From contig NZ_CP109078.1 in NCBI RefSeq assembly GCF_035917455.1, positions 5,998,001-6,062,000 on the forward strand: DNA of 64,000 nucleotides, written 5' to 3'. Shown here in pieces: positions 1-64,000 of the stretch. Within the stretch, counting starts at the first letter, position 1. Each line of letters opens with the position of its first letter. The notes beneath the pieces were generated by a model. That model searched no databases. It was given only the letters and a program-made list of their open reading frames with translations, and had not been told where the DNA came from. Made by a program: the position numbers and the translations under genes. The stretch is from Micromonospora sp. NBC_01796. Its GTDB lineage: Bacteria > Actinomycetota > Actinomycetes > Mycobacteriales > Micromonosporaceae.

Positions 1-391
1 CAGGTACAGATGTCCGCCCCGCCGCTTTCCACCGCCCGCGGCCTCACCCGGCACGGATCGCTCATCCGACATCCGCGTCTCCCCCGTATCCACGGTTCCG
101 TTGGACAGATCGGTCCTCGCTACGGTCTTCCGGCCAAGAACCCGGCTTGGAGATGAATCGAGACTGCCGTGGCTGTGGCCCGACGCCCCGGCGAAGCAGC
201 TCAAGTCCGGGTTCGAGCCTAATGCGCGGAGCAGGTCCAGATCGCCTTTCCGGTGATTCTCTCGGGCGGAACCAACGGGCAGACGCCGACCGGGACAGCA
301 GACCTCGTGCACCAGGTCCTGTCTCGCGGAATCTGGTGGTCGGGGGTATGGCCCGCGAGGTCCGGTCGGTCGGTCCCGGTCGCTCCGGCCG
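1..391. other. non-coding stretch at left edge
   Basis: No convincing gene is seen here. Short open frames exist on both strands, but they overlap one another, lack ribosome binding sites and have the arginine/proline-rich composition of chance frames in GC-rich DNA. The stretch lies downstream of the fucosidase gene and its terminator. Confidence 0.5.
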
Positions 392-423
392 TGGGCCGGC
401 GGGGCCTGAACCCCGCCGGCCCA
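392..423 (-). terminator. hairpin terminator of the fucosidase gene
   Basis: A perfect 13-bp inverted repeat (arms 392-404 and 411-423) with a 6-nt loop begins 6 nt after the stop codon of the GH29 gene. No long U-tract follows, as is usual for GC-rich actinomycete terminators. Confidence 0.8.
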
Positions 424-428
424 CCGCG

Positions 429-2549
429 CTACGAGGCGACTACGTCGAAGCGATCCACGAGCATGTACGTTCCCGATCGTTTGACGCCGCGCAGGGTGTG
501 CGAACCCTGCGGTAGTCCGCGGACGCTGTAGATGACCTGTTGCGCCAGGCGGGTGCTGCTGCTCGTGTCGACCGTGGCTCGCAGGACACCGTCGAGGTAG
601 ATGTCCACCAGGCCCTGGTCGGAGTAGCGCTCCGACAGGTAGTCGATGCCGGTGCCGTTGAACGTGTAGGTGAAGGACCCGCCGTTGCTGGTCGTGTAGT
701 GCACGTCGTCGTTGTAGTCGCCGAGGCCGCGGTTGCTGCTGACCGCCCAGCCGGTGCTGTAGGTCGCCACGCTGTCGTTGAGCCGCTGGACCGTGCCGGT
801 GCTCGGATAGAGCTGCGACCGGGGCACGACCTGGGCGGGTGTGTTGGGGCTGCTCCAGATGAGCTTCATGTATGCCGAGCCGCCCTGGTCGGTCTGTTCC
901 AGGCGGATGTCGTGACGGCCGGCGGTGAGGGTGACGCTGCCCTGGTCGACGGCTGGTGCGTGGGGCGTGGCGTTGTCGATGACGAGTTGCCCGTCGATCC
1001 AGAGCCGGACCGTGTCGTCCGACACGGCGGTGAAGGTGTACCGCTCGGAGTATCGCGCCTCGATCGAGCCGGTCCAGCGGCTGGCGAAGTTGTCGGTGCC
1101 GATCGAGGGGGCGGGGGAGCCGCTGAAACGCCATGCGTAGTTGACGGTCGGATCCGTACGGGTGACCGCTGGCGTACCGGTGAACGTGGTGTTGTTCCAG
1201 AACTCCGCCCTGAGTCCGGAGCCGGTGCCGACCGCGGCGGGCGTGGGGGTGCTGATGTCGGCCTCGATGACGGTGGCGATGGCGTTGGTGGCGCCGCCGC
1301 TCGGTAGGAAGTCGTAGCCGTCACCGGCGGCGCGCACACTCACCGGTGAGGCGCTGCCGAGCACCCGCGCACCCGTGACCGTGAACGGCGACCGTTGGCT
1401 GAGGTGCAGAGTCGTGGCCCAGTTGTTGACGATGAGATACAGCTTGTTGCCCTTGCGGGTGACCTTGCCCCAGGACGGCTGGGCGACCAGACCGGTGTAG
1501 CCGGCGCCGGTGATGGCCGCGCTGTTGGTCGTCATCCAGTTTCCGACGCCGTTCAGGGCACCGGACTGCCCCGCCGTGACCGTACCGGTGGGGGTCGGGC
1601 CGATGTTGAGCAGCAGGTTGGCGCCGTTGCTCGTCACGCTGGCCAGGTCGCGTACGAGTTGGGTCGGTGACTTGAAGTTGGTGTCCCAGGCCGCGTATCC
1701 CCAGGTGTTGTTGATGGTCATGCAGGTTTCCTGCAGTTGTGCCGATGGCGGGGAGCCGGCGAGAGCCTGCTCAGGGGTGCCGTAGTCGCCGTCGACGGGG
1801 CGGCGCTTGCCGATCCGGTTGTTGGTGATGATCTGGGGTGAGATGCCGCGTACGAACCGCTCCAGGTCCTCGCCGTTCTGCTCGGACCACGGGTTGGTGG
1901 GGTTGGTCTCGGTCCACTCGCCGTCGAACCACAGCAGCGCGGGGTCGTAGTTGGTCACGAGTTCCTGCAGTTGTGCCTTCATCTTGGTGACGTACGCCGG
2001 GAAGTTCGCGACAAAATCCGGCTCGTGCCAGTCCCAGATCGAGTAGTAGAAACCGAGTTTGATGCCGTTGGCGGTCGCCGCGTCCTTGAGTTCGCGCAGG
2101 AGGTCGCGGGAGAAGCCGGAGTGGTCGCGCAGGTTCCATCGGTTGACGCCGGTGGGCCACATGGCGAACCCGTCGTGGTGCTTGGAGGTGATCACGATGT
2201 ACTTCTGGCCTGCCTGCTTGGCCATCTGCACGATCGCGTTCGCGTCGAAGGACGCAGGGTTGAAGGTGGCGGCCTTGGCCTCGTAGTCGCTCCACGGGAT
2301 GTTGCACTGCCGCTTGATCCATTCGACCTCGCGACACGTTCCGTACTGGCCCTGGTAGACGGCGTACGGACCGAAGTGGATGAACATGCCGAAGCGTGCC
2401 TCGTCGAACCAGCGGGTACGTGATCCGCTCAAGGCGTCATCGACGACGTAGTTGTCGCCCGGAGCGGCGGCGGCCGGTGCCGATGGGACGACGACCGTCG
2501 CGGCAATCGCCATGAGCAACGACAGTCCTGCTCGGAATGCTGATCGCAT
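429..2549 (-). CDS. secreted GH29 alpha-L-fucosidase with PA14 domain
   Basis: Predicted exported exo-glycosidase releasing L-fucose from glycans. The start is the ATG at 2549, preceded by AGGAGAGG, rather than an in-frame ATG 147 nt upstream. It opens a classical signal peptide (MRSAFRAGLSLL..., ending in an Ala run near residue 29). The GH29 catalytic barrel covers about residues 40-400, and the Asp of LLWFDGEW (about D209) fits the family nucleophile. A PA14 domain (about 445-580) and a C-terminal beta-sandwich resembling a galactose-binding module follow, so the enzyme probably binds a polysaccharide. It is single-gene, divergent from the secreted protein at 2928. A 15-bp palindrome at 2632-2646 is a candidate sugar-responsive operator. 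The family call is firm; the exact linkage specificity cannot be read. Confidence 0.88.
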   Translation of the reverse strand: MRSAFRAGLSLLMAIAATVVVPSAPAAAAPGDNYVVDDALSGSRTRWFDEARFGMFIHFGPYAVYQGQYGTCREVEWIKRQCNIPWSDYEAKAATFNPASFDANAIVQMAKQAGQKYIVITSKHHDGFAMWPTGVNRWNLRDHSGFSRDLLRELKDAATANGIKLGFYYSIWDWHEPDFVANFPAYVTKMKAQLQELVTNYDPALLWFDGEWTETNPTNPWSEQNGEDLERFVRGISPQIITNNRIGKRRPVDGDYGTPEQALAGSPPSAQLQETCMTINNTWGYAAWDTNFKSPTQLVRDLASVTSNGANLLLNIGPTPTGTVTAGQSGALNGVGNWMTTNSAAITGAGYTGLVAQPSWGKVTRKGNKLYLIVNNWATTLHLSQRSPFTVTGARVLGSASPVSVRAAGDGYDFLPSGGATNAIATVIEADISTPTPAAVGTGSGLRAEFWNNTTFTGTPAVTRTDPTVNYAWRFSGSPAPSIGTDNFASRWTGSIEARYSERYTFTAVSDDTVRLWIDGQLVIDNATPHAPAVDQGSVTLTAGRHDIRLEQTDQGGSAYMKLIWSSPNTPAQVVPRSQLYPSTGTVQRLNDSVATYSTGWAVSSNRGLGDYNDDVHYTTSNGGSFTYTFNGTGIDYLSERYSDQGLVDIYLDGVLRATVDTSSSTRLAQQVIYSVRGLPQGSHTLRGVKRSGTYMLVDRFDVVAS

Positions 2550-2631
2550 GGTGTCCTCTCCTGCGCGCGCGCCATCCACGGTGCCGGGGGCGGCCGGCGG
2601 TGGATGTTCGAGAGATAGAAATGACTCGATA

Positions 2632-2646
2632 ATGTTCCCGAAACAT
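2632..2646. promoter_or_regulatory. palindromic operator upstream of fucosidase
   Basis: ATGTTCCCGAAACAT is an inverted repeat with 6 of 7 base pairs matched. It lies 83 bp upstream of the fucosidase ATG and is flanked by two copies of the 9-mer AATGACTCG (2620-2628 and 2659-2667). The form fits a LacI- or GntR-type repressor site; which protein binds is unknown. Confidence 0.45.
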
Positions 2647-2927
2647 CGGACGTATGTCAATGACTCGGTCTCGTCGCTCGGGATGGACACCGCCAAACCG
2701 TGGGTACCCTGGTGGATTCATCGGACGAGTTTCGAGATTGGGGGCCACCTTGAGCAAATCCGCCATGCGTGAAGCAACCTGATCGGCTCACGCCCGGTCG
2801 TTGATCACCTGGCCGGTCGTCCACTGTGCACGATCAGGTCGACCGGCTAGCGTGCTTGCACGAGGGACCCCGAGGTCGAGCGGATTCCCTGACCGGACCC
2901 CTCTCCAACGACCGCAGGGGAGCAAGG

Positions 2928-3914
2928 ATGAAGAGAGTCCTCCCGCGCCGGCTCGGGCTTGTGCTCACTCCGGTACTCATCGTCGCGTTGGCCGTCGGCA
3001 CCCCGGCATACGCCGCGCAGGCCGGCGACCCGACCGGCGCGACCATCACGACGAAGCTCGTCCAACAGGGCACCGATCTTCCGGCGCGGAACATCTGTGT
3101 CTTCGCCACCCCGGTGCTGACCTTCAGCTGGCCGGATCTCTGTCCGGCCCGCAGCGACGCCGACGGCCGTGTTCGGGTTGAGGTGCCGGCGGCCGGTGCG
3201 TACAACCTGTTCGTGTTGCCGGACTCGGGCAGCCGGTACGGCGCCCAGTGGGTCGGCCCGGACGGTGGCACAGGATCGCAGAAGACCGCCCGGCGGATCA
3301 CGCTGGACACCGGCGAGACGAAGCCGGTGCCGAAGATCGAGCTGGATGACCGGGCCACCATCGTCGGGCAACGGCGCCCCGGCCCGGGGCGGCAGATCGT
3401 GAACGGCACCGTCGGCATTGTCAGCCCGACCCCGGACAATCAACGGGACCTGCGCTATTCGCCGATCGCCGACGACGGCTCGTTCCGCATCGACTGGCTC
3501 GGCCCGTACGAGTGGCCACTGCTGTTCAAGTCCGACCAGCACCCGTACCAGTGGAGCGGGCAGGTGGGCAACCGGTTGCTTGCCGACCTGGCGCCGGCGA
3601 CGATCGGCGCGACGGAGCCGTACCTCTTCAGTCTGTCCGGCGGAACATATGTCGGGGTGCGCATCCCGGACGAGCCACCGGGCCCGCTCCGCCTGGTGAT
3701 GCGTAACGTGGCGACCGGAGAGGCGGTGGCCTTCGGGGAGGACGACGACGCCAACCACCACGTTCGCCCCATGGTCCTCGGCGGTCAGCAGGTCAAGTGG
3801 GAGTGTCTCTGCCCGAGCGGCGTCCGGTGGCACGGCGGCACCGACTTCGCCAGTGCGACCCCGGTGGTGATCCACACCATGACACTGCCGTACCTGACCT
3901 TCGAAGGACCGTAG
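2928..3914 (+). CDS. secreted protein of unknown function, 328 aa
   Basis: I do not recognise a named family. The start is the ATG at 2928 (MKRVLPRRLGL...) behind AGGGGAG; an in-frame ATG further upstream would place 34 non-signal-like residues before the signal peptide. The N-terminus is a clear Sec signal peptide with cleavage near AYAAQA (residues 27-32). The mature part is rich in Gly, Pro and beta-prone segments, with phrases typical of carboxypeptidase-regulatory/Ig-like sandwiches (DADGRVRVEVPAAG, DDGSFRIDW), suggesting tandem beta-sandwich domains and a binding or surface role. It is divergent from the fucosidase gene and may share its control region. Confidence 0.7.
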   Translation: MKRVLPRRLGLVLTPVLIVALAVGTPAYAAQAGDPTGATITTKLVQQGTDLPARNICVFATPVLTFSWPDLCPARSDADGRVRVEVPAAGAYNLFVLPDSGSRYGAQWVGPDGGTGSQKTARRITLDTGETKPVPKIELDDRATIVGQRRPGPGRQIVNGTVGIVSPTPDNQRDLRYSPIADDGSFRIDWLGPYEWPLLFKSDQHPYQWSGQVGNRLLADLAPATIGATEPYLFSLSGGTYVGVRIPDEPPGPLRLVMRNVATGEAVAFGEDDDANHHVRPMVLGGQQVKWECLCPSGVRWHGGTDFASATPVVIHTMTLPYLTFEGP

Positions 3915-4041
3915 GCCCCGAGACACCCACCTCACCCTGGACACACGCGGTCGCCGTCGAATCGGGATTGGCCAACGTGGCGCGGTGCCTGTCCCTGGCA
4001 GGATGTGGTTGGGTCCGGGAACGGTCGCGATACTTCGAGGC

Positions 4042-4929
4042 GTGGACGCGAAACGACAGCTCGGCGAATTCCTGCAGGCTCGACGCTCTCAGTTGCGGCC
4101 GGAGGACATTGGCGTGGCCACCTACGGTGACCGGCGCCGGGTCCGGGGGCTGCGCCGGGAGGAACTGGCTCTGCTGGCCGGGGTCAGCGCTTCGTACTAT
4201 TCGCGCCTGGAGCAGGGCCAGGCAGTCAACGCCTCGCCCGAAGTGCTGGACGCCCTCGCCCGGGCACTACGGCTCGACGACGCAGAACGCCGCCACCTGC
4301 ACGAGCTTGCGGTCGGGACCCGCCGCCGCCACCCGACACGTCGCCCGGCACCGGAGCGGGTCAGCCCGGCCGTACACCAACTGGTCGCGGCGCTGGGTGA
4401 CGTACCCGTGGTGGTGCTCGGCCGGCGTAGCGACGTGCTGGCCTGGAACACCTCCGGGCATGTCCTGTTCGCCGGCCACCTGGACCCGGACCTCCCGCAA
4501 CGGCCGGACCAACGTCCCAACATGGCGCGGCTGCTGTTCCTGGACGCGCACACCCGCGAGTTGTACGCGGACTGGTCTGCGAAGGCCCGGGCGGTGGTGG
4601 GGACGCTGCGGATGGCCGCCGGGCAGTATCCGGACGACTCGCTGATGTCCGCGCTGGTAGGGGAGCTGGCGGTGAAGAACCCGCAGTTCGCCGCGATGTG
4701 GGCCGACCATCGGGTCAAGGCCGGTGGGGACGCCGTCTACGAGATGCGCCACCCGCTGGTCGGTGTCATCTCGGTGACCCAGCAGACCCTGCGGACCGAG
4801 GACGGCCAGGCGATCGTCGTCGCCACCACCGAGCCCGGCTCGGCGTCGCACGCGGCGATGACCCTGCTCGTGCACAGCGCCGTCACCACCCGTACCGTCG
4901 CGCCACACCCCCTTTCCGCGCGCGAATAG
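4042..4929 (+). CDS. XRE-family regulator with MmyB-like ligand domain
   Basis: Predicted DNA-binding regulator. An N-terminal helix-turn-helix (RREELALLAGVSASYYSRLE, about residues 35-55) is followed by the C-terminal PAS-like sensor typical of MmyB-type actinobacterial proteins. These commonly control a neighbouring oxidoreductase or hydrolase gene. The GTG at 4042 (VDAKRQLGEFLQ) gives the usual family N-terminus; longer in-frame starts at 3985 and 4003 are possible but would add atypical residues. The downstream metallo-hydrolase gene, same direction after 206 bp, is the likely target. The ligand is unknown. Confidence 0.85.
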   Translation: MDAKRQLGEFLQARRSQLRPEDIGVATYGDRRRVRGLRREELALLAGVSASYYSRLEQGQAVNASPEVLDALARALRLDDAERRHLHELAVGTRRRHPTRRPAPERVSPAVHQLVAALGDVPVVVLGRRSDVLAWNTSGHVLFAGHLDPDLPQRPDQRPNMARLLFLDAHTRELYADWSAKARAVVGTLRMAAGQYPDDSLMSALVGELAVKNPQFAAMWADHRVKAGGDAVYEMRHPLVGVISVTQQTLRTEDGQAIVVATTEPGSASHAAMTLLVHSAVTTRTVAPHPLSARE

Positions 4930-4953
4930 CGCCTTTCTCGCCGGCCGAAACGA

Positions 4954-4973
4954 GGTGCTCCGAAAGGAGCGCC
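4954..4973 (+). terminator. hairpin after MmyB-type regulator
   Basis: An 8-bp stem (one G-U pair) with a GAAA tetraloop sits 25 nt after the regulator stop codon. It may separate the regulator from the hydrolase transcript. Confidence 0.45.
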
Positions 4974-5135
4974 GGACCCTTCGCGCCCGCACCACCCGAA
5001 TCGACAAGGCACTGAGAAAGGAAGAACCGCCCGCACCGTCCGTGTGCTCGGTGCCGTCCACACCACCGCCGTCGACCCAATATGGCGCTGGCCTTCCTTG
5101 CCGCGTCACCGACCCCGTTTTCCCTGGAGATTCCC

Positions 5136-6032
5136 ATGCAAGAGATCAAGCTCGGCGACGTCACCGTTATCCGTGTCGAGGAGACGCACGGCCCGATCAT
5201 GCCGACCGGTGCCTTCTTTCCCGCCATGCCGGACGAGGCCTGGCGGGCGCACCGTGACCTTCTGGTCCCGGACCATCTCGGCGCCGACGACGGAATGGTG
5301 CACGTTGCCATGCAGAGCTGGCTGCTGCGCAGTGAGGGCCGCAACATCCTGATCGACACCGGCATCGGCAACGACAAGAACCGGCCGGCGGTGCCGCCGT
5401 GGCACCAGCAGCAGGTGGCCTACCTGGGACGGCTCGCCGCGGCCGGGGTCAAGCCCGAGGACATCGACCTGGTGGTCAACACGCATCTGCACGTGGACCA
5501 CGTCGGGTGGAACACCCGGCTCGTCGACGGCCAGTGGCTGCCGACGTTCCCGAACGCCACCTACCTGATGCCCGCCGCCGACTTCCACCACTGGAATCCC
5601 GCGAACAACCCCGGCATTCCGGGAAGCGTCAACGAGAACGCGTACGACGACAGCATCGCCCCGGTGCATGCTGCCGGACAGGTGCGACTGTGGGAGGACA
5701 GCTACCCGATCGATGGCAATCTGCGGCTGGAAGCCGCGCCGGGGCACACGCCCGGCCACGCCGTGATCAAGCTGAGGTCGGGTGGCGACCGGGCGCTGTT
5801 CGCCGGTGACATCGTCCACACCCCGTTGCAGCTGCACCACCACGCCCACAGCAGCTGCTTCTGTGAGGACCCTGCCCAGGCCGCGGTCACCCGACGCCGC
5901 CTGCTCGACTGGGCAGCCGAGACCCGGTCGTTGGTACTGCCGGCACACTTCAGCGGCCATTCCGCACTCGAAATCAACCGGCACGGCGAGTCGTACGCCG
6001 TCAAGCGGTGGGGTGCGTTCCCCAGATACTGA
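5136..6032 (+). CDS. MBL-fold metallo-hydrolase (lactonase-like)
   Basis: Predicted zinc hydrolase of the metallo-beta-lactamase fold, in the branch that includes quorum-quenching lactonases and YtnP-like enzymes. The zinc motif HLHVDH is at residues 117-122, followed by a GHTPGH loop, GDIVHT and a late PAHF histidine, so both metal sites look complete. No signal peptide is seen, so it is cytosolic. The ATG at 5136 (MQEIKLGDVTV) follows TGGAGA at a proper distance; the ATG at 5082 gives a non-homologous extension. It lies behind the MmyB-type regulator and is closed by a strong terminator. The substrate could be a lactone or other ester. Confidence 0.85.
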   Translation: MQEIKLGDVTVIRVEETHGPIMPTGAFFPAMPDEAWRAHRDLLVPDHLGADDGMVHVAMQSWLLRSEGRNILIDTGIGNDKNRPAVPPWHQQQVAYLGRLAAAGVKPEDIDLVVNTHLHVDHVGWNTRLVDGQWLPTFPNATYLMPAADFHHWNPANNPGIPGSVNENAYDDSIAPVHAAGQVRLWEDSYPIDGNLRLEAAPGHTPGHAVIKLRSGGDRALFAGDIVHTPLQLHHHAHSSCFCEDPAQAAVTRRRLLDWAAETRSLVLPAHFSGHSALEINRHGESYAVKRWGAFPRY

Positions 6033-6043
6033 CCCTTCGTTTC

Positions 6044-6077
6044 GAGCCCGTCGCCGTCACCCGACGGCGGCGGGCTC
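6044..6077 (+). terminator. strong hairpin terminator
   Basis: A 15-bp stem (one G-U pair, arms 6044-6058 and 6063-6077) with a 4-nt loop lies 12 nt after the metallo-hydrolase stop codon. Confidence 0.8.
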
Positions 6078-6318
6078 CCCTCGCCGTCGTGCGGTAGCAC
6101 GGGTGACTCGACGGTCTTCGGGTCAGCGCCCTCGGCGAGAGAGGCGAACCGGCGGAACAGCCTCATCATGATCATCTACAGCAGTCCGGACGTCACGTGC
6201 AGAACGTGTGAAAGCCGACTAACGCCCAGCTCACACCGTGTGTGGCGGTCCCGGAGAGGCCCATGATCGCGAACTGAACGTTGGATCTTGCGCGATGGAG
6301 CGGGACGGGGCAGGATGC

Positions 6319-6334
6319 GGGAAAGCGCTTGCCC
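6319..6334. promoter_or_regulatory. LacI-type operator upstream of PL11 lyase
   Basis: GGGAAAGCGCTTGCCC is a 16-bp palindrome with a perfect AAGCGCTT core and GGG/CCC flanks. A central CG step inside an AAGCGCTT core is the hallmark of LacI-family sugar repressor sites. It lies 32 bp upstream of the lyase GTG. No LacI-family gene is in the window, so the regulator is encoded elsewhere. Confidence 0.6.
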
Positions 6335-6365
6335 AACGGAGGGCGATGCGAGATGGAGAACAAAA

Positions 6366-9300
6366 GTGCGAAAAACACTGCGTAGACTCGTACCCTTGCC
6401 CCTGGTGCTGGCCGTGAGCCTGCCCATGTTCGGTATCACCCCTCCGGCGGCGAGCGCTGCCCCCGCGTCCGGTTCGCGGCAGATGGAGTATCTGACCCGT
6501 GGCCTGGTTGCCGCCCAGACTGCCGACGGCATCTTCCTGAGCTGGCGCTTCCTGGGCAACGAACCTGACGGCATCTCCTGGAACCTCTACCGCAAAGACG
6601 GCAATGCGGACTTCGTGAAGATCACCACGATCGCGCCCCGGGATGTTCAGCCGGAGAGCGACTACGACACGAACCCCGGCATCGTGAAGGAAGACGTCAC
6701 CCCCTCGAACTACACCGACCCCGACGGCGTTCTCACCTCCATCTACGAGGTCGCCCCGGTCATCGGCGGCGTCGAGGGCGCGAGGCAGGGCATGAGCGTG
6801 CCCATGCTGTCAGCCCTGGCCGGCCAGGCAGGCCAGGCCAACCGGGGTGCGGCGAGTTACATCCCGCTCAAGCCCGCCCCGGCACCCGTACCGCTCGCCC
6901 ACTTCACCTACCGCAACCAGCGGTTCGGCCCGGGCACCAACATGAACGCGGCCAACATGGTCATCCCGGGCACGGCAAACCAGAACTGGTACGTCGTCGA
7001 CATGGATCTCCTGCGCGGGTTCCGGGTGGCGTACGACGACCAGGCGACCGTGACCCAGGAGCAGCTCGACGGTTGGGTCGCGAAGCTCAACGAGCACAAC
7101 ACGACCCCCAACGCGCTCGGGGTCGCCACCTACACCACCGCTCGGCCGCTGACGAACTCCCTCGTCAACGGCAAGATCACGGAAGCGCTGTACAAAGAGC
7201 TGGAAGCCGAGTTCGTCAAGTACGTGGAGAACCTCGACGCCGGCACCTCGCTTCCCTACGCGAAGACCAGCACCGGCGCGGTTTACACGTCGCAGAGCAG
7301 CACCTACTCCACGCACGACATGACCGTGGGTGACTTCGACGGCGACGGCGAGTACGAAATCGTCGTCAAGTGGCGCAGCACCCAGCAGGACCCCATGTAC
7401 TCCGAGCCGATCTTCGGCGGCAGCAACACCACCACCGCCCCGGAGTACGTCGACGTCTACAAGCTGGACGGGACCCTGCTGTTCCGCGTCGACATGGGCT
7501 ACAACGTGCGGGCGGGCAACGACCACGAGACCACCCTGTTCGCCGAGGACTTCGACGGTGACGGCAAGTCCGAACTGATGCTCAAGACCGCCCTGGGCAC
7601 CCGGGTCGGCAACTGGGACGAGGCGTCGCAGTCCGTCGTGTATCCGGACTCCGGCGTCGTGGGCGGCCAGGACGGCCTGAACGCCACCACGGACAAGTTC
7701 AAGGAGTACTTCACCACCGGCAACACCGGTGCACTCGACACCTACTGGTCGCTGCTGAACAGCTTCGCCATCAGCTACCGCGTCCCGGTGGCCGGAGGCG
7801 GCAACGACGGACCCAACGATCCGGCTCTCAAGCGGTGGATCAAGACCTACCACGTTGGCCCGATCGGTCCGGCAAAGGATGACCAGGAGTTCTTCTCGGC
7901 ATTCAAGTGGGACGCCGGCGCCGCCAAGGGCGTGCTCGTGGACAGCGCCGCGTACCCGTTCCGCTACGAGGGCAGCGTCGACGGTGACAACTGGGCCATG
8001 ACGCCCGCCACCCAGCGCGGCAACTTCTCGTACCTCGCCTTCCCCGGCCCCGGCGCGGGCAGCGGCCCTGCCGACTACAAGTCGCAGATGATGGCCCCCT
8101 CGGAGGCCTACTGGCTGGAACACCCCTGGAAGGCAGCCGTGTGGGGTGACGCGCAGGGCAACCGCGCCAACCGCTACGTCGGTGTCGTGGCAGCTCTGGA
8201 CGGCAAGCACAACTACGCGGTCTCCCAGCGTGGCTACTACGCCAGGACGACCATGGCCGCCTTCACCATCGTGGACGGCAAGGTCAGACTTCAGGCCAGC
8301 TTCGACTCGGCCGACCCGCAGTACTGGTCCCTGGGCGGCAGCGCCTACGACTACCAGAACCGTGGCAACCACCAGACCCAGTCCGGCGACCTCGACGGCG
8401 ACGGTCGGGACGAGATCGTCATGAAGGCCATGGTTCTCGACCTGAACGCCGACGGCACCAAGATCCTGCCCGAGGTGATCAACGGCGACACCATGCCGAC
8501 GATCGAGGGTCAGAACAGCGTTCCTCCGGTTGCCAACACCTTCGAGTTCGCCACCGACGCCGTACGGAACAACCCGCTGAACGTCTGGGCCCCGCTCCGC
8601 CACGGCGACCGCAGCGCGCTGCTTCCGGTCGACAAGGACAACGAGTTCCGCATGTGGTCCGGCAGCGAGGAAAACCTGCTGGACGACATCCGTACCGGCC
8701 ACCAGCTCGGGTGGATGCCCGGCCCGGAGGCGCACGACCCGTTGAAGGGTCAGCGGCGCAACGACCAGGGCCAGATCGTCCACGAGAACTCGATGGTCTT
8801 CGGCGTGTACGCCGGAACCGACGCCGAGGGCGCCGTGGCCGGCAACTTCTCCAACCGCTGGCCGGGCGCGCAGGGATTCTCGCAGAACGGCGCCCGGAGC
8901 ATGGTCACCGGCGAGCTCCTGAACGGCAGCAGCAACGTGAGCAGCGGCCAGTACGCCATCTGGTTCGGCGGCGGCCTGACCGCCATGGCCGCGAGCAACG
9001 CGACCATCAGCACGGTCAACGACCTGACCTTCGCGACCTCCTCGTATCTCGCGACCGGCCTGACGTCGACCGGCAACAAGAGCACCCCCACCCTCAAGGC
9101 CGACCTGATGGGCGACTGGCGCGAGGAGCTCGTGCTCCGCGCCTCGGACAACCGTCTGGCCATCGTCACGACCCTCTCGCCGACCGCGTACGGCATCCGT
9201 ACGCTGATGCACGACCCGATGTACCGCATGGGGGTTGCGAACAAGAACACCGGTTACGACCAGTTCGGGTTCGCCAGCTTCTACCTGGGCGACGAGGCGA

Positions 9301-10199
9301 AGCTGCCGGCGATGCGGACCGACATCTCCGTCCCGGCCGGGCCCGACACGACCGCTCCGGCGATCGCGGTGAAGCCGGAGTCGAAGGGTAGGGACGGGGT
9401 CTACAGCAACGTCTCCTTCAAGCTGTCCGACGCCGGCAAGGTCGATAAGCTCACCCTGAACGGGGTCGAGAAGAACCTCGCCGACAACACCTACTCCGAC
9501 CTCAACGGGGTCAAGCCGGGCACGTTCGGCGGCAAGGCGGGCAGCAACGAGCTGAAGGTGTACGACGTGGCAGGCAACGTCACGACGCTGACCTTCGTAC
9601 TGGATGTCACCGGCCCGACGGTGACGGTGAAGGACGGCGCGACCGAGACGGTCGGCACGCCTGCGGCCGGGGAAGAGGTGGCGTCGTTCAAGTTGTCCGA
9701 CGAGTACAAGGTTGACAAGCTCACCCTGAACGGGGTCGAGAAGGACCTTGCCGACAACACGTACTCCGATCTCAACGGGGTGAAGCCCGGTGTGTTCGGG
9801 GCGGTGCTCGGGGCGAACGAGCTGAAGGCGTACGACGTGGCGGGCAACGTCACGACCGTGACCTTCACGCTGGTCGCGCCGAAGCCGGCGGTTCCGGCCT
9901 GGGACGCGAAGAAGGCGTACAACAACGGCGACCAGGTGTCCTACAACGGGGCGATCTACATCGCCCAGTGGTGGACGCAGAACGAGAAGCCCGGTAGCAC
10001 CGCGACTGGCTCGTGGAGCGAGCAGGGCGCCCTCGTCCCCTCGGCCGGCGCCGGCGTCCGGTCCTGGACCGCATCCTGGGTCTACACCGGCGGCGAGACG
10101 GTCGCGTACAACGGCCACACCTGGAAGGCCAAGTGGTGGTCCCGGAACCAGCAGCCGGGCGATCCCAACGGTCCGTGGCAGGACCTCGGTACCTACTGA
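6366..10199 (+). CDS. secreted PL11 rhamnogalacturonan endolyase with CBM5/12 modules
   Basis: Predicted extracellular pectin-degrading lyase that cleaves the rhamnogalacturonan I backbone by beta-elimination. The GTG at 6366 is chosen because GGAG lies 8 nt upstream and the next residues form a signal peptide (VRKTLRRLVPLPLVLAVSLP). The PL11 beta-propeller fills about residues 40-990, with several calcium-binding loops of the DGDG type (for example DFDGDGEYE and DLDGDGRDE). Two near-identical Ig-like repeats follow (about 990-1168, both containing VDKLTLNGVEK), then two short carbohydrate-binding modules of the CBM5/12 type rich in Trp (about 1177-1225 and 1232-1277). With the fucosidase it suggests plant cell-wall degradation. 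It is monocistronic, with an operator before it and a terminator after it. Confidence 0.92.
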   Translation: MRKTLRRLVPLPLVLAVSLPMFGITPPAASAAPASGSRQMEYLTRGLVAAQTADGIFLSWRFLGNEPDGISWNLYRKDGNADFVKITTIAPRDVQPESDYDTNPGIVKEDVTPSNYTDPDGVLTSIYEVAPVIGGVEGARQGMSVPMLSALAGQAGQANRGAASYIPLKPAPAPVPLAHFTYRNQRFGPGTNMNAANMVIPGTANQNWYVVDMDLLRGFRVAYDDQATVTQEQLDGWVAKLNEHNTTPNALGVATYTTARPLTNSLVNGKITEALYKELEAEFVKYVENLDAGTSLPYAKTSTGAVYTSQSSTYSTHDMTVGDFDGDGEYEIVVKWRSTQQDPMYSEPIFGGSNTTTAPEYVDVYKLDGTLLFRVDMGYNVRAGNDHETTLFAEDFDGDGKSELMLKTALGTRVGNWDEASQSVVYPDSGVVGGQDGLNATTDKFKEYFTTGNTGALDTYWSLLNSFAISYRVPVAGGGNDGPNDPALKRWIKTYHVGPIGPAKDDQEFFSAFKWDAGAAKGVLVDSAAYPFRYEGSVDGDNWAMTPATQRGNFSYLAFPGPGAGSGPADYKSQMMAPSEAYWLEHPWKAAVWGDAQGNRANRYVGVVAALDGKHNYAVSQRGYYARTTMAAFTIVDGKVRLQASFDSADPQYWSLGGSAYDYQNRGNHQTQSGDLDGDGRDEIVMKAMVLDLNADGTKILPEVINGDTMPTIEGQNSVPPVANTFEFATDAVRNNPLNVWAPLRHGDRSALLPVDKDNEFRMWSGSEENLLDDIRTGHQLGWMPGPEAHDPLKGQRRNDQGQIVHENSMVFGVYAGTDAEGAVAGNFSNRWPGAQGFSQNGARSMVTGELLNGSSNVSSGQYAIWFGGGLTAMAASNATISTVNDLTFATSSYLATGLTSTGNKSTPTLKADLMGDWREELVLRASDNRLAIVTTLSPTAYGIRTLMHDPMYRMGVANKNTGYDQFGFASFYLGDEAKLPAMRTDISVPAGPDTTAPAIAVKPESKGRDGVYSNVSFKLSDAGKVDKLTLNGVEKNLADNTYSDLNGVKPGTFGGKAGSNELKVYDVAGNVTTLTFVLDVTGPTVTVKDGATETVGTPAAGEEVASFKLSDEYKVDKLTLNGVEKDLADNTYSDLNGVKPGVFGAVLGANELKAYDVAGNVTTVTFTLVAPKPAVPAWDAKKAYNNGDQVSYNGAIYIAQWWTQNEKPGSTATGSWSEQGALVPSAGAGVRSWTASWVYTGGETVAYNGHTWKAKWWSRNQQPGDPNGPWQDLGTY

Positions 10200-10212
10200 C
10201 AGGTGACGCCAG

Positions 10213-10244
10213 GGGAGGGTCGGTCCGCAAGGGCCGGCCCTCCC
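10213..10244 (+). terminator. hairpin terminator of the PL11 gene
   Basis: A 14-bp stem (two G-U pairs) closed by a GCAA tetraloop lies 13 nt after the lyase stop codon. Confidence 0.8.
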
Positions 10245-10328
10245 TGCACGTGATCCGAGATCAGACGATCCGACACCGGCAGGGCCGGAGATGTCATGCC
10301 GAGCAGCCGGCGAGCGACGCTCGATCCT

Positions 10329-10829
10329 TCACCCTGCGCCGCGTTCGGCGAGTTGCTTGAAGGTGAGTAGCTGCCGTCGAGCCATGACCAGGTCCCCGAC
10401 GGACAACCCGAGCGCGACCACCCGGTTCGTCCGCATCACGACCTTGAGCAGCAGACGCGTGGTGTTGTGCTCGTCGGGCACCAGGACGTACGACATGCAG
10501 GCGTTCATGATCCTTCCCGTCAGCTGTGTTCCGGGCTCGACCGAGAGGATCCTGCCCCGCTCGCGCCCACCGACGCTGGAGAACGCTTCTCCCACCCGAG
10601 GCTCGGGGAGGCCGACCAGATGCCGAGGTGAGCGGCGGCCGAGATTGTCGATCCAGTCATAGGAGTACGGCGCCAGCCGTATCTGGGTGACCCAGGGCCA
10701 CACCGCCGGGGCGGGTGCATTCACCCGTACCCCTCGCCATGCCTGCAGTACGGGTGAGACGACGAAGTCGTCGCACGGATAGGCGCGCAAAATCTCGCTC
10801 TCGGTGACGCCCCACCGGTCACCGAGCAT
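10329..10829 (-). CDS. SRPBCC-like conserved protein
   Basis: A 166-aa cytosolic protein. The pattern of an early proline-rich entry (VRVNAPAPAVWPWVTQI), a central acidic and aromatic strand region and a long C-terminal helix (VVALGLSVGDLVMARRQLLTFKQLAE) fits the START/SRPBCC ligand-binding fold, without a recognisable subfamily. The ORF overlaps the upstream methyltransferase gene by 11 nt, so translation is coupled, and both follow a TetR gene on the same strand. No catalytic assignment is possible; a small-molecule binding role is an inference from the fold. Confidence 0.65.
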   Translation of the reverse strand: MLGDRWGVTESEILRAYPCDDFVVSPVLQAWRGVRVNAPAPAVWPWVTQIRLAPYSYDWIDNLGRRSPRHLVGLPEPRVGEAFSSVGGRERGRILSVEPGTQLTGRIMNACMSYVLVPDEHNTTRLLLKVVMRTNRVVALGLSVGDLVMARRQLLTFKQLAERGAG

Positions 10830-11565
10830 GTGTCCGCCGTCCAGCCCGACCCAGCACCAGCGTGGTACGCAGGTCGAGTACGACGATGCCGCCGAAGTCG
10901 TCGACCAGCTTGCCGAGGGCGGTCAGTCCCCGCTGCTGCTGCTCCGGCGACCGGGACAGGTACGGCCCGAAAGTACGCAGCAGCCCGAGATAGCGTTCCT
11001 TGTCGAGTGGCAGATCGCGCCGGTAGACCTCCTTGCGGACGTTGACGAACCGCCCGTGGTCGACGACGTCCTGGTGGACCCAGTCCGCGGGCCGCTCCCG
11101 TACGGTGGGGTCGATCCGGTGCAGCGCGGATTGGATCGCCGCCCCTTGGTCGGGATCGGCGTAGTCGTAGCGATTCCCGAAGATTGCCAGTGTGCCGCCC
11201 GGTGCGAGTGCTCTGCGCGCGTGCGCGTTGCGGGTGGCCGGGGCCAGCCAGTGCCAAGCCATGGCGCAGGCCAGCAAGCCAACCCCACCGGCGGGTGGCA
11301 TCCACCGTTCGAAGGTGCTGGCGTGGATGCGAACGTCGGGAAATCGCGCCGCCAGCAACGCCGCCATTCGGGGATCGGGCTCGATGCAGGTCATGGGAGC
11401 GCCGATACGAGCGAGCACTTCGGTTCCCTTGCCGGTTCCGGCGCCGATCTCGACCACGGACGCTGGCCTGCCGCCGTGGTAGGCGACGATCTCGTCGGCG
11501 ATCTCGGGCGGATAGCCCGGCCGGACGGTCTGGTACAGATCGGCTACCGATCCGAAGACGTCCAT
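10819..11565 (-). CDS. class I SAM-dependent methyltransferase
   Basis: Predicted cytosolic methyltransferase. The SAM-binding motif I is VVEIGAGTGKGTEVLARIG (about residues 37-55), followed by the acidic ribose contact CIEPDP and a motif II-like strand GGTLAIFGN. The N-terminus FGSVADLYQTVRPGYPPEI is typical of the methyltransferase type 11 group acting on small molecules. It is the middle gene of a TetR-methyltransferase-SRPBCC operon, so it may modify the ligand sensed by the TetR protein. The substrate is unknown. Confidence 0.8.
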   Translation of the reverse strand: MDVFGSVADLYQTVRPGYPPEIADEIVAYHGGRPASVVEIGAGTGKGTEVLARIGAPMTCIEPDPRMAALLAARFPDVRIHASTFERWMPPAGGVGLLACAMAWHWLAPATRNAHARRALAPGGTLAIFGNRYDYADPDQGAAIQSALHRIDPTVRERPADWVHQDVVDHGRFVNVRKEVYRRDLPLDKERYLGLLRTFGPYLSRSPEQQQRGLTALGKLVDDFGGIVVLDLRTTLVLGRAGRRTHAR

Positions 11566-11607
11566 TGCCCTACTCCTCTCGACACACGACGGGCAGCAGG
11601 AGCGGGT

Positions 11608-12156
11608 TCACGATGTCGCCTCCGCTGCCCGCAGGGAGTCGATCGCGGCCTGGCTGCCCGCGCTCAGATCCATGCCCAACGCCTGCAGCATGACCACCAA
11701 CGCGCCGAGCGCGAGCGTGCCCCGCAACTCCTGCGGTCCCGCCTTGGACAAGTGCTCGGCCTCGTAGAGAACCCCGGCGATCACCGCCCGGCAGCGCGTG
11801 GCAACCGCCTCGTCGGAGCGGGCCGCCGCGCAGGCCTGCAACCAGAGGCCGGTGACGACGCCGTCGGCGATCAGCGCCCGGAAGTCGGCGCGCATCGCCG
11901 GCAGCGGGTTCTCCGGATTCTCGGCCGCCGCCTGCCGGAACACCTGCCGGACACGGGTCTCCAACTCATCGAGGCAGGCCAGGAACAGGTCGCGTTTGCT
12001 GCCGAACAGCCGGAAAACGTATGGCTGTGACACACCCATCCGGTCGGCCACCTTCTGCACCGACGCCGTCGTCAGTCCGTGGTCCGCGAACACCCGCATG
12101 CCGATGTCGACCGCGTCCGCGCGTCGCCGGGGTGCCGTACTGCGCTGCGTTTCCAT
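11608..12156 (-). CDS. TetR-family transcriptional regulator
   Basis: Predicted repressor, 182 aa. The N-terminal helix-turn-helix (FADHGLTTASVQKVADRMGV, then SQPYVFRLFGSKRDLF, about residues 23-60) is typical of the family. The C-terminal ligand domain is all-helical and not assignable. It is the first gene of the operon with the methyltransferase and SRPBCC genes. A near-palindrome 16 bp upstream of its ATG is the likely autoregulatory operator. Confidence 0.88.
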   Translation of the reverse strand: METQRSTAPRRRADAVDIGMRVFADHGLTTASVQKVADRMGVSQPYVFRLFGSKRDLFLACLDELETRVRQVFRQAAAENPENPLPAMRADFRALIADGVVTGLWLQACAAARSDEAVATRCRAVIAGVLYEAEHLSKAGPQELRGTLALGALVVMLQALGMDLSAGSQAAIDSLRAAEATS

Positions 12157-12171
12157 GCTCGCAGCGTTACA

Positions 12172-12189
12172 TTAGTAACCACTTACAAA
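12172..12189. promoter_or_regulatory. candidate TetR operator
   Basis: TTAGTAA-N4-TTACAAA is an 18-bp inverted repeat with 6 of 7 arm positions paired. It is directly upstream of the TetR start codon and AT-rich against a GC-rich background. Confidence 0.55.
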
Positions 12190-12370
12190 CAAGACCCGGC
12201 GCTGCGGCATCCCCTGTCGGCCAGAGCGACGACCGGTTCGCGATCCGGCGGGCAGCCCGACCGCGTCCGAATTTTCGCCAGTCAATGACCGGCCGGTAAC
12301 ATGCCCCGGGCAGAGACCTGAGCGAGAATGGCCCAGCCCGGACTCTGATCAACCCTGGAAGGACCATCCC

Positions 12371-13402
12371 TTGGCCGGTGGACTCGTAGCCCTGCTGGAT
12401 GACGTGGCGGCGCTGGCTCGCGCCGCTGCCGCGTCGGTCGATGACATCGGGGTGGCTGCCGCCAAGGCCGGCGCCAAGGCCACAGGCGTCGTCGTGGACG
12501 ACGCCGCCGTGACCCCGCAGTACGTGCGCAACCTGGCCGCCGAGCGCGAGTTGCCGATCATCAAGCGCATTGCCGTGGGGTCGCTGCGCAACAAGTTCCT
12601 CATCATCCTGCCGGCGGTGCTGCTGCTCAGCCAGTTCGTGCCCTGGCTGCTCACCCCGATCCTGATGCTCGGCGGCGCCTACCTTTGTTACGAAGGCGCG
12701 GAGAAGGTGTGGGCCAAGATCGCCCATCACGATGCCCACGGCGCGGGCGAGGAGACGGCGCAGGACGAGACGACGCTGGTGTCCGGGGCGGTACGCACCG
12801 ACCTGATCCTCTCGGCCGAGATCATGGTCATCTCCCTCAACGAGGTGATCGAAGAGCCGTTCTGGTCCCGCCTGGCGATCCTCGCCGTCGTCGCCCTTCT
12901 CATCACCGTCCTGGTGTACGGCGTTGTGGCCCTGATCGTGAAGATGGACGATGTCGGGCTGCGCCTGTCGCAGCTTTCCGGCGTCGTCGCCAGCTTCGGC
13001 CGCGGTCTGGTGAAGGCGATGCCGCTGGTTCTCACCGTGCTGACGGTGGTCGGCACCGCCGCGATGCTCTGGGTGGGCGGACACATCCTGCTGGTCGGCG
13101 CGGACGAGCTGGGCCTGCACCTTCTGTACGACGCCGTACACCACGCGGAGGAAGCCGCCGGCGACGCCACGGGTGTTCTCGGCGGGCTCGTCGGCTGGCT
13201 CGTCAACACGGTGGCCAGTGCCATCCTCGGGCTGATCGTCGGCGCGCTGGTCGTGGTGGTCATGACCTTCACGTTCCACCGTCGCAAGGCCAAGGCTGTC
13301 GCGGCGGCGGACACGACTTCCACCGACGGCACCAGCCCCGCGACGCCGCCCGATGCAGCTCAGCGTCGCGACGCTTCCGCGGACGGGGCGCCTCGCACCT
13401 GA
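12371..13402 (+). CDS. DUF808 (YedI-like) integral membrane protein
   Basis: Membrane protein of the DUF808/YedI family, 343 aa, function not established. The start is the TTG at 12371 (AGGLVALLDDVAALARAAAA) with GGAAGG 8 nt upstream. After a cytosolic N-terminal segment with the family phrase KATGVVVDDAAVTPQYV, about six hydrophobic segments follow (for example LIILPAVLLLSQFVPWLL and LAILAVVALLITVLVYGVV). The C-terminus is charged and disordered. It is single-gene, ending at a hairpin shared with the convergent hydrolase gene. Confidence 0.85.
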   Translation: MAGGLVALLDDVAALARAAAASVDDIGVAAAKAGAKATGVVVDDAAVTPQYVRNLAAERELPIIKRIAVGSLRNKFLIILPAVLLLSQFVPWLLTPILMLGGAYLCYEGAEKVWAKIAHHDAHGAGEETAQDETTLVSGAVRTDLILSAEIMVISLNEVIEEPFWSRLAILAVVALLITVLVYGVVALIVKMDDVGLRLSQLSGVVASFGRGLVKAMPLVLTVLTVVGTAAMLWVGGHILLVGADELGLHLLYDAVHHAEEAAGDATGVLGGLVGWLVNTVASAILGLIVGALVVVVMTFTFHRRKAKAVAAADTTSTDGTSPATPPDAAQRRDASADGAPRT

Positions 13403-13470
13403 CCTCAGGACATCGATTCGACCGGCAACGGCGTAGCCGGATCAGATTTTGATCCAGCCGGCCGGGCGTG

Positions 13471-13517
13471 GGACCTCCGGGGCGATGCGGGATGTTCCGT
13501 ATCCCACCCGGAGGTCC
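13471..13517. terminator. hairpin between convergent genes
   Basis: GGACCTCCGG (13471-13480) pairs perfectly with CCGGAGGTCC (13508-13517), with a smaller stem GGGAT/ATCCC inside. It lies between the DUF808 gene and the convergent hydrolase gene and can serve both strands. Confidence 0.7.
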
Positions 13518-13612
13518 TCACCCGGTCAGCACGCGTGAGCGGGTCCGGCGCGCTCGCGGCGTGCGGTCCACCCGTGGTGCCGTCCGAGCAGCGTGTCGCG
13601 CCGCCCGAAGAC

Positions 13613-14338
13613 TCAGGCGATCGTGGCCGCCGCGGCCACGATCGCGTCGAGGGTCACCTTCGGATGAGAGATCATCGAGACGTGGGAGCCGGCGACCTCG
13701 GTGATCGTGGCCCCCGCGCGTTCGGCCATCCGGCGTTGCGTGTCCGGCGGGATGACCCGGTCCTCGGTGCCGACGACGACCCAGCTCGGCAGCGTCCGCC
13801 AGGCGGGCGCGCCGGACGAGGCCGCGTTCGCGGACAGCGTGATCGGCCGCTGGCCTTCGGCGATCAGCCAACGGTCGGCTTCCGGCAGGTCCTGTGCGAA
13901 GGAGTGGTGCACCGTTTCGGGCTTCAGGAAGGCCTCGGCGTCGCCCTGCGGCGCGCCCGGGTATCCGGCCACGTCGAACACGGTGGACGGGTCGGGAACG
14001 GCGAGAGCCGACCCGGATCCGCCGAGGATCTGGAAGACGCTCTCCCCCTCGTCGGGAATGAACGCGTCGACGTAGACCAGGGCCCGGACGTCGCCGCCGC
14101 CGGTCGCGGCGTTGGTGATGACGAATCCACCGTACGAGTGGCCGACGAGCACAACCGGCCCGCTCGTACGCTGAGCGAGGAACGACGAGATGTACGCGGC
14201 GTCATAGGGGAGCCCGCGTAGCGGGTTCGGCGGAGTGAGAACGGCGAAGTCCAGTCCCCGCAGGGCCGATGCGACGGCGTTCCAGCTCGAGGCGTCCGCC
14301 CAGGCACCGTGGACGAGGACAATGGTCGGTTGGGGCAT
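13613..14338 (-). CDS. alpha/beta-fold hydrolase (EstC-like)
   Basis: Predicted cytosolic serine hydrolase, 241 aa. The nucleophile elbow GHSYGG is at residues 66-71 (Ser68). The oxyanion loop VLVHGAWADASSWN is near the start, and a late GSHVSM supplies the catalytic His. It is a paralogue of the exported hydrolase at 16114, with the same block order (VLVHGA, NPLRG, HSYGG, ALVYV). An operator half-site about 70 bp upstream is shared with that gene, suggesting joint control. It follows the MFS gene on the same strand but after a 109-bp gap. The ester or amide substrate is unknown. Confidence 0.85.
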   Translation of the reverse strand: MPQPTIVLVHGAWADASSWNAVASALRGLDFAVLTPPNPLRGLPYDAAYISSFLAQRTSGPVVLVGHSYGGFVITNAATGGGDVRALVYVDAFIPDEGESVFQILGGSGSALAVPDPSTVFDVAGYPGAPQGDAEAFLKPETVHHSFAQDLPEADRWLIAEGQRPITLSANAASSGAPAWRTLPSWVVVGTEDRVIPPDTQRRMAERAGATITEVAGSHVSMISHPKVTLDAIVAAAATIA

Positions 14339-14407
14339 GTCTTTTCCTATCTGTTGCTTCGGTTCGGTGATTTGTCGAGGTAGTCGTTGGTCAGCGTATG
14401 GCCGCTT

Positions 14408-14425
14408 GCTTGACGAGTACTGAAC
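14408..14425. promoter_or_regulatory. operator half-site shared with the 16.0-kb palindrome
   Basis: GCTTGACGAGTACTGAAC matches both arms of the large inverted repeat at 16021-16061 (14 of 18 positions with the left arm). It lies 70 bp upstream of the hydrolase start codon. Confidence 0.5.
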
Positions 14426-14447
14426 AAAGCGGCATTCGGCAGGTCGC

Positions 14448-15689
14448 TCAGGCGTGGACCGGCACGGGCGCCGTTCTCAACCGGGCGACGGTCGCGGCGT
14501 ACAGGAGTAGACCGGCGGTGGTCAGGACGAAACCGGCCCAGACGGTGGACAGGGTTCCCCAGCCCGCGTCGAGAGTGATCGCGCCCCCGATCGCACCGAG
14601 AGAGTTCGCCAGGTTGAGAGCGGCCAGGTTGAGCGCACCCATCAGGGTCGGGGCGTCCGGCGCGAGACCCGTCAGCCGGACCTGGATGGTCGGGATGGCG
14701 AACATCATGGTCGCGCCGACGCCGAACAGGCAGGGCAGGAGGATCGCCAGGTTGCCGCCGGCCACGCCGATCAGCACCAGGAGCGCGAGAACACCGCCGT
14801 AACCCCAGATCAGGCCCCGGTGCTCGTACCGGTCGGCGACACGTCCACCGACGTAGTTGCCCGCTGCCATGCCGAGGCCGAAGACCGCGAGCGCGATCGG
14901 GATGAGAGCGGCGTCGCGGCGGGCGGCGTCGGTGACGAACGGGCCGATGAACGTGTAGACCGCGAAGATGCTCGAGATGCCCAGCGCCGCGACGGTGACC
15001 ATCAGCCAGACGTTGAGCCGCTGCAGGGCACCCAGCTCGCTCGCGATCGAGGTGCCGCGCAGGTCGTCCGTGCGCGGGAGCCACGCCACCAGGGCGGCGC
15101 CGGCGAGCAGACCCACCACGACAACAGCCCAGTACATGGCGCGCCAGCCGGCGTTCTGGCCGATGAAGGTGCCCAGCGGTGACCCGAAGATGGTGGCGAC
15201 GGTCAGGCCACCCATCACGGTGGCGAACGCCTTGCCGCCACGCCCCGGGCCGTACACGTAAGCGGCGACGACGGCCCCGGCACCGAAGAACGCACCCTGC
15301 ACACTGCCGGCGATGAACCGGAAGACGACGAGGAGGGTGATGTTCGGCGCCACCGCGGACAGCCCGTTGCCGACCAGGAACAACACGACCAGGCCGAGCA
15401 GCAGGGCGCGCCGGTTGACCCGGGCCGCGAGGAGGGTGATCGCGGGCGAGCCGATCACCACTCCGAAGGCGTACGCGGTGACCGCGTGCGTCGCGACCGG
15501 AATCGACACGTCCAGATCGGCGGAGAAGAGCTGGATGATGCCGTTGCTGCCGAACTCGCCGGTGCCGATCGCGAAGGTGCCCAGCGCCAGCGCGAAAAGT
15601 GTCAGCCGCGGATTGCGGATCGGCGACATGGCGACGGTGTGCCGGCTGGATTCGGCGGCGCATTGACCTTCGTAGGCGTGGCGATGCAT
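14448..15689 (-). CDS. MFS efflux transporter (DHA1 type)
   Basis: Predicted proton-driven exporter, 413 aa with about 12 membrane helices. The N-terminal helix carries FAIGTGEFGSNGII and the GLSAVAPNITLLVVFRFIAG stretch typical of the DHA1 drug-efflux group. The start is the ATG at 15689, with AAGGATGG upstream; the open frame extends 86 codons further, but that part is arginine/serine-rich and has no membrane character. It lies between the two paralogous alpha/beta hydrolases and may export a compound they process or are induced by. Confidence 0.85.
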   Translation of the reverse strand: MHRHAYEGQCAAESSRHTVAMSPIRNPRLTLFALALGTFAIGTGEFGSNGIIQLFSADLDVSIPVATHAVTAYAFGVVIGSPAITLLAARVNRRALLLGLVVLFLVGNGLSAVAPNITLLVVFRFIAGSVQGAFFGAGAVVAAYVYGPGRGGKAFATVMGGLTVATIFGSPLGTFIGQNAGWRAMYWAVVVVGLLAGAALVAWLPRTDDLRGTSIASELGALQRLNVWLMVTVAALGISSIFAVYTFIGPFVTDAARRDAALIPIALAVFGLGMAAGNYVGGRVADRYEHRGLIWGYGGVLALLVLIGVAGGNLAILLPCLFGVGATMMFAIPTIQVRLTGLAPDAPTLMGALNLAALNLANSLGAIGGAITLDAGWGTLSTVWAGFVLTTAGLLLYAATVARLRTAPVPVHA

Positions 15690-15795
15690 CGTTCCATCCT
15701 TGGCAGGAGACAGGTCGCAGGGGTGCCACCCCGGGGCGACGGCAGTGGTGGACGAGGGCGGGCGGGAGGGAGGGAGTGCACGGCGGTACCGCCGA

Positions 15796-15999
15796 TCAAT
15801 CCCGCAACCGTCGGTAGACCGCCCAGATGTGGAACGCCAGCCCGACACCCCAGGCGAGGATGGACCACAGCGGCCAGAAGAAATGTTCCGGATCGAAAAT
15901 CCACCACACCACGACCTGGGCCGCGTTCGCCACGACGTAGGAGACAACGTGGGACCACAGTCCCCACATCAGAGCGGTGTCGCTCTTCGTCGAATTCAT
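15796..15999 (-). CDS. small 2TM-domain membrane protein
   Basis: A 67-aa protein with two hydrophobic segments (about residues 15-34 and 41-60) and a short charged C-terminus (YRRLRD). It matches the pattern of the 2TM domain family, often found next to sensor or efflux genes; no function is established. It is transcribed divergently from the exported hydrolase, and a large palindrome lies between them. Confidence 0.7.
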   Translation of the reverse strand: MNSTKSDTALMWGLWSHVVSYVVANAAQVVVWWIFDPEHFFWPLWSILAWGVGLAFHIWAVYRRLRD

Positions 16000-16020
16000 T
16001 TCCGCAGGCTAGGTCGACGT

Positions 16021-16061
16021 ACTTGACGATCATTGAACTGCTCCTTCAGTGTTCGTCAAGT
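16021..16061. promoter_or_regulatory. 17-bp inverted repeat between divergent genes
   Basis: ACTTGACGATCATTGAA (16021-16037) and TTCAGTGTTCGTCAAGT (16045-16061) are inverted copies with 15 of 17 positions matched and a 7-nt spacer. The repeat lies between the 2TM gene and the exported hydrolase and would bind a dimeric regulator. A third copy of the half-site is at 14408-14425. Confidence 0.75.
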
Positions 16062-16113
16062 GCGCGTCCCTACGCTGCCGAAGACTGATACCGGTGTTGA
16101 AGGGACCATTTCG

Positions 16114-16911
16114 ATGAAGACGACCCGCCGTACGCTGCTGGCCGGATCCGCTGCGGCCGCGACCGGCGCACTGCTCGCGGCGCCCGCGGCGCACGCACAT
16201 ACCCGGCCGGGAGGTACGCCCAAGCCGACCGTCGTACTCGTGCACGGTGCGTTCGCCGACGCCTCCGGCTGGAACGGCGTGGCCACCCGGCTCGTCCGCG
16301 ACGGCTACCCGGTCATCGCCCCGGCGAATCCGCTGCGCGGCGTGAGCAGCGACTCCGCCTACCTGGCCAGCATCCTGGCCACCCTCGACGGCCCGCTGGT
16401 GGTCGTCGCGCACTCCTACGGCGGGCTGGTCACCACGAACGCCACGGCCGGCAACACGAACGTCAAGGCCCTGGTGTACGTGGCCGCGTTCGTACCCGAT
16501 CAGGGTGAGTCGCTGCTGGGTCTGCAGACGGCGCACCCGGGCAGCAGGCTGGACGAGGCGGCGCTGGACTTCCGTCCCTACGGTGAGGGCCACGTCGACG
16601 CATACATCAAGAAGGCGGTCTTCCACGACGTGTTCGCCGGCGACGTGCCGAGGGCGACGACCGACCTGATGTGGGCGACGCAGCGGCCGGCCGACGTGAA
16701 CGCACTGGGGGAGCCGTCCGGTGCCCCGGCCTGGAAGACGATCCCTTCCTGGTATCTCGTCGCCCGCAAGGACAACGTCATTCCCGCCGCGGCGCAGCGG
16801 TTCATGGCACAGCGGGCAGGCGCCCGCTCCGTCGAGGTCAACGCCTCGCACGTCGCGATGATCGCGCAGCCCGCCGCGACGGCGGATCTCATCAAGCGCG
16901 CCGCGCGCTGA
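16114..16911 (+). CDS. exported alpha/beta hydrolase
   Basis: Predicted secreted serine hydrolase, 265 aa. The start is the ATG at 16114 behind GAAGGGA. The N-terminus (MKTTRRTLLAGSAAAATGAL, cleavage near AHA at residue 28) carries a twin arginine and a modest hydrophobic core, which fits Tat export. The catalytic core has VLVHGAFADASGWN, the nucleophile elbow AHSYGG (Ser101) and a late ASHVAM histidine. It is a paralogue of the cytosolic hydrolase at 13613. It is followed after 21 nt by the MMPL transporter gene, so they probably form an operon. Confidence 0.87.
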   Translation: MKTTRRTLLAGSAAAATGALLAAPAAHAHTRPGGTPKPTVVLVHGAFADASGWNGVATRLVRDGYPVIAPANPLRGVSSDSAYLASILATLDGPLVVVAHSYGGLVTTNATAGNTNVKALVYVAAFVPDQGESLLGLQTAHPGSRLDEAALDFRPYGEGHVDAYIKKAVFHDVFAGDVPRATTDLMWATQRPADVNALGEPSGAPAWKTIPSWYLVARKDNVIPAAAQRFMAQRAGARSVEVNASHVAMIAQPAATADLIKRAAR

Positions 16912-16932
16912 CGAAGGGGCCGGGGGGCAGCG

Positions 16933-19116
16933 ATGTTCGAGCGTCTCGGGCGGACGATGGTCCGTCGACGGTGGTGGGTGATCGCCGTCGCGGTGGCCTT
17001 CATCGCGTTCGGCGGCATCTGGGGAACGCAGGTCTTCGGCTCCTTGATCACCGAGGGGTTCGACGACCCGGCCAGTGAGAGTTCCCGTGCGGTCGAGCGC
17101 GCGCAGGCGACGCTGGGCCGTGAGGGCAACGACGTGGTGGTGCTCTACCGCAACCCCGAGATGACCGTCGACGACCCGGCTTTCCAGCGGGCCGTCAACG
17201 AGACACTGGACGCACTCCCGGGCGAGGTGGTGACCAGGACGGTCACCTACTGGAGCACGAACAGCCCGGCTCTGGTCGGCGAGGACCGCCGTTCCACCTA
17301 CGCGGTGCTGACCCTCGCCGGCGACGACGAGACGCAGCGCGGTGAAGCACTGGAGGAGATAGAGGAGGACCTGGCCGCCCCCGGCCTGCAGACCCAGGTC
17401 GGGGGCATCACCGCGGTCAGTCGCGACATCCGTGAGCGGGTCGCCGCGGACATCGCCCTCGCCGAGACGATCTCCATACCGGTGCTGCTCGTCCTCCTGG
17501 TGCTCGTGTTCGGCAGCGTGGCCGCGGCGAGCCTGCCGCTCGCGATCGGCGGTCTGGCCATCCTGGGGGCGTTCGCCGCGTTGCGTGCCATGAGCTACGT
17601 GATGGACGTCTCCGTCTTCTCGATCAACGTGGTGACGATCCTCGGGCTGGGCCTGGCGATCGACTACGGCCTGTTCATGGTCGGCCGGTTCCGGGAGGAG
17701 ATCGCCCACGGGCGCAGCACCGAGGACGCGGTCGCCCGCACGATGGCCACTGCCGGCCGTACCGTCGCGTTCTCCGGGGTCACCGTCGCGGTCTCGCTGG
17801 CCGGATTGCTGATCTTCCCGATGACCTTCCTCCGCTCGATGGGTTTCGGTGGTCTGTCCGCGGTCGTGGTGGCGATGGTGGCGGCGCTGACCGTGCTGCC
17901 GGCGCTCCTCGGCGTCCTGGGCCCCCGGGTGGAGGCACTGTCCGTGCGCCGGCTGCTGCGCCGCCCGGCGGCGGCTCCCGTGGTGGGCAGGGTCGAGCAC
18001 GGGTTCTGGTACCGGCTCGCGCACAGCATCATGCGGCGCCCGGTCATCTACGCGGCCGGGGTGTTCGCGGTCCTGCTCCTGGCCGGCGCGCCGTTCCTGC
18101 GCGTCGAGTTCGGCGGCATCGACCCCAGGGTGCTTCCGGCGGGTACGGAGAGCCGGGTGGTCTCCGAAACCGTCGACCGTGAGTTCGTCCAGAACAGCCA
18201 GTTACCGATCGAGGCGACCGTGACCTCGTCCGACCGGGCCGGTCTGGAGGGGTACGTCGCCGCCGTCCGGGACGTCGACGGGGTGACCGAAGCCGACGTC
18301 ACCGGCCAGACCGGTGACGTCGCCCGGCTCACCGTCCACTACCTGGGCGACCCCATCTCGGCGGAGACACGCGACCTCGTGAGCCGGATCCGGGCCGTTC
18401 CGGCACCGCCCGGCGGCGAGGTGCTGGTGGGCGGCCTGACCGCGCGGTTGGCCGACCAGCTCGACGCCGTGGGTGATCGGCTGCCCTGGATGGCGCTGAT
18501 CATCGTCGGCGCGACGTTCATCCTGCTGTTCCTCGCTTTCGGCTCGGTCGTGCTGCCGATCAAGGCGATCGTGATGAACGTCCTGTCGCTCGGTGCCTCG
18601 TTCGGCGCCCTGGTCCTGATTTTCCAGGACGGCCACCTGTCCGGCCTGCTGAACTTCACCTCCACCGGGACCCTGGAGGCGACCCAGCCGATCCTCGTGC
18701 TCGCGGTCGTGTTCGGGCTGTCGATGGACTACGAGGTCTTCCTGATGTCCCGGATCCGCGAGGAGTACGACCGGACCGGCGACAACACCATGGCGGTCGC
18801 CGTCGGGCTACAGCGCAGCGGCCGGATCATCACCAGCGCCGCCCTGCTCATCCTGGTCGTGATCGGGCTGTTCTCCATCTCCGGCATCACGTTCATCAAA
18901 CTGATCGGGGTGGCGCTGATCATCGCGGTCCTGGTCGACGCGACGATCGTGCGGGCGCTGCTCGTCCCGGCCACCATGCGCCTGCTCGGGGACACGAACT
19001 GGTGGGCGCCGGCACCACTGCGGCGCTTCTACGACCGCCACGGCTTCCACGAAGGTGGCGACCCGCCGCCCACGCCTGATCCGCACCCCGCACCGGCCCG
19101 TACGCCGGCCGGCTGA
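16933..19116 (+). CDS. MMPL-family transporter
   Basis: Predicted RND-type inner membrane exporter of lipids or hydrophobic compounds, 727 aa. There is one N-terminal helix, a periplasmic loop, a five-helix block (about residues 165-330), a second periplasmic loop and a second five-helix block (about 520-690). The proton-relay-type motif GLAIDYGLFMVGRFREE in the first block and GLSMDYEVFLMSRIREEYD in the second are the family signatures. The ATG at 16933 follows a GGGGGGCAG ribosome site. It is probably co-transcribed with the exported hydrolase before it and the cNMP/reductase fusion after it (16-nt gap). Confidence 0.9.
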   Translation: MFERLGRTMVRRRWWVIAVAVAFIAFGGIWGTQVFGSLITEGFDDPASESSRAVERAQATLGREGNDVVVLYRNPEMTVDDPAFQRAVNETLDALPGEVVTRTVTYWSTNSPALVGEDRRSTYAVLTLAGDDETQRGEALEEIEEDLAAPGLQTQVGGITAVSRDIRERVAADIALAETISIPVLLVLLVLVFGSVAAASLPLAIGGLAILGAFAALRAMSYVMDVSVFSINVVTILGLGLAIDYGLFMVGRFREEIAHGRSTEDAVARTMATAGRTVAFSGVTVAVSLAGLLIFPMTFLRSMGFGGLSAVVVAMVAALTVLPALLGVLGPRVEALSVRRLLRRPAAAPVVGRVEHGFWYRLAHSIMRRPVIYAAGVFAVLLLAGAPFLRVEFGGIDPRVLPAGTESRVVSETVDREFVQNSQLPIEATVTSSDRAGLEGYVAAVRDVDGVTEADVTGQTGDVARLTVHYLGDPISAETRDLVSRIRAVPAPPGGEVLVGGLTARLADQLDAVGDRLPWMALIIVGATFILLFLAFGSVVLPIKAIVMNVLSLGASFGALVLIFQDGHLSGLLNFTSTGTLEATQPILVLAVVFGLSMDYEVFLMSRIREEYDRTGDNTMAVAVGLQRSGRIITSAALLILVVIGLFSISGITFIKLIGVALIIAVLVDATIVRALLVPATMRLLGDTNWWAPAPLRRFYDRHGFHEGGDPPPTPDPHPAPARTPAG

Positions 19117-19132
19117 CTGTCCCGAGGACCCG

Positions 19133-20758
19133 ATGATGAACGACGACCCGGCGCCGCGCGGACCTGTCCTCGACGACGGGCAGTTCCGCCGGCTGGCCGC
19201 GTACGGCGAGGAGGAGCACGCCGTGGCCGGCCGGGACCTCTACGCGTCCGGCGACGACTCCTACGACTTCTTCCTGCTCGTCGGAGCGACCGTCGACATC
19301 GTCCGGGACGCGACGGCGATCGAGCCGGAGCGTCTGATCTACCAGGGTGGGCCGGGAGACTTCCTCGGCGAGCTCAACCTGCTCACCGGTCAGCACGTCT
19401 ACCTGACCGCCCGGGTGGTGTCCGCCGGGACGGTCGTCCGGATCGGCGCGGCGATGCTGCGCCGGGCCCTCGCCGAGCAGGTCGACATCGCCGACATCCT
19501 GGTCGAGGCGTTCCGGGAGCGGCGCGAGGTCATCGGCGCCGCCGCCGGCAACGCCCTGCAACTCGTCGGCCGCCCCGACGCCGCGGACACGCTGGACCTG
19601 CGCACCTACGTGACGCAGATGCTCCTCCCGCATTCCTGGCTCGATGCGGCGTCGGACCCCGGGCGCTCGCTGATGAGACTCGCCGGGCTCGGCGAGGACG
19701 AACTGCCGGCCGCGATGGTCAACCGTACGGTGCTCCGGCGGGCGACACCCAGATCCGTCGCCGAGGTGCTCGGTCTGACCTACCGGGCCGACGGACGTCC
19801 GGTCGATCTCGTCGTCGTGGGCGCCGGCCCGGCGGGTCTGGCCGCTGCCGTGTACGGGGCGTCCGAGGGTCTCGTCACCGTGCTGCTGGACCGCACCGGG
19901 CTCGGCGGCCAGGCAGCCAAGAGCGCCCGCATCGAGAACTACCTGGGCTTCCCGCACGGAATCAGCGGCGAGAACCTGACCCGACTGGCCATGGTCCAGG
20001 CGCTCAAGTTCGGGGTACGGATCCACTCGCCCTGTGCGGTCACCGGTCTGGACCTCTCCGACGACCGACGGCCGGCCGTCCTGCTCGAGGACGGTGCGCG
20101 CATCCAGTGCCGCGCGGTGATCGCCGCTACCGGTGCGCACTACCGTCGCCTCGACATTCCGCGATGGACCAACTTCGAGAGGACCGGCTGCATCCGGTAC
20201 GCCGCCACCGAACTGGACGCCCGAGGCTACGAGAATCAGCCCGTGACCGTCGTCGGGGGCGCGAACTCGGCCGGACAGGCGGCCCTGTCCCTCGCCGCCC
20301 ACGGTGCGACGGTGAACCTGATCATCCGCGGCGCCAGAATCGGGTCTCGGATGTCGTCCTACCTCACCGACCGGATCCAGGCGCATCCCCGGATCCGGGT
20401 CCACACCCGCAGCATGGTCCGCGAACTGGCCGGCGACGACACCCTCACGTCGATCGTCGCCGAGCGGTCCGGCGGGCGCCAGGACCGGCTGGACTGCCGC
20501 GCGCTGTTCTGCTTCATCGGCGCGGACCCGGTGTCGGGCTGGCTCACGGGCGTGGCCAAGGACACCGACGGGTTCGTCCTCACCGACAGCCGGCTGCCCG
20601 CCGGATCGCCCGGTAAACCCCTGCCGTTCGAGACAACCGCGCCTCGGATCTTCGCGGTCGGCGACCTCCGCTCGGGCTCGACGAAACGGGTGGCCACCGC
20701 CGTCGGGGATGGGGCAAGCGCGGTCTCCTCCGTCCACGCGGCCCTGGCCAGCGACTGA
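19133..20758 (+). CDS. cyclic-nucleotide-binding domain fused to thioredoxin-reductase-like flavoprotein
   Basis: A 541-aa cytosolic fusion. Residues about 15-130 form a cNMP-binding beta-roll (GPGDFLGELNLLTGQ). Residues about 225-541 are a class II pyridine nucleotide-disulfide oxidoreductase, with the FAD motif VVVGAGPAGLAAAVYG, the NAD(P) motif VVGGANSAGQAALSLAAHG and the closing AVGDLRSGSTKRVATAVGDG. No CxxC redox pair is visible where thioredoxin reductases carry it: the VVGGANS segment lies near where the pair would be expected, so electrons may leave by another route. The start is ATG 19133 behind CGAGGA; ATG 19136 is equally possible. Sixteen nt separate it from the MMPL gene. The redox partner is unknown. 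Confidence 0.88.
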   Translation: MMNDDPAPRGPVLDDGQFRRLAAYGEEEHAVAGRDLYASGDDSYDFFLLVGATVDIVRDATAIEPERLIYQGGPGDFLGELNLLTGQHVYLTARVVSAGTVVRIGAAMLRRALAEQVDIADILVEAFRERREVIGAAAGNALQLVGRPDAADTLDLRTYVTQMLLPHSWLDAASDPGRSLMRLAGLGEDELPAAMVNRTVLRRATPRSVAEVLGLTYRADGRPVDLVVVGAGPAGLAAAVYGASEGLVTVLLDRTGLGGQAAKSARIENYLGFPHGISGENLTRLAMVQALKFGVRIHSPCAVTGLDLSDDRRPAVLLEDGARIQCRAVIAATGAHYRRLDIPRWTNFERTGCIRYAATELDARGYENQPVTVVGGANSAGQAALSLAAHGATVNLIIRGARIGSRMSSYLTDRIQAHPRIRVHTRSMVRELAGDDTLTSIVAERSGGRQDRLDCRALFCFIGADPVSGWLTGVAKDTDGFVLTDSRLPAGSPGKPLPFETTAPRIFAVGDLRSGSTKRVATAVGDGASAVSSVHAALASD

Positions 20759-20893
20759 ACCGGGCGTCCGCGGCGCGTGGTGGCGGCGTCCGGGTCGTCG
20801 ATCAGCCCTCGGGCGGAAGCGAGCCCCGTCGCCGCCCGCCGCTGTCGAGATAGCGCAGTACGGCGACCACCCGCCGGTTGTCTGCTCGGGCTC

Positions 20894-21199
20894 ATGCTGA
20901 TCGGCAGCGCGATCCTGCAGGATCTGGCGGTGCGCGCCCACGAGATGGGCGAGGCGGGTCGACCGGTGGCCGAGATCCGGTCCGAGGTCGGGCTGCTGCT
21001 GGCGCCGCTGACGCCGCTGGGTCCGCTGACCGGGGTGGTCGCGACGCTGCTGTCGGTCTACAAGCCGGGTGGGTTGACCCGGTACGGCCGCCGCCGTGGT
21101 GCCATCACCCGGTCCGGGAACCGGGGGAGCGGTGCGCCGGACTCCAATCCTGCTGCCGGGAGCCGGCAACGGGACCACCCACTCCGGATCGCCCCCTGA
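20894..21199 (+). pseudogene. probable remnant of a small membrane protein gene
   Basis: The frame reads MLIGSAILQDLAVRAHEMG and then a helix-forming stretch ending in LSVYKPGGLTRYGRR. This looks like the C-terminal helix and tail of an actinobacterial integral membrane protein, and I see no matching N-terminal part upstream. The remaining residues run into the terminator hairpin at 21179. There is no ribosome binding site. I treat it as a decayed fragment rather than an expressed gene. Confidence 0.35.
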
Positions 21200-21214
21200 G
21201 ACGATCCGGAGTGG
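21179..21214. terminator. hairpin terminator
   Basis: A perfect 13-bp stem (21179-21191 with 21202-21214) and a 10-nt loop lie 57 bp beyond the stop of the FG-GAP gene on the minus strand. It may also end transcripts coming from the left. Confidence 0.75.
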
Positions 21215-21271
21215 CAGCCGGGCGTGGGCGTCCCGGTGGTGGACCGTCCGGACGCCGCCCTTGCCGACGGA

Positions 21272-22360
21272 TCAGTCCTTCATGTTGACGGTGACCGTGC
21301 CGGTGTCGGTGAGGCCGTCCTGGGTGAGGCGGTAGACGAAGGTGTCCGGCAGCTTGTGGGTCGCGGTGCGCTGGTAGACCACCTCGTACCGGGGGTCGTG
21401 GTTGGTCAGGAAGCCGTAACGGGGTGGTACGACGATGGTCAGGGCGGCGCCGGGGCTTGCGATGTCGTTGTCCCGCACCTTGACTACCTTTGCCGCGGCA
21501 CGGTACGCGTGTGCCAGGTCGTCGTTGGCGATCGGCCCGGTGCCGAACGTGCGGTCGCCACGGTTGAGGAAGCTGGTCGCCGCGCCGCCGTCGTTGGTTC
21601 GTACGTCGGGGCGGCCGTCCCCGTTGGCGTCGACGACCTCGACGTCCCAGCCGTGGTCCTCGCCCTGTTGCAGCCACACTCTGGTGCCGTCGTCGAAGAT
21701 GACCGCCACGCCCATGTGCGGTGCGGTTGTGGCCGTGTGGAAGGCGACCACGACGTCCATCGCGCCGTTCCCGTCGAAGTCCGCCACCTGGTGATCGTTG
21801 ATTTCGCCCTGGTCCTGCTGGATCGGTCCCGGGACCAGTTGTGCGGCCGCCGTGTTCAGGTAGGTGCCGAATCCGGCGCCCTGGTTGGTCCACCAGAAGA
21901 CGTCGGTCCGGCGGTCGCCGTTGAAGTCCGCCGTCCCGATCTCGTTCAGCTGGATGTTCGACGGCTCAAGTACCTCGGGGACGAAGTTGCGCAGGACGAA
22001 GATGGAACCCTGGGCGCCGCTCGGCCTGCCTTCGAACGACCCGACGATCAGTTCCACGCTTCCGTTGCCGCCCAGGTCGGCCGCCACGCCCATGTCGGGG
22101 CAGTGCGGGACCGGTACCTGTGCACCCGGCGGCAGGTACGGGTGCTCCTCGAACGTACCGGTGCCACCCCACTGGACGTTGATGGCGCACTGCGTACCGT
22201 CGCTGGAGGCGTCGGGGTGGACGCGGTCGAGCCGTCGGTCGCCATTCAGATCGGCCCAGATCGGGTCACCGGACTCTCCGGCCTGGGCGGCTGGTACGGC
22301 GACCATCAGTGAGCCGAGCAACGCGACGCTCATCAGCGCGGCGAGCCGTCTTCTCCACAT
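21272..22360 (-). CDS. secreted FG-GAP/VCBS repeat protein
   Basis: Predicted secreted protein, 362 aa. The start is the ATG at 22360 (MWRRRLAALMSVALLGSL) preceded by GGGAG, opening a signal peptide with cleavage near AAQA (residue 26). The mature protein carries repeated calcium-binding loops of the type ADLNGDRRLD, ADFNGDRRTD, ADFDGNGAMD and DANGDGRPD, typical of integrin-like beta-propellers. The C-terminal 90 residues resemble a cadherin-like or VCBS strand domain ending in TDTGTVTVNM. It is likely an extracellular binding or adhesion protein; the ligand is unknown. Confidence 0.82.
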   Translation of the reverse strand: MWRRRLAALMSVALLGSLMVAVPAAQAGESGDPIWADLNGDRRLDRVHPDASSDGTQCAINVQWGGTGTFEEHPYLPPGAQVPVPHCPDMGVAADLGGNGSVELIVGSFEGRPSGAQGSIFVLRNFVPEVLEPSNIQLNEIGTADFNGDRRTDVFWWTNQGAGFGTYLNTAAAQLVPGPIQQDQGEINDHQVADFDGNGAMDVVVAFHTATTAPHMGVAVIFDDGTRVWLQQGEDHGWDVEVVDANGDGRPDVRTNDGGAATSFLNRGDRTFGTGPIANDDLAHAYRAAAKVVKVRDNDIASPGAALTIVVPPRYGFLTNHDPRYEVVYQRTATHKLPDTFVYRLTQDGLTDTGTVTVNMKD

Positions 22361-22440
22361 AGGAACTCCCGTCGGTGGTGTGGTGGGTCGTGGTTCGGGG
22401 GAACCGATCTGGAATCTATGGTCACTTAGAGCGAACATGT

Positions 22441-22994
22441 CATTGCTGACAGTGTTCCGACAGGTGCTCTCGACCTTGGGGTGAACTCGAGTTGGCCTCC
22501 TGGCCGGCGTGCGGCGATGGTCGCGGCCCCTCGCCGGACGAACAGGCCCTCATCCTGGCTACCAGGGCAGCGCGACACCCGCGCACCGGCCGGGCCTATG
22601 AGTGGTCACGCCTCGGCCAGTGTCAGACGGGCGGTCGTGGAGGTGTGACGGGGCTACGCCTGTGCCCCGGGTCGGGCGGGAACCGAAACGGGGCGATCCG
22701 CCATCGGGGTCGACCACGTGCGGCTGTGCCGATGCGGTGACGGCAGGGGTGAGGGCGGCGAGGAACTCCGGGTAGAGATGACCGCGAGCAGCTCCTCGAA
22801 GTTGACCGCTTTGTAGTCGACCGCGCCTCCGGTTACAGCGACGGGACGCCCGCGCTACCGGCTCACGGGGTCGACATGGGTCAGCGGCCCGGGCAGGGGC
22901 TCTCGGGCATGGGAGGACCGCACCCGGGTCAGTGGATCGTGGTTGCACGAAGGACAGCCGTACCGGAAGATCGTGAGCCGATCCCGGAGGAGCC
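22441..22994. other. non-coding gap
   Basis: No gene with a ribosome binding site or family resemblance is found on either strand. Short overlapping frames have chance composition. The left part contains the promoter region of the FG-GAP gene. Confidence 0.45.
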
Positions 22995-23261
22995 ATGCGC
23001 CTGTCTCGTCGACCACATCCCGCCGATCGTCCGATCATGCCGTTGGCCATGGTCGCCTGCCTCATCGTCGGCGGCTGGTTGTGGGCGACGAGGCACGATG
23101 TTGGGGAACTCGGTGACCTCGCGGCCTTCGCGGCAGCCGTGGCGTTGGGATGCTTTCTTGTTCTCCTCGGCACCTGGGGGACCGCCTGGGTGCTTCGCGA
23201 ACATGAAATCTGGGTCAATGAACAGCGGGAACCACAGGATCCGGACACCGGTCCGGAATGA
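22995..23261 (+). CDS. small two-helix membrane protein
   Basis: An 88-aa protein of unknown function. An excellent GGAGGAG ribosome site lies 5 nt before the ATG. Two hydrophobic segments (about residues 15-31 and 43-62) are joined by a short acidic loop, and the tail is acidic (QREPQDPDTGPE). It is convergent with the XRE regulator gene, with a 36-bp gap. No family is recognised. Confidence 0.6.
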   Translation: MRLSRRPHPADRPIMPLAMVACLIVGGWLWATRHDVGELGDLAAFAAAVALGCFLVLLGTWGTAWVLREHEIWVNEQREPQDPDTGPE

Positions 23262-23297
23262 GGGCTGGGTGGTGTTGGTGCACCTGCCCGAGCCGGT

Positions 23298-24101
23298 TCA
23301 TGCCCTGCCGAGGGCGTGGATCGCTTCGGTGGTTGCCGGGTCGGCAGGGAAGAAGGCCTCGATGGCCAGCCCCGAGACGGTGACGTCCAACGGGGTGCCG
23401 AACAGAGTGGTGGTGCTGAGGAAGGACAGCACCCGGTCGTGGTGGCGGTACTGCAGCGGGATGACGACGCTCGAGACAGCGTCGCCGATCGGGGCCGCGT
23501 GGCCGTCGCCGCCGGGATAGCCGCGAAGCTCCTCGTGCAGCGCGTACAGGGCAGGGTCGTTGGTTGTCACGGCCTGGCGGTGTAGCCGGTCGAGCAGGTG
23601 GGCGCGCCACTCGGACAGGTTGAGGATTCGCGGGGCCATGCCGTCGGGATGCAGGCTGAGTCGCAGTACGTTGATCGGCGGGGCCAGGAGGCGGGGCTCG
23701 GCGCCGGCTGTGAACAGGGCGACGGCAGGGTTGGCTTCGACGAGGTGCCAGTGCCGGTCGACGAGCGCCGCGGGATACGGGCTGTGCCCGTCGAGGATCT
23801 GCCGTACGGCGGCGCGTACCGGAGCCAGTTCCGGGTCGCCCAGCTCGTGGCTGGGATAGGCGGGCGCGTGGCCGCCGGCGAGCAGCATCGTGTTGCGCTC
23901 CGCCAGCGGTACGTCCAACTGCTCCGCCAGCCGCAGGATCAGTTCCGGGCTCGGCCGGGACCGCCCGGTTTCCACGAAGCTCAGGTGCCTGGCCGAGACC
24001 CCCGCCTCGATCGACAGGTCGAGCTGACTCATCCGGCGACTGCGGCGCCAGTCGCGCAGCAGTTCCCCGACCGGTTGCCCCGGTCCGGTCATGGTCCTCA
24101 C
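23298..24101 (-). CDS. XRE-family regulator with MmyB-like ligand domain
   Basis: Predicted repressor, 267 aa. The helix-turn-helix RMSQLDLSIEAGVSARHLSF (about residues 23-42) is followed by ETGRSRPSPELILRLAEQL, then the MmyB-type sensor domain with NVLRLSLHPDGMAPRILNL. It is divergent from a DUF1330 gene, and a perfect palindrome lies between them, so it probably controls both. An internal ATG three codons in (24092) is an alternative start. Confidence 0.88.
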   Translation of the reverse strand: MRTMTGPGQPVGELLRDWRRSRRMSQLDLSIEAGVSARHLSFVETGRSRPSPELILRLAEQLDVPLAERNTMLLAGGHAPAYPSHELGDPELAPVRAAVRQILDGHSPYPAALVDRHWHLVEANPAVALFTAGAEPRLLAPPINVLRLSLHPDGMAPRILNLSEWRAHLLDRLHRQAVTTNDPALYALHEELRGYPGGDGHAAPIGDAVSSVVIPLQYRHHDRVLSFLSTTTLFGTPLDVTVSGLAIEAFFPADPATTEAIHALGRA

Positions 24102-24137
24102 GCCACCGACCCTAGTGACCGTGCCGGCGCACCCACC

Positions 24138-24154
24138 ATTACCTGCGAGGTAAT
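24138..24154. promoter_or_regulatory. perfect palindrome ATTACCT-N3-AGGTAAT
   Basis: A 7-bp perfect inverted repeat with a 3-nt spacer lies in the intergenic region between the XRE regulator and the DUF1330 gene. It is the likely operator of the XRE protein. Confidence 0.7.
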
Positions 24155-24228
24155 CGACAGCCCGTCACGGTGCCGGGAAAGATCTCCTCCACAGGCCGCC
24201 AACCTGCACCCGTAACGGACGGAGAACC

Positions 24229-24573
24229 ATGACCGCGTACGCCCTTGCCCACCTGCGCAGAGCGCCCCTCCACGCCGAGGTGCTGGAGTACCTGGAGCGC
24301 ATCCAGTCCACGCTCGGCCCCTTCGGCGGGCGGTTCATCGTTCACGGCGGACCCGTCGACGTGCTGGAGGGCGATTGGCCGGGCGACGTGGTGATGATCG
24401 AGTTTCCCGACCTGACCAAGGCCCGTTCCTGGTACGGCTCCAGCAGCTACCAGGAGATCAAGCCCTTGCGGACCAGGCACCTCACCGGCGAGGTGATCCT
24501 TGTCCAGGGTGTCGAGCCCGGCCACAGCTCATCGCGGTTGGCTGCCGAACTCCGTGCGGCCAATGGTCTGTAG
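24229..24573 (+). CDS. DUF1330 family protein
   Basis: A 114-aa cytosolic protein of the DUF1330 ferredoxin-like (dimeric alpha/beta barrel) family. The start is ATG 24229 behind CGGAGAAC. Recognisable blocks are YLERIQSTLGPFGGRFIVHG and the closing FPDLTKARSWYGSSSYQEIK. The family is of unknown enzymatic role but is often placed beside a regulator of the type found divergently here. Its transcription is probably repressed through the palindrome at 24138. Confidence 0.85.
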   Translation: MTAYALAHLRRAPLHAEVLEYLERIQSTLGPFGGRFIVHGGPVDVLEGDWPGDVVMIEFPDLTKARSWYGSSSYQEIKPLRTRHLTGEVILVQGVEPGHSSSRLAAELRAANGL

Positions 24574-24644
24574 CGTCGGGAAGGGCCTCTGATGTCGCCG
24601 GCCGCCCCGCCGGGTGTTCCCGACGAGGCGGCCGGGGTCCCGAA

Positions 24645-25595
24645 TTACCGGCGCAGCGCCTCGGTCACCACCTTCGCCGCCTCCGCGATCAGCGCGTCGT
24701 CGTACTCGGCGTCCTGCTTGTCCCGGCTGGACAGGATGGCCAGCACGAGAGGCTGACCGTCGGGCGGCCAGACCACGGCAATGTCGTTGCGGGTGCCGTA
24801 CCCGCCGGAACCGGTCTTGTCGCCGACGGTCCAGTTCGCCGGTACGCCGGCCCGGATCGCCTTGTCGCCGGTGGTGTTGCCGCGCAGCCATCCGGTCAGC
24901 ACCGTCCGGTCCTCGGCGTCGAGCGCCGAACCGAGGGCGTACGCGCGCAGGTCGGTGCCGAGGGCCCGTGGAGTGCTGGTGTCCCGCCGGTCGCCCGGTG
25001 TCGCCTCGTTCAGCGTGGTCTCGGTCCGCTCGGGGTCGGTGACCTGGTCGCCGAGGCCGCGTAGCGCCTGCTCGAGACCGTCGGGACCGCCGAGGTGCCG
25101 CAGCAGCAGGTTCCCGGCGGTGTTGTCGCTGTACCGCACCGCGGCGTCGGCAATCGCCCGCAGCGTCATGCCGGTACTGACGTGCTTCTCCGTCACCGGC
25201 GAGTAGGTCACCAGGTCCGCGCTGGTGTAGCGGACCACCTGGTCGAGTTCGGGCGTCGAGGTCGACGCCAGCACCGCGCCCGCCGCCAGTGCCTTGAAGG
25301 TCGAGGCGTACGCGAACCGCTCGTCCGCGCGGTGCTCGACCGTACGACCGGACCCGGTGTCGAGGGCGTATACGCCGAGCCGGGCGCCGAACCTCGACTC
25401 CAGCCGTTCGAACTCGGGGCCGAGCCCGGCAACCGGCGTCGGGATTATCGCTGCGGACGCGGCGGCGGTGTTGGTGGTGGTCGTTCCGGTCGGCGTTCCG
25501 CTCGCCGAGCAGGCGGAGAGCGGGAACAGCGCGAGCGCGGCCGAGACCACGATCGCGACCCGTCTGGTCGGGGGGACCAGGAGGCGGATCAGCAT
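24645..25595 (-). CDS. blaL: class A beta-lactamase (lipoprotein)
   Basis: Predicted serine beta-lactamase, 316 aa. The start is the ATG at 25595 behind AAAGGAAGGG; upstream in-frame ATGs add unrelated residues. The signal peptide ends in a lipobox (LSAC, Cys29), so the enzyme is probably membrane-anchored. Catalytic motifs are complete: SxxK as STFK (Ser98, Lys101), SDN at 156-158, ExxLN as ETTLN (Glu192, Asn196) and KTG at 260-262. It is divergent from a LysR gene and its partner; this is the blaL/blaA-blaB arrangement known from Streptomyces cacaoi. The symbol rests on that layout. Confidence 0.92.
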
Positions 25596-25729
25596 CGTCG
25601 ACCCTTCCTTTCGTTCGGTGTGGGTTCGGGTGCCCGGCCAGGACGACATGAAGCCTCGCATTGCAGGATGGATGCTGTCCAAGACAGAAGTGTGCGGATC
25701 AATGCTGATCCGGCATAGACTGCCCCGCC

Positions 25730-26623
25730 ATGGATCTCGTACGGGCCTGTGAGGCATTTGTGGCCGTCAGCGGGCACGGCAGTTTCACCGTCGGCGCCGC
25801 CGCGGCCCGGATCCCGCAGTCGGTCGCCAGTCGTCGCATCGCCGCCCTGGAACAGCACTTCGGGGCCCGGCTGTTCGAGCGGTCGTCGCGCAGCGTCCTG
25901 CTCACCCCGTTCGGCCGGGACATGCTGCCGTCGGCGAGGCGGCTGGTCGAACTCGCCGAGACGTTGGCGCACGACGCCGAGCGGGCGAAGCTCCGGCCGT
26001 TCCGGCTGGCCGTACCCGTGGTCTGCGCGGCCCGGCCGCTGGCCCTCCTGGTCGCCGAGGCCCGACGGCACGACCTGCATCTCGAACCGCATCCGGCCGG
26101 ACCGGGGGAGCGCGCCGAGCTCGCCCGTGCGCTGGAGGTACGGTCGGCGCTCGTGGCGGTGCCACCGACCGGAAGCACCTGGCGGGTCCCGCTCGGCCTC
26201 GCCGGTCGGGACGATGCCGGGGCCACCGCCGTCTACCTCGAGACGCTGCGGGCGGGTCGGGCCGACCGGGGAGCGCGCCGACGACGCGCCTGGATCCAGC
26301 CGGAGGACGACGTGCCACACGTACGCGACCGGCTGACCCGGCTGGCCGACACGGTCGGCCTGCAACCCGCGCAGGTCACGGTCTCGACCGCACTCGTCGA
26401 CGCGGCGGCCGAGGTGCTCGACTCGACCGACCTGCTGCTCTGCTCGCGGAGCCAGGCCGACGACCTCGGACTGCACTGGCGCCCGCTCGGCGAGCTGGAC
26501 CTGGCACGCGGCTACGACGTCGCGGCGGCGTCGCGTGAGGACGCCCACCGGATCCGGACGCTGCTGCCGGCCGCGATCGGGCGGTGCCTCGGGGTTCCGG
26601 ACAGTGCCGGGGTACGGGCGTGA
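25730..26623 (+). CDS. blaA: LysR-family activator of the beta-lactamase (BlaA-like)
   Basis: Predicted LysR-type activator, 297 aa. The N-terminal winged helix ([20 protein letters not shown], then [19 protein letters not shown]) is canonical. The effector domain is AmpR/BlaA-like in length. The 134-bp divergent region to blaL contains short inverted elements such as TGATCCGGCAT, but I could not single out one T-N11-A site. The stop overlaps the next start as GTGA, so blaB translation is coupled to it. In Streptomyces cacaoi this protein and its partner are both needed for induction. Confidence 0.88.
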
Positions 26624-27522
26624 GCGCCGTGCGGATCCTGGGCGAGGCCCGCAGGACACTGAGCGACGGCGGCCTGCGCGGCTCGTTCCTGGTACGCGAC
26701 CTGGACTCCGGCGACGAACTCGGGCTCGACCCCGACCTAGAGTTCCCGGTGGCCTCGCTGGTGAAGGTGCCGCTCGCGGTGGCCACGTTGGAACGGGTCC
26801 ACCGGGGTGAACTGGACGGGGCGACACCGGTTCCGGTGGCACCCGGTCGGATCACCACGGCGGGCCCGACCGGGCTGAGCAAGTTCCGGCACCCGGTCAC
26901 GGTCGCCATCGACGACCTGCTCTATCTGAGCACCTCGGTGAGCGACAGTGTGGCCGCCGACGCACTCTTCGACCTCACCCCACCCGCCGAGGTCACGGCC
27001 GAGCTGCGGCGTCTCGGCTTCGACGGCATCACGGTACGTCAGTTCGCCAGCGAACTCACCCGGACCCCGGCCGAGCGACTCGGCCCGACGGAGGCACACC
27101 TCGTGCACTCCCTGGCCATCGCTGCGGCGACCCCCGGACACGGCCACCCGGTGCCGCAGCTCGACGTCACCCGCGCCAACGCCGGATCGGCCAGGGCCTT
27201 CGTGGAACTGCTCCAGGGCCTGTGGCGCCCCTCGTCCGTGCATCCCGCGACCGCCGCCCGGATCCGTGGGTTGATGGCCGACAACGTGCACCGGCAACGG
27301 CTCGCGCCCGACTTCGCCTCGGACGCGTCGCGCTGGTCGTCGAAGACCGGCACCCTGCTCAATCTCCGCCACGAGATCGGGGTGGTCGAGCACGCCGACG
27401 GATCGGCGTACGCGGTTGCCGCCCTCACCGAGTCCCGCGTACCGGCCGTTGTCCAACCCGAGGCGGAGGCGCTGATGGCGCAGGTCGCCCGGACCCTGCG
27501 TGACCACCTCCGGATCTCCTGA
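26620..27522 (+). CDS. blaB: serine beta-lactamase-like protein (BlaB-like)
   Basis: A cytosolic protein, 300 aa with no signal peptide, of the class A beta-lactamase/penicillin-binding fold. The SxxK motif is SLVK (Ser46, Lys49), the second motif is SDS (108-110) in place of SDN, and KTG is at 242-244. The GTG at 26620 overlaps the LysR stop as GTGA. Its lack of an export signal and its position fit BlaB of Streptomyces cacaoi, which acts with the LysR protein in beta-lactamase control rather than in drug destruction. Whether it binds a muropeptide or the drug itself cannot be read. Confidence 0.85.
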   Translation: MSAVRILGEARRTLSDGGLRGSFLVRDLDSGDELGLDPDLEFPVASLVKVPLAVATLERVHRGELDGATPVPVAPGRITTAGPTGLSKFRHPVTVAIDDLLYLSTSVSDSVAADALFDLTPPAEVTAELRRLGFDGITVRQFASELTRTPAERLGPTEAHLVHSLAIAAATPGHGHPVPQLDVTRANAGSARAFVELLQGLWRPSSVHPATAARIRGLMADNVHRQRLAPDFASDASRWSSKTGTLLNLRHEIGVVEHADGSAYAVAALTESRVPAVVQPEAEALMAQVARTLRDHLRIS

Positions 27523-27606
27523 CCGCTGGATCATGGTGACTACAGTCGGCCCTGCCGCAGGAGATCCGAGGTCGAGGCGGCCGGTGGCGGACGAAAGGGG
27601 AGGACC

Positions 27607-27912
27607 ATGGACGAGCGGGGCTGGTACGTGATCGTCGAGGAGAACCTGAGCCACGGTGACAGCCGCAACTGGCGGGTGTCCGAGGTGAAACCCGCCGGTC
27701 ATGACCTGGTGGCAGCGCGGGCGGTGGCCATGACCACAGCCCGACAGCACGTGCCCACGCATCCGATGTCACCCCGTCGCCGACAGATCTTCGCCGTCAG
27801 CGAGGAGAACCTCCTGGTGATCGTCACCGGTCGAACGACATCCTTCCAGTTCCGGGTCAGCCTCGCCCGGCTCGTGCACGACGAGCCCGAACGTACGATC
27901 GCCGCCTGGTAG
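27607..27912 (+). CDS. conserved hypothetical protein, 101 aa
   Basis: No family name is recognised. The ATG is preceded by AAAGGGGAGG, an excellent ribosome site. The sequence is soluble and strand-rich (GWYVIVEENLSHGDSRNWRV ... FQFRVSLARLV), of the sort seen in short actinobacterial proteins of unknown role. It is convergent with the membrane protein gene, 54 bp apart. Confidence 0.65.
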   Translation: MDERGWYVIVEENLSHGDSRNWRVSEVKPAGHDLVAARAVAMTTARQHVPTHPMSPRRRQIFAVSEENLLVIVTGRTTSFQFRVSLARLVHDEPERTIAAW

Positions 27913-27966
27913 CCCCCGGATCCGTCGCCGGGTCCCCCGGCGAGGCGGGCACGGTAGCGGCCGTAG

Positions 27967-28518
27967 TCACGACACCGGGTCGGACGAGCTGGCCCGACGA
28001 CGCCTGAGGAGTCGTTGCAGTAGCCGGGCCACGATGATGGGCATCAGGTGCAGCACGACAATGAGTTCCACCGTCAGCGAGGCGATCTGGCTGATCGAGA
28101 GCCCTTGCAGCGCGAGCACCAGACACGCGGATGCGCTGGTGAGCAGCGCACTGATCGCCACGCGCAGCAGGGTTCCCCGGGCCGAGGTGTCCGTCTCGGC
28201 CGGGTTGCGTTTGGCGGTGCGCCGCCTCACCGTCGTGACCACCGCGGCTATCGCGATCAGCATGGCGAACTGCAGCGCCCAGAAGGCGGCCGTCCCGACG
28301 CCGGCCTCGTTGGTCAGCGGTGGCGCGACGATCGTCGTGACCGCGAACACGATGAAGGCCGGCAGCCAGGTGAGGACCAGGGCGCCCGTCGCCACCTGCG
28401 TGATCTTTGTCGGCAGACTGACCTGCGGCTGAACCCGTTGTCCGATCTGGGAGACGACCGCGTCGGAGGCCCACACCAGTTTGCGGGCCGGGCGTGCCTC
28501 GGGTGTTGGGAGCGGCAT
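27967..28518 (-). CDS. membrane protein with probable SigJ-type promoter
   Basis: About 183 aa with four hydrophobic segments (for example ALVLTWLPAFIVFAVTTIV and FWALQFAMLIAIAAVVTTV) and a basic C-terminus (LLQRLLRRRR). No family is recognised. The ATG at 28518 gives the most natural N-terminus; a GTG at 28584 would extend it by 22 residues, and neither has a good ribosome site. A perfect match to the ECF41 promoter consensus is centred about 90-155 bp upstream, and the gene is divergent from the ECF41 sigma factor gene, suggesting it is a direct target. Confidence 0.65.
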   Translation of the reverse strand: MPLPTPEARPARKLVWASDAVVSQIGQRVQPQVSLPTKITQVATGALVLTWLPAFIVFAVTTIVAPPLTNEAGVGTAAFWALQFAMLIAIAAVVTTVRRRTAKRNPAETDTSARGTLLRVAISALLTSASACLVLALQGLSISQIASLTVELIVVLHLMPIIVARLLQRLLRRRRASSSDPVS

Positions 28519-28660
28519 CCGGTGAGCGTAGTCGGGTCGTGCTGGTCCGCGAGCACGGGCATCGTGAATCGTGTATGCCTTCACGGTGGCGGCGCGCTGG
28601 CTGCCCGACCCATCGCCGAAGCGGACGATGGAGGACGAACCGATCTGGGTCGGGAGCCGG

Positions 28661-28687
28661 GACGGGGCAGGCTCGGAACCTGTGACA
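28661..28687 (-). promoter_or_regulatory. ECF41-type promoter (TGTCACA-N16-CGTC)
   Basis: On the minus strand TGTCACA (28687-28681) is followed after exactly 16 nt by CGTC (28664-28661). This equals the consensus I know for ECF41 sigma factors, and the sigma gene starts 40 bp away on the other strand. Confidence 0.75.
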
Positions 28688-28727
28688 GGGGGTTAGCCTG
28701 GGAGTCGGTAATGACCTTGGGGGGACA

Positions 28728-29606
28728 GTGGTGGGGGATCTCGACGAGGCGCTGTCGATCTTCACGGGCCTGCGCCCACGCTTGTTCGGGATCGCGTACC
28801 GCATGCTCGGCAGCGTCAGCGAGGCCGAGGATCTGGTGCAGGAGGTCTGGCTGCGCTGGCAGACGACCGACCGCAGCGTGGTGAACAATCCGGGCGCGTT
28901 TCTGGCCACGACCATGACCCGGCTTGCCATCAACGAACTGCAGTCGGCCCGGATGCGCCGTGAGACGTACGTCGGGCCATGGCTGCCGGAGCCGGTCGAC
29001 ACCAGCGCGGACCCGTTCCTGGGCGCCGAACGCGGGGAGGCGCTGGAACTGGCGGTCCTGATGCTGATGGAGAAGCTCACGCCGCATGAGCGGGCGGCGT
29101 ACGTGCTGCGGGAGGCGTTCGACTACCCGTACCCGCAGATCGCCGCGATCCTGCAGTCCACCGAGCAGGGCGTCCGCCAACTGGTCAGCCGGGCACGCAA
29201 GCACATCGTCGGCGAGCGGAAGATCCCGGTGCCGGAGGTCGCCCAGCGGCAGTTGTTGGCGACCTTCCTCGATGCCGCCCGCGTCGGTGACCTCGCAACG
29301 CTGGAGAAGCTGCTCGCGGCCGATGTGGCGAGCGTCTCCGACGGCAACGGCGCGCACCAGATCTCCCGTGTGGCGGTCGTGGGCGCGGCCCGGGTGGCGA
29401 AGTACCTCGCGGCGTTCTCCACCTGGTACTGGGAGGGCGTGGAGGTGCAGTGGGCCACGACGAACGGACAGGCGAGCGCGGTCATGCGTCGCGGCGATGC
29501 CCTGCTCGGCCTGGTCACGATCAACGTGTCCGAGGCGGGCATCGACCAGGTGCTGTGGATGATGAATCCCGACAAGCTCGCCGCCGTGGCCGCGGTCACA
29601 AAGTAG
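28728..29606 (+). CDS. sigJ: ECF41-type RNA polymerase sigma factor (SigJ-like)
   Basis: Extracytoplasmic-function sigma factor of 292 aa. Region 2 covers about residues 10-75 (FGIAYRMLGSVSEAEDLVQE) and region 4 about 110-165 (LTPHERAAYVLREAFDYPY). A C-terminal SnoaL-like domain (about 175-290) ends with NPDKL, the hallmark of the ECF41 group, where this extension controls sigma activity instead of a separate anti-sigma factor. The GTG at 28728 has GGGGGGA upstream. Four ECF41-type promoters in the next 4 kb suggest that it drives the membrane protein, oxidoreductase, peroxidase operon and channel genes. The inducing signal is unknown. Confidence 0.92.
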   Translation: MVGDLDEALSIFTGLRPRLFGIAYRMLGSVSEAEDLVQEVWLRWQTTDRSVVNNPGAFLATTMTRLAINELQSARMRRETYVGPWLPEPVDTSADPFLGAERGEALELAVLMLMEKLTPHERAAYVLREAFDYPYPQIAAILQSTEQGVRQLVSRARKHIVGERKIPVPEVAQRQLLATFLDAARVGDLATLEKLLAADVASVSDGNGAHQISRVAVVGAARVAKYLAAFSTWYWEGVEVQWATTNGQASAVMRRGDALLGLVTINVSEAGIDQVLWMMNPDKLAAVAAVTK

Positions 29607-29725
29607 GCGCCTGCCCTGTCATAGCTGTCGACCGTGAGAGACAGGGACGAACGGGCGGTGCGGCAGCGGTGCTGGCCTGCCCGTGCCCGGACCGGCGCCG
29701 AGGGCCGGGTGGTGTGGAGGCGAGT

Positions 29726-30094
29726 GTGCTGGCCGGCGATGCCCGCGTGCACGACGACGTCGTACGCCGGCTTGTCGCTGCCTGCCGAACGGGCGAGGTC
29801 AACGCGATCCGGACCGTCCTCGACCCGGCCGTCGTCGCGGTGTGCGACGGCGGCGACCGGGTACCGGCTCCGACCGGTCCCGTGCGCGGCGCGGTCCGGG
29901 TCGCCCGGCTGCTCGGTGACCTGCTGCCGGGAACCGAACCGACGATCGGGAGCGTCAACGGGTGCGCCGGCCTGGTGATCCGCCGGGCCGGCACCGCCGT
30001 GGCCGTGATCGCCGTCGGCTGCGCCGGGGAACGGGCCACCACCCTCTGGGTCGTCCTGAATCCCGCGAAGCTGCGACCCTGGCACCGCCGTTGA
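29726..30094 (+). CDS. stand-alone SnoaL-like domain related to the sigma factor C-terminus
   Basis: A 122-aa protein consisting only of a SnoaL-like fold. It ends in TTLWVVLNPAKL, closely echoing the end of the preceding sigma factor (QVLWMMNPDKL). The GTG at 29726 has GGAGG 5 nt upstream; the frame is open far upstream, but that part overlaps sigJ in another frame. It may have arisen by duplication of the sigma factor's regulatory domain and could compete in its control; this is inference. It lies 119 bp behind sigJ on the same strand. Confidence 0.7.
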   Translation: MLAGDARVHDDVVRRLVAACRTGEVNAIRTVLDPAVVAVCDGGDRVPAPTGPVRGAVRVARLLGDLLPGTEPTIGSVNGCAGLVIRRAGTAVAVIAVGCAGERATTLWVVLNPAKLRPWHRR

Positions 30095-30182
30095 GTCCGG
30101 TACTGGAGACCGCCGCCGAGCCGGTCCGGAAGATGATCGGCGGCCAGCACCTCGCCGAGGCACCGGCCGCCGATCTCGGCGG

Positions 30183-30917
30183 CTAGCGGGTGGCCCAGTC
30201 GCCGTAGGTGGTCTGCGCGAGGACTGCGTCCTGCGGGGCGACCAGGACATCGCCGGACACCGCACCGAACATGCCGGCGGCAGGGTCGACGACGACCGTA
30301 CGCTTGTCGCCCTTGGCGGCCAGCGCGGCGCGGCCCCACTCGTCGAGGGTGAAGACCTCCGGGCCGGCCACGTTCCGGATGCCCTGAAGCGGCGCTCCCA
30401 CGGCGACCTCGGCCACCGCCTTCGCGACGTCGGCCGACGCCATCGGTTGCACCGGCGTGCTGGGCAACCGCACCGTGTCGCCGTCGGTGGTCCAGGAGAG
30501 GATCGCGCCGGCGAACTCGAAGAACTGGGTGGCGCGGACGATCGAGTACGGCACCGGGCCGGCCTTCAGGATCTCCTCCTGCAGCACCTTGGCGCGGTAG
30601 TAGGCGAGTTCCGGCACCTGGTCGACGCCGACGATCGAGAGGATCACGGCGTGGCCGACGCCCTCGCGCTGCGCGGCCGCCAACAGGTTGTCCATCGTCG
30701 TCCGGAAGAAGTCGGTCGATGCCTCGTCGAAGGTCGGCGAGTTTGTCAGGTTCAGCACGACATCGGCGCCCTTGAGCCCGGCATCGAGGCCCTCACCTGT
30801 GAGCAGGTCCACCCCGTTCGACTGGGACAGCGGCACCGCCTCGTGCCCCTCCGCCTGAAGGATCCTGACGACCTGCGACCCGATGAGCCCGGTACCACCC
30901 AACACGGCGATCTTCAT
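30183..30917 (-). CDS. NmrA-like NAD(P)-binding oxidoreductase/epimerase
   Basis: An atypical short-chain dehydrogenase of 244 aa. The Rossmann motif GGTGLIGSQV is at residues 7-16. An atypical active-site region follows (LSIVGVDQVPELAYYRAKVL, with a Tyr-Tyr-x3-Lys arrangement) and an NmrA-like C-terminus. ECF41 sigma genes are known to sit beside carboxymuconolactone decarboxylase, oxidoreductase or epimerase genes, and this fits the epimerase/oxidoreductase class. The ATG at 30917 is chosen over an upstream GTG at 30926. A near-consensus ECF41 promoter lies about 60 bp upstream. Confidence 0.85.
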   Translation of the reverse strand: MKIAVLGGTGLIGSQVVRILQAEGHEAVPLSQSNGVDLLTGEGLDAGLKGADVVLNLTNSPTFDEASTDFFRTTMDNLLAAAQREGVGHAVILSIVGVDQVPELAYYRAKVLQEEILKAGPVPYSIVRATQFFEFAGAILSWTTDGDTVRLPSTPVQPMASADVAKAVAEVAVGAPLQGIRNVAGPEVFTLDEWGRAALAAKGDKRTVVVDPAAGMFGAVSGDVLVAPQDAVLAQTTYGDWATR

Positions 30918-30977
30918 GTCTCTCACACCTCTGTTTTCGTTCGGAAGGCCGGGCGTTCACCCGGCTACGCCAGCTAT

Positions 30978-31004
30978 GACCGGGCAGCACCGCCGGTTGT
31001 GACT
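30978..31004 (-). promoter_or_regulatory. ECF41-type promoter before oxidoreductase gene
   Basis: On the minus strand AGTCACA (31004-30998) is followed after 16 nt by GGTC (30981-30978), one mismatch in each element relative to TGTCACA-N16-CGTC. The predicted leader is about 55 nt. Confidence 0.65.
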
Positions 31005-31014
31005 CGCGCTCACG

Positions 31015-32388
31015 TCACACCGAGAGCGCATGCCGTTGCAGGGTGAGCGGGTCGGTCAGGCCGAAGCCCGGTCCGACGGCCGGCAGGGTCGGCTCCCAGT
31101 CCGGTTCCAGGCCCAGGTAGCTGGCCTGGTCGGCGCGGAGCAGCCCGATCAGCACCTCCGCCACGATCCGGCCGCCGACCGGGCCGAGCCGGTCGCCGCC
31201 GCCGCGGTGCTGGGCCTCCTTGAGGACGTAGAACCACAGCGGGGTGCCGTGCGGCCAGGTCTGCTCCAGTTCGTCGGGTGTCAGCGGCGCCGCCCCGACG
31301 AGCCGGGCGACCGCCTCGCCGCCGGGTAGCCCGGTGGTTTCCCCGCGCAGGAGGTCGCGTACCGCCAGGGAGCGGTAGGCGGCGGTGTCGACCGCACCGG
31401 TGACCCGCTCGGGCAGTCCGATGAGGCTGGCGGCGAGCCGGCCGTCGAGGCGTTTGGCGCGTTGCGCGGGTGGGTGGCCGGGCACGTCGAAGATCTGGGT
31501 GAGATCCAGACGCCGGTCGGCGGGCAGCGGGCCGAACCCGACCAGGTCGGGGAAGAGCGGCACCGCCGGTCCGCCGTCGACGAGCCGGTAGGTGTGCCGG
31601 ATCTGCCCGTGGCCGTAGCGGAAGGCCGCGTCGGCGAACTCCAGCGGGATGTACGCCCGCAGCGGCGGCGGCGCGAACCACCGCCCGCCCTCGGAGAGCA
31701 CCTCCTCGACCAGGCTCGCCCCGACGAGCCGGGGCAGGAAATCGTGGACCACGATCCACTGGTAGTGCCAGGTGAGGGTGATTCGGGCCTGGTCGAAGAC
31801 GTCGGCCTCGGGCACCCCGTTGCCGCGCAGCAGATCGACGATGCGGTTGTGCGCGTGCAGCAGGGCGACGTGCAGGGTCAGCGCGAACAGATGTACGTCG
31901 TTGCGGGGGTCGCCGATCAGGGCGACGCCCTGGTGGTTGCGCGGCACGTCGGCGCCGTCCGGGCCGAGCAGGAACTTTGCCGGGTCGTCGAGGTCGAACA
32001 GGTATGGCGAGCCGATCGGGCCGTCCGAGTAGATCATTTCCAGGTTGAGCTTCGGGGCGCGGGAATTGCGCAGCGCCTCCGGGTCGACGCCGCCGGCGAG
32101 GGGTGAACGGTCGGCGGTGATGTCGTGGGCGATCAACTGACCGAAGAATGGCCATCCGGCGGCCTCGGTGGCGTCGTCGCCGCCGGCGCCGAGCCGGTCC
32201 AGGGCCGCGGCGGCGTCGCAGATCCCGCCGTCGCCGCCAGCGCGCATCAGCAGTTGGGGATCGGTGCCCAGCGGGTCCAGGCCCGGGAACATGCGTCCGT
32301 AGCGGGCCGCCCCGGTGGGCCGGTCGACGGCGCGTACCAGGCTGAGGCAATGGTCGCGGGCGGCCACGTGGGCGCCGCTTTCAGACAT
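31015..32388 (-). CDS. animal-haem-peroxidase family protein
   Basis: Predicted haem peroxidase of the animal peroxidase/dioxygenase superfamily, 457 aa. The distal His lies in GQLIAHDITAD, the typical (H/D)-H-D-I-T signature of the family, and the proximal His region is AFRYGHGQIRHTY. No signal peptide is present, so it is cytosolic. Its ATG at 32388 overlaps the stop of the small gene before it by 8 nt. Both sit behind an ECF41-type promoter, so they are likely part of the SigJ response. Whether it oxidises halides, fatty acids or a specific metabolite is unknown. Confidence 0.85.
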   Translation of the reverse strand: MSESGAHVAARDHCLSLVRAVDRPTGAARYGRMFPGLDPLGTDPQLLMRAGGDGGICDAAAALDRLGAGGDDATEAAGWPFFGQLIAHDITADRSPLAGGVDPEALRNSRAPKLNLEMIYSDGPIGSPYLFDLDDPAKFLLGPDGADVPRNHQGVALIGDPRNDVHLFALTLHVALLHAHNRIVDLLRGNGVPEADVFDQARITLTWHYQWIVVHDFLPRLVGASLVEEVLSEGGRWFAPPPLRAYIPLEFADAAFRYGHGQIRHTYRLVDGGPAVPLFPDLVGFGPLPADRRLDLTQIFDVPGHPPAQRAKRLDGRLAASLIGLPERVTGAVDTAAYRSLAVRDLLRGETTGLPGGEAVARLVGAAPLTPDELEQTWPHGTPLWFYVLKEAQHRGGGDRLGPVGGRIVAEVLIGLLRADQASYLGLEPDWEPTLPAVGPGFGLTDPLTLQRHALSV

Positions 32389-32623
32389 CTCGGTCTCCGT
32401 CCCGCCCGGCGGCCCGTGAGCCGTCTTCCAGGGCCTCGACCGCACCGAGAAGGCTACGGACGCCCGCCTTCTCGCGCTGGGCATCCGCCGGATCGAACAT
32501 CCACTCGTCGCTCGGTACGGCGAGGGCGTCCTCGGGCCGGCTGGTCTCGATCGCGGTCAACTCTGCCCTGACGTTGCGCTCCAGCCCGTACAGAAAGGCG
32601 TCGTCGCTGGCCGGCAAGCTCAT
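32381..32623 (-). CDS. small acidic protein coupled to the peroxidase
   Basis: An 80-aa soluble acidic protein (MSLPASDDAFLYGLERNVRA...), no family recognised. The ATG at 32623 follows GGAGGA closely, and its stop overlaps the peroxidase start by 8 nt, so the two are translationally coupled. It is the first gene after the ECF41-type promoter at 32662-32688. Pairing with the peroxidase suggests an accessory or chaperone role, which is inference. Confidence 0.7.
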   Translation of the reverse strand: MSLPASDDAFLYGLERNVRAELTAIETSRPEDALAVPSDEWMFDPADAQREKAGVRSLLGAVEALEDGSRAAGRDGDRDV

Positions 32624-32661
32624 CTTTTCCTCCGTGGGGTACGCGGGTGCGCACCAACCAG

Positions 32662-32688
32662 GACAGGACAGCCCGGCGACCTGTGACA
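32662..32688 (-). promoter_or_regulatory. ECF41-type promoter of the peroxidase operon
   Basis: Minus strand TGTCACA (32688-32682), 16 nt, then TGTC (32665-32662). Only the first base of the -10 element departs from consensus. The -35 element lies within an inverted repeat CTGTGAC-N12-GTCACAG (32681-32706). Confidence 0.65.
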
Positions 32689-32724
32689 CGCGGGCGAGCG
32701 TCACAGGGACACCTGCCGTACGTC

Positions 32725-32751
32725 TGTCACAGATCCCACGGCTGCCCGGTC
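32725..32751 (+). promoter_or_regulatory. ECF41-type promoter of the TMEM175 gene
   Basis: Plus strand TGTCACA (32725-32731), 16 nt, then GGTC (32748-32751). It is divergent from the peroxidase promoter, with 36 bp between the -35 elements. The predicted 5' leader is about 80 nt to the small ORF at 32837. Confidence 0.65.
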
Positions 32752-32836
32752 TTTGCCGGTGACGTCGGAGAACCGCGACCACGGTCTCCGGTCGGCCACC
32801 AGCCGGCACGGCTACCACCAGCAGCGAGGACGGAAC

Positions 32837-32886
32837 ATGACAGCGTCGAACAAGGGGACCGCCGACGGGCGAGGGGTGCCGGAACG

Positions 32887-32890
<4 letters not shown>
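32837..32890 (+). CDS. 17-codon upstream ORF coupled to the channel gene
   Basis: ATG at 32837 with GAGGA 8 nt upstream opens 17 codons (MTASNKGTADGRGVPER). Its TGA overlaps the GTG start of the TMEM175 gene as GTGA. It may be a leader that couples or tunes translation of the channel protein. It is too short for any homology argument. Confidence 0.5.
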
Positions 32891-33501
<611 letters not shown>

Positions 33502-33525
33502 GCGGGAGGTGGACGGCCGGCAGCC

Positions 33526-33558
33526 CGCCACCTGGCGGGTAATTTCCGCCACGTGGCG
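33526..33558. promoter_or_regulatory. two tandem palindromes 21 bp apart
   Basis: CGCCACCTGGCG (33526-33537, 10 of 12 symmetric) and CGCCACGTGGCG (33547-33558, perfect) lie 21 bp centre to centre, two helical turns. They are about 90 bp upstream of the esterase gene. This is a candidate double operator, perhaps for the PucR-type regulator encoded downstream. Confidence 0.5.
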
Positions 33559-33639
33559 CTCGATCACGCGGGTGGTGCCGGCCATGCTGATGTCAGTGAT
33601 CACCTCCCGTGATCCTCTGTTCAACCGCGGAGGCGCCGT

Positions 33640-34620
33640 ATGACCACCACCCACGCTCTCCCCCCGCCGTTCGACCCGGAACTCGGCGCCGCACTCGCGG
33701 CCATGGCCGACTCGCTCCCACCGGCGATGACGCCGGACATGATTCCGGCCATGCGCGAGCGTGGCGCCGGACCACGGCCCACCGACGACGACCTGCGGCG
33801 CGACGGCCGGTTCGAGATCGAGGAGCGGGCCGTACCCGGCCTGGCCGGTGACCCGGACATCTCGCTCCTGATCTGCCGGCCCACCGCCCCCACCGGCACC
33901 CCGGGATGCCTGTACCACGTCCACGGCGGTGGCATGTTCCTCGGCGACAACCGCACCGGCGTGCCGGAGATGCTGCTCGACTGGGCGGAGGAGTTCAACC
34001 TGGTCGTGGTCTCGGTCGAATACCGGCTCGCCCCGGAGACCCGGCACCCCGGTCCGGTCCACGACTGTTACGCCGGCCTGCTCTGGACCGCCGAGCACGC
34101 CGACGAGCTCGGTTTCGATCCGGACCGGCTGCTCATCGCCGGGGCCAGCGCGGGTGGCGGACTGGCGGCGGCGGTGGCCCTGATGACCCGCGACCGGAAC
34201 GGCCCGGCGCTGCTCGGGCAGATGCTGATCTACCCGATGCTGGACGACCGCAACAACACCCCGTCGGCCCTGCAGATGGCCGGTCTGGGGATCTGGGACC
34301 ACACCGCCAACCAGACAGGCTGGGGAGCGCTGCTCGGCGACGCGGCGGGTGGCCCGGACGTCTCCCCGTACGCCGCACCGGCCCGTGCCGAGGACCTCTC
34401 CGGGCTGCCGCCCACCTTCATCGAGGTGGGCAGCGCCGAAACCTTCCGGGACGAGGACGTGACGTACGCGAGCCGGATCTGGCAGGCCGGCGGGCAGGCC
34501 GAACTGCACGTATGGCCGGGAGCCTTCCACGGTTTCGACATGACGATGCCGACCGCGCAGATCTCCCGGGACGCCAGGGGAGCCCGGGTCGCCTGGCTCA
34601 ACCGGCTGTTCAACGCATAG
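33640..34620 (+). CDS. alpha/beta hydrolase, HSL-type esterase
   Basis: Predicted cytosolic carboxylesterase of the hormone-sensitive-lipase group, 326 aa. The oxyanion motif HGGG is at residues 95-98, the nucleophile lies in GASAGG (Ser170) and the catalytic His in FHGF (His297), with an acidic residue in DED before it. GGAGG precedes the ATG. It is followed 9 nt later by a PucR-type regulator gene, so the two form an operon. The substrate is unknown. Confidence 0.88.
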   Translation: MTTTHALPPPFDPELGAALAAMADSLPPAMTPDMIPAMRERGAGPRPTDDDLRRDGRFEIEERAVPGLAGDPDISLLICRPTAPTGTPGCLYHVHGGGMFLGDNRTGVPEMLLDWAEEFNLVVVSVEYRLAPETRHPGPVHDCYAGLLWTAEHADELGFDPDRLLIAGASAGGGLAAAVALMTRDRNGPALLGQMLIYPMLDDRNNTPSALQMAGLGIWDHTANQTGWGALLGDAAGGPDVSPYAAPARAEDLSGLPPTFIEVGSAETFRDEDVTYASRIWQAGGQAELHVWPGAFHGFDMTMPTAQISRDARGARVAWLNRLFNA

Positions 34621-34629
34621 CCTCACCCG

Positions 34630-35601
34630 ATGAGAGACCTGGCCGTCCGGCTCGCCGCGCTGGACGCGGACGCGGGTGCCGCGCTCCAGGTCATCGCCTA
34701 CTTCGACAGCCTGGTCGAGGGGCGCGCCGGGCTGCAGAGCATCGTCCGTGGGGCGGCCGTACTGGCCGGCTGCCCGGCAAGGCTGGACGACGACGCCCGC
34801 CGGGTGCACATCAGGATGCTGCCGGACGGGATCGCCGCCCCGCTGCCGGGCCCGGCAGACCCGAGCTGGCCCGGCCAGCCGGTCGGCACGGCAATGCTAC
34901 GGCTGGAACGCTCGGGGACGCCCGGTCCGGTGGACGCGATGGTGCTGGAACGGGCGGCGGGTGCGGCCGGCGCCGTCCTGGAGCGCACCCGCGGCCGGGC
35001 CCCGGCCACCGACCCGGCGGCGGTCGAGCTGGTCGTCGACGCGTCCGCGCCCGCCGACGTACGCCTGCAGGCCGCCCGCCGACTGGGACTGCCCGTGGAC
35101 GGCACCGCGTACGCGGTGGCTCTGGCCTCGGGGGAGTCCCGGCTGGCGGCGGCCGGGACACCCCCACCGCGCACACGGGCCGGGATCGGTCCGACGGTGC
35201 CGCTGCTCGACCTGCCGGAGTCCCACCGGGCGGCCCGGACGGCGTTGCGTTTCGCGGCCGAGGGCACCGACGAGGACCCCGGCGAGACGTTGGTGCACTT
35301 CGAGGAGCTGGGCGGGTTGGCTGTGCTCGCCGCCGTACCCGACCCGGCCGGGGTCCCCGACGTACGGGCGCTGGAGCACGCGGCGGGCGGGGCGTCCTGG
35401 GTCCTGACCACGCTGCACGCGGTGGCGTCGACCATCAGCCTGCGCGCGGCGGCGACCGTGTTACGCCTGCACCATTCGACGCTGCAGGACCGTGTCGGGC
35501 ACGCGGAGCACCTGCTCGGCTGGAACGTGCGCGACCCGCAGGGCCGGTTGCGTCTGCAGTTGGCGCTGGCCCTTCGACGCCTGCACCGCCACCCGTCCTG
35601 A
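34630..35601 (+). CDS. PucR-type helix-turn-helix regulator
   Basis: A 323-aa protein with a C-terminal helix-turn-helix of the PucR/CdaR type (about residues 272-318: AATVLRLHHSTLQDRVGHAE, then LLGWNVRDPQGRLRLQLAL). The N-terminal two thirds resemble the GGDEF-like/GAF-like sensor region of the family but are shortened. It is co-transcribed with the esterase, which is a probable target through the tandem palindromes at 33526-33558. Confidence 0.82.
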   Translation: MRDLAVRLAALDADAGAALQVIAYFDSLVEGRAGLQSIVRGAAVLAGCPARLDDDARRVHIRMLPDGIAAPLPGPADPSWPGQPVGTAMLRLERSGTPGPVDAMVLERAAGAAGAVLERTRGRAPATDPAAVELVVDASAPADVRLQAARRLGLPVDGTAYAVALASGESRLAAAGTPPPRTRAGIGPTVPLLDLPESHRAARTALRFAAEGTDEDPGETLVHFEELGGLAVLAAVPDPAGVPDVRALEHAAGGASWVLTTLHAVASTISLRAAATVLRLHHSTLQDRVGHAEHLLGWNVRDPQGRLRLQLALALRRLHRHPS

Positions 35602-35819
35602 CGAGGCCTCCCTGGTGCCGGTGCCTGCCCGCTCCGGGTTGTGCCGCCCGCTGCGGGTGGTGTTGGTCGGTGTCGGTCAGGTAGCCGACGAGGACCGAGC
35701 CGGATCCCAGCCCGATCTCCAGGCAGTCCAGGGCGTGTTCCCACGAGGCCCGCGGCTCACGAGCGCCACCCCACGGTCAAGGAATTGAAGATCAAATTAA
35801 GAAAATCAAGATTCGTACG
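35602..35819. other. intergenic stretch with a possible gene remnant
   Basis: No intact gene. On the minus strand around 35677-35760 one frame reads WEHALDCLEIGLGSGSVLVG, which resembles a methyltransferase SAM-binding motif, but it lacks a start, any downstream domain and a ribosome site. The right end (35775-35819) turns AT-rich towards the promoter of the DUF2089 gene. Confidence 0.35.
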
Positions 35820-35848
35820 TTGACACCTTCAAAAACTCAAGATACAAA
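35820..35848 (+). promoter_or_regulatory. housekeeping-type promoter of the DUF2089 operon
   Basis: TTGACA (35820-35825), a 17-nt spacer, then TACAAA (35843-35848), close to the principal-sigma consensus. It lies in an AT-rich block containing repeated ATCAA elements (35790-35812) that could be regulator sites. Confidence 0.7.
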
Positions 35849-35884
35849 TGATGCAGACGCGTCATCGAGAGCAAGGAGTCGAGG

Positions 35885-36247
35885 GTGGACTGGCAGGAGC
35901 TGACGGACCTGACGCGCGGACAGCCGTTCGTGGTCGAGCGGGTCCGCCTCGCCGGCAGCGGGGTCGTGGTCGAGGGTCAGTTCGAGCCGCCGCCGTTGGC
36001 GCAGCTCGGCGTCGACGACCAGGTGTTCGTTGCCGCGTTCGTACGGTCGCACGGCTCGATCAAGGAGATGGAGCGGATCTTCGGGGTGAGCTACCCGACG
36101 ATCAAGGCGCGGCTGAACCGGATCACCGAGCACTTCGACTTCGTCGACACCGACCCGGCGCCCACCGGGGCCGACGTCGTCGACCGCCTGCGGCGGGGGG
36201 AGATCAGCGTCCAGGAGGCGCTGGACGAGCTGGAGCGGTCCCGATGA
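35885..36247 (+). CDS. DUF2089 family protein
   Basis: A 120-aa protein of the DUF2089 family, probably a DNA-binding regulator. A central helix-turn-helix-like part (GSIKEMERIFGVSYPTIKAR, about residues 57-76) is followed by a short helical end (VVDRLRRGEISVQEALDELE) similar to the start of the third protein of the operon. GTG start at 35885 after AAGGAG. It overlaps the next gene as ATGA. It may autoregulate through the AT-rich repeats upstream. Confidence 0.82.
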   Translation: MDWQELTDLTRGQPFVVERVRLAGSGVVVEGQFEPPPLAQLGVDDQVFVAAFVRSHGSIKEMERIFGVSYPTIKARLNRITEHFDFVDTDPAPTGADVVDRLRRGEISVQEALDELERSR

Positions 36248-36504
36248 TCCCGCAGTTGGTGACGGTGCGCCATCGCCGTTCCGACGGCCGTTGGCTGCGG
36301 CTCTACGTCCCCGTCCTGCCGGTGCTGCTGGTGCTGTCACCGCTGCTGCTGCTCGCCGTGCTGGCCGGACTGGTCGCCTGCCTCGTCTTCCGGGTGAGCC
36401 CGTCGGGCGCGGTGCGCGGCGTCGGGCAACTGCTGTGGGCGCTGCCCGGCACCCGGTTCGAGATCGAGGACGGTCACCTGGCCGTGCTGGCAAGCATCAG
36501 ATGA
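36244..36504 (+). CDS. small membrane protein of the DUF2089 operon
   Basis: An 86-aa protein. The ATG overlaps the DUF2089 stop as ATGA. A long hydrophobic segment of Leu/Val (about residues 22-50, enough for one or two helices) is followed by a short soluble tail (GTRFEIEDGHLAVLASIR). No named family. The gene order DUF2089 / membrane protein / SHOCT-like protein suggests an envelope-related module; this is inference. Its stop codon lies at the first base pairs of a 67-bp tandem repeat. Confidence 0.72.
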   Translation: MIPQLVTVRHRRSDGRWLRLYVPVLPVLLVLSPLLLLAVLAGLVACLVFRVSPSGAVRGVGQLLWALPGTRFEIEDGHLAVLASIR

Positions 36505-36635
36505 GATCAGAAAGTGAGGAGCAACAATGAACGAGCAGCGGCGCCAGGTCCTGCAGATGCTGGCCGAGTGAGATCAGAAAGTGAGGAGCAACAATGAACG
36601 AGCAGCGGCGCCAGGTCCTGCAGATGCTGGCCGAG
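36502..36635 (+). repeat. perfect 67-bp tandem duplication
   Basis: 36502-36568 and 36569-36635 are identical over 67 bp. The unit contains the stop of the membrane protein gene, the ribosome site GTGAGGAG and the first 14 codons of the SHOCT-like gene. Because 67 is not a multiple of 3, the first copy forms a terminated 14-codon frame and the second leads into the intact gene. Confidence 0.95.
36527..36571 (+). pseudogene. truncated duplicate start of the SHOCT-like gene
   Basis: The first repeat copy encodes MNEQRRQVLQMLAE followed by TGA created exactly at the repeat junction. It keeps a functional ribosome site, so a 14-residue peptide could be made before re-initiation at 36594. Confidence 0.8.
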
Positions 36636-37025
36636 GGCAAGATCTCCGCGGATGAGGCCGAGCGGCTGATCGACGCCCTCGGACGGGAACGACCCGAGTC
36701 CCCGCCGGGAACCGCGCCCGGCCCGAAAGCTCGACCCAAGTACCTGCGGGTGGTGGTGAACTCGGAGGACGACCTCGGCGGCGACGGGCCCAGCCGGGTC
36801 AACGTCCGGGTTCCGCTGCAACTGCTGCGCGCCGGGGTCCGGCTCACCAGCCTCATCCCTCCGCAGGCACTGGCCCAGGTGAACACGAAGCTGCACGAGT
36901 CGGGGGTGCCGATCGACCTCACCCAGCTCAAGCCGCAGCACATCGAGGACCTCATCGAGCAGCTCGACGACGTCACCATCGACGTCGACCAGCCGGACAC
37001 CAAGGTGCAGGTGTTCTGCGAGTGA
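36594..37025 (+). CDS. SHOCT-like (YvlB N-terminal type) protein
   Basis: A 143-aa soluble protein. The N-terminal RRQVLQMLAEGKISADEAER (residues 4-23) is the SHOCT-like helical hairpin found at the start of YvlB/LiaX-type envelope-stress proteins. The remainder (LRVVVNSEDD... VNVRVPLQLLRAGVRL) matches the linker and strand pattern of that group, without the large adhesin-like beta domain. It is the last gene of the DUF2089 operon, ended by a hairpin, and its start lies in the second copy of the tandem duplication. The function is probably regulatory in envelope stress, inferred from the family. Confidence 0.8.
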   Translation: MNEQRRQVLQMLAEGKISADEAERLIDALGRERPESPPGTAPGPKARPKYLRVVVNSEDDLGGDGPSRVNVRVPLQLLRAGVRLTSLIPPQALAQVNTKLHESGVPIDLTQLKPQHIEDLIEQLDDVTIDVDQPDTKVQVFCE

Positions 37026-37030
37026 CACCA

Positions 37031-37080
37031 CCACCCCACCGGCTGTCCACTCCGACCACGGGGGTCGGCTGGTGGGGCGG
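37031..37080 (+). terminator. hairpin terminator of the DUF2089 operon
   Basis: Arms 37031-37043 and 37068-37080 pair with two mismatches, and a second small stem (CCGAC/GTCGG) forms inside. It starts 6 nt after the stop codon. Confidence 0.6.
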
Positions 37081-37248
37081 TCGCGGCGAAGGCCGACTTC
37101 AAGCACACCCAGGATAGCTCCGGCGGTCCGTGACGGACCCAGTCATCCGGGCATGTCGATGTACGCGCATGAACTCATGCGCCGCCGGGTACGGCGCTCC
37201 GGTTACCAACCCGGACGGTACGAACCGGGTGAACATTGGTCGGGTCTG

Positions 37249-37881
37249 TCATTCGACGGTGACCGAGGCGCTGACGGGCTGTCTGAGGATGGTGCGGAGC
37301 CTCTCGGGTGCGACCTTGCGGGCGTCGCTGAGATAGATCTCGTGGTGTTTGCCGACCATCCGCAGCCCGTTGTCCGGGACGAACTCGTGGTGCATCCGGG
37401 CCAGCACGTCGGCCTCGTTGTCGTAGGGGCCGACGTGCAGTGTCTGCACGCACCGGCCCTCGGCGAGCCAGCCGAGGCGGACCTCGTCCAGGCGTCGTGG
37501 GCGGGCCTTGACCGAGATCTGTGCGGTCGCGTTCGTGAGCATGTCCTGGTCGATCCAGTCCGGGGTCATGATCATCAGTGTCCAGTCCCACCGGGACTTG
37601 TCCCGGGAGGCCGTGAACGTGTCCATGTCGTCGGCCCACCACAGGCCCTCCAGCGGCATGACGGTGTAATCACGTCCGAGGGTCTGCTTGCTGGCGAACT
37701 TCAACCGGTACGCCAGCGGGTAGAGCGCCTCGGTCGCCTGGGTGAAGGCCGGGCTGGTATTGGGATCGCCGTGCCCGTCGATCATGAGGTACTGCAGGTC
37801 GGGCACGTCCACGATGGAGAACTGACCGCTTTTCGCGCGGTAGGCGTCGATCTCCTTCTTGAAGTCAACCTTGCTCGTCAT
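37249..37881 (-). CDS. GyrI-like small-molecule-binding protein
   Basis: A 210-aa cytosolic protein of the GyrI-like/AraC effector-binding superfamily, without a DNA-binding domain. The start MTSKVDFKKEIDAYRAKSGQ and the later HVGPYDNEADVLARMHHEFV are typical of the YdhR/GyrI-like group in actinobacteria. Such proteins bind, and in some cases hydrolyse, small cyclic or cationic compounds. It is convergent with the DUF2089 operon; the ligand is unknown. Confidence 0.8.
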   Translation of the reverse strand: MTSKVDFKKEIDAYRAKSGQFSIVDVPDLQYLMIDGHGDPNTSPAFTQATEALYPLAYRLKFASKQTLGRDYTVMPLEGLWWADDMDTFTASRDKSRWDWTLMIMTPDWIDQDMLTNATAQISVKARPRRLDEVRLGWLAEGRCVQTLHVGPYDNEADVLARMHHEFVPDNGLRMVGKHHEIYLSDARKVAPERLRTILRQPVSASVTVE

Positions 37882-38149
37882 CGGGCACCTGGGCTCGCGC
37901 CGCGAGCCACGACCTTTCCGCCTCCGAGAGGCTCAGGGGTGGGAGAGACCTCGGGTGCTGGCAACGGTAGGGGGCTTGTGTCGACCCGCCCTCCTCGGGG
38001 TGGCGGTACGGCTACCTGTTCCTGTGCCAGATCATGCTGCTGACCGGCCGTTATGGGCAACGTCGCAGTTTGTGTCGGGCGGACCGGGGGTAGCGCTCTT
38101 CCTGACCGTCGTCCATCGGGACCGGCGGCGGGGAAGTGTCGGGGGCGGG

Positions 38150-39223
38150 ATGCCGGCGTTGGACGGGCGGTACCGCCTCGATCAGCGGATCGGGGCAGGG
38201 GGCATGTCGGAGGTCTGGCATGCCCATGACGAGGTGCTCGATCGGCCGGTCGCGGTCAAGCTCATCACCCTGCCGTACGCCGATCCGGCGGCCGGCCTGG
38301 TGGTCGTGGACCAGGCGCGGACGGAGGCCCGCGCCGCAGCCCGGCTGGCTCATCCCAACATCGCGAGCGTGCATGACTTCGGTCTGGTACCCCTGCCGGA
38401 CGGCCAGCAGGCGCCGTACATCGTGATGGAACTCGTGGAGGGTGAGACGCTGGCCGTGCACCTGCGGTCCGGGGCGCTGGACTGGCAGATCGCGGTCCGG
38501 GTCTGCGCGGAGGCGGCCGCCGCGTTGGCCGCGGCCCATCAGGGCGGCATCGTGCACCGGGACGTCAAACCGGCCAACATCGTGCTCACCCCGGCCGGGG
38601 TGAAGGTCCTCGACTTCGGCATCGCCGCACTGGTCGGCGAGCGTGATTCGGCGGCCGGGGGCGAGGTGGTGGGCACTCCGGCGTTCGTCGCCCCGGAACG
38701 GCTCGACGGGGTCGCCGCCAGCCCGGCCACCGACGTGTACGCCGTCGGCGTGCTGCTCTATCTCAGCCTGGCCGGACGGCTCCCGTGGCCGGTACACACG
38801 GAACCCGACCGGCCGTTGTCCCACGTGTCCCGGCCACCGGATCCGCTGCCGCCGGTCGCGGGTCTGCCCGCCGACGTGGCCGAGCTGTGTCTGCGTTGCC
38901 TGAGTGCCGATCCCGCCGACCGGCCGACGAGCGTCGCCATGGCACTGCTGCTGGCCGAGGCGGTGCAGACACAGGTGTACGTGCCGATCGGCATCCTGCC
39001 GTCACCCTCCCGTCCGCCCGCCCCGGCACCCCGACAGCACGTGCAGGGTGATGATCCGGCGCTGGACGAGGTGACGGACGTGGCGGCCGTCGAGTCGTTC
39101 CCGCAGCCGCGATACGACGGCGAGCGCGGTTCGACCGGCGACGGGCCGGGACCCGCGCGGCCCGTACCGGCTTCGGCGAGGTCCGACTCCCAACTCCTGC
39201 GTCCGGGTCGGCACCGCGCCTGA
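38150..39223 (+). CDS. soluble Hanks-type serine/threonine protein kinase
   Basis: A 357-aa kinase. Residues about 5-265 form the kinase domain: glycine loop GAGGMSEVWHA, Lys in VAVKLI, catalytic HRDVKPAN (136-143, Asp138), DFG as LDFGIAAL, and the activation end TPAFVAPE. The C-terminal 90 residues are Pro-rich and disordered, with no transmembrane helix or PASTA repeats, so it is cytosolic. The ATG at 38150 is chosen because the kinase domain begins immediately (MPALDGRYRLDQRIG). No linked substrate gene is evident. Confidence 0.9.
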   Translation: MPALDGRYRLDQRIGAGGMSEVWHAHDEVLDRPVAVKLITLPYADPAAGLVVVDQARTEARAAARLAHPNIASVHDFGLVPLPDGQQAPYIVMELVEGETLAVHLRSGALDWQIAVRVCAEAAAALAAAHQGGIVHRDVKPANIVLTPAGVKVLDFGIAALVGERDSAAGGEVVGTPAFVAPERLDGVAASPATDVYAVGVLLYLSLAGRLPWPVHTEPDRPLSHVSRPPDPLPPVAGLPADVAELCLRCLSADPADRPTSVAMALLLAEAVQTQVYVPIGILPSPSRPPAPAPRQHVQGDDPALDEVTDVAAVESFPQPRYDGERGSTGDGPGPARPVPASARSDSQLLRPGRHRA

Positions 39224-39368
39224 TTCCGCACGCGCCTGGGCTGTGGCGCAGGTACCGGCGGATCACGGCACCGATCACGTCAGGCCCGAACCCGAGACCC
39301 AAGTATGCGGGGATGCATATCTCGTAGCGAATGGAGAGGGTCGGCGGACCCGCCCGTACGGCGGCGTT

Positions 39369-39974
39369 CTACCCGTTTTTCCGGCGCGCGACCTTCGGCG
39401 ACACGTTCGCGGCGAGACTGGTCAGGGCTGCTCGTATCGCGTCGAAGGGAGCCGGGCTGTGCAGCGCACGAGCGGTGATCATTGCTCCTTCGACACCGGC
39501 GATCACCGCGTCGGCCAGTACGCGTGCGGCCGTCCGGTCGATGTCGAGGACGACGAAGTGGAACGCGAGCCGGTCGATCATCTGCGTGAACGTTCGGCGG
39601 CTCGTCTCACCCACGTCGGTCGACTCCCGGGCGGCTCCGTCGATCACCAGCGGCGCGATTCCGCAGCCCCGGGCGTAGTCGCTGGCTACCATGCCTTCGC
39701 GGGCCAGGTCTACGTACCCCTCGACGAGCTCGGCGGCAGAGTTGGCCCGTTCGGCGGCCTGGTCGATGATGAGGACCTGGTCGTGGGCATGCGCCTCGGC
39801 CGCCGCCATCGCCAACTGGGTCTTGCCGCCGGGGAAGTGGAAGTACACCGAGCCGCGTGGCGCTTCGCTGAGCTTGAGCACGTCGGAGAAGGCCGTCGCT
39901 TCGTAACCGCGCTGCCGGATCAGCTGCTTGGCCGCCTCCACCATCCTCTGCTTGGCATCCGATCGGCGCGCCAC
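39369..39974 (-). CDS. TetR-family regulator (LmrA/YxaF type)
   Basis: A 201-aa repressor. The N-terminal helix-turn-helix (QRGYEATAFSDVLKLSEAPR, then GSVYFHFPGGKTQLA) has the GGK(E/T)-type insertion seen in LmrA/YxaF-like proteins, and the C-terminal domain matches that subgroup (DYARGCGIAPLVIDGAA). It is divergent from the tautomerase fusion gene, which is its probable target. The 136-bp intergenic region contains imperfect TATG/CATA repeats near 40019-40041. Confidence 0.87.
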   Translation of the reverse strand: MARRSDAKQRMVEAAKQLIRQRGYEATAFSDVLKLSEAPRGSVYFHFPGGKTQLAMAAAEAHAHDQVLIIDQAAERANSAAELVEGYVDLAREGMVASDYARGCGIAPLVIDGAARESTDVGETSRRTFTQMIDRLAFHFVVLDIDRTAARVLADAVIAGVEGAMITARALHSPAPFDAIRAALTSLAANVSPKVARRKNG

Positions 39975-40110
39975 GGTCGCACCCGCCTTCCCTCATCCGA
40001 CTCCATGCTCCCAGAACAGTATGTATGATGACCTGCATAGTTACAAGTGCTTGGCAAGAATTCCAGGAGCCCGGGCGCCGCCAGGGCCACCGGATCGGAG
40101 AGGACCGCGC

Positions 40111-40935
40111 ATGCCCTTCGTCAACATTTCCCTGGCCCGAGGCAAGTCGGAGCAGTACCTCGCCACCGTCTCGCGGACGGTGCACGATGCGCTGGTCGCC
40201 GAACTGAAGATGAAACCCGATGACAGCTTCCAGCTCGTCCACCAGCGCGACCCCGGCGAGATGATCTTCAACCGCGACTTCCGCGGCGGCCCGCGCTCCG
40301 ATGACTGGATCGTCTTCACGATCACCGATGGCCTGGATCGTGGTGAGCGGGCCAAGCGCAGGTTCTACGAGACGCTGGTCCGACTGCTCCAGGAACGCAC
40401 TGGCATCAGCCCCGCCGACGTGTTCGTGATGATGACCGTCACGGCCCCGGAAAACTTCTCCTTCGCCGATGGGGTGATCGGGACCGACATCCTGGCTGCC
40501 GAGGCGCTCGACGCGGCGGCAACGGCCCCGAGCGCCCATGATGCGTACACAAGGGCCGAACTGGCGTACGCCGTCACCCGGCTGTTCCGGAACCGTGACC
40601 GCCACATTCTGCCGATGCTGCGCGACGACGTCGTCCTCACCGTGCCCACCACGCTGTCCTACGGTGGTAAGTTCACTGGTCGCGCGGCCTTCGACGACTT
40701 CTTCTCGAAGATCCCGGGCGGCGGAACCGTATGGGAGTCGTTTGCCAGCGTCGTCGACGAGGTCATCGCCTCCGACGACCACATCATCGCCCGGCTCACC
40801 AACACGGCCGTGCCCAAGGCGACCGGCAAGACGGTGGTTTTCCAGAACCTCTGGTTCTTCGAGGTCGCGGACGGCCGCATCGTCAGCGTCCAGCTCTACG
40901 CCGACACCGCCGCGACCAGCGGCGGGGCGAGTTGA
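40111..40935 (+). CDS. tautomerase domain fused to a SnoaL-like domain
   Basis: A 274-aa cytosolic fusion. Residues 1-135 are a tautomerase-superfamily domain with the catalytic Pro directly after Met (MPFVNISLARGKS) and the strand QLVHQRDPGEMIFNRDF. Residues about 150-270 are a SnoaL/NTF2-like domain (AVTRLFRNRDRHILPML ... FQNLWFFEVADGRIVSV). The ATG at 40111 is fixed by the GGAGAGGA site and by the need for an N-terminal proline. It is divergent from an LmrA-type TetR gene. The fusion could link an isomerase step with a hydrolase or cyclase-like step; the substrate is unknown. Confidence 0.85.
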   Translation: MPFVNISLARGKSEQYLATVSRTVHDALVAELKMKPDDSFQLVHQRDPGEMIFNRDFRGGPRSDDWIVFTITDGLDRGERAKRRFYETLVRLLQERTGISPADVFVMMTVTAPENFSFADGVIGTDILAAEALDAAATAPSAHDAYTRAELAYAVTRLFRNRDRHILPMLRDDVVLTVPTTLSYGGKFTGRAAFDDFFSKIPGGGTVWESFASVVDEVIASDDHIIARLTNTAVPKATGKTVVFQNLWFFEVADGRIVSVQLYADTAATSGGAS

Positions 40936-41065
40936 TCGGACCGGTGCCAGGCAGGTGCGGCGCAATCACGTCAAACGAGGCTCCCCATCGATCGAGGGCA
41001 GTGGTCTCCCATGTGCTGGACGAGGTAGTTCCGGTCCCGTGGCCGACCGCCCGGCCCACGCCGGG

Positions 41066-42547
41066 TCAGCCCAGCAGTTGACGCAACTGGTACTTGAGCA
41101 CCTTGCCGGTGCCGCCCCGGGGCAGCACGTCCAGCCGGTGGATCCGTTTCGGCACCTGGTGCGGCTCGAGCCGCTCGGCCAGGAACGCCGTGAGTGCCGC
41201 CTTGTCCAGCGACTCGTCCGCGGCGACGACCGCGGTGACGATCTGCCCGAGTTCGGCGTCGGGTAGCCCGATGACACTCGCCTCGCGTACCGCGGGGTAG
41301 TCGTAGACCGCCGCCTCGACCTCCAGTGACGACACGAGCCTGCCCCCGGTGGTGATGACATCGGTCATCCGGTCGAACAGGAACAGCTCACCGTCGGCCG
41401 TGGCACGTCCGAGGTCACGGGTACGGGTCCAACCGCCGGCGTGTACCTGGGCGTTGAGCGTCTCGTCGAGGTACAGCCGTTTCGGCGCCTCGCAGCGCAG
41501 CCACACCTCACCGAGCTCGCCGGGCGGCACTGGCTCCCCCTGCTCGTCCACCACCCGCATCTCGGTGCCGCGACCGGGACGCCCCACCCACATCGGGCGG
41601 TCCGGGTCCACGTTGCCCAGCATGATCGCCGGCACCGCCTCGGACTGCGCGTACGCGTTGGCGATCGTCGCGTTGGGCATAGCAGCCAGCAGGTCGCGGG
41701 CGATGCGGGGCGGCATGATCGCCGAGGCGTTGCCGATGGTCTTGACCGTGCTGAGGTCGTACCGGTCCTGCGGGCGGATGGCGGCCAGCCGGATCGCGGT
41801 CCAGGGCGTCAGGATGAGCGTCGCGCAGCCGTACGCGGCGAGCAACCGCGCGATTTCCTCCGGATCGTCCGGCGAGCACACGATCAGTGGCGAGGGCGTC
41901 GTGGTGGCGAGCACGGCGACGGTCGTCGCGCTCGACGTGGTGCCCAGCGGCATGGGCGCGAGCAACGGCGCGGGGTCCACGAGCTGCCCGAGCGCGGCCG
42001 ACCCCCGGCCGTAGGTCAGGTTGCCGTGCGGGTTGGTGAACGGCTTCGCCAGTCCGGTGGTGCCGGACGTGTAGAGGATGTCGGAGATGTCCTCGGGCGC
42101 CACGCCGGTGTCGATGGGGCCGGTGTCGCCGCCGTCCAGCTCCGCCACCGTCACCGACCAGCGCCCGGCGGCATCCGGCCACGGCGGCAGCCCGGAGCCG
42201 TGAATCACCCCGACCACCTCGCACTGGTCGAAGCGCCGGTGCAACTCAGCCGTGGACAGGGTGTTGTTGACGTGGACCGCGGTCGCACCGGCCTTGAGCA
42301 CACCGAGGTACGCGGCGGCGTAGTCGATCCAGTCGTCGCCGCCGAAGAGCAACGCCACCCTGGCCCCACGGCCGCTGCCGCCGAGCCGCTCCAGGATCCC
42401 CCGGGCGACGGCGTTGGACCGGCGGTCCCACCGCTCATAGGTCACCGTCGTCTTGCCCCGGACGTTGATCGCCTCCTGCTCCGGCATGAGACCGGCGCGG
42501 TGCCGGAGCAGGTCGGGTACGACGACCGCGGACGTTGGCACACTCAT
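41066..42547 (-). CDS. acyl-CoA synthetase/AMP-forming ligase
   Basis: Adenylate-forming ligase of 493 aa. The P-loop-like motif is ILYTSGTTGLAKPF, the A8-type hinge region is FLFDRMTDVITTGGRLVSS, and the C-terminal catalytic Lys is in LPRGGTGKVLKYQL. It probably activates a carboxylic acid as acyl-AMP and passes it to CoA or an ACP. It is the second gene of the HMGS operon (22-nt gap; ribosome site GAGGAG). In this trans-AT cluster it may supply the starter unit to the first ACP of PKS 1, which has no loading KS. The substrate cannot be read. Confidence 0.88.
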   Translation of the reverse strand: MSVPTSAVVVPDLLRHRAGLMPEQEAINVRGKTTVTYERWDRRSNAVARGILERLGGSGRGARVALLFGGDDWIDYAAAYLGVLKAGATAVHVNNTLSTAELHRRFDQCEVVGVIHGSGLPPWPDAAGRWSVTVAELDGGDTGPIDTGVAPEDISDILYTSGTTGLAKPFTNPHGNLTYGRGSAALGQLVDPAPLLAPMPLGTTSSATTVAVLATTTPSPLIVCSPDDPEEIARLLAAYGCATLILTPWTAIRLAAIRPQDRYDLSTVKTIGNASAIMPPRIARDLLAAMPNATIANAYAQSEAVPAIMLGNVDPDRPMWVGRPGRGTEMRVVDEQGEPVPPGELGEVWLRCEAPKRLYLDETLNAQVHAGGWTRTRDLGRATADGELFLFDRMTDVITTGGRLVSSLEVEAAVYDYPAVREASVIGLPDAELGQIVTAVVAADESLDKAALTAFLAERLEPHQVPKRIHRLDVLPRGGTGKVLKYQLRQLLG

Positions 42548-42569
42548 GGGTTCTCCTCGGATGACGCGC

Positions 42570-43811
42570 TCAGCTCCACCGGTACACGCGGTGGAAGTCC
42601 TCGATCCTGTCGAGCAGCAGCAGTTCCCGGCCGGCCAGATGACTGTCCAGGACGGACTGGTACGGACCGGTGTCCAGGACCGCGTCGCGGACGCCGAACG
42701 CCCGGTCGGCCGTGTGCCGGTTGAGCTCGTCGTACTCCGCGACCGTCAGCTCACGCCGGGCGGCCACCGCCTTGGCGAGTGGCCGGGCCCCGAGCCGGGC
42801 GGCGGCCCGCTCCGTGACCACTCCGCTGAAGAACTCGGACCCGCAGCCGGAGCCGTAGGAGAACAGCCCGATGCGCCGTGCCACGGAGAAGTCGGCGTGG
42901 TCGATCAGCGAGCACAGCGCGAGGTACAGCGAGCCGGAGTACAGGTTGCCGATCTGGCTGGTGTACGCGAGCGACGGTGCCACCCGTGCCTCGAAGTCCG
43001 CGCCGATGCTGGCCGGGGACATGCCCTTGGTCTTGCGCAGCAGCGTCCGGTGGGCCCCCTTGACCATGCCGGCGAAGGGGATGTGGAACAGGAGATGGTC
43101 GAAGGTGGTGACGATGTCGGCTCCGGCGACGCGGTCCCGGTAGGCGGCGAAGCACTCCTCGAGGCAGCTGAGGTAGGCCAGGAGGGACAGGTCCGAGTTG
43201 ACCACGTCGACGTCGGGCCGGGGGCGCAGCGTGTCCATGACCTCCTTGGTGTGGTACCCGCTGGCACCGAGGTCGAGGCGCAGGACGTCGGGGGAGCGGC
43301 TCACCAGCATCGCGACCGCACCCGCTCCCTCGGACGGCTCGTAGTAGCTGCCGGCGGCGGCGATGCCGGCGATGTCGGTGGCGACCACCAGCGCACGCGC
43401 GTCCGGGATGGGACTCGCGGCGATGATCGCAGCCGCGCTCTGCAGCGCCGCGGTGCCGCCGTAGCAGGCGTGCTTGACCTCGAACGACCGGCAGCGCGGC
43501 GACAGACCGAGGTGGTCGTGGACGTACGTGCTGATGGGCTTGCCGAAGTCCAACCCCGACTCGGTCGCGACCACGACCAGCTCGATCGCCGCCCGCTGCG
43601 CCGGGGTCAGCGCGTCGACCAGTGGCCGGGCCGCGTTGACCGCGTGGGTGACCTGGTCCTCGCAGGGCAGGCTCACCGACCGGCGGTCCATCATCAGGTT
43701 CGCCAGCCGTGACGGGTCCAGGCCGCGTGCCTCGAACAGCGCCCGTACGTCGACGGACGCGCTGCCTGCGTAGACATGAAGATCCTCGATGCCGATGGAT
43801 GTGGTGACCAT
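42570..43811 (-). CDS. HMG-CoA synthase-like beta-branching enzyme
   Basis: HMGS homologue of the polyketide beta-branching type, 413 aa. Catalytic residues are in place: Glu84 (VATESGLD), Cys116 (HACYGGT) and His243 (FHIPFAGM). It would add an acetyl-derived carbanion from a donor ACP to a beta-ketoacyl-ACP, giving an HMG-like branch. The ATG at 43811 is preferred because GAGGGAG lies 9 nt upstream; ATGs at 43820 and 43832 sit on or before that site. It is first gene of the operon with the CoA ligase. An FNR-like palindrome sits 71 bp upstream of its start. It works with the ECH at 49804 and the embedded ECH in PKS 2. Confidence 0.93.
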   Translation of the reverse strand: MVTTSIGIEDLHVYAGSASVDVRALFEARGLDPSRLANLMMDRRSVSLPCEDQVTHAVNAARPLVDALTPAQRAAIELVVVATESGLDFGKPISTYVHDHLGLSPRCRSFEVKHACYGGTAALQSAAAIIAASPIPDARALVVATDIAGIAAAGSYYEPSEGAGAVAMLVSRSPDVLRLDLGASGYHTKEVMDTLRPRPDVDVVNSDLSLLAYLSCLEECFAAYRDRVAGADIVTTFDHLLFHIPFAGMVKGAHRTLLRKTKGMSPASIGADFEARVAPSLAYTSQIGNLYSGSLYLALCSLIDHADFSVARRIGLFSYGSGCGSEFFSGVVTERAAARLGARPLAKAVAARRELTVAEYDELNRHTADRAFGVRDAVLDTGPYQSVLDSHLAGRELLLLDRIEDFHRVYRWS

Positions 43812-43846
43812 CGTTGTCATCTCCCTCGCCATCGCGGTCTCTGACG

Positions 43847-43889
43847 GTTCTACGGTCGTCCGGGCGGCCGGGTCTGCTCATAGTTGAGC
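43847..43889 (-). promoter_or_regulatory. Crp/Fnr-type operator and promoter of the HMGS operon
   Basis: TGCTCA-TAGT-TGAGC (43875-43889) is a palindrome with a 4-nt spacer. Its centre is 30.5 bp from a minus-strand -10-like TAGAAC (43852-43847). The same palindrome and the same TAGAAC occur in front of the DUF6039-like/ECH/AT-ER operon. Confidence 0.75.
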
Positions 43890-43925
43890 GCCGGGGGTGC
43901 GTCGGGCCGGTTAGGATGCCGGGTC

Positions 43926-44465
43926 ATGCAGAGGTATGTCGCATTTCTTCGGGCAGTGAATATCGGCGGCGAGAGCTCGATGGTGATGGCGGACCTGAAG
44001 CAGGTCTTCGTCTCCTGCGGGTTCGACGGCGTGGCGACGTACATCCAGAGCGGCAACGTCGTTTTCGGCTCCCCGGCGGACGACGAGGCGGCCATCCTTG
44101 CCGAGATCCATCGAGGCATCAAGGACCGGTGGGGCAAGGACGTGCCGGTTCTGCTGCGCAGCCTGCCCGAGCTCGACGCCATGATCGCCGCCAACCCGTA
44201 CCTCGGCGAAAACTCGGACTACACGAAGCTGCTGGTCACATTGCTGACGCACGATCCCGGCGCGGACAAGCAGGACGCGCTCGCGTCGCCGGCCGGCGAG
44301 ACGGGCACGGTGGCGCTGGTCGGCCGGGACGTGTTCGTGCACGTCCCGGACGGGTACGGGCGGAGCAAGCTGAGCAACGCCTTCGTGGAGCGCAGAACCG
44401 GCGTCGTCGGGACGACCCGCAACTGGCGCTCGGTGCTGAAGCTGCGCGACATGGCGGCGGGCTGA
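43926..44465 (+). CDS. DUF1697 family protein
   Basis: A 179-aa cytosolic protein of the DUF1697 family, start MQRYVAFLRAVNIGG at 43926. The family motif NIGG and the later YIQSGNVVF are typical. The function is unknown, and the family is widespread outside biosynthetic clusters, so this gene is probably a passenger in the cluster. It is divergent from HMGS and convergent with the antiporter gene, 2 bp apart. Confidence 0.88.
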   Translation: MQRYVAFLRAVNIGGESSMVMADLKQVFVSCGFDGVATYIQSGNVVFGSPADDEAAILAEIHRGIKDRWGKDVPVLLRSLPELDAMIAANPYLGENSDYTKLLVTLLTHDPGADKQDALASPAGETGTVALVGRDVFVHVPDGYGRSKLSNAFVERRTGVVGTTRNWRSVLKLRDMAAG

Positions 44466-44467
44466 CC

Positions 44468-45766
44468 TCATCCTCGCGGTCCCGGTCCGGCCCGGTCCGC
44501 ACCGACGCCCGCGGTCGCCTTCTCGACCCGGCCCACCAGGGACAGCAGCGGACCGGTGAGCACCGTCGTGACCAGCGCCATGACGAGCAGCGCGAGGAAC
44601 AGCGGCGGACTCAGGATGCCGGCCTGGAAGCCGACCTGCAGCACGATCAGCTCGGTGAGCCCACGCGTGTTGAGCAGGATGCCGATCCGTACGGCGAGAG
44701 CGGGGGAGCTGCCGCCGAGCCGGGCGCCGAGGTACCCACCGCCGATTTTGCCGGCGACGGCGAGCCCCAGCACCACGAGAACCAGAGACCACGGCGTGGT
44801 ACCGATGGCGCCGGTCAGCACGGTGAGCCCGGTGTTGACGAAAAAGACCGGCAGCAGCCAGCCGCCGAGCCGTGACACGGTGGCGGTGGGTACGTCCCAC
44901 GGTTCGCCGAGCGGGATCGCCAGGCCGACCAGGATCGCACCGAACACCGCCGTCAGTCCCAGGTGGTGCACGCCGAAGCCGACCGCGAGCGCGAGGACGC
45001 CCAGGGTCACCGTGCTCGCGGCGGGCCAGCGGGCGCACCACACCGCCGCCCTGCCACGACTCAGTGCCCACCTGATCCCGGCGGCGAGCAGCAGCGCGCC
45101 CGCGAGCACCGCCATCGCGTCGCGGAACGTGGCCGCGTCCCCGGCGCCGAGCGCGACGGCCAGTGACAGCAGCAGCCAGCCCACGATGTCGACCGCGACC
45201 GCGGCGGCCAGGGCCAGGCTCCCCGCGGTGGACTCCTCCAGGCCGCGTTCCTTCAGCAGCCTCGCCAGCACCGGCACCGCGGTGATCGACAGCGTCACCG
45301 CGACGCACAGGACGAAGGCCGGCAGCGGTGCGTCACCGCGTACGGTGGCGTCGCCGGACATGAGTACCCAGAGGGCGACGAGCGCGCCGCACGCCAGCGC
45401 CGGGACGAGCGCGCCGGCGGTTACCCACGCCAGCCGGCGGTCGTTGCGCGCCGGCCCGACCCGCAGTTCGCGGGCGAGGCTGACCAGGAACAGCACCAGG
45501 GCACCTTCGGCGACCAGGCGCAGGAGCGCCCGTACGTCGTCGGGCAGCACGGTCGCGAGGACCCCGCGCCCGGCCAGCGCGACGAGTACCGGGCCGACGA
45601 GCAGGCCGGCGACGATCTCGCCGATCACCGGCGGCTGGCGCAGCAGCCGTGCGGCGGCCCGTCCGGCGGCGGCAACGAGGAGCAGGGCGACGATAAGCAC
45701 GGCGCCGTGCAGCAGTCCCAGGATCCCGCCCATCTCAGCGACCGCTTCGCTGCGGGCCGCCCGCAT
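44468..45766 (-). CDS. cation/proton antiporter (CPA2/KefB-like)
   Basis: Membrane antiporter of 432 aa with about 12-13 helices. RQPPVIGEIVAGLLVGPVL near residue 44 is the CPA2 signature, and the VDIVGWLLLSLAV helix carries the conserved Asp. No RCK/TrkA-N domain follows. It lies 24 bp behind the Crp/Fnr gene on the same strand, so it is probably co-transcribed. Antiporters of this kind recur in polyketide clusters, possibly for self-protection or ion balance; export of the product is not shown. An ATG at 45733 is an alternative start. Confidence 0.85.
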   Translation of the reverse strand: MRAARSEAVAEMGGILGLLHGAVLIVALLLVAAAGRAAARLLRQPPVIGEIVAGLLVGPVLVALAGRGVLATVLPDDVRALLRLVAEGALVLFLVSLARELRVGPARNDRRLAWVTAGALVPALACGALVALWVLMSGDATVRGDAPLPAFVLCVAVTLSITAVPVLARLLKERGLEESTAGSLALAAAVAVDIVGWLLLSLAVALGAGDAATFRDAMAVLAGALLLAAGIRWALSRGRAAVWCARWPAASTVTLGVLALAVGFGVHHLGLTAVFGAILVGLAIPLGEPWDVPTATVSRLGGWLLPVFFVNTGLTVLTGAIGTTPWSLVLVVLGLAVAGKIGGGYLGARLGGSSPALAVRIGILLNTRGLTELIVLQVGFQAGILSPPLFLALLVMALVTTVLTGPLLSLVGRVEKATAGVGADRAGPGPRG

Positions 45767-45790
45767 CCGGTGGCGCGGCGACGCTGGCGC

Positions 45791-46750
45791 TCATGCGGTC
45801 AGCCCGTGCTCGCCGTGGAGATAGCGGCCGGCGCCGGTGGCCGAGCGGGTCGTGCCGGTGCCCCAGAGGCCGAGTTCCCTCTGCCCGCGCTCCACGTACT
45901 CGGTGAGGGCCGCCTCGTTGATCAGGAGGTATCCGCCGGGGAGCTGGTCGACCAGCTTCGCCTTGCGGAAGTGCTTGAGGAACAAGCCGACCCGGGACCG
46001 GGTGGTGCCGACCATGCTCGCCAGCTCCTCCTGGGTGATCTTCGCATCGATCTGCATGCCGACGTTCAGCTGGCGCCCCACCTTGCGGGCGAGCCGCAGC
46101 AGGGTGGCGGCCAGCCGGTGCTCGCTGTCCATGGTGACCAGCTGCGTGATCGTCTGCTGCTGGTCGAGGAGCTTGGCCATCAGGAACCGGGTGAAGTACC
46201 AGTTGAGGTGATCGTCGTTGATGAGCATGTTGAAGAGCTTCGCGGAGTTGATCCGCCGGATGACGCTGTCCTTCATGGCCGTCGCCGTGTCGTGCCGCGG
46301 TGCACCGAGCAGTCCCAACTCGCCGAACATGTCGCCCCGGGTGTGGATTGACAGGAGGCACTGCTTGCCGTCCGCCGACGACGCGGTGGTCTTGAACTGG
46401 CCGACCTCCACGAGGTACATGCGCAGGTCCTGGTCGCCGGAGTTGTAGATGGCCCCGCCTCTGGGCACATGCGTGCGGACGGCGAACGTCGGGTCGTCGC
46501 GGATCATCTGGTGCAGCTGGTTGCGCAAGTCATTGGTAGCGCCGGCGGTTCGCAAGAAGTCCTCCTCGCGCCCGAATTCGGACAGGCGGGTGCGTTGTCC
46601 GATTTCTGCTCGTCCGATTTGTGGCGAAGGGTGGGCGGCTGTGGTGAATGCAGCCGGAACCCTTGCCTGTAGTCTGTGTGCCGGACTGATCGTCTTCTGT
46701 TCCATTGTGAGCAGACAATGGTTTTGTCCGCTATGAGTTTGACAATCCAC
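45791..46750 (-). CDS. Crp/Fnr-family transcriptional regulator, probable pathway activator
   Basis: A 319-aa regulator. Residues about 85-195 form the cNMP-binding beta-roll (GGAIYNSGDQDLRMYLVEVG, then GDMFGELGLLGAPRHDT), and about 205-300 the dimer helix and helix-turn-helix (ITQEELASMVGTTRSRVGLF). No Cys cluster like that of FNR is seen. The first 75 residues are an unusual extension; the start is uncertain between GTG 46750 and ATG 46705, neither with a good ribosome site. Leinamycin-type trans-AT clusters carry a regulator of this family. Palindromes TGCTCA-N4-TGAGC near the cluster promoters are its likely sites. Confidence 0.88.
   Translation of the reverse strand: MDCQTHSGQNHCLLTMEQKTISPAHRLQARVPAAFTTAAHPSPQIGRAEIGQRTRLSEFGREEDFLRTAGATNDLRNQLHQMIRDDPTFAVRTHVPRGGAIYNSGDQDLRMYLVEVGQFKTTASSADGKQCLLSIHTRGDMFGELGLLGAPRHDTATAMKDSVIRRINSAKLFNMLINDDHLNWYFTRFLMAKLLDQQQTITQLVTMDSEHRLAATLLRLARKVGRQLNVGMQIDAKITQEELASMVGTTRSRVGLFLKHFRKAKLVDQLPGGYLLINEAALTEYVERGQRELGLWGTGTTRSATGAGRYLHGEHGLTA
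46699..46713. promoter_or_regulatory. degenerate Crp/Fnr-type site at the regulator start
   Basis: GTTCC-ATTG-TGAGCA has one perfect half-site (TGAGCA) and one arm with two mismatches to GCTCA. It overlaps the candidate ATG of the regulator and could mediate weak autoregulation. Confidence 0.3.
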
Positions 46751-47647
46751 CCGAGGACACGGCGTATCGATGGGGCATCAGTCTGCTCCGCACCTGTCCT
46801 GTGCAGCAATTTCGTGCAATGTTCATCCGCCCGGATGGGCGGCGACGTGCCGTCCTGCTAACCGGCAGGCGGAATCGCTCGGCGCTGCATGTGATTCTCA
46901 TCGCCCGCTGTGCGGACGGGGCCAACTGGGTGCGTGTGCACCCGCCCGTGGCTCGGCTGCTTCGGTGTCCAGATAGTTGTTCCGGCAATAGTTGTGCGCG
47001 ATTCATAGGGCGGCGCAGGCTGTGTCGCGACCAGGCAACTCCCTCGTTTCGGTGGCGTTTCGAGCAGTTGTCGGGAAAGCCTCCAGTGCCTCTGCATCGC
47101 CCGGATGAAGAGCACTGGATCGGGCATCCATGTCGAGTCCATGATGGGGGATTCGCCACTAATTCGTGGAGTATGGTTCACTTGAAGCGAACGCATTCGA
47201 ACGACGCCCTTCGACGGAGTGGACAGCGGACGGGCCGGTCGGTGATTCGTGTGCGCATGCGTATGCGGATGTCGGGAGGTGGGCCGACATCGTTGTGGCG
47301 CTGCAGAATCGTACGGTCATCAATCTGAACCGGCGTCATGCGCGTAAAACATGTTAACCAATCCAGCGGCACGTGTCCATGTAGCCAATGTCGTGGAACG
47401 GACTTATTGGGCCAACCGTCGTGCAGGTTATTCCTGTCGATTGTCTGATAGCGGACGCATTGGACTAACTATTCAGCGGATTCCTGGTCGGGTAGGTATT
47501 GATCATGATCGGTCTGGATGATCTTCAGGCGGTGGTCCCGGTCCACCGTCCGTGGCGCGGTCGCCGAGCTCTTCGCGAACGACGCAAAATGAACAGATCA
47601 GGGTCATGTGACACCAGGTGAATGACCGACCATTGTGCCGCCGGGGC
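46751..47647. other. 897-bp gap without a recognisable gene
   Basis: The stretch lies between the regulator gene and the end of the AT-ER gene. It is visibly more AT-rich than its surroundings. Short frames are present on both strands, but none has a ribosome site with a plausible protein. It contains a perfect GATCATGATC palindrome (47501-47510). It may hold the regulator's promoter, a small RNA or decayed sequence; I cannot decide. Confidence 0.5.
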
Positions 47648-49798
47648 TCAGCGGGGCTGCGACATCAGTCGTTCGGCAACCGCGTCCGCGTGCCTGGTAC
47701 GCCAGTCAGCGAGCGGCTCCGAGCCGACGAGCCGGTTGAACGCCCCGATGTCGGCGGACGCGGGCACCCGGTAGTTCAGCCGCTGGCCGGGCGTACCGCG
47801 CAACGCCGCCGCGGTGGCCTCCCGGCAGTACGCGGCGAACACCAGGGCCAGACCGTGCTTCGCATCGCGACCCACCGCACCGAGGCTCTCGCGTACCACC
47901 TCCAGCGGGCGCCCGAAGTGGGTGCGTTCCAGTGCCACCCGCTCCTGCGCGCTGAGATCCTCCAGCCGATCGTGCCGCAGATACAGCCGGTACAGCTCTT
48001 CGGCGCGCGCGGCGAACAGCGTGCCCTTGTGCGCCACCCGGGACCGGGCGCCCAGCTCGAACAGTTCGGGGTCGGGCGCGTCCCGGGTGTCGGTGACGTC
48101 GAGCGTGCCGAGCAGATCCTTCGCCGCGTCCGAGGTGGCGGCCTCGGGTGTGCACTGGTTGACGGTCGTCGTGACGACGAAGTCGGCACCGAGCGCGAAG
48201 GCGGCCGCGACGGCGGCCGGCGTCCCCACCCCCGCCACACCGATCCGCACCGTCGGGGCCTCGCGGTCGCGCTGGGCGACCAGGGCGGGTACGAGCGCGA
48301 GCGCGTCCCCCTCGGCGGCCAGGTCGGTGGCGACGGGAAGACGCGCCGCCGACGCGGCGGCACTGGCGTCGAGGAGCCCCTCGTCGACCAGGGCCCGCAC
48401 CACCGCCGGATCGGGCGGGCGCAGGAACCGGGTCGCGGTGGCCGGGTCGGTGATCCGGACCAGGACCCGCCGGAGTCCGTCGGCGTACCGGAACCGGACG
48501 AGCTGCGGCGACACCGCACCGAGCGGCCCGGAGACCTCCACCTGGCGCACGTCGTGGACGAGATACAGGTCGCAGAGGGAACGCTCGTCCCGGCCGCCCG
48601 GCCACGCCATCCCGTACCGGGGGACGTCACGCAGCTCGACCAGGGCGGCCCGGATCGCGGCGGTGTCCAGCCCGCCCGCGCCGAAGAACCCGAGCAGCCC
48701 GGCGTCGGACAGCCGCCGCAGCAGGGCGGGTGAGGTGACACCGTACGGCAACGACCCGGCCAGGCACGCGTACCGGACGTCGTATTCCGCGCGCAGTGCC
48801 GCCGAACCCCCCACCCGAGTCCCCGTCGGGTTCGGCGCGACCGCCGGTCGCGAGGGTGTCGGGACGGGAGAGGTGTCGGCAGGTGCGGAACCGGTGGGAA
48901 CGCGCGGGGGCGCCACGATCGGCACGGGCGGTGCCGTCGGCGGGACATCGGGAGCGGGGAGTCTCGTGGCGGCCCGGCGCCACATCTTGGTGAGGACGTC
49001 ACCCGGCCCGACCTCGACCGGCTCCGTCACACCGGCCCGGGCCAGCCGGCACATGGTGTCCCACCACCGCACCGGCTCGACGAAGTGTCGCAGCAGCGTC
49101 GCGGGGAGGTCCGCCGGGAGGTGGGGGGCGGCGGTCACGTTGCTCAGCACCGGGATCACCGGCGGCGCGAACCGGACGTCGCGCAGGACCGACGCGAAGG
49201 CGTCCGCGGTGGCGGACATGAGACGCGAGTGCGCCGGAACGCTCACCGCCAACGGTACGCACCGGCCCGTACCGTGGCGGCGCACGGCGTCGATGACCGC
49301 CCGGACCCCGTCCGCGCTGCCCGCGACGACGAACTGGTCGGGCAGGTTGTGGTTGGCGAGGTCGACGTCGCCGATCTCGGCCAGCAGTGCGGTCACCCGG
49401 GACAGCGGCAGCCCGAGCACGGCCACCATGCCGCCACCGGTGACCTCGCCCATCAGCTCGCCCCGCCGGACCACGAGCCGCAACGCGGTCTCGAAGTCCA
49501 GGCAGCCCGCGACGTGCAGCGCCGCGTACTCGCCGAGGCTGTGTCCGGCCAGCACGTCGGGCGCCGGATGGCCGTCCGCCCGCGCTGCGCGGGCGGCCAG
49601 GACGCTGACGAGGAACACCGCCGGCTGCACGTACCGGGTCTGGCCGAGGTACTCCCCGCGCTCGTCGCGGCACAACTCGCGCGGGGACACCCCGATGATC
49701 CGACCGGCGGCGGCACACTCGTCGGGGAACCGGTCGAGCAACTCCTCGCCCATACCCGGGCGCTGGGAACCCTGTCCCGGGAAGACCCATGCCCGCAT
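47648..49798 (-). CDS. trans-acting malonyl-CoA acyltransferase fused to PfaD-type enoyl reductase
   Basis: A 716-aa didomain protein. Residues 1-290 are the acyltransferase (WVFPGQGSQRPGMG, nucleophile GHSLGEY with Ser87, catalytic His190 in VPAHSRLM), which would load malonyl units onto the AT-less PKS. A Pro-rich linker (about 290-325) leads to a PfaD/nitropropane-dioxygenase-like domain (about 325-716). In that domain the usual EADSxGHTDN flavin/catalytic segment reads EGDALALVPAL, so the reductase may be inactive. The ATG at 49798 lies 5 nt after the ECH stop, so translation is coupled. It is third gene of the operon starting at 51473. Confidence 0.92.
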   Translation of the reverse strand: MRAWVFPGQGSQRPGMGEELLDRFPDECAAAGRIIGVSPRELCRDERGEYLGQTRYVQPAVFLVSVLAARAARADGHPAPDVLAGHSLGEYAALHVAGCLDFETALRLVVRRGELMGEVTGGGMVAVLGLPLSRVTALLAEIGDVDLANHNLPDQFVVAGSADGVRAVIDAVRRHGTGRCVPLAVSVPAHSRLMSATADAFASVLRDVRFAPPVIPVLSNVTAAPHLPADLPATLLRHFVEPVRWWDTMCRLARAGVTEPVEVGPGDVLTKMWRRAATRLPAPDVPPTAPPVPIVAPPRVPTGSAPADTSPVPTPSRPAVAPNPTGTRVGGSAALRAEYDVRYACLAGSLPYGVTSPALLRRLSDAGLLGFFGAGGLDTAAIRAALVELRDVPRYGMAWPGGRDERSLCDLYLVHDVRQVEVSGPLGAVSPQLVRFRYADGLRRVLVRITDPATATRFLRPPDPAVVRALVDEGLLDASAAASAARLPVATDLAAEGDALALVPALVAQRDREAPTVRIGVAGVGTPAAVAAAFALGADFVVTTTVNQCTPEAATSDAAKDLLGTLDVTDTRDAPDPELFELGARSRVAHKGTLFAARAEELYRLYLRHDRLEDLSAQERVALERTHFGRPLEVVRESLGAVGRDAKHGLALVFAAYCREATAAALRGTPGQRLNYRVPASADIGAFNRLVGSEPLADWRTRHADAVAERLMSQPR

Positions 49799-49803
49799 GG
49801 CGC

Positions 49804-50595
49804 TCACCGCTCCCACGGGTATCGGCCGAGGGTGACGAAGTCGGTGATCCGCCGACGTACCACCGGCGAGGACATCAACCGACCGAACTCGGCGACGGCG
49901 TGGTCCCGTACGCGCTCGTCAACGGCGGAAAGCCCGCGGAAGTACCGCTTGGCGTCGCCGACGACGACCCCGTCCAGCCGGTTGAGGCGGAACACCAACT
50001 GCCGCAGCACCGTCTCCGGCTGCTCGGTGACCTCGTCGACGAGATGGATGCGGTGCGCCTCCGACGCCGGGACCGCCTGGGTGCTCAGGGTTGCCGCGTA
50101 CGCCTTCTGGAAACCGACCCGACGCACCAGGAACGGCAGCACGCAGCACGGCAGCAGACCCCACAGCGCCTCCGGCAGCGCGAACGTGCTGCGTGCGGTG
50201 GCGTGCGCGAAGTCGCTGGCGGCCACGAGCCCGACCCCGCCGCCGGCGACCTGGCCGTCGACCTGGGCGATCACCACCCGTCCGACGGTGGTGAAGCGTT
50301 CCAACAGGCCGAAGAACGCGGCGCCGCCGTCGGAGGCACCACCGCCGTCGTCGGCGGCACTCTCGAGGTTCATCCCGGTGCTGAACACCCCGTCGCGGCC
50401 CTCCAGCACCACCGCCCGGCACGTGTCGTCGCCCTCGGCCTCGTCGAGCGCCGCGTGCAACTCGCCGAGCACCACGTCGTCGATGGTGTTGCGCCGCTCG
50501 GGCCGGGCCAGGGTGACGCGGAGCAGGCCGGGTTCCCGCCGCAGCTCGATCGTCCGGTATGCCATCGGTTCAGCCCCGCACCGCGACGGGTTCAT
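49804..50595 (-). CDS. trans enoyl-CoA hydratase of the beta-branching set (ECH1-like)
   Basis: Crotonase-fold protein of 263 aa. The oxyanion region is GGGVGLVAASDFAHA, and the segment ALPEALWGLLPCCVLPFLVR followed by RVGFQKAYAATLS closely follows PksH/LnmF-type ECH1 enzymes, which dehydrate the HMGS product. The start overlaps the stop of the preceding gene as ATGA (50595); ATG 50565 (MAYRTIELRREPG) gives the commoner family N-terminus and is an alternative. It is middle gene of the operon that also encodes AT-ER. It works after HMGS and before the ECH2 domain in PKS 2. Confidence 0.9.
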   Translation of the reverse strand: MNPSRCGAEPMAYRTIELRREPGLLRVTLARPERRNTIDDVVLGELHAALDEAEGDDTCRAVVLEGRDGVFSTGMNLESAADDGGGASDGGAAFFGLLERFTTVGRVVIAQVDGQVAGGGVGLVAASDFAHATARSTFALPEALWGLLPCCVLPFLVRRVGFQKAYAATLSTQAVPASEAHRIHLVDEVTEQPETVLRQLVFRLNRLDGVVVGDAKRYFRGLSAVDERVRDHAVAEFGRLMSSPVVRRRITDFVTLGRYPWER

Positions 50596-51473
50596 TCATT
50601 GCTGCTCGGCACCTGCGGTAGCAGCAGCGTGTCGCGGATGCTCGCCTCGATGAACAGCCGGTCCCAGGCCCCGCCGCCCTTCGACTCGTGCAGCCGGCGG
50701 CGCCCGAACACCTCCGTGGCCATCTCCTTGCTGCGTTCCAGTTCGGCGAGCGCCTGGTGGTCCTCGGGGGAGCGCAGGTGGATCAGTTGGAACAGGTGGT
50801 CCTGCTGACCCCACGTCTGCTCGTACAGTGTCGCGGTCACCTTGCCGGCGAGCCGCTCGTTGACGAAGTGCTGCCAGTGGGCCGCGTACATCCGGCCCTC
50901 CTCGCGGTACTCGTACTTGACGTCCGAGGTCCGCATCACGATCGCCCCCGCGGTCGCCGAGTTGAGCTGCAGTTCCGGTGGCTGGTTCAGCTGCGACGTC
51001 GCCGGCGGTACGAACGTCGCCGGCTCCTCGTGGTCGTCGCCCTCCTCGGCCATTCCGTGCTGCGGGACCAGCACGTCCTCGTGCAGGCTGCGGTGGATGA
51101 ACATCCGGTCCCAGTTGCCGCCGCCCTTGTGCGGCAGCCGGTCCTCGTCGGAGATCCGGCGGAACTCCAGGTCGCGGTCGACCATGTTGAGCAGGATGCG
51201 GTAGTCCTGCGGCGACTTGAGATGGATGAACCAGTGCATCCGGTCACGGGCACCGAACGTCTCCTCGAAGGCGAACGAGGTGGCCACGCCCTCCTGCGAG
51301 GTGTTGATGTACTGAAGGAGGTCGACGCTGAACCGGCGCCCCTCCGCGGCGAACTCGTACGCCAGTTGCCCGACCCGGTGCAGGATGAAGCCTGAGTTGA
51401 GACTGTGCAGCACCCGCTCCAGCGGTAGCGACGACTGGTTCAGGGCGCGGTGCGGCACGAGCGTCGTGGTCAT
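50592..51473 (-). CDS. duplicated-domain protein of unknown function (DUF6039-like)
   Basis: A 293-aa soluble protein built from two similar halves (about 26-142 and 170-288). Both contain HLKSPQDYRIL / HLRSPEDHQAL and then GGGNWDRMFIHRSL / GGGAWDRLFIEASI. The repeat looks like a ferredoxin-like barrel half, so the two halves may pair inside one chain. I associate it tentatively with DUF6039, but no activity is known. The ATG at 51473 has GAGGAGGAG upstream. It is first gene of the ECH/AT-ER operon, divergent from the PKS genes, and controlled through the palindrome at 51538-51552. Confidence 0.75.
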   Translation of the reverse strand: MTTTLVPHRALNQSSLPLERVLHSLNSGFILHRVGQLAYEFAAEGRRFSVDLLQYINTSQEGVATSFAFEETFGARDRMHWFIHLKSPQDYRILLNMVDRDLEFRRISDEDRLPHKGGGNWDRMFIHRSLHEDVLVPQHGMAEEGDDHEEPATFVPPATSQLNQPPELQLNSATAGAIVMRTSDVKYEYREEGRMYAAHWQHFVNERLAGKVTATLYEQTWGQQDHLFQLIHLRSPEDHQALAELERSKEMATEVFGRRRLHESKGGGAWDRLFIEASIRDTLLLPQVPSSNE

Positions 51474-51510
51474 CGGTTCGCTCCTCCTCTGATCTCGGTC
51501 TGACGGCTCG

Positions 51511-51552
51511 GTTCTACGCAGCCCGCCACGCCGTGTCTGCTCACGGTTGAGC
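51511..51552 (-). promoter_or_regulatory. Crp/Fnr-type operator and promoter of the AT-ER operon
   Basis: TGCTCA-CGGT-TGAGC (51538-51552) lies 29.5 bp (centre to hexamer) from a minus-strand TAGAAC -10 element (51516-51511). This spacing is that of class II activation by FNR-family proteins. Confidence 0.75.
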
Positions 51553-51573
51553 TACCGACCGAAGCCGTTGGCT

Positions 51574-51616
51574 TGCTCATTGTTGAGCAGGCGGGCGGGG
51601 CGCGGCTGCCTAGCGT
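51574..51616 (+). promoter_or_regulatory. Crp/Fnr-type operator and promoter of the PKS genes
   Basis: TGCTCA-TTGT-TGAGCA (51574-51589), a full palindrome, is centred 29.5 bp before TAGCGT (51611-51616), a -10-like element. The predicted transcript would start near 51623, about 48 nt ahead of the PKS GTG. Confidence 0.75.
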
Positions 51617-51670
51617 TTGGCTCGGGCTCGGACCTCCGGGCCGGAAACCCTTCCCACCCGGGCAGGTGCC

Positions 51671-54600
51671 GTGACGCAACGAACCGTTCGATCCCATGCC
51701 GTTCTCCTCTCGGCGTCCGGCCACGCACAGCTGCGCCGATCCGCCGACCGGCTGCGCGAGCACCTCGCCGTCGCCGGCCGGCGGCCCGACCTCGCGGACG
51801 TGGCGTACACCTCGCAGGTCGGCCGGATGCCGTTGCCGCACCGGCTCGCCGTGCGGTGCGAGGACGTCGACGGGCTCGTCGACGGGCTCACCGCGTTCCT
51901 GCGGGAGGAGACCCGCGACGGTGTCCTGTACGGCGTCGCCGTACCGTCGAACGCGTCGTCCGTTCCCGAGCCGCCGACCGACGCGGACGCCGCCGTGGTG
52001 TGGGTCGCCGGTGGACGGGTCGACTGGCAGCGGTACTGGCCGCAGCCGCGCCCGCGGGTGCCGCTGCCGGGCTATCCGTTCGGATCCGAACCTTCCGTGC
52101 CGCAGCCGGTGGAGGTGGCCGGGTCCGCGTCGCTGGAGGGCTATCTCACCGAGCTGTACGCCACCGTCTCGGGACTGCCGGCCGACGCGGTGGACCTTCG
52201 GGTGCCGCTCGTCGACCAGGGCCTCTCGTCGTACCTCATCACGCTGCTGAATGCCCGGATCGCGGACGATCTCGGTGAGCGGTCCCGGACCCTGTTCTTC
52301 GAGCACCCGTCGCTCGCCGCCGTCGCCGCCGCGCTGGCCGCAGCGGGCCGTACCGCGCCGGGTGAGGCCGCAGGGCCGACCACCGCCCCGCCCCCGGCCA
52401 CCCGCACCGCCGCCTCCGAGGCCGCCACCCACGACGCCCCCACCCACGACGCCCCCACCCGCGAGGCCGCCACCTCCGAGGCCGCTGCCCCGATCCGGTC
52501 GGCGCAGGGGAGTGTCGGCGAGCAGGAGATCGCCGTCATCGGCCTCGCCGGAAGATACCCCGGCTCCCCCGACCTGGAAGCGTTCTGGGACAACCTCGTC
52601 AACGGTCGCGACTGCGTCACCCCGCATCCCGCGCAGCGGGCCCGCCCGGGGTGGCCGACCCACCTGATGGAGGGCGGGTACCTCGACCAGGTCGACTGCT
52701 TCGATCCGCTGTTGTTCGGCATCACCCCCCGCGACGCCGCCCTGATGGACCCGCAGGAGCGGTTGTTCCTCGAGGTGACCTGGGCGGCGCTGGAGGACGC
52801 CGGGTACACCCGCGCCCGGCTGCGGGAGCGGCACCACTCGTCGGTCGCCGTGTACGCCGGTGCGATGTGGAACGAGTACCCGTTGTTCGGGGCCGAGCAG
52901 ACGCTCCTGGGCTCCCCGCAGGACTCCGGCGCGACACTCGGCGGCATCGCCAACCGCGTGTCGTACTTCTTCGACCTGCACGGCCCCAGCCTGACCGTCG
53001 ACACCATGTGCTCCTCGGCGCTCGTCGCGCTCGACCTGGCCGTACGGAGCCTGCGGTACGGCGAGGCCGAGCTGGCGATCACCGGCGGGGTGAGCCTGTC
53101 CCTGCACCCGAACAAGTTCATCCAGCAGCAGCGGATGAAACTCACCGCGAGCGACCGGCGCAGCCGCAGCTTCGGCGCGGGCGGCGACGGTTTCGTGCCG
53201 GCCGAGGGGGTTGGTGCGCTGGTGCTCAAGCCCCTGCACCGCGCGCTCGCCGACGGCGACCCGGTGCACGCGGTGATCCGGGGAACCGCGGTCGTACACG
53301 CCGGCCGGACCAACGGGTACATCGTGCCGAGCCCGGTCGCGCAGGCCGACGTGGTACGCCGGGCGCTACGCGACGCCCGGACCCGGCCCGACGAGATCGG
53401 CTACGTCGAGGCACACGGGGCGGGCACCGCTCTCGGCGACCCGGTCGAGATCGAGGGGTTGAGCCGCGCGTACCGGGAAGCGGCCGGCGCCGAACTGCCG
53501 CCCGGCGGCATCCCGATCGGGTCGGTGAAGTCGACCATCGGGCACACCGAGGCCGCGGCCGGGATGGCCGGCCTCACCAAGGTGATCCTCCAACTCCGTC
53601 ACGGCACCCTGGCGCCGTCGCTGCACGCCGACGACCTCAACCCGAACATCGCCTGGGACACCGTGCCGTTCCGGGTCCAGCGGCAACGCGCCGAGTGGAG
53701 CGGATCCCGGGTCGCGGGCATCAGCTCGTTCGGCGCCGGTGGGACCATCGCGCACGCGGTCGTCGCCGCACCGCCGGCCCGCGCCCGGGACACGGCACCG
53801 GCGGGCCCACAGCTCGTCGTCCTGTCGGCCTACGACGAGAACCGCCTCGACGAGGTCGTCCGGCGGCTCGTCGCACACCTGCGCCGGGACCGGGAGCCGA
53901 CCTCCGGACAGCTCATCGACGCACTGCGCCGGATCGCGGCGGGCACGCTCGCCGAGCCGGCCGCCGACCACGCCGCCGCCCTGCTCGCAGGCGGCGGACC
54001 GGCACTCGCCGACATCGCCCACACCCTGCAGGTCGGCCGGGAACCGTTGCGGCAGCGGCTCGCGGTGGTTGCCGAGGACGTCGACACGCTGTGCGAACGG
54101 CTCACCCGGTACCGTGCCGATCCCGCCGTGCTGCTCGGCCGGGCGCCCGCCGCCCCGGACCCGGCCGCGGTCCTGCCCGCCGGAGCCACGCTCACCGACC
54201 TCGGCCGCCACTGGGTCACGGGCGGGTCCGTCGACTGGACGGCGCTCCACGGGCCGGGCCGGGTCATCGTCGATCTGCCCGCGTACCCGTTCGCCCGCGT
54301 CCGCTGCTGGCTGCCGGAGACCGCGCCGGCCGTCGCGGGTCCGCCCGAGACGCCGCTGTACACCAGGATCTGGCAGCCCGACCCGGGGCCCGACCCGGCC
54401 GGGCACCCGGTGTCGGGCGCGATGCTGTGCGTCGGCGGGAGCCCGGACCTCGTCGCACGGCTCGGCGGTGTCGCCGTGCTCGACCCGGCGGACCTGGCCG
54501 CGGTGCTGGCGCGCAACCCCGACGTGGGCGGCCTTGTCGGACTCCCCGGCGGCATCGGCTGGGAAACCAGGGTACGGGTGCTGCAACGGCTGCTCGCCGA

Positions 54601-57544
54601 ACGTCCCCGTACGCCGTTGCGCGTGCTGGAGGTGGCGGCCGGGGACGTGCGGACGGCCGGGTTCGTCAAGGCCCTCGGCGCCGAGTACACCCGAGTCACC
54701 GCCACCGTCCTGTACACCGACCGACTGTCCGCCGACCATGACGCGCTCGCGGCGCAGGTCCGGGCCGAATGGGGGCGCCCCGATCCGTACGGCGAGGTTC
54801 GCTACGTCGACGGCCGGCGGCACCGGCCGCGGCTGGAGCCCGTGGCGGCCCCCCATGTCCCGCTGCGGTGCGACCCGGCCGGCGCCTACCTGGTGACCGG
54901 CGGCACGCGTGGCATCGGTGCCCTCGTCGCCCGACACCTCACCGACCACGGCGCCCGCGCGATCGCGCTGGTCGGCGTCCGGGAGGCCGCCGGAACCGTC
55001 GACGACCTGCGTGCCCGGGGCGTACGGGTGCTGCTGCACACCGGCGGATTCGACAACATCGACGGGTTCCTCGAACGGGTCCGCGCCGAACTCGGCCCCC
55101 TGCGCGGAGTGGTCCACTGCGCGGGCGTGGAGAGTCAGGGCAGCCCGGCGTTCGTGCACAAGGACCTCGCGGACGTACGTGCGGTCATGGCGCCGAAGCT
55201 CGACGGGTTCGAGTCCCTGGCCCGGCTGCTCGCCGCCGACCGTCTCGACTTCTTCCTGACCTTCTCCTCGGTGTGCGCCACGGTCACCGCGCTGGCCGCC
55301 GGGGTCACCGACTACGCCGCCGCGAACATCGCCGTGGACGAGCTCGTCCGCGCCGAACTGGCCGCGGGTCGTACCGGGTTCCGCTCGGTGGACTGGCCGC
55401 AGTGGGCGCAGACCGGGTCGACCAGTGGCCGCCCGAACCCGTGTGCCCCGGCCGGCATCGCGCCGCTCGACGACGCCGCCGGCCTGCGCGTTCTTGACCG
55501 GGTGCTCGCCCTGCCGACCGGTGCGGTGGTCCTGCCCTGCCCACCGTTGGGCGCCGCCCCCGACCCGGACGCCCTCCTGCGCCTTCGCCCGGCCGAGCCC
55601 GCCCCCGAAGCGGCCACCGAACGTCTTCCCGAGGCGGACGCGCCCGCGCCCGTGCCACCGGCCCCCGTGCCACCGGCCCCCGTGCCACCGGCCCCCGTGC
55701 CACCGGCCCCCGTGCCACCGGCCCCCGTGCCGCCCGTTGCCGTGCCACCCACGCCCGTGACGGCTGTGCCGGGGTGGCTGGTGACGGTCTTCTCGAACGC
55801 GCTCGGCATCCCCGAGCGGGACCTCGACCCGACGATCGAGTTCGGCGACCTCGGCGTCGACTCGGTGCTCCTCGGTGAGCTGCTCGTACGCATCGAGGAG
55901 AGGCTGGGTAGCCACCTCGATCCCGCGACTTTGCTGCTGCACCCGACCCTCGAGCGGCTCACCGCCCATCTCGGGATCCAGGCCCAGCAGTCCGTGGTCC
56001 CGCAGTCCGTGGTCCCGCAGTCCGTGGTCCCGTCGCCTGTGGCGCCGCAGCCTGTGGTGCCGTCAGCCGTGGTGGCGTCGGCTGTGCCGCGGACCGCACC
56101 GGCCTCGGTGCGGACGGCCGAGTCGCCGCGGGCCGGTGTGGACGGGCGGATCGCGGTGATCGGGATGGCCTGCCGGTTCCCCGGCGCCACCGACGTCACA
56201 GGCCTGTGGGACAACCTGCTGCACGGGCGCTGCGCCGTCGCCGAGGTGCCGCGCGAGCGGTGGGACCATCGCCGCTGGTGGTCGCCGGAGCCGGCGCTCG
56301 GTCGCTCGATCAGCAAGTGGGGCGGGTTCGTCGAGGACATCGAGTGGTTCGACCCCGAGTTCTTCGGCATGGGCGACGACGAGGCCCGCTGCCTCGACCC
56401 GGCGATCCGGATGTTCCTGGAGGGCACCGCCGAGTGTTTCGCGGAGGCGGGCTACGAACCGGCCGAGCTGCGGGGCCGACGGGTCGCCGTGGTCGCCGGC
56501 GCCCGACTGTCCGACTACGGCCGGCGGGTACCGGTCCGTGCCGACGTACTGCGGTCCGACCAGAACTTCATCGCCGCCCGCGTCGCGCACCAGTTCGACC
56601 TGCGCGGCCCCAACCTGGTCATCGACAGCGCCTGCTCGTCGTCGCTCCTCGCGGTGCAGGCGGCCTGCCGCAGCCTGCTGGCGGGGGAGTCCGAACTCGC
56701 CGTCGCCGGCGGGGTCGAGGTGCTGCTCGACCAGGAAGCCTATCTCGACCTGAGTGCCGCGCGGGCGCTCTCCCCGACCGGCCGGTGCTGGACGTTCGAC
56801 GAGCGTGCCGACGGGTTCGTGCCCGGTGAGGGCTGCGGCGTGGTCCTGCTCAAACCGCTCGCGGCCGCGCTCGCCGACGGCGATCGGATCCACGCCGTCA
56901 TCGACGGTGTCGCGGTCAACAACGACGGCCACACGATGGGTGTCACCACCCCGAGCCCCGCCGCGCAGGCCGACGTCGTCCGCCAGGCGCTCGCCGCCGC
57001 CGGTCGGTCACCGGGCGACATCACGATGCTGGAGGCCCACGGCACCGGCACGCTCATCGGCGACCCGATCGAACTGCGCGCGCTCAACGAGGTCTTCGGT
57101 GACCAGCCGGCCGGACGGATCGAGATCGGCAGCGTGAAGTCGAACCTCGGCCACCTCCTCAGCGCCGCCGGGATGGCCGGGATGTTGAAGGCGGCGCTCG
57201 CCCTGGAGCACGGCATGATCCCGCCGACGCTGTTCTGCGAGACCCCCAACCCCCGGTTCGACTTCGGCAGCTCGCCGCTGCACCCGACAACCGAAGCGGT
57301 CGCCTGGCCCGCAGGGCGGGAACGCGTCGCCGGGGTCAGCTCCTTCGGGCTCGGTGGCACCAACGCCCACCTCGTCATGAGCGCAGCCCCGCCCGTTGCG
57401 GCCCGCCGCGCGCCGCTGCCCCGCCCGGTGTTCCGCCGCCGGCGGCTGTGGCTTGACGGTGAGGCCGGCGCCCCGCCGCCGGCGCCCACCAGCGAGCCGC
57501 TCACCTCCTCCCTGCTGCACCTGCAGCTCGCGACCCGTGACTGA
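51671..57544 (+). CDS. trans-AT polyketide synthase 1 (flank-ACP / KS-KR-ACP / KS)
   Basis: AT-less type I PKS of 1957 aa. It opens with a KS-type flanking subdomain but no KS (about 5-145), then ACP1 (about 160-235, Ser187 in GLSSYL, where Asp-Ser is usual). KS1 (about 286-700) has Cys447 in DTMCSSAL; the usual HGTGT and GTNAH read HGAGT and GTIAH, with the histidines kept. KR (about 895-1300) has TGGTRGIGA and the active-site Tyr in DYAAAN. ACP2 follows (Ser1398, LGVDSVLL), then KS2 (about 1490-1910, Cys1655, DSACSSSL), where the protein ends; its processing domains are on PKS 2, 25 nt downstream. GTG 51671 is preferred to TTG 51617. Confidence 0.92.
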   Translation: MTQRTVRSHAVLLSASGHAQLRRSADRLREHLAVAGRRPDLADVAYTSQVGRMPLPHRLAVRCEDVDGLVDGLTAFLREETRDGVLYGVAVPSNASSVPEPPTDADAAVVWVAGGRVDWQRYWPQPRPRVPLPGYPFGSEPSVPQPVEVAGSASLEGYLTELYATVSGLPADAVDLRVPLVDQGLSSYLITLLNARIADDLGERSRTLFFEHPSLAAVAAALAAAGRTAPGEAAGPTTAPPPATRTAASEAATHDAPTHDAPTREAATSEAAAPIRSAQGSVGEQEIAVIGLAGRYPGSPDLEAFWDNLVNGRDCVTPHPAQRARPGWPTHLMEGGYLDQVDCFDPLLFGITPRDAALMDPQERLFLEVTWAALEDAGYTRARLRERHHSSVAVYAGAMWNEYPLFGAEQTLLGSPQDSGATLGGIANRVSYFFDLHGPSLTVDTMCSSALVALDLAVRSLRYGEAELAITGGVSLSLHPNKFIQQQRMKLTASDRRSRSFGAGGDGFVPAEGVGALVLKPLHRALADGDPVHAVIRGTAVVHAGRTNGYIVPSPVAQADVVRRALRDARTRPDEIGYVEAHGAGTALGDPVEIEGLSRAYREAAGAELPPGGIPIGSVKSTIGHTEAAAGMAGLTKVILQLRHGTLAPSLHADDLNPNIAWDTVPFRVQRQRAEWSGSRVAGISSFGAGGTIAHAVVAAPPARARDTAPAGPQLVVLSAYDENRLDEVVRRLVAHLRRDREPTSGQLIDALRRIAAGTLAEPAADHAAALLAGGGPALADIAHTLQVGREPLRQRLAVVAEDVDTLCERLTRYRADPAVLLGRAPAAPDPAAVLPAGATLTDLGRHWVTGGSVDWTALHGPGRVIVDLPAYPFARVRCWLPETAPAVAGPPETPLYTRIWQPDPGPDPAGHPVSGAMLCVGGSPDLVARLGGVAVLDPADLAAVLARNPDVGGLVGLPGGIGWETRVRVLQRLLAERPRTPLRVLEVAAGDVRTAGFVKALGAEYTRVTATVLYTDRLSADHDALAAQVRAEWGRPDPYGEVRYVDGRRHRPRLEPVAAPHVPLRCDPAGAYLVTGGTRGIGALVARHLTDHGARAIALVGVREAAGTVDDLRARGVRVLLHTGGFDNIDGFLERVRAELGPLRGVVHCAGVESQGSPAFVHKDLADVRAVMAPKLDGFESLARLLAADRLDFFLTFSSVCATVTALAAGVTDYAAANIAVDELVRAELAAGRTGFRSVDWPQWAQTGSTSGRPNPCAPAGIAPLDDAAGLRVLDRVLALPTGAVVLPCPPLGAAPDPDALLRLRPAEPAPEAATERLPEADAPAPVPPAPVPPAPVPPAPVPPAPVPPAPVPPVAVPPTPVTAVPGWLVTVFSNALGIPERDLDPTIEFGDLGVDSVLLGELLVRIEERLGSHLDPATLLLHPTLERLTAHLGIQAQQSVVPQSVVPQSVVPSPVAPQPVVPSAVVASAVPRTAPASVRTAESPRAGVDGRIAVIGMACRFPGATDVTGLWDNLLHGRCAVAEVPRERWDHRRWWSPEPALGRSISKWGGFVEDIEWFDPEFFGMGDDEARCLDPAIRMFLEGTAECFAEAGYEPAELRGRRVAVVAGARLSDYGRRVPVRADVLRSDQNFIAARVAHQFDLRGPNLVIDSACSSSLLAVQAACRSLLAGESELAVAGGVEVLLDQEAYLDLSAARALSPTGRCWTFDERADGFVPGEGCGVVLLKPLAAALADGDRIHAVIDGVAVNNDGHTMGVTTPSPAAQADVVRQALAAAGRSPGDITMLEAHGTGTLIGDPIELRALNEVFGDQPAGRIEIGSVKSNLGHLLSAAGMAGMLKAALALEHGMIPPTLFCETPNPRFDFGSSPLHPTTEAVAWPAGRERVAGVSSFGLGGTNAHLVMSAAPPVAARRAPLPRPVFRRRRLWLDGEAGAPPPAPTSEPLTSSLLHLQLATRD
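55651..55725 (+). repeat. 15-bp repeat in a Pro-rich PKS linker
   Basis: Five perfect 15-bp units coding for VPPAP, flanked by degenerate units, between the KR and ACP2 of PKS 1. A second short array, three units of CAGTCCGTGGTCCCG, lies at 55988-56032 between ACP2 and KS2. Confidence 0.9.
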
Positions 57545-57569
57545 CACCGAGACCCGGAGGAGGGCTGCG

Positions 57570-60500
57570 ATGGCTGGTCTACAGAGCCGGTTCCGGCTCA
57601 CCCATGACGACTTCGTCATGCGGAACCACCGGTTGCACGGCGTGTCGGTGCTTCCCGGCGTCGTCTTCTTCGACCTCGTCTACCGGACCGCCATCGCGGC
57701 GGGCTGGGACCTGCGGCGACTGTGCGTACGCGACACCGTGCTCGCCGAGGCGATCGTCACCACGGAGGGCTTCGACCGCGAGGTCGTACTCACCATCGAC
57801 GAGCACCACGACGGCGGCCACCCGTTCACGGTCCGGAGCCGGTGGCTGCGGGGCGACGAACCGGTCTCCGGGTGGCACGACAACGCGCACGGGCTGGTCT
57901 GCATCACCGACGAGCCGCTGCCGGCGCCGGTCGACCTCGACGGACTCCGCGCCACCGCCACCCGTCAGGACCAGGTCGAGGTGCTGTACCAGCGGGCGGT
58001 CCGCGAACACATCCGGCACGGCGCGGCGATGCGCTGCCGAGGCACTTTGCACACCGGCGGCGGTCAACTGCTGGCGGAACTCACGAGGGAGCACTCCGAC
58101 GCCACGCTCGACGCCGGATTCCATCTGCACCCGGCCTCGCTCGACGCCTCGACCCTTGCCGGGTTCGGGCAGGTCGGCATGCCCACCGACGACCCGTTCG
58201 TGCCGATGTTCGTACGGGAACTGCGGGCCCCCGAGGGGCTGCCGCCGACGTGCTACGTACACGTCGCGAGCCCCGAACGGCTCGCCACCTCCGGCGACGT
58301 GATCACCACGGACTACACCATCCGCGACGAGTACGGCCGATTCCTGGCCGGCTTCACCGGCCTCACCTGCAAGCGGATCCGTGAACCCGGCGTCGTGCAC
58401 CGCCTGCTCGCCGAGGTGGCAGGCTCCCCCGCGCCGCCGCCCGCCCCGGCGGTGACCCCCGCCGGGCAGATGCCGCCCGCCCCGGCGGTGACCCCCGCCG
58501 GGCAGATGCCGCCCGCCCCGGCGGTGACGCCTCCCGCGCAACGGCCGCTCGCGGTTCCAGCAGGCAACGGCTTCACCCCGACGCTGCGTGCCGCGGTGGC
58601 CGAGGTGCTCGGCCGGTCACCCGGCGAGATCGCGACCGGAACCGGCTTCTACGACCTCGGCCTCGACTCCGTCACCCTGCTACGGCTGACCGAGCGGGTG
58701 GAACGGATGGTCGGACAGAGGTTGTACCCCACCCTGCTGTTCGAGCACACCACCGTCGACGCGCTCGCCGCGTACCTGTCCGCCCACCACAGCCTGGCCG
58801 CGGCCGGGACCGAGGTGACCGGCTCGACCCTGTCCTTCGCGGACGAGTGGGTCCCGGCGGACCCGGAGCCGCCGAGGGTGGACCTCGCGGACGTGCTCGT
58901 CGTCGCCGCCGCGTCGCCGGCCGGGCTGGCCGCCGCGCACGTCGAGTCCGTGCAACGGCTCGGCGCGCTGCCGGACGTCCCGAACGTGATCGTCCTGGTG
59001 ACCGCCGACCCTGCCGCCGACCTCTGGCGGGCCGCCACCGCGCTCGTCGACGCCGGGCCTCGTGACCTGTTCGTCGTGACAACCGGCGAACTGACGCCGA
59101 GGCAGGCCGCGACCGCCGCGCTGGCCCGTACCGTGACCGCCGAGGTCCCCGGGCTGCGCTGCCGATTCGTCCACGTCGCCGACCCGGACCGGCTGGCCGA
59201 CGCGATACGCGCGGAACTCGGCGCCGCAGGCGTCGAGCCCGAGGTCCGCCACGTCGGCGGGCGGAGGCTCGTCCGACGCTGGCGCGAGGTCGTGCTGGCT
59301 GCCGAGGGCGACGGCCGGGAACCGTTCCGCGACGGCGGGGTGTATCTCATCACCGGCGGCTCCGGCGGGCTCGCCGAACTCCTCGCGACGGACCTCGCCC
59401 AGCGGCACCGGGCGCGGATCGCCCTGCTGTCCCGCACCGAGCCCGCGCCGGGACTCGTTCAGCGGTGCCGGGCCGCGGGTGCGCAGGTCCACGTGGTGAC
59501 CGCCGACGTGACCGACCCCGCCGACGTACGTGCCGCGGTCGCGGACATCCGGCAGCACTTCGGCCGGATCGACGGCGTTTTCCACTGCGCCGGGATAACC
59601 CGCGACGGGGTGTTCTTCCGGGGCGACCCGGCCGACCTCGACACCGTCGCCGGGCCGAAGCTCGACGGGCTGCGCCACCTCGACGCTGCCACCGCCGACG
59701 ACGATCTCGACTTCCTGGTCGCGTACTCCTCCGCGTCCGCCGACGTCGCCAACCCGGGCCAGGCCGCGTACGCCTTCGCCAACGCCTGCCTGCGTCACGT
59801 CGAGCGGCAGGGCCGTGGGCGTACGGTCGTCATCGACTGGCCGCTCTGGGCCGAGGGCGGGATGCGGGTCACCCCCGACGTCGTGCGGCGCTCGTACGAG
59901 CAGACGGGCCAGGTCCCCATGCCCACGCCCGCCGGGCTCGGCGTGCTGCGCGGGGCGCTGCTCAGCCCGTACGAATCCCTGCTCGTGCTGCACGGGACAC
60001 CGGAACGCCTGCGCGACCTCGTACCCGTGGCGCCCGATGCCTCGTCGCCCGAGGTCACCGCGCCGGAATCCGTCGCGGAACCGGTCGGCGACGCGATCGC
60101 GGTCATCGGTCTGGCCGGTCGGTATCCCGGCGCGGAGGACCTCGACGCCTTCTGGCGCAACCTCTCCGGCGGCGTCGACGGGATCACCGAGGTCCCCGCC
60201 GGCCGCTGGAACCACGCGGCCCTGTTCGACCCGGACAAGCACACACCGGGACGCACGTACGGCCGCTGGGGCGGGTTCCTCGACGGGGTCGACCGGTTCG
60301 CGCCGGCGTTCTTCGGGGTTTCCCGCCGCGACGCCGAGCGGATGGATCCCCAGGAGCGGCTCTTCCTCACGGCCTGCTGGCAGACCCTGGAGAACGCGGG
60401 GTATCCGCCCGAGGGCCTGCGCGGCGAGGTGGTCGGCGTCTACGCGGGCGTCATGTGGAACCACTACCAACTCGTGGATGGTGCGTCCGACGGGGTGGCC

Positions 60501-63500
60501 CCGACCGCCATGCACTGCGCGATCGCGAACCGGGTGTCGCACACCTTCGACCTGACCGGACCGTCCCTCGCCGTCGACACCGCCTGCTCGTCGTCGCTGA
60601 CCGCCGTGCACCTCGCGGTCGAGAGCATCCGGCGGGGGGAGTGCACCCTCGCGCTGGCCGGCGGGGTGAACGTCACCGTGCACCCGCAGAAGTACCTGCA
60701 GCTGGCGCAGGGGCAGTGGCTCTCCGTCGACGGGCGGTGCCGGGCCTTCGGCAGCGGCGGTACCGGATACGTGCCCGGCGAGGGCGTCGGCGCGGTCCTG
60801 CTCAAGCCGCTGTCGCGGGCACTCGCCGACGGCGACCACGTGTACGGCGTCATCCGCGCGACGGCCCTCAACCACACCGGGCGTACCGCGGGCGCCACCG
60901 TACCGAGTCCCGGTTCGCAGGCCGCCCTCGTCCGTGGCGCCCTGGACTCGGCCGGTTGGGACCCGGCCACCATCGGCTACGTCGAGGCGCACGGGACGGG
61001 CACCGCCCTCGGCGACCCGATCGAGGTCGAGGGGCTCCGGCAGGCGTTCGACGGCGCCGACCTGCGCGCCGGGGCGTGCGCGATCGGCTCGGTCAAGTCG
61101 AACATCGGGCACCTGGAGGGCGCCGCCGGCGTGGCCGGACTGACCAAGGTGCTGTTGCAACTGCGGCACCGCGCACTGGTGCCGTCGCTGCACGCCGAGG
61201 AACTCAACCCGCACATCGACTTCGCCGCGACGCCGTTGCGGGTGCAGCGGGCGCTGGAACCGTGGATCCCGCGACCGGGTGTGCCCCGCCGCGCGGGCGT
61301 GAGCGCGTTCGGCGCCGGTGGCACCAACGCCCACGTACTGGTGGAGGAGTTCGTCCCCGGTCCCGCCGCGGCGCCGGACGGCCCGGCCCTCGTGGTGCTC
61401 TCCGCGCCCACCGCCGAGACGCTGCGCGCGTACGCGGCGGCCATGGCGGCCGGGCTGCCCGCGTCGGCGGGTGTGACCGGAGCCGTGGCCCGGTTGCTCG
61501 GCGTGCCCGAGGAGGCGCTGGAGCCGTCGGCGACCCTCGGCGATCTGGGACTCGCGCCGCCGCGCCTGGTGGACCTGGTGGGCGCGGAAGCGGTCGGCGG
61601 ACTCAGCGTGGCGACGCGGCTCGACGAGCTCACCACGGACGGCGGCGCGGGTGACATCGCCTTCACGACGCAGGTGGGGCGGGCGGCGTTGCCGGTCCGG
61701 CTGGCCGTGGTCGCGCGGGGAGTCGCCGGACTGCGCACCGCGCTGCAACGGTTCGCCCGGGGTGCGGACACCGCCGGGGACGTGGTGGTCTCCGGCGCCC
61801 CGGTCGACGGCGACGTGGTCGCGCTGTTCCGGGCCGGACGCCTGGATGAGGTGGCACGGCACTGGGTGGGCGGCGGCGAGGTGGACTGGGCGGCCTGCTA
61901 CCCGGACGCGCGGCCCCGCCGCGTACCGCTGCCGGGTTGCCCGCTCCCCGAGGAGCGGTGCTGGCTCGGTGGTTGGGAGGCGTCACAGGGTGCTGTGGTG
62001 TCCCCGCGGGTCGATGCGCCCGCGGCGGCCCTGGAAACCGGAGCTGACCGGCCCGGCCGGCCGGACGCGACGAACCTGCCTGACGCGACGAGCCGGCCTA
62101 TTGCGACGAGCGGGCCGGACGCGACGAGCGGGCCGGATGCGACGAGCGGGCCGGACGCGACGAGCGGGCCGGATGCGACGAGCGGGCCGGACGCGACGGA
62201 GGCGGGGGGCGTGACGGACGGGCCCGAGCTTGAGTTCCGCATCCTGGACCACGGCGTCGCGTTGCTCTCGATGCGATCGCCGATGTTCACCGCGGGTCTG
62301 CTGGACGCGTTGGGGGAGGCGTTCGCGGAGATCGAGCGGCGCGACGACGTCCGTGCGGTCGTCGTCACCGGTAACGGTTCCGTGTTCAGCATGGGCGGCA
62401 CTCCGGAGGCATTGCAGACCCTGGCCGAGGGCGGCGGCACGTTCACCGACGCGGCGTTCGTGTACGAGGGAATGCTGCGCTGTACCCGGCCCGTCGTCAC
62501 CGCAGCCGCCGGTCACGCCTCCGGTGGCGGACTCGCGTTCGCCTGCTACGGCGACGTGGTCGTCCTGAGCGAGGAGTCCGTGTACAGCGCGAACTTCACC
62601 CGGTACGGCTTCACCCCCGGCATGGGCGCGACCTACGTTCTCGAGCAGCGCTTCGGTGCGGCTCTGTCCGCCGAGATGCTGCTGACCGGGCGGTCGCTGA
62701 CCGGCGCGGAACTGCGCCGTCGCGGCGCCAACGTGACCGTCCTGCCGCAGGACGAGGTGCTGGCGGCGGCGCTGGACCTGGCGCGGTCGATGGCCGACAA
62801 GCCGGCGCCGGTCGTGCGGTTGCTCAAGAGCGAGTTGGCGGGCCGGATGCTCAGCCGGCTGCCGGAGATCATCGCCAGCGAGGTACGCATGCACGAGAGC
62901 GTCCTCGGCGCGGAGTCGGCCGCACTCGTACGGGAACATTTCGCCAAGGTCGATGACTTCCGCGCCGGGGTCACGCCGGAGCCGGAGCCGGCTGCCGGGC
63001 CGGGGCTCGACGGCGACGGGGTCCGCGAAGCGGTGGTGGAGATAGTGGGCGCGTTGCTGTACCTGCGCCCGGACGAGGTCGTGCCGTCACGCAGCTTCGC
63101 CGACCTGGGCCTGGACTCCATCGGAGCAGTCGAGCTGGTGCGCGACCTGAACCGCCGGTTCGGCACCGACCTGGACTCGGTCGCCGTCTACGACCATCCC
63201 ACCGTGCCCGACCTCGCCGAGGCCGTGCTCCGCAACTCCGCCGAGTCCACCGCGCTGCACATCCAGGCCACCGCGCCACCGCCTGCGCCGGTTCCCGCCA
63301 CAGCGCCCGTTTCCCCAACGGCGCCGGTTCCCGCCACAGCGCCGGCCGCGACCACGGCGGCGCCGGCTTTTTCCACGACGTCCAGTGCGCCCATGGTGCT
63401 CGCTGAGCCCACGGTGGCGCCGGCTTCGTCCACCGGGGCCGGTGGGGTGAGCGCCGGGCCGCCGCCGTTGGTGCTCACACCGCCGTCCCCCGGACCCGCG

Positions 63501-64000
63501 CCGGTTGGGGAGTCGGTGTCAGGGCCACCCCCGTTGACGTTCGCCCCGCAGCCACCGCAGCCGGTGGTGCGACCGCGGCCGGGCGGGACACGCGCGACCG
63601 AACCGCCCGTGCCGATCGCCGTCATCGGCATGGCCGGACGGTTCCCGGGCGCGCCCGACCTGGAGGCGTTCTGGGACAACCTCGCCGCCGGCCGATCCTC
63701 GATCCGGGAGGTGTCCGCCGACCGCTGGGACCTGACCGGGATCTTCGACCCCGACCCCACCGCGCCCGGCACCACCCGTAGCCGGTGGGCGGCCCTGCTC
63801 GATGACGTCGACGCGTTCGACGCCGGTCTGTTCCGTGTCTCGCCGCTCGACGCCGAGGCCATGGACCCGCAACAGCGGCTCTTCCTGGAGCAGGCGTGGG
63901 CCGCGCTGGAGGACGCCGGGTACGCCGGCCAGGCGATGCGCTGCGGCGTCTTCGTCGGCTGTGGCGCCGGGGACTACCCACGCCTGCTGGAGCGGCACGG
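57570..64000 (+). CDS. trans-AT polyketide synthase 2 (DH-ACP-KR / KS-ECH2-ACP / KS..., truncated)
   Basis: AT-less PKS open to the right edge, more than 2143 aa. ATG 57570 has GGAGGAGG upstream. DH (1-280) has HxxxGxxxxP in NHRLHGVSVLP and the second Asp in HPASLDAST, completing the module begun by KS2. ACP3 has Ser367 (LGLDSVTLL). KR (about 415-820) has TGGSGG and Tyr734. KS3 (about 840-1260) has Cys1006 and intact HGTGT and GTNAH; its flank contains an ACP-like stretch without the Ser. An embedded crotonase (about 1550-1790, with GGTPEAL and YGFTPGMGATYV) resembles the decarboxylating ECH2 (PksI/CurF type). ACP4 has Ser1850. KS4 starts at about 2013 and is cut. KS3's module lacks KR, as beta-branching requires. 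Confidence 0.93.
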   Translation, partial: MAGLQSRFRLTHDDFVMRNHRLHGVSVLPGVVFFDLVYRTAIAAGWDLRRLCVRDTVLAEAIVTTEGFDREVVLTIDEHHDGGHPFTVRSRWLRGDEPVSGWHDNAHGLVCITDEPLPAPVDLDGLRATATRQDQVEVLYQRAVREHIRHGAAMRCRGTLHTGGGQLLAELTREHSDATLDAGFHLHPASLDASTLAGFGQVGMPTDDPFVPMFVRELRAPEGLPPTCYVHVASPERLATSGDVITTDYTIRDEYGRFLAGFTGLTCKRIREPGVVHRLLAEVAGSPAPPPAPAVTPAGQMPPAPAVTPAGQMPPAPAVTPPAQRPLAVPAGNGFTPTLRAAVAEVLGRSPGEIATGTGFYDLGLDSVTLLRLTERVERMVGQRLYPTLLFEHTTVDALAAYLSAHHSLAAAGTEVTGSTLSFADEWVPADPEPPRVDLADVLVVAAASPAGLAAAHVESVQRLGALPDVPNVIVLVTADPAADLWRAATALVDAGPRDLFVVTTGELTPRQAATAALARTVTAEVPGLRCRFVHVADPDRLADAIRAELGAAGVEPEVRHVGGRRLVRRWREVVLAAEGDGREPFRDGGVYLITGGSGGLAELLATDLAQRHRARIALLSRTEPAPGLVQRCRAAGAQVHVVTADVTDPADVRAAVADIRQHFGRIDGVFHCAGITRDGVFFRGDPADLDTVAGPKLDGLRHLDAATADDDLDFLVAYSSASADVANPGQAAYAFANACLRHVERQGRGRTVVIDWPLWAEGGMRVTPDVVRRSYEQTGQVPMPTPAGLGVLRGALLSPYESLLVLHGTPERLRDLVPVAPDASSPEVTAPESVAEPVGDAIAVIGLAGRYPGAEDLDAFWRNLSGGVDGITEVPAGRWNHAALFDPDKHTPGRTYGRWGGFLDGVDRFAPAFFGVSRRDAERMDPQERLFLTACWQTLENAGYPPEGLRGEVVGVYAGVMWNHYQLVDGASDGVAPTAMHCAIANRVSHTFDLTGPSLAVDTACSSSLTAVHLAVESIRRGECTLALAGGVNVTVHPQKYLQLAQGQWLSVDGRCRAFGSGGTGYVPGEGVGAVLLKPLSRALADGDHVYGVIRATALNHTGRTAGATVPSPGSQAALVRGALDSAGWDPATIGYVEAHGTGTALGDPIEVEGLRQAFDGADLRAGACAIGSVKSNIGHLEGAAGVAGLTKVLLQLRHRALVPSLHAEELNPHIDFAATPLRVQRALEPWIPRPGVPRRAGVSAFGAGGTNAHVLVEEFVPGPAAAPDGPALVVLSAPTAETLRAYAAAMAAGLPASAGVTGAVARLLGVPEEALEPSATLGDLGLAPPRLVDLVGAEAVGGLSVATRLDELTTDGGAGDIAFTTQVGRAALPVRLAVVARGVAGLRTALQRFARGADTAGDVVVSGAPVDGDVVALFRAGRLDEVARHWVGGGEVDWAACYPDARPRRVPLPGCPLPEERCWLGGWEASQGAVVSPRVDAPAAALETGADRPGRPDATNLPDATSRPIATSGPDATSGPDATSGPDATSGPDATSGPDATEAGGVTDGPELEFRILDHGVALLSMRSPMFTAGLLDALGEAFAEIERRDDVRAVVVTGNGSVFSMGGTPEALQTLAEGGGTFTDAAFVYEGMLRCTRPVVTAAAGHASGGGLAFACYGDVVVLSEESVYSANFTRYGFTPGMGATYVLEQRFGAALSAEMLLTGRSLTGAELRRRGANVTVLPQDEVLAAALDLARSMADKPAPVVRLLKSELAGRMLSRLPEIIASEVRMHESVLGAESAALVREHFAKVDDFRAGVTPEPEPAAGPGLDGDGVREAVVEIVGALLYLRPDEVVPSRSFADLGLDSIGAVELVRDLNRRFGTDLDSVAVYDHPTVPDLAEAVLRNSAESTALHIQATAPPPAPVPATAPVSPTAPVPATAPAATTAAPAFSTTSSAPMVLAEPTVAPASSTGAGGVSAGPPPLVLTPPSPGPAPVGESVSGPPPLTFAPQPPQPVVRPRPGGTRATEPPVPIAVIGMAGRFPGAPDLEAFWDNLAAGRSSIREVSADRWDLTGIFDPDPTAPGTTRSRWAALLDDVDAFDAGLFRVSPLDAEAMDPQQRLFLEQAWAALEDAGYAGQAMRCGVFVGCGAGDYPRLLERH
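58436..58528 (+). repeat. 36-bp repeat in PKS linker
   Basis: Two identical 36-bp units and a partial third code for PPAPAVTPAGQM between the DH and ACP3 of PKS 2; a flexible interdomain linker. Confidence 0.9.
62103..62192 (+). repeat. 18-bp repeat in PKS linker
   Basis: Five 18-bp units coding for ATSGPD, differing only by an alternating C/T at the last base, link the KS3 flank to the embedded ECH2 domain. Confidence 0.92.

Follow-up and report, generated by a model that had tools for sequence, protein, structure and literature searches.

The window analysed here, the whole stretch of 64,000 nt, stops within a biosynthetic gene cluster that, judged by gene content, continues for about 43 kb further. 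The genes and predicted sites discussed below are the following.

39369-39974: TetR-type gene, directly upstream of the cluster
41066..42547, minus strand: AMP-dependent ligase, following HMGS in the minus-strand unit of operator 1
42570..43832, minus strand: HMG-CoA synthase-like gene (HMGS), which leads the minus-strand unit of operator 1
43847..43852, minus strand: predicted -10 of the HMGS unit, TAGAAC, N22 from operator 1
43875..43890, no strand: predicted operator 1, TGCTCATAGTTGAGCG, between HMGS (minus) and DUF1697 (plus)
43912..43917, plus strand: predicted -10 of DUF1697, TAGGAT, N21 from operator 1
43926..44465, plus strand: DUF1697 gene, behind operator 1
45791..46750, minus strand: LnmO-like regulator of the Crp/Fnr type, called at 319 aa
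46698..46713, minus strand: TGCTCACAATGGAACA, a weak and speculative operator candidate at the start of the regulator gene itself, with 2 mismatches and CAGACT at N21
47648..49816, minus strand: acyltransferase-PfaD-like reductase (AT/ER), operator-2 unit
49804..50595, minus strand: enoyl-CoA hydratase (ECH), operator-2 unit
50592..51473, minus strand: DUF6039 gene, leading the operator-2 unit
51511..51516, minus strand: predicted -10 of the DUF6039 unit, TAGAAC, N21 from operator 2
51538..51553, no strand: predicted operator 2 of the DUF6039-ECH-AT/ER unit (minus), TGCTCACGGTTGAGCT
51574..51589, no strand: predicted operator 3, TGCTCATTGTTGAGCA, perfect 16-bp palindrome, for the PKS gene (plus)
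51611..51616, plus strand: predicted -10 of the PKS gene, TAGCGT, N21 from operator 3
51671..57544, plus strand: PKS gene, behind operator 3, its GTG 54 nt past the -10

PMC7618002 describes the leinamycin family as having an eight-module assembly line with a terminal module of ACP-ACP-DUF-SH-TE. The terminal part of a 7005-aa PKS ORF in the present cluster contains PP-binding domains (three stretches in that piece), LPG_synthase_C, Beta_elim_lyase and an alpha/beta hydrolase. We infer that LPG_synthase_C represents the DUF and that two ACPs stand in tandem at the PKS end, where DUF-SH-TE-like domains characteristic of the family are thus found. The cluster also carries the family's combination of an LnmK-type gene (LnmK_N_HDF, 6.6e-88) and an HMGS cassette, consisting of two HMGS-like genes and one ECH gene. 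The DUF6039 family occurs in 2 of 396 genomes, including this one, too few for it to serve as a regulator-independent marker of clusters that lack the Crp/Fnr gene.

The preliminary description had recognized a Crp/Fnr protein at 45791-46750, and the Pfam matches to cNMP_binding (PF00027, 1.8e-15) and to the Crp-type helix-turn-helix HTH_Crp_2 (PF13545, 3.8e-13) place the protein in this superfamily. Its true start may lie further inside the called ORF, because similarity to its relatives begins only at about residue 60-77. By sequence it has the same two-domain architecture as the solved Crp/Fnr proteins 7ets, 4byy/4cyd (presumably GlxR) and 3d0s (which we take to be M. tuberculosis CRP). FNR proper, the oxygen sensor, has four iron-sulfur cysteines. 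The whole regulator ORF contains three cysteines (3, 12 and 131), two of which, 3 and 12, sit in the N-terminal stretch absent from the relatives, and for this reason it looks unlikely that the regulator is an FNR-type iron-sulfur sensor. In cAMP-dependent CRP the long helix contacts the ligand through a T-S or T-N pair. In the sequence alignment Q197-Q198 of the regulator stand opposite the T-N pair of 4byy, and 46 and 49 of the 52 family members have Q at these positions; canonical cAMP binding therefore appears doubtful. The recognition helix reads TTRSRVG, in contrast to the aligned SRETV- type, and R251, R253, G255, F257, L258 and K259 are invariant in 52 homologues.

A scan of the window returned exact matches to TGCTCA-N4-TGAGC at 43875, 51538 and 51574, just where the preliminary description had placed three palindromes. 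With the 51574 copy counted on both strands this makes four strand matches, against a shuffle mean of 0.02, and none of 100 shuffles reached four. The symmetric element in full spans 16 bp, TGCTCA-N4-TGAGCA; the 51574 copy is a perfect palindrome, the copies at 43875 and 51538 deviate at the final base, and operators 2 and 3 are spaced 36 bp apart. The distances reported earlier from the palindrome centres to the downstream hexamers were also correct: 30.5 bp to TAGAAC (43875; HMGS, minus strand, N22 after the 16-bp element), 29.5 bp to TAGAAC (51538; DUF6039, minus strand, N21) and 29.5 bp to TAGCGT (51574; PKS, plus strand, N21). The sequence said to be common to the first two promoters, GTTCTACG, is indeed present at 43847 and 51511, and corresponds to the -10 region CGTAGAAC as it appears on the complementary strand.

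For comparison, loci were picked via their Crp/Fnr gene, at least 78 of them coming from a scan for relatives of the regulator. Among the matches listed, 46 actinobacterial loci formed the ingroup (L055-L098, L100 and L114, without L099) and 31 the outgroup (L101-L113 and L115-L132). The Xenorhabdus locus L099 was excluded from both counts and treated apart, and L080 and L086 seem, judged by their position and the length of their contigs, to be the same stretches as the seed loci L049 and L052. When 4096 arms were combined with spacers of 0-10 (11 spacers), TGCTCA-N4 was the top inverted repeat in the ingroup among the loci listed, with 24 exact sites at 16 of the 46 listed ingroup loci, and it was not on the list given by the same de novo inverted-repeat count for the 31 listed outgroup loci. 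Allowing at most one mismatch, 81 sites were found in 41 of the 46 listed ingroup loci, compared to a mean of 0.9 and a maximum of 11 for 179 permuted-arm controls, and to 0-2 in ten Markov resamplings. Spacers other than 4 gave at most 5 sites each in the listed ingroup, and a single locus of the 31 listed in the outgroup had a site. More than half of the sites (46/81) lie outside called genes, in sequence that makes up 13% of the total. No site with at most one mismatch was present at five of the 46 listed ingroup loci (L066, L085, L090, L092 and L098), and every one of the six closest relatives has one within about 10 kb. The site co-occurs with this regulator subfamily.

The sites keep a fixed distance to a -10-like hexamer. 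In 162 orientations at the loci listed, TANNNT occurred 27 times at N21 and 24 times at N22, and at most 3 times at any other distance from 0 to 69. Among the matches listed, 50 of the 81 ingroup sites have TANNNT at N21 or N22 and 31 do not, while 112 slid-position controls gave a mean of 0.32 and a maximum of 4; the listed ingroup sites in this test represent 69 distinct contexts. The family-majority hexamer is TAGCGT, and the two TAGAAC hexamers of the window do not fit TANNNT. A -35 element with at least 4 of 6 matches was found at 0 of 51 predicted promoters among the matches listed, where about 5 were expected. A class II Crp/Fnr promoter has its site centred near -41.5, a -10 and no -35. 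With positions reckoned from the predicted -10, this is the arrangement found here.

The distant regulator homologue of Xenorhabdus (L099) is accompanied by three sites, and all three precede a gene start and have TANNNT at N21 or N22; in a sample of 198 genomes from its family, homologues like it turned up in one, the query's own. Among 101 genomes of relatives the exact 16-bp palindrome is present in 30, mostly without a close homologue of the regulator, and its counts did not separate genomes with a close homologue from those without one. Loose composites (at most two mismatches) occur in 97 and 86 of the 101. Because of these exact copies without a close homologue and the widespread loose composites, the palindrome alone is not specific.

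The preliminary description had also proposed a whole-genome scan for the motif. The 15-bp pattern occurs at 9 distinct places in 8.56 Mb, 4 inside the cluster and 5 outside, and at all five outside places TANNNT at 21 or 22 nt is absent on either strand. These five (5967255, 2712892, 3422172, 3972740 and 8012879) were read as chance matches; 5967255 had been weighed as a distant cluster site and was dropped. Past the window, the cluster has sites at genome positions 6084725 (exact), 6093528 (one mismatch) and 6095785 (weaker, two mismatches); the 6084725 copy is a perfect palindrome and offers just AATGCT at N21 on one of its sides.

On the comparative sequence evidence we consider it highly likely that the cluster's LnmO-like Crp/Fnr activator has the palindrome as its operator and works there in class II fashion, with the site centre at -41.5 or -42.5, and the same operator very probably serves across leinamycin-type and related clusters. 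A regulator homodimer would read (C)TGCTCA-N4-TGAGCA(G) through its TTR[S/T]R[V/I]G recognition helix, with the site centre 29.5 or 30.5 bp ahead of the -10 hexamer, i.e. at about -41.5 or -42.5. The bound dimer would replace the missing -35 and make a class II activating contact with RNA polymerase. Its targets within the window would be the HMGS-ligase, DUF1697, DUF6039-ECH-AT/ER and PKS units; beyond the window they would be the promoters of NRPS-PKS, a second AT/ER and a second DUF6039, perhaps also a P450/aminotransferase pair. Binding, activation rather than repression, the start sites and the residue-base contacts are what we infer from this pattern. The earlier proposal that the regulator acts on three class II sites is strongly supported by the comparison, while the predicted regulon exceeds three promoters. 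The 5-4-5 symmetry noted there holds, but not as a diagnosis of FNR: the CRP site with 6-bp arms, TGTGAT-N4-ATCACA, has the same register, FNR-like symmetry is generic to Crp/Fnr proteins, and the iron-sulfur cysteines are absent.

Could another protein occupy the palindrome? Co-occurrence is not binding, the loci were picked by their Crp/Fnr gene, and other cluster genes are common to them too, so a different co-inherited cluster regulator, such as the product of the neighbouring TetR-type gene, might bind, with the Crp/Fnr protein as a passenger. We regard this as improbable, since sites are also present at L073, L089, L094 and L095, where few of the cluster's enzymes are common at the threshold used, and in Xenorhabdus, and since the Crp/Fnr family is typified by two-fold symmetric sites with this register and a class II location. 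Crp/Fnr proteins are also able to repress, and one bound at -41.5 might shut out RNA polymerase, blocking the promoters until a signal frees it. This is very improbable in our view: the -35-like hexamer is missing, which fits promoters needing an activator, the position relative to the -10 is fixed to 1 bp, and the review PMC7105598 reports LnmO to be a positive regulator, with a rise of the yield to 300% on its overexpression. That these are chance inverted repeats of a GC-rich genome is scarcely credible. Exact 16-bp palindromes do occur sporadically without a close homologue, but the shuffle, permuted-arm, spacing, slid-position and Markov controls all fall far below the observed counts, the five out-of-cluster copies lack the hexamer, and the cross-genome spacing test speaks against chance.

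For activation by the Crp/Fnr protein there is a named precedent. Huang et al. (2016) reportedly described LnmO of Streptomyces atroolivaceus, a regulator of Crp/Fnr type that acts positively on the leinamycin pathway. LnmO is likewise a Crp/Fnr protein of a leinamycin-type cluster and a proposed activator; by family and cluster context the present regulator is probably its orthologue. Two reviews give no binding site in their passages on LnmO, and the primary LnmO work may contain one. The E. coli CRP and FNR class II promoters are alike in having a dimeric palindrome near -41.5 and a -10 without a -35, and differ in the half-site, TGCTCA here against TGTGAT for CRP or TTGAT for FNR. It is tempting to speculate, though we lean against so broad a claim, that the regulator belongs to a separate Crp/Fnr clade whose DNA code is its own (TGCTCA half-site, read by TTRSRVG) and whose signal is neither cAMP nor oxygen but possibly a thiol, a persulfide or a pathway intermediate. 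In this view regulator and operator would move as a pair along with trans-AT PKS clusters, would have passed between actinobacteria and a gammaproteobacterium, and would function with the -10 hexamers of either group.

Pathway activators of this type are known by name; a defined operator with fixed promoter spacing would make each cluster's regulon readable from sequence, help to mark cluster limits and offer one short site to test over dozens of mostly unstudied clusters. The changed recognition helix together with the changed half-site would also give a clear-cut example of how Crp/Fnr proteins encode DNA recognition. Through the operator, the DUF6039 and DUF1697 genes would join the pathway. 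In a second reading of the 43875 site, TAGGAT lies 21 nt away on the plus strand, facing the divergent DUF1697 gene, the ATG of which is 8 nt past this hexamer, and its transcript is possibly leaderless.

The 15-bp pattern TGCTCA-N4-TGAGC, which the preliminary description had placed at three cluster promoters, is found exactly at window positions 43875, 51538 and 51574, and the distances to the -10-like hexamers reported there are also right. In its full symmetric form the palindrome reads TGCTCA-N4-TGAGCA; the site at 51574 is perfect, and those at 43875 and 51538 deviate at the last base. Three further sites were found past the window end.

Palindromes of the cluster (N21, N22: nucleotides between the 16-bp palindrome and the hexamer)
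43875, minus strand: HMGS promoter, TAGAAC at N22
43875, plus strand: the same palindrome, TAGGAT at N21
51538, minus strand: DUF6039 promoter, TAGAAC at N21
51574, plus strand: PKS promoter, TAGCGT at N21
Genome 6084725: perfect palindrome between P450 (minus) and aminotransferase (plus) genes, only AATGCT at N21
Genome 6093528: one mismatch, between the NRPS-PKS gene (minus, TAGGTT at N22) and the second AT gene (plus, GACAGT at N22)
Genome 6095785: two mismatches, TAGCGT at N22 ahead of the second DUF6039 gene

The palindrome at 43875 is thus two-sided, and because the DUF1697 ATG lies only 8 nt past the plus-strand TAGGAT, the predicted DUF1697 transcript may be leaderless; GACAGT at 6093528 precedes the GTG of the second AT gene by 7 nt. 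Both TAGAAC promoters depart from the strict pattern TANNNT; three related loci (L055, L056, L058) likewise have TAGAAC or TAGAAA at their DUF6039 promoter. The operator pair between DUF6039 and PKS keeps a spacing of 36-37 bp in four clusters (L055 5479/5515; L057 2423/2460; L058 2658/2695; window 51538/51574). In the whole 8.56-Mb genome, composites of palindrome and hexamer with up to two mismatches lie inside the cluster in 6 of 12 cases at N21 and 5 of 11 at N22, two sites being common to both counts; the reversed composite pattern gave 5 and 3 matches in total.

Among 101 genomes, each of the six closest homologues of the regulator has at least one palindrome (up to one mismatch) within about 10 kb. 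The exact palindrome occurs in 30 of these genomes, without setting those that have a close homologue apart from those that lack one, and loose composites occur in 97 and 86 of the 101. Scanning a species-genome collection with an alignment of seven proteins found at least 78 loci with relatives of the regulator; of the 78 listed, 77 were split into 46 actinobacterial (ingroup) and 31 outgroup loci, and L099 entered no count. When all 4096 six-base arms with spacers of 0-10 were counted blind to the motif, TGCTCA-N4 ranked first among the 46 ingroup loci listed. With up to one mismatch, 81 palindromes lie at 41 of these loci, against 0-2 in ten Markov resamplings, a mean of 0.9 and maximum of 11 for 179 arm permutations, and at most 5 for any other spacer; a single site was found among the 31 outgroup loci listed. 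Outside called genes, which is 13% of the sequence, lie 46 of the 81 sites. The 81 represent 69 distinct contexts, and are therefore not copies of one promoter. No such palindrome was found at five of the 46 loci; two of these five (L090, L092) do have a palindrome with two mismatches, followed at N21 by TAGCTT or TAGCGT. The everted palindrome TGAGCA-N4-TGCTCA has six exact sites at 4 of the 31 outgroup loci listed, possibly by chance or as another operator. Two regulator homologues each occur at six of the 46 ingroup loci listed (L056, L061, L065, L076, L084, L087).

Over 162 orientations of the ingroup sites, TANNNT lies at N21 in 27 cases and at N22 in 24, and no other distance between 0 and 69 nt has more than three occurrences. 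Per site this amounts to 50 of 81 (mean 0.32, maximum 4, over 112 slid positions), with 31 sites having no TANNNT at N21 or N22. Sequences resembling a -35 element are rarer than at random positions (at least 4/6 matches in none of 51 promoters, about 5 expected). Taken over 51 promoters, the majority sequences are C-TGCTCA-RNNN-TGAGCA-G for the site and TAGCGT for the -10. In the class II arrangement of CRP and FNR, a symmetric site is centred near -41.5/-42.5 and a -35 element is absent; the predicted promoters have the same predicted centre and the same lack. The palindrome is very probably a class II operator of an LnmO-like activator. The cluster's own Crp/Fnr protein (45791-46750, minus strand), already proposed as a class II activator, is the likely binder, given the co-occurrence of palindrome and regulator and the fixed spacing. 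Counting against this reading are the wide occurrence of exact palindromes and loose composites among the 101 genomes, the five ingroup loci where no site was found, the two TAGAAC promoters, and the 31 sites without the hexamer at N21 or N22. Neither the site nor its family-wide reach was found described in the literature, with the primary paper on LnmO, the leinamycin regulator, outside the scope.

Across the 52 regulator homologues that the 46 listed loci contribute, R251, R253, G255, F257, L258 and K259 are invariant, and S252 is S or T. Alignment with the Crp/Fnr structure 4byy retains, as R251, the arginine that reads the half-site G in CRP, and replaces neighbouring E, T, N and K by S, R, G and mostly Y/F/L. 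These changes would fit a half-site that keeps TG and alters the rest. A passage of one review (PMC6001450) suggests a cAMP signal for leinamycin. For the LnmO-like family this is doubtful, because Q replaces the T-N pair of 4byy in 46 and 49 of the 52 homologues.

A distant relative is found at L099, a PKS/NRPS locus (37% G+C) of the gammaproteobacterium Xenorhabdus budapestensis, whose homologue has the helix TTRSRVG and shares about 30% identity. At each of its three sites (L099:9854, L099:11632, joined-contig 41261) TANNNT follows after 21 or 22 nt; the sites lie ahead of crp itself (a perfect palindrome), a PKS gene (by Pfam) and a large NRPS/PKS-like ORF (by similarity only). The 15-bp pattern occurs at six distinct places in this genome, two of them in L099. 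Of 198 genomes sampled from the family to which X. budapestensis belongs, only its own was positive for the regulator.

Predicted targets at the 46 loci listed and in the own cluster form 13 single-linkage groups, most commonly DUF6039 (17), P450 (15, one member checked by Pfam), AMP-ligase-like (11) and PKS (8). A site also precedes a crp gene at L091 (TACGCT) and, with a poorer fit, at L065 (TAACGG). DUF1697 homologues directly adjoin an operator in four related clusters (L055 12614, L056 3240, L057 8156, L058 8190; in L056-L058 by position, regardless of strand), as does DUF1697 here (window 43884-44465), and the partner gene next to it varies between HMGS, DUF6039 and AMP ligase. Since it lies beside an operator in four clusters with different partners, DUF1697 may regularly belong to the predicted regulon.

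The window (genome 5998001-6062000) ends within the cluster. The PKS ORF past its end (7005 aa) has the C-terminal order ACP, LPG_synthase_C, Beta_elim_lyase, alpha/beta hydrolase, which we read as DUF-SH-TE, the end said to mark leinamycin-type assembly lines in two papers (PMC7618002, PMC8479088). An LnmK-type gene follows (LnmK_N_HDF 6.6e-88), and beyond it are genes for a second HMGS-like protein, an ABC ATPase, a P450, a class III aminotransferase, a C-A-PCP-nitroreductase-KS NRPS-PKS, a second DUF6039, A-PCP, PhyH and KS proteins, an FAD enzyme, a solute-binding protein and a permease. On the DUF-SH-TE-like end, the LnmK-type gene and this neighbouring content, we therefore call the cluster leinamycin-family. 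The solute-binding protein (SBP_bac_5) and permease close it at genome 6102308-6104850, the former having homologues at 8 of the 46 related loci listed. The two DUF6039 genes (window 50592-51473; genome 6095871-6096812) belong to a rare family, which was detected in 2 of the 396 genomes sampled across the phylum, this one among them, and the literature search found no paper naming DUF6039. About 0.9 kb (window 46751-47647) separates the regulator from the AT/ER gene, and the codon-composition call kept no gene in it. Adjoining the cluster, an ORF at window 39928-40935 fuses a tautomerase region to a SnoaL-like domain.
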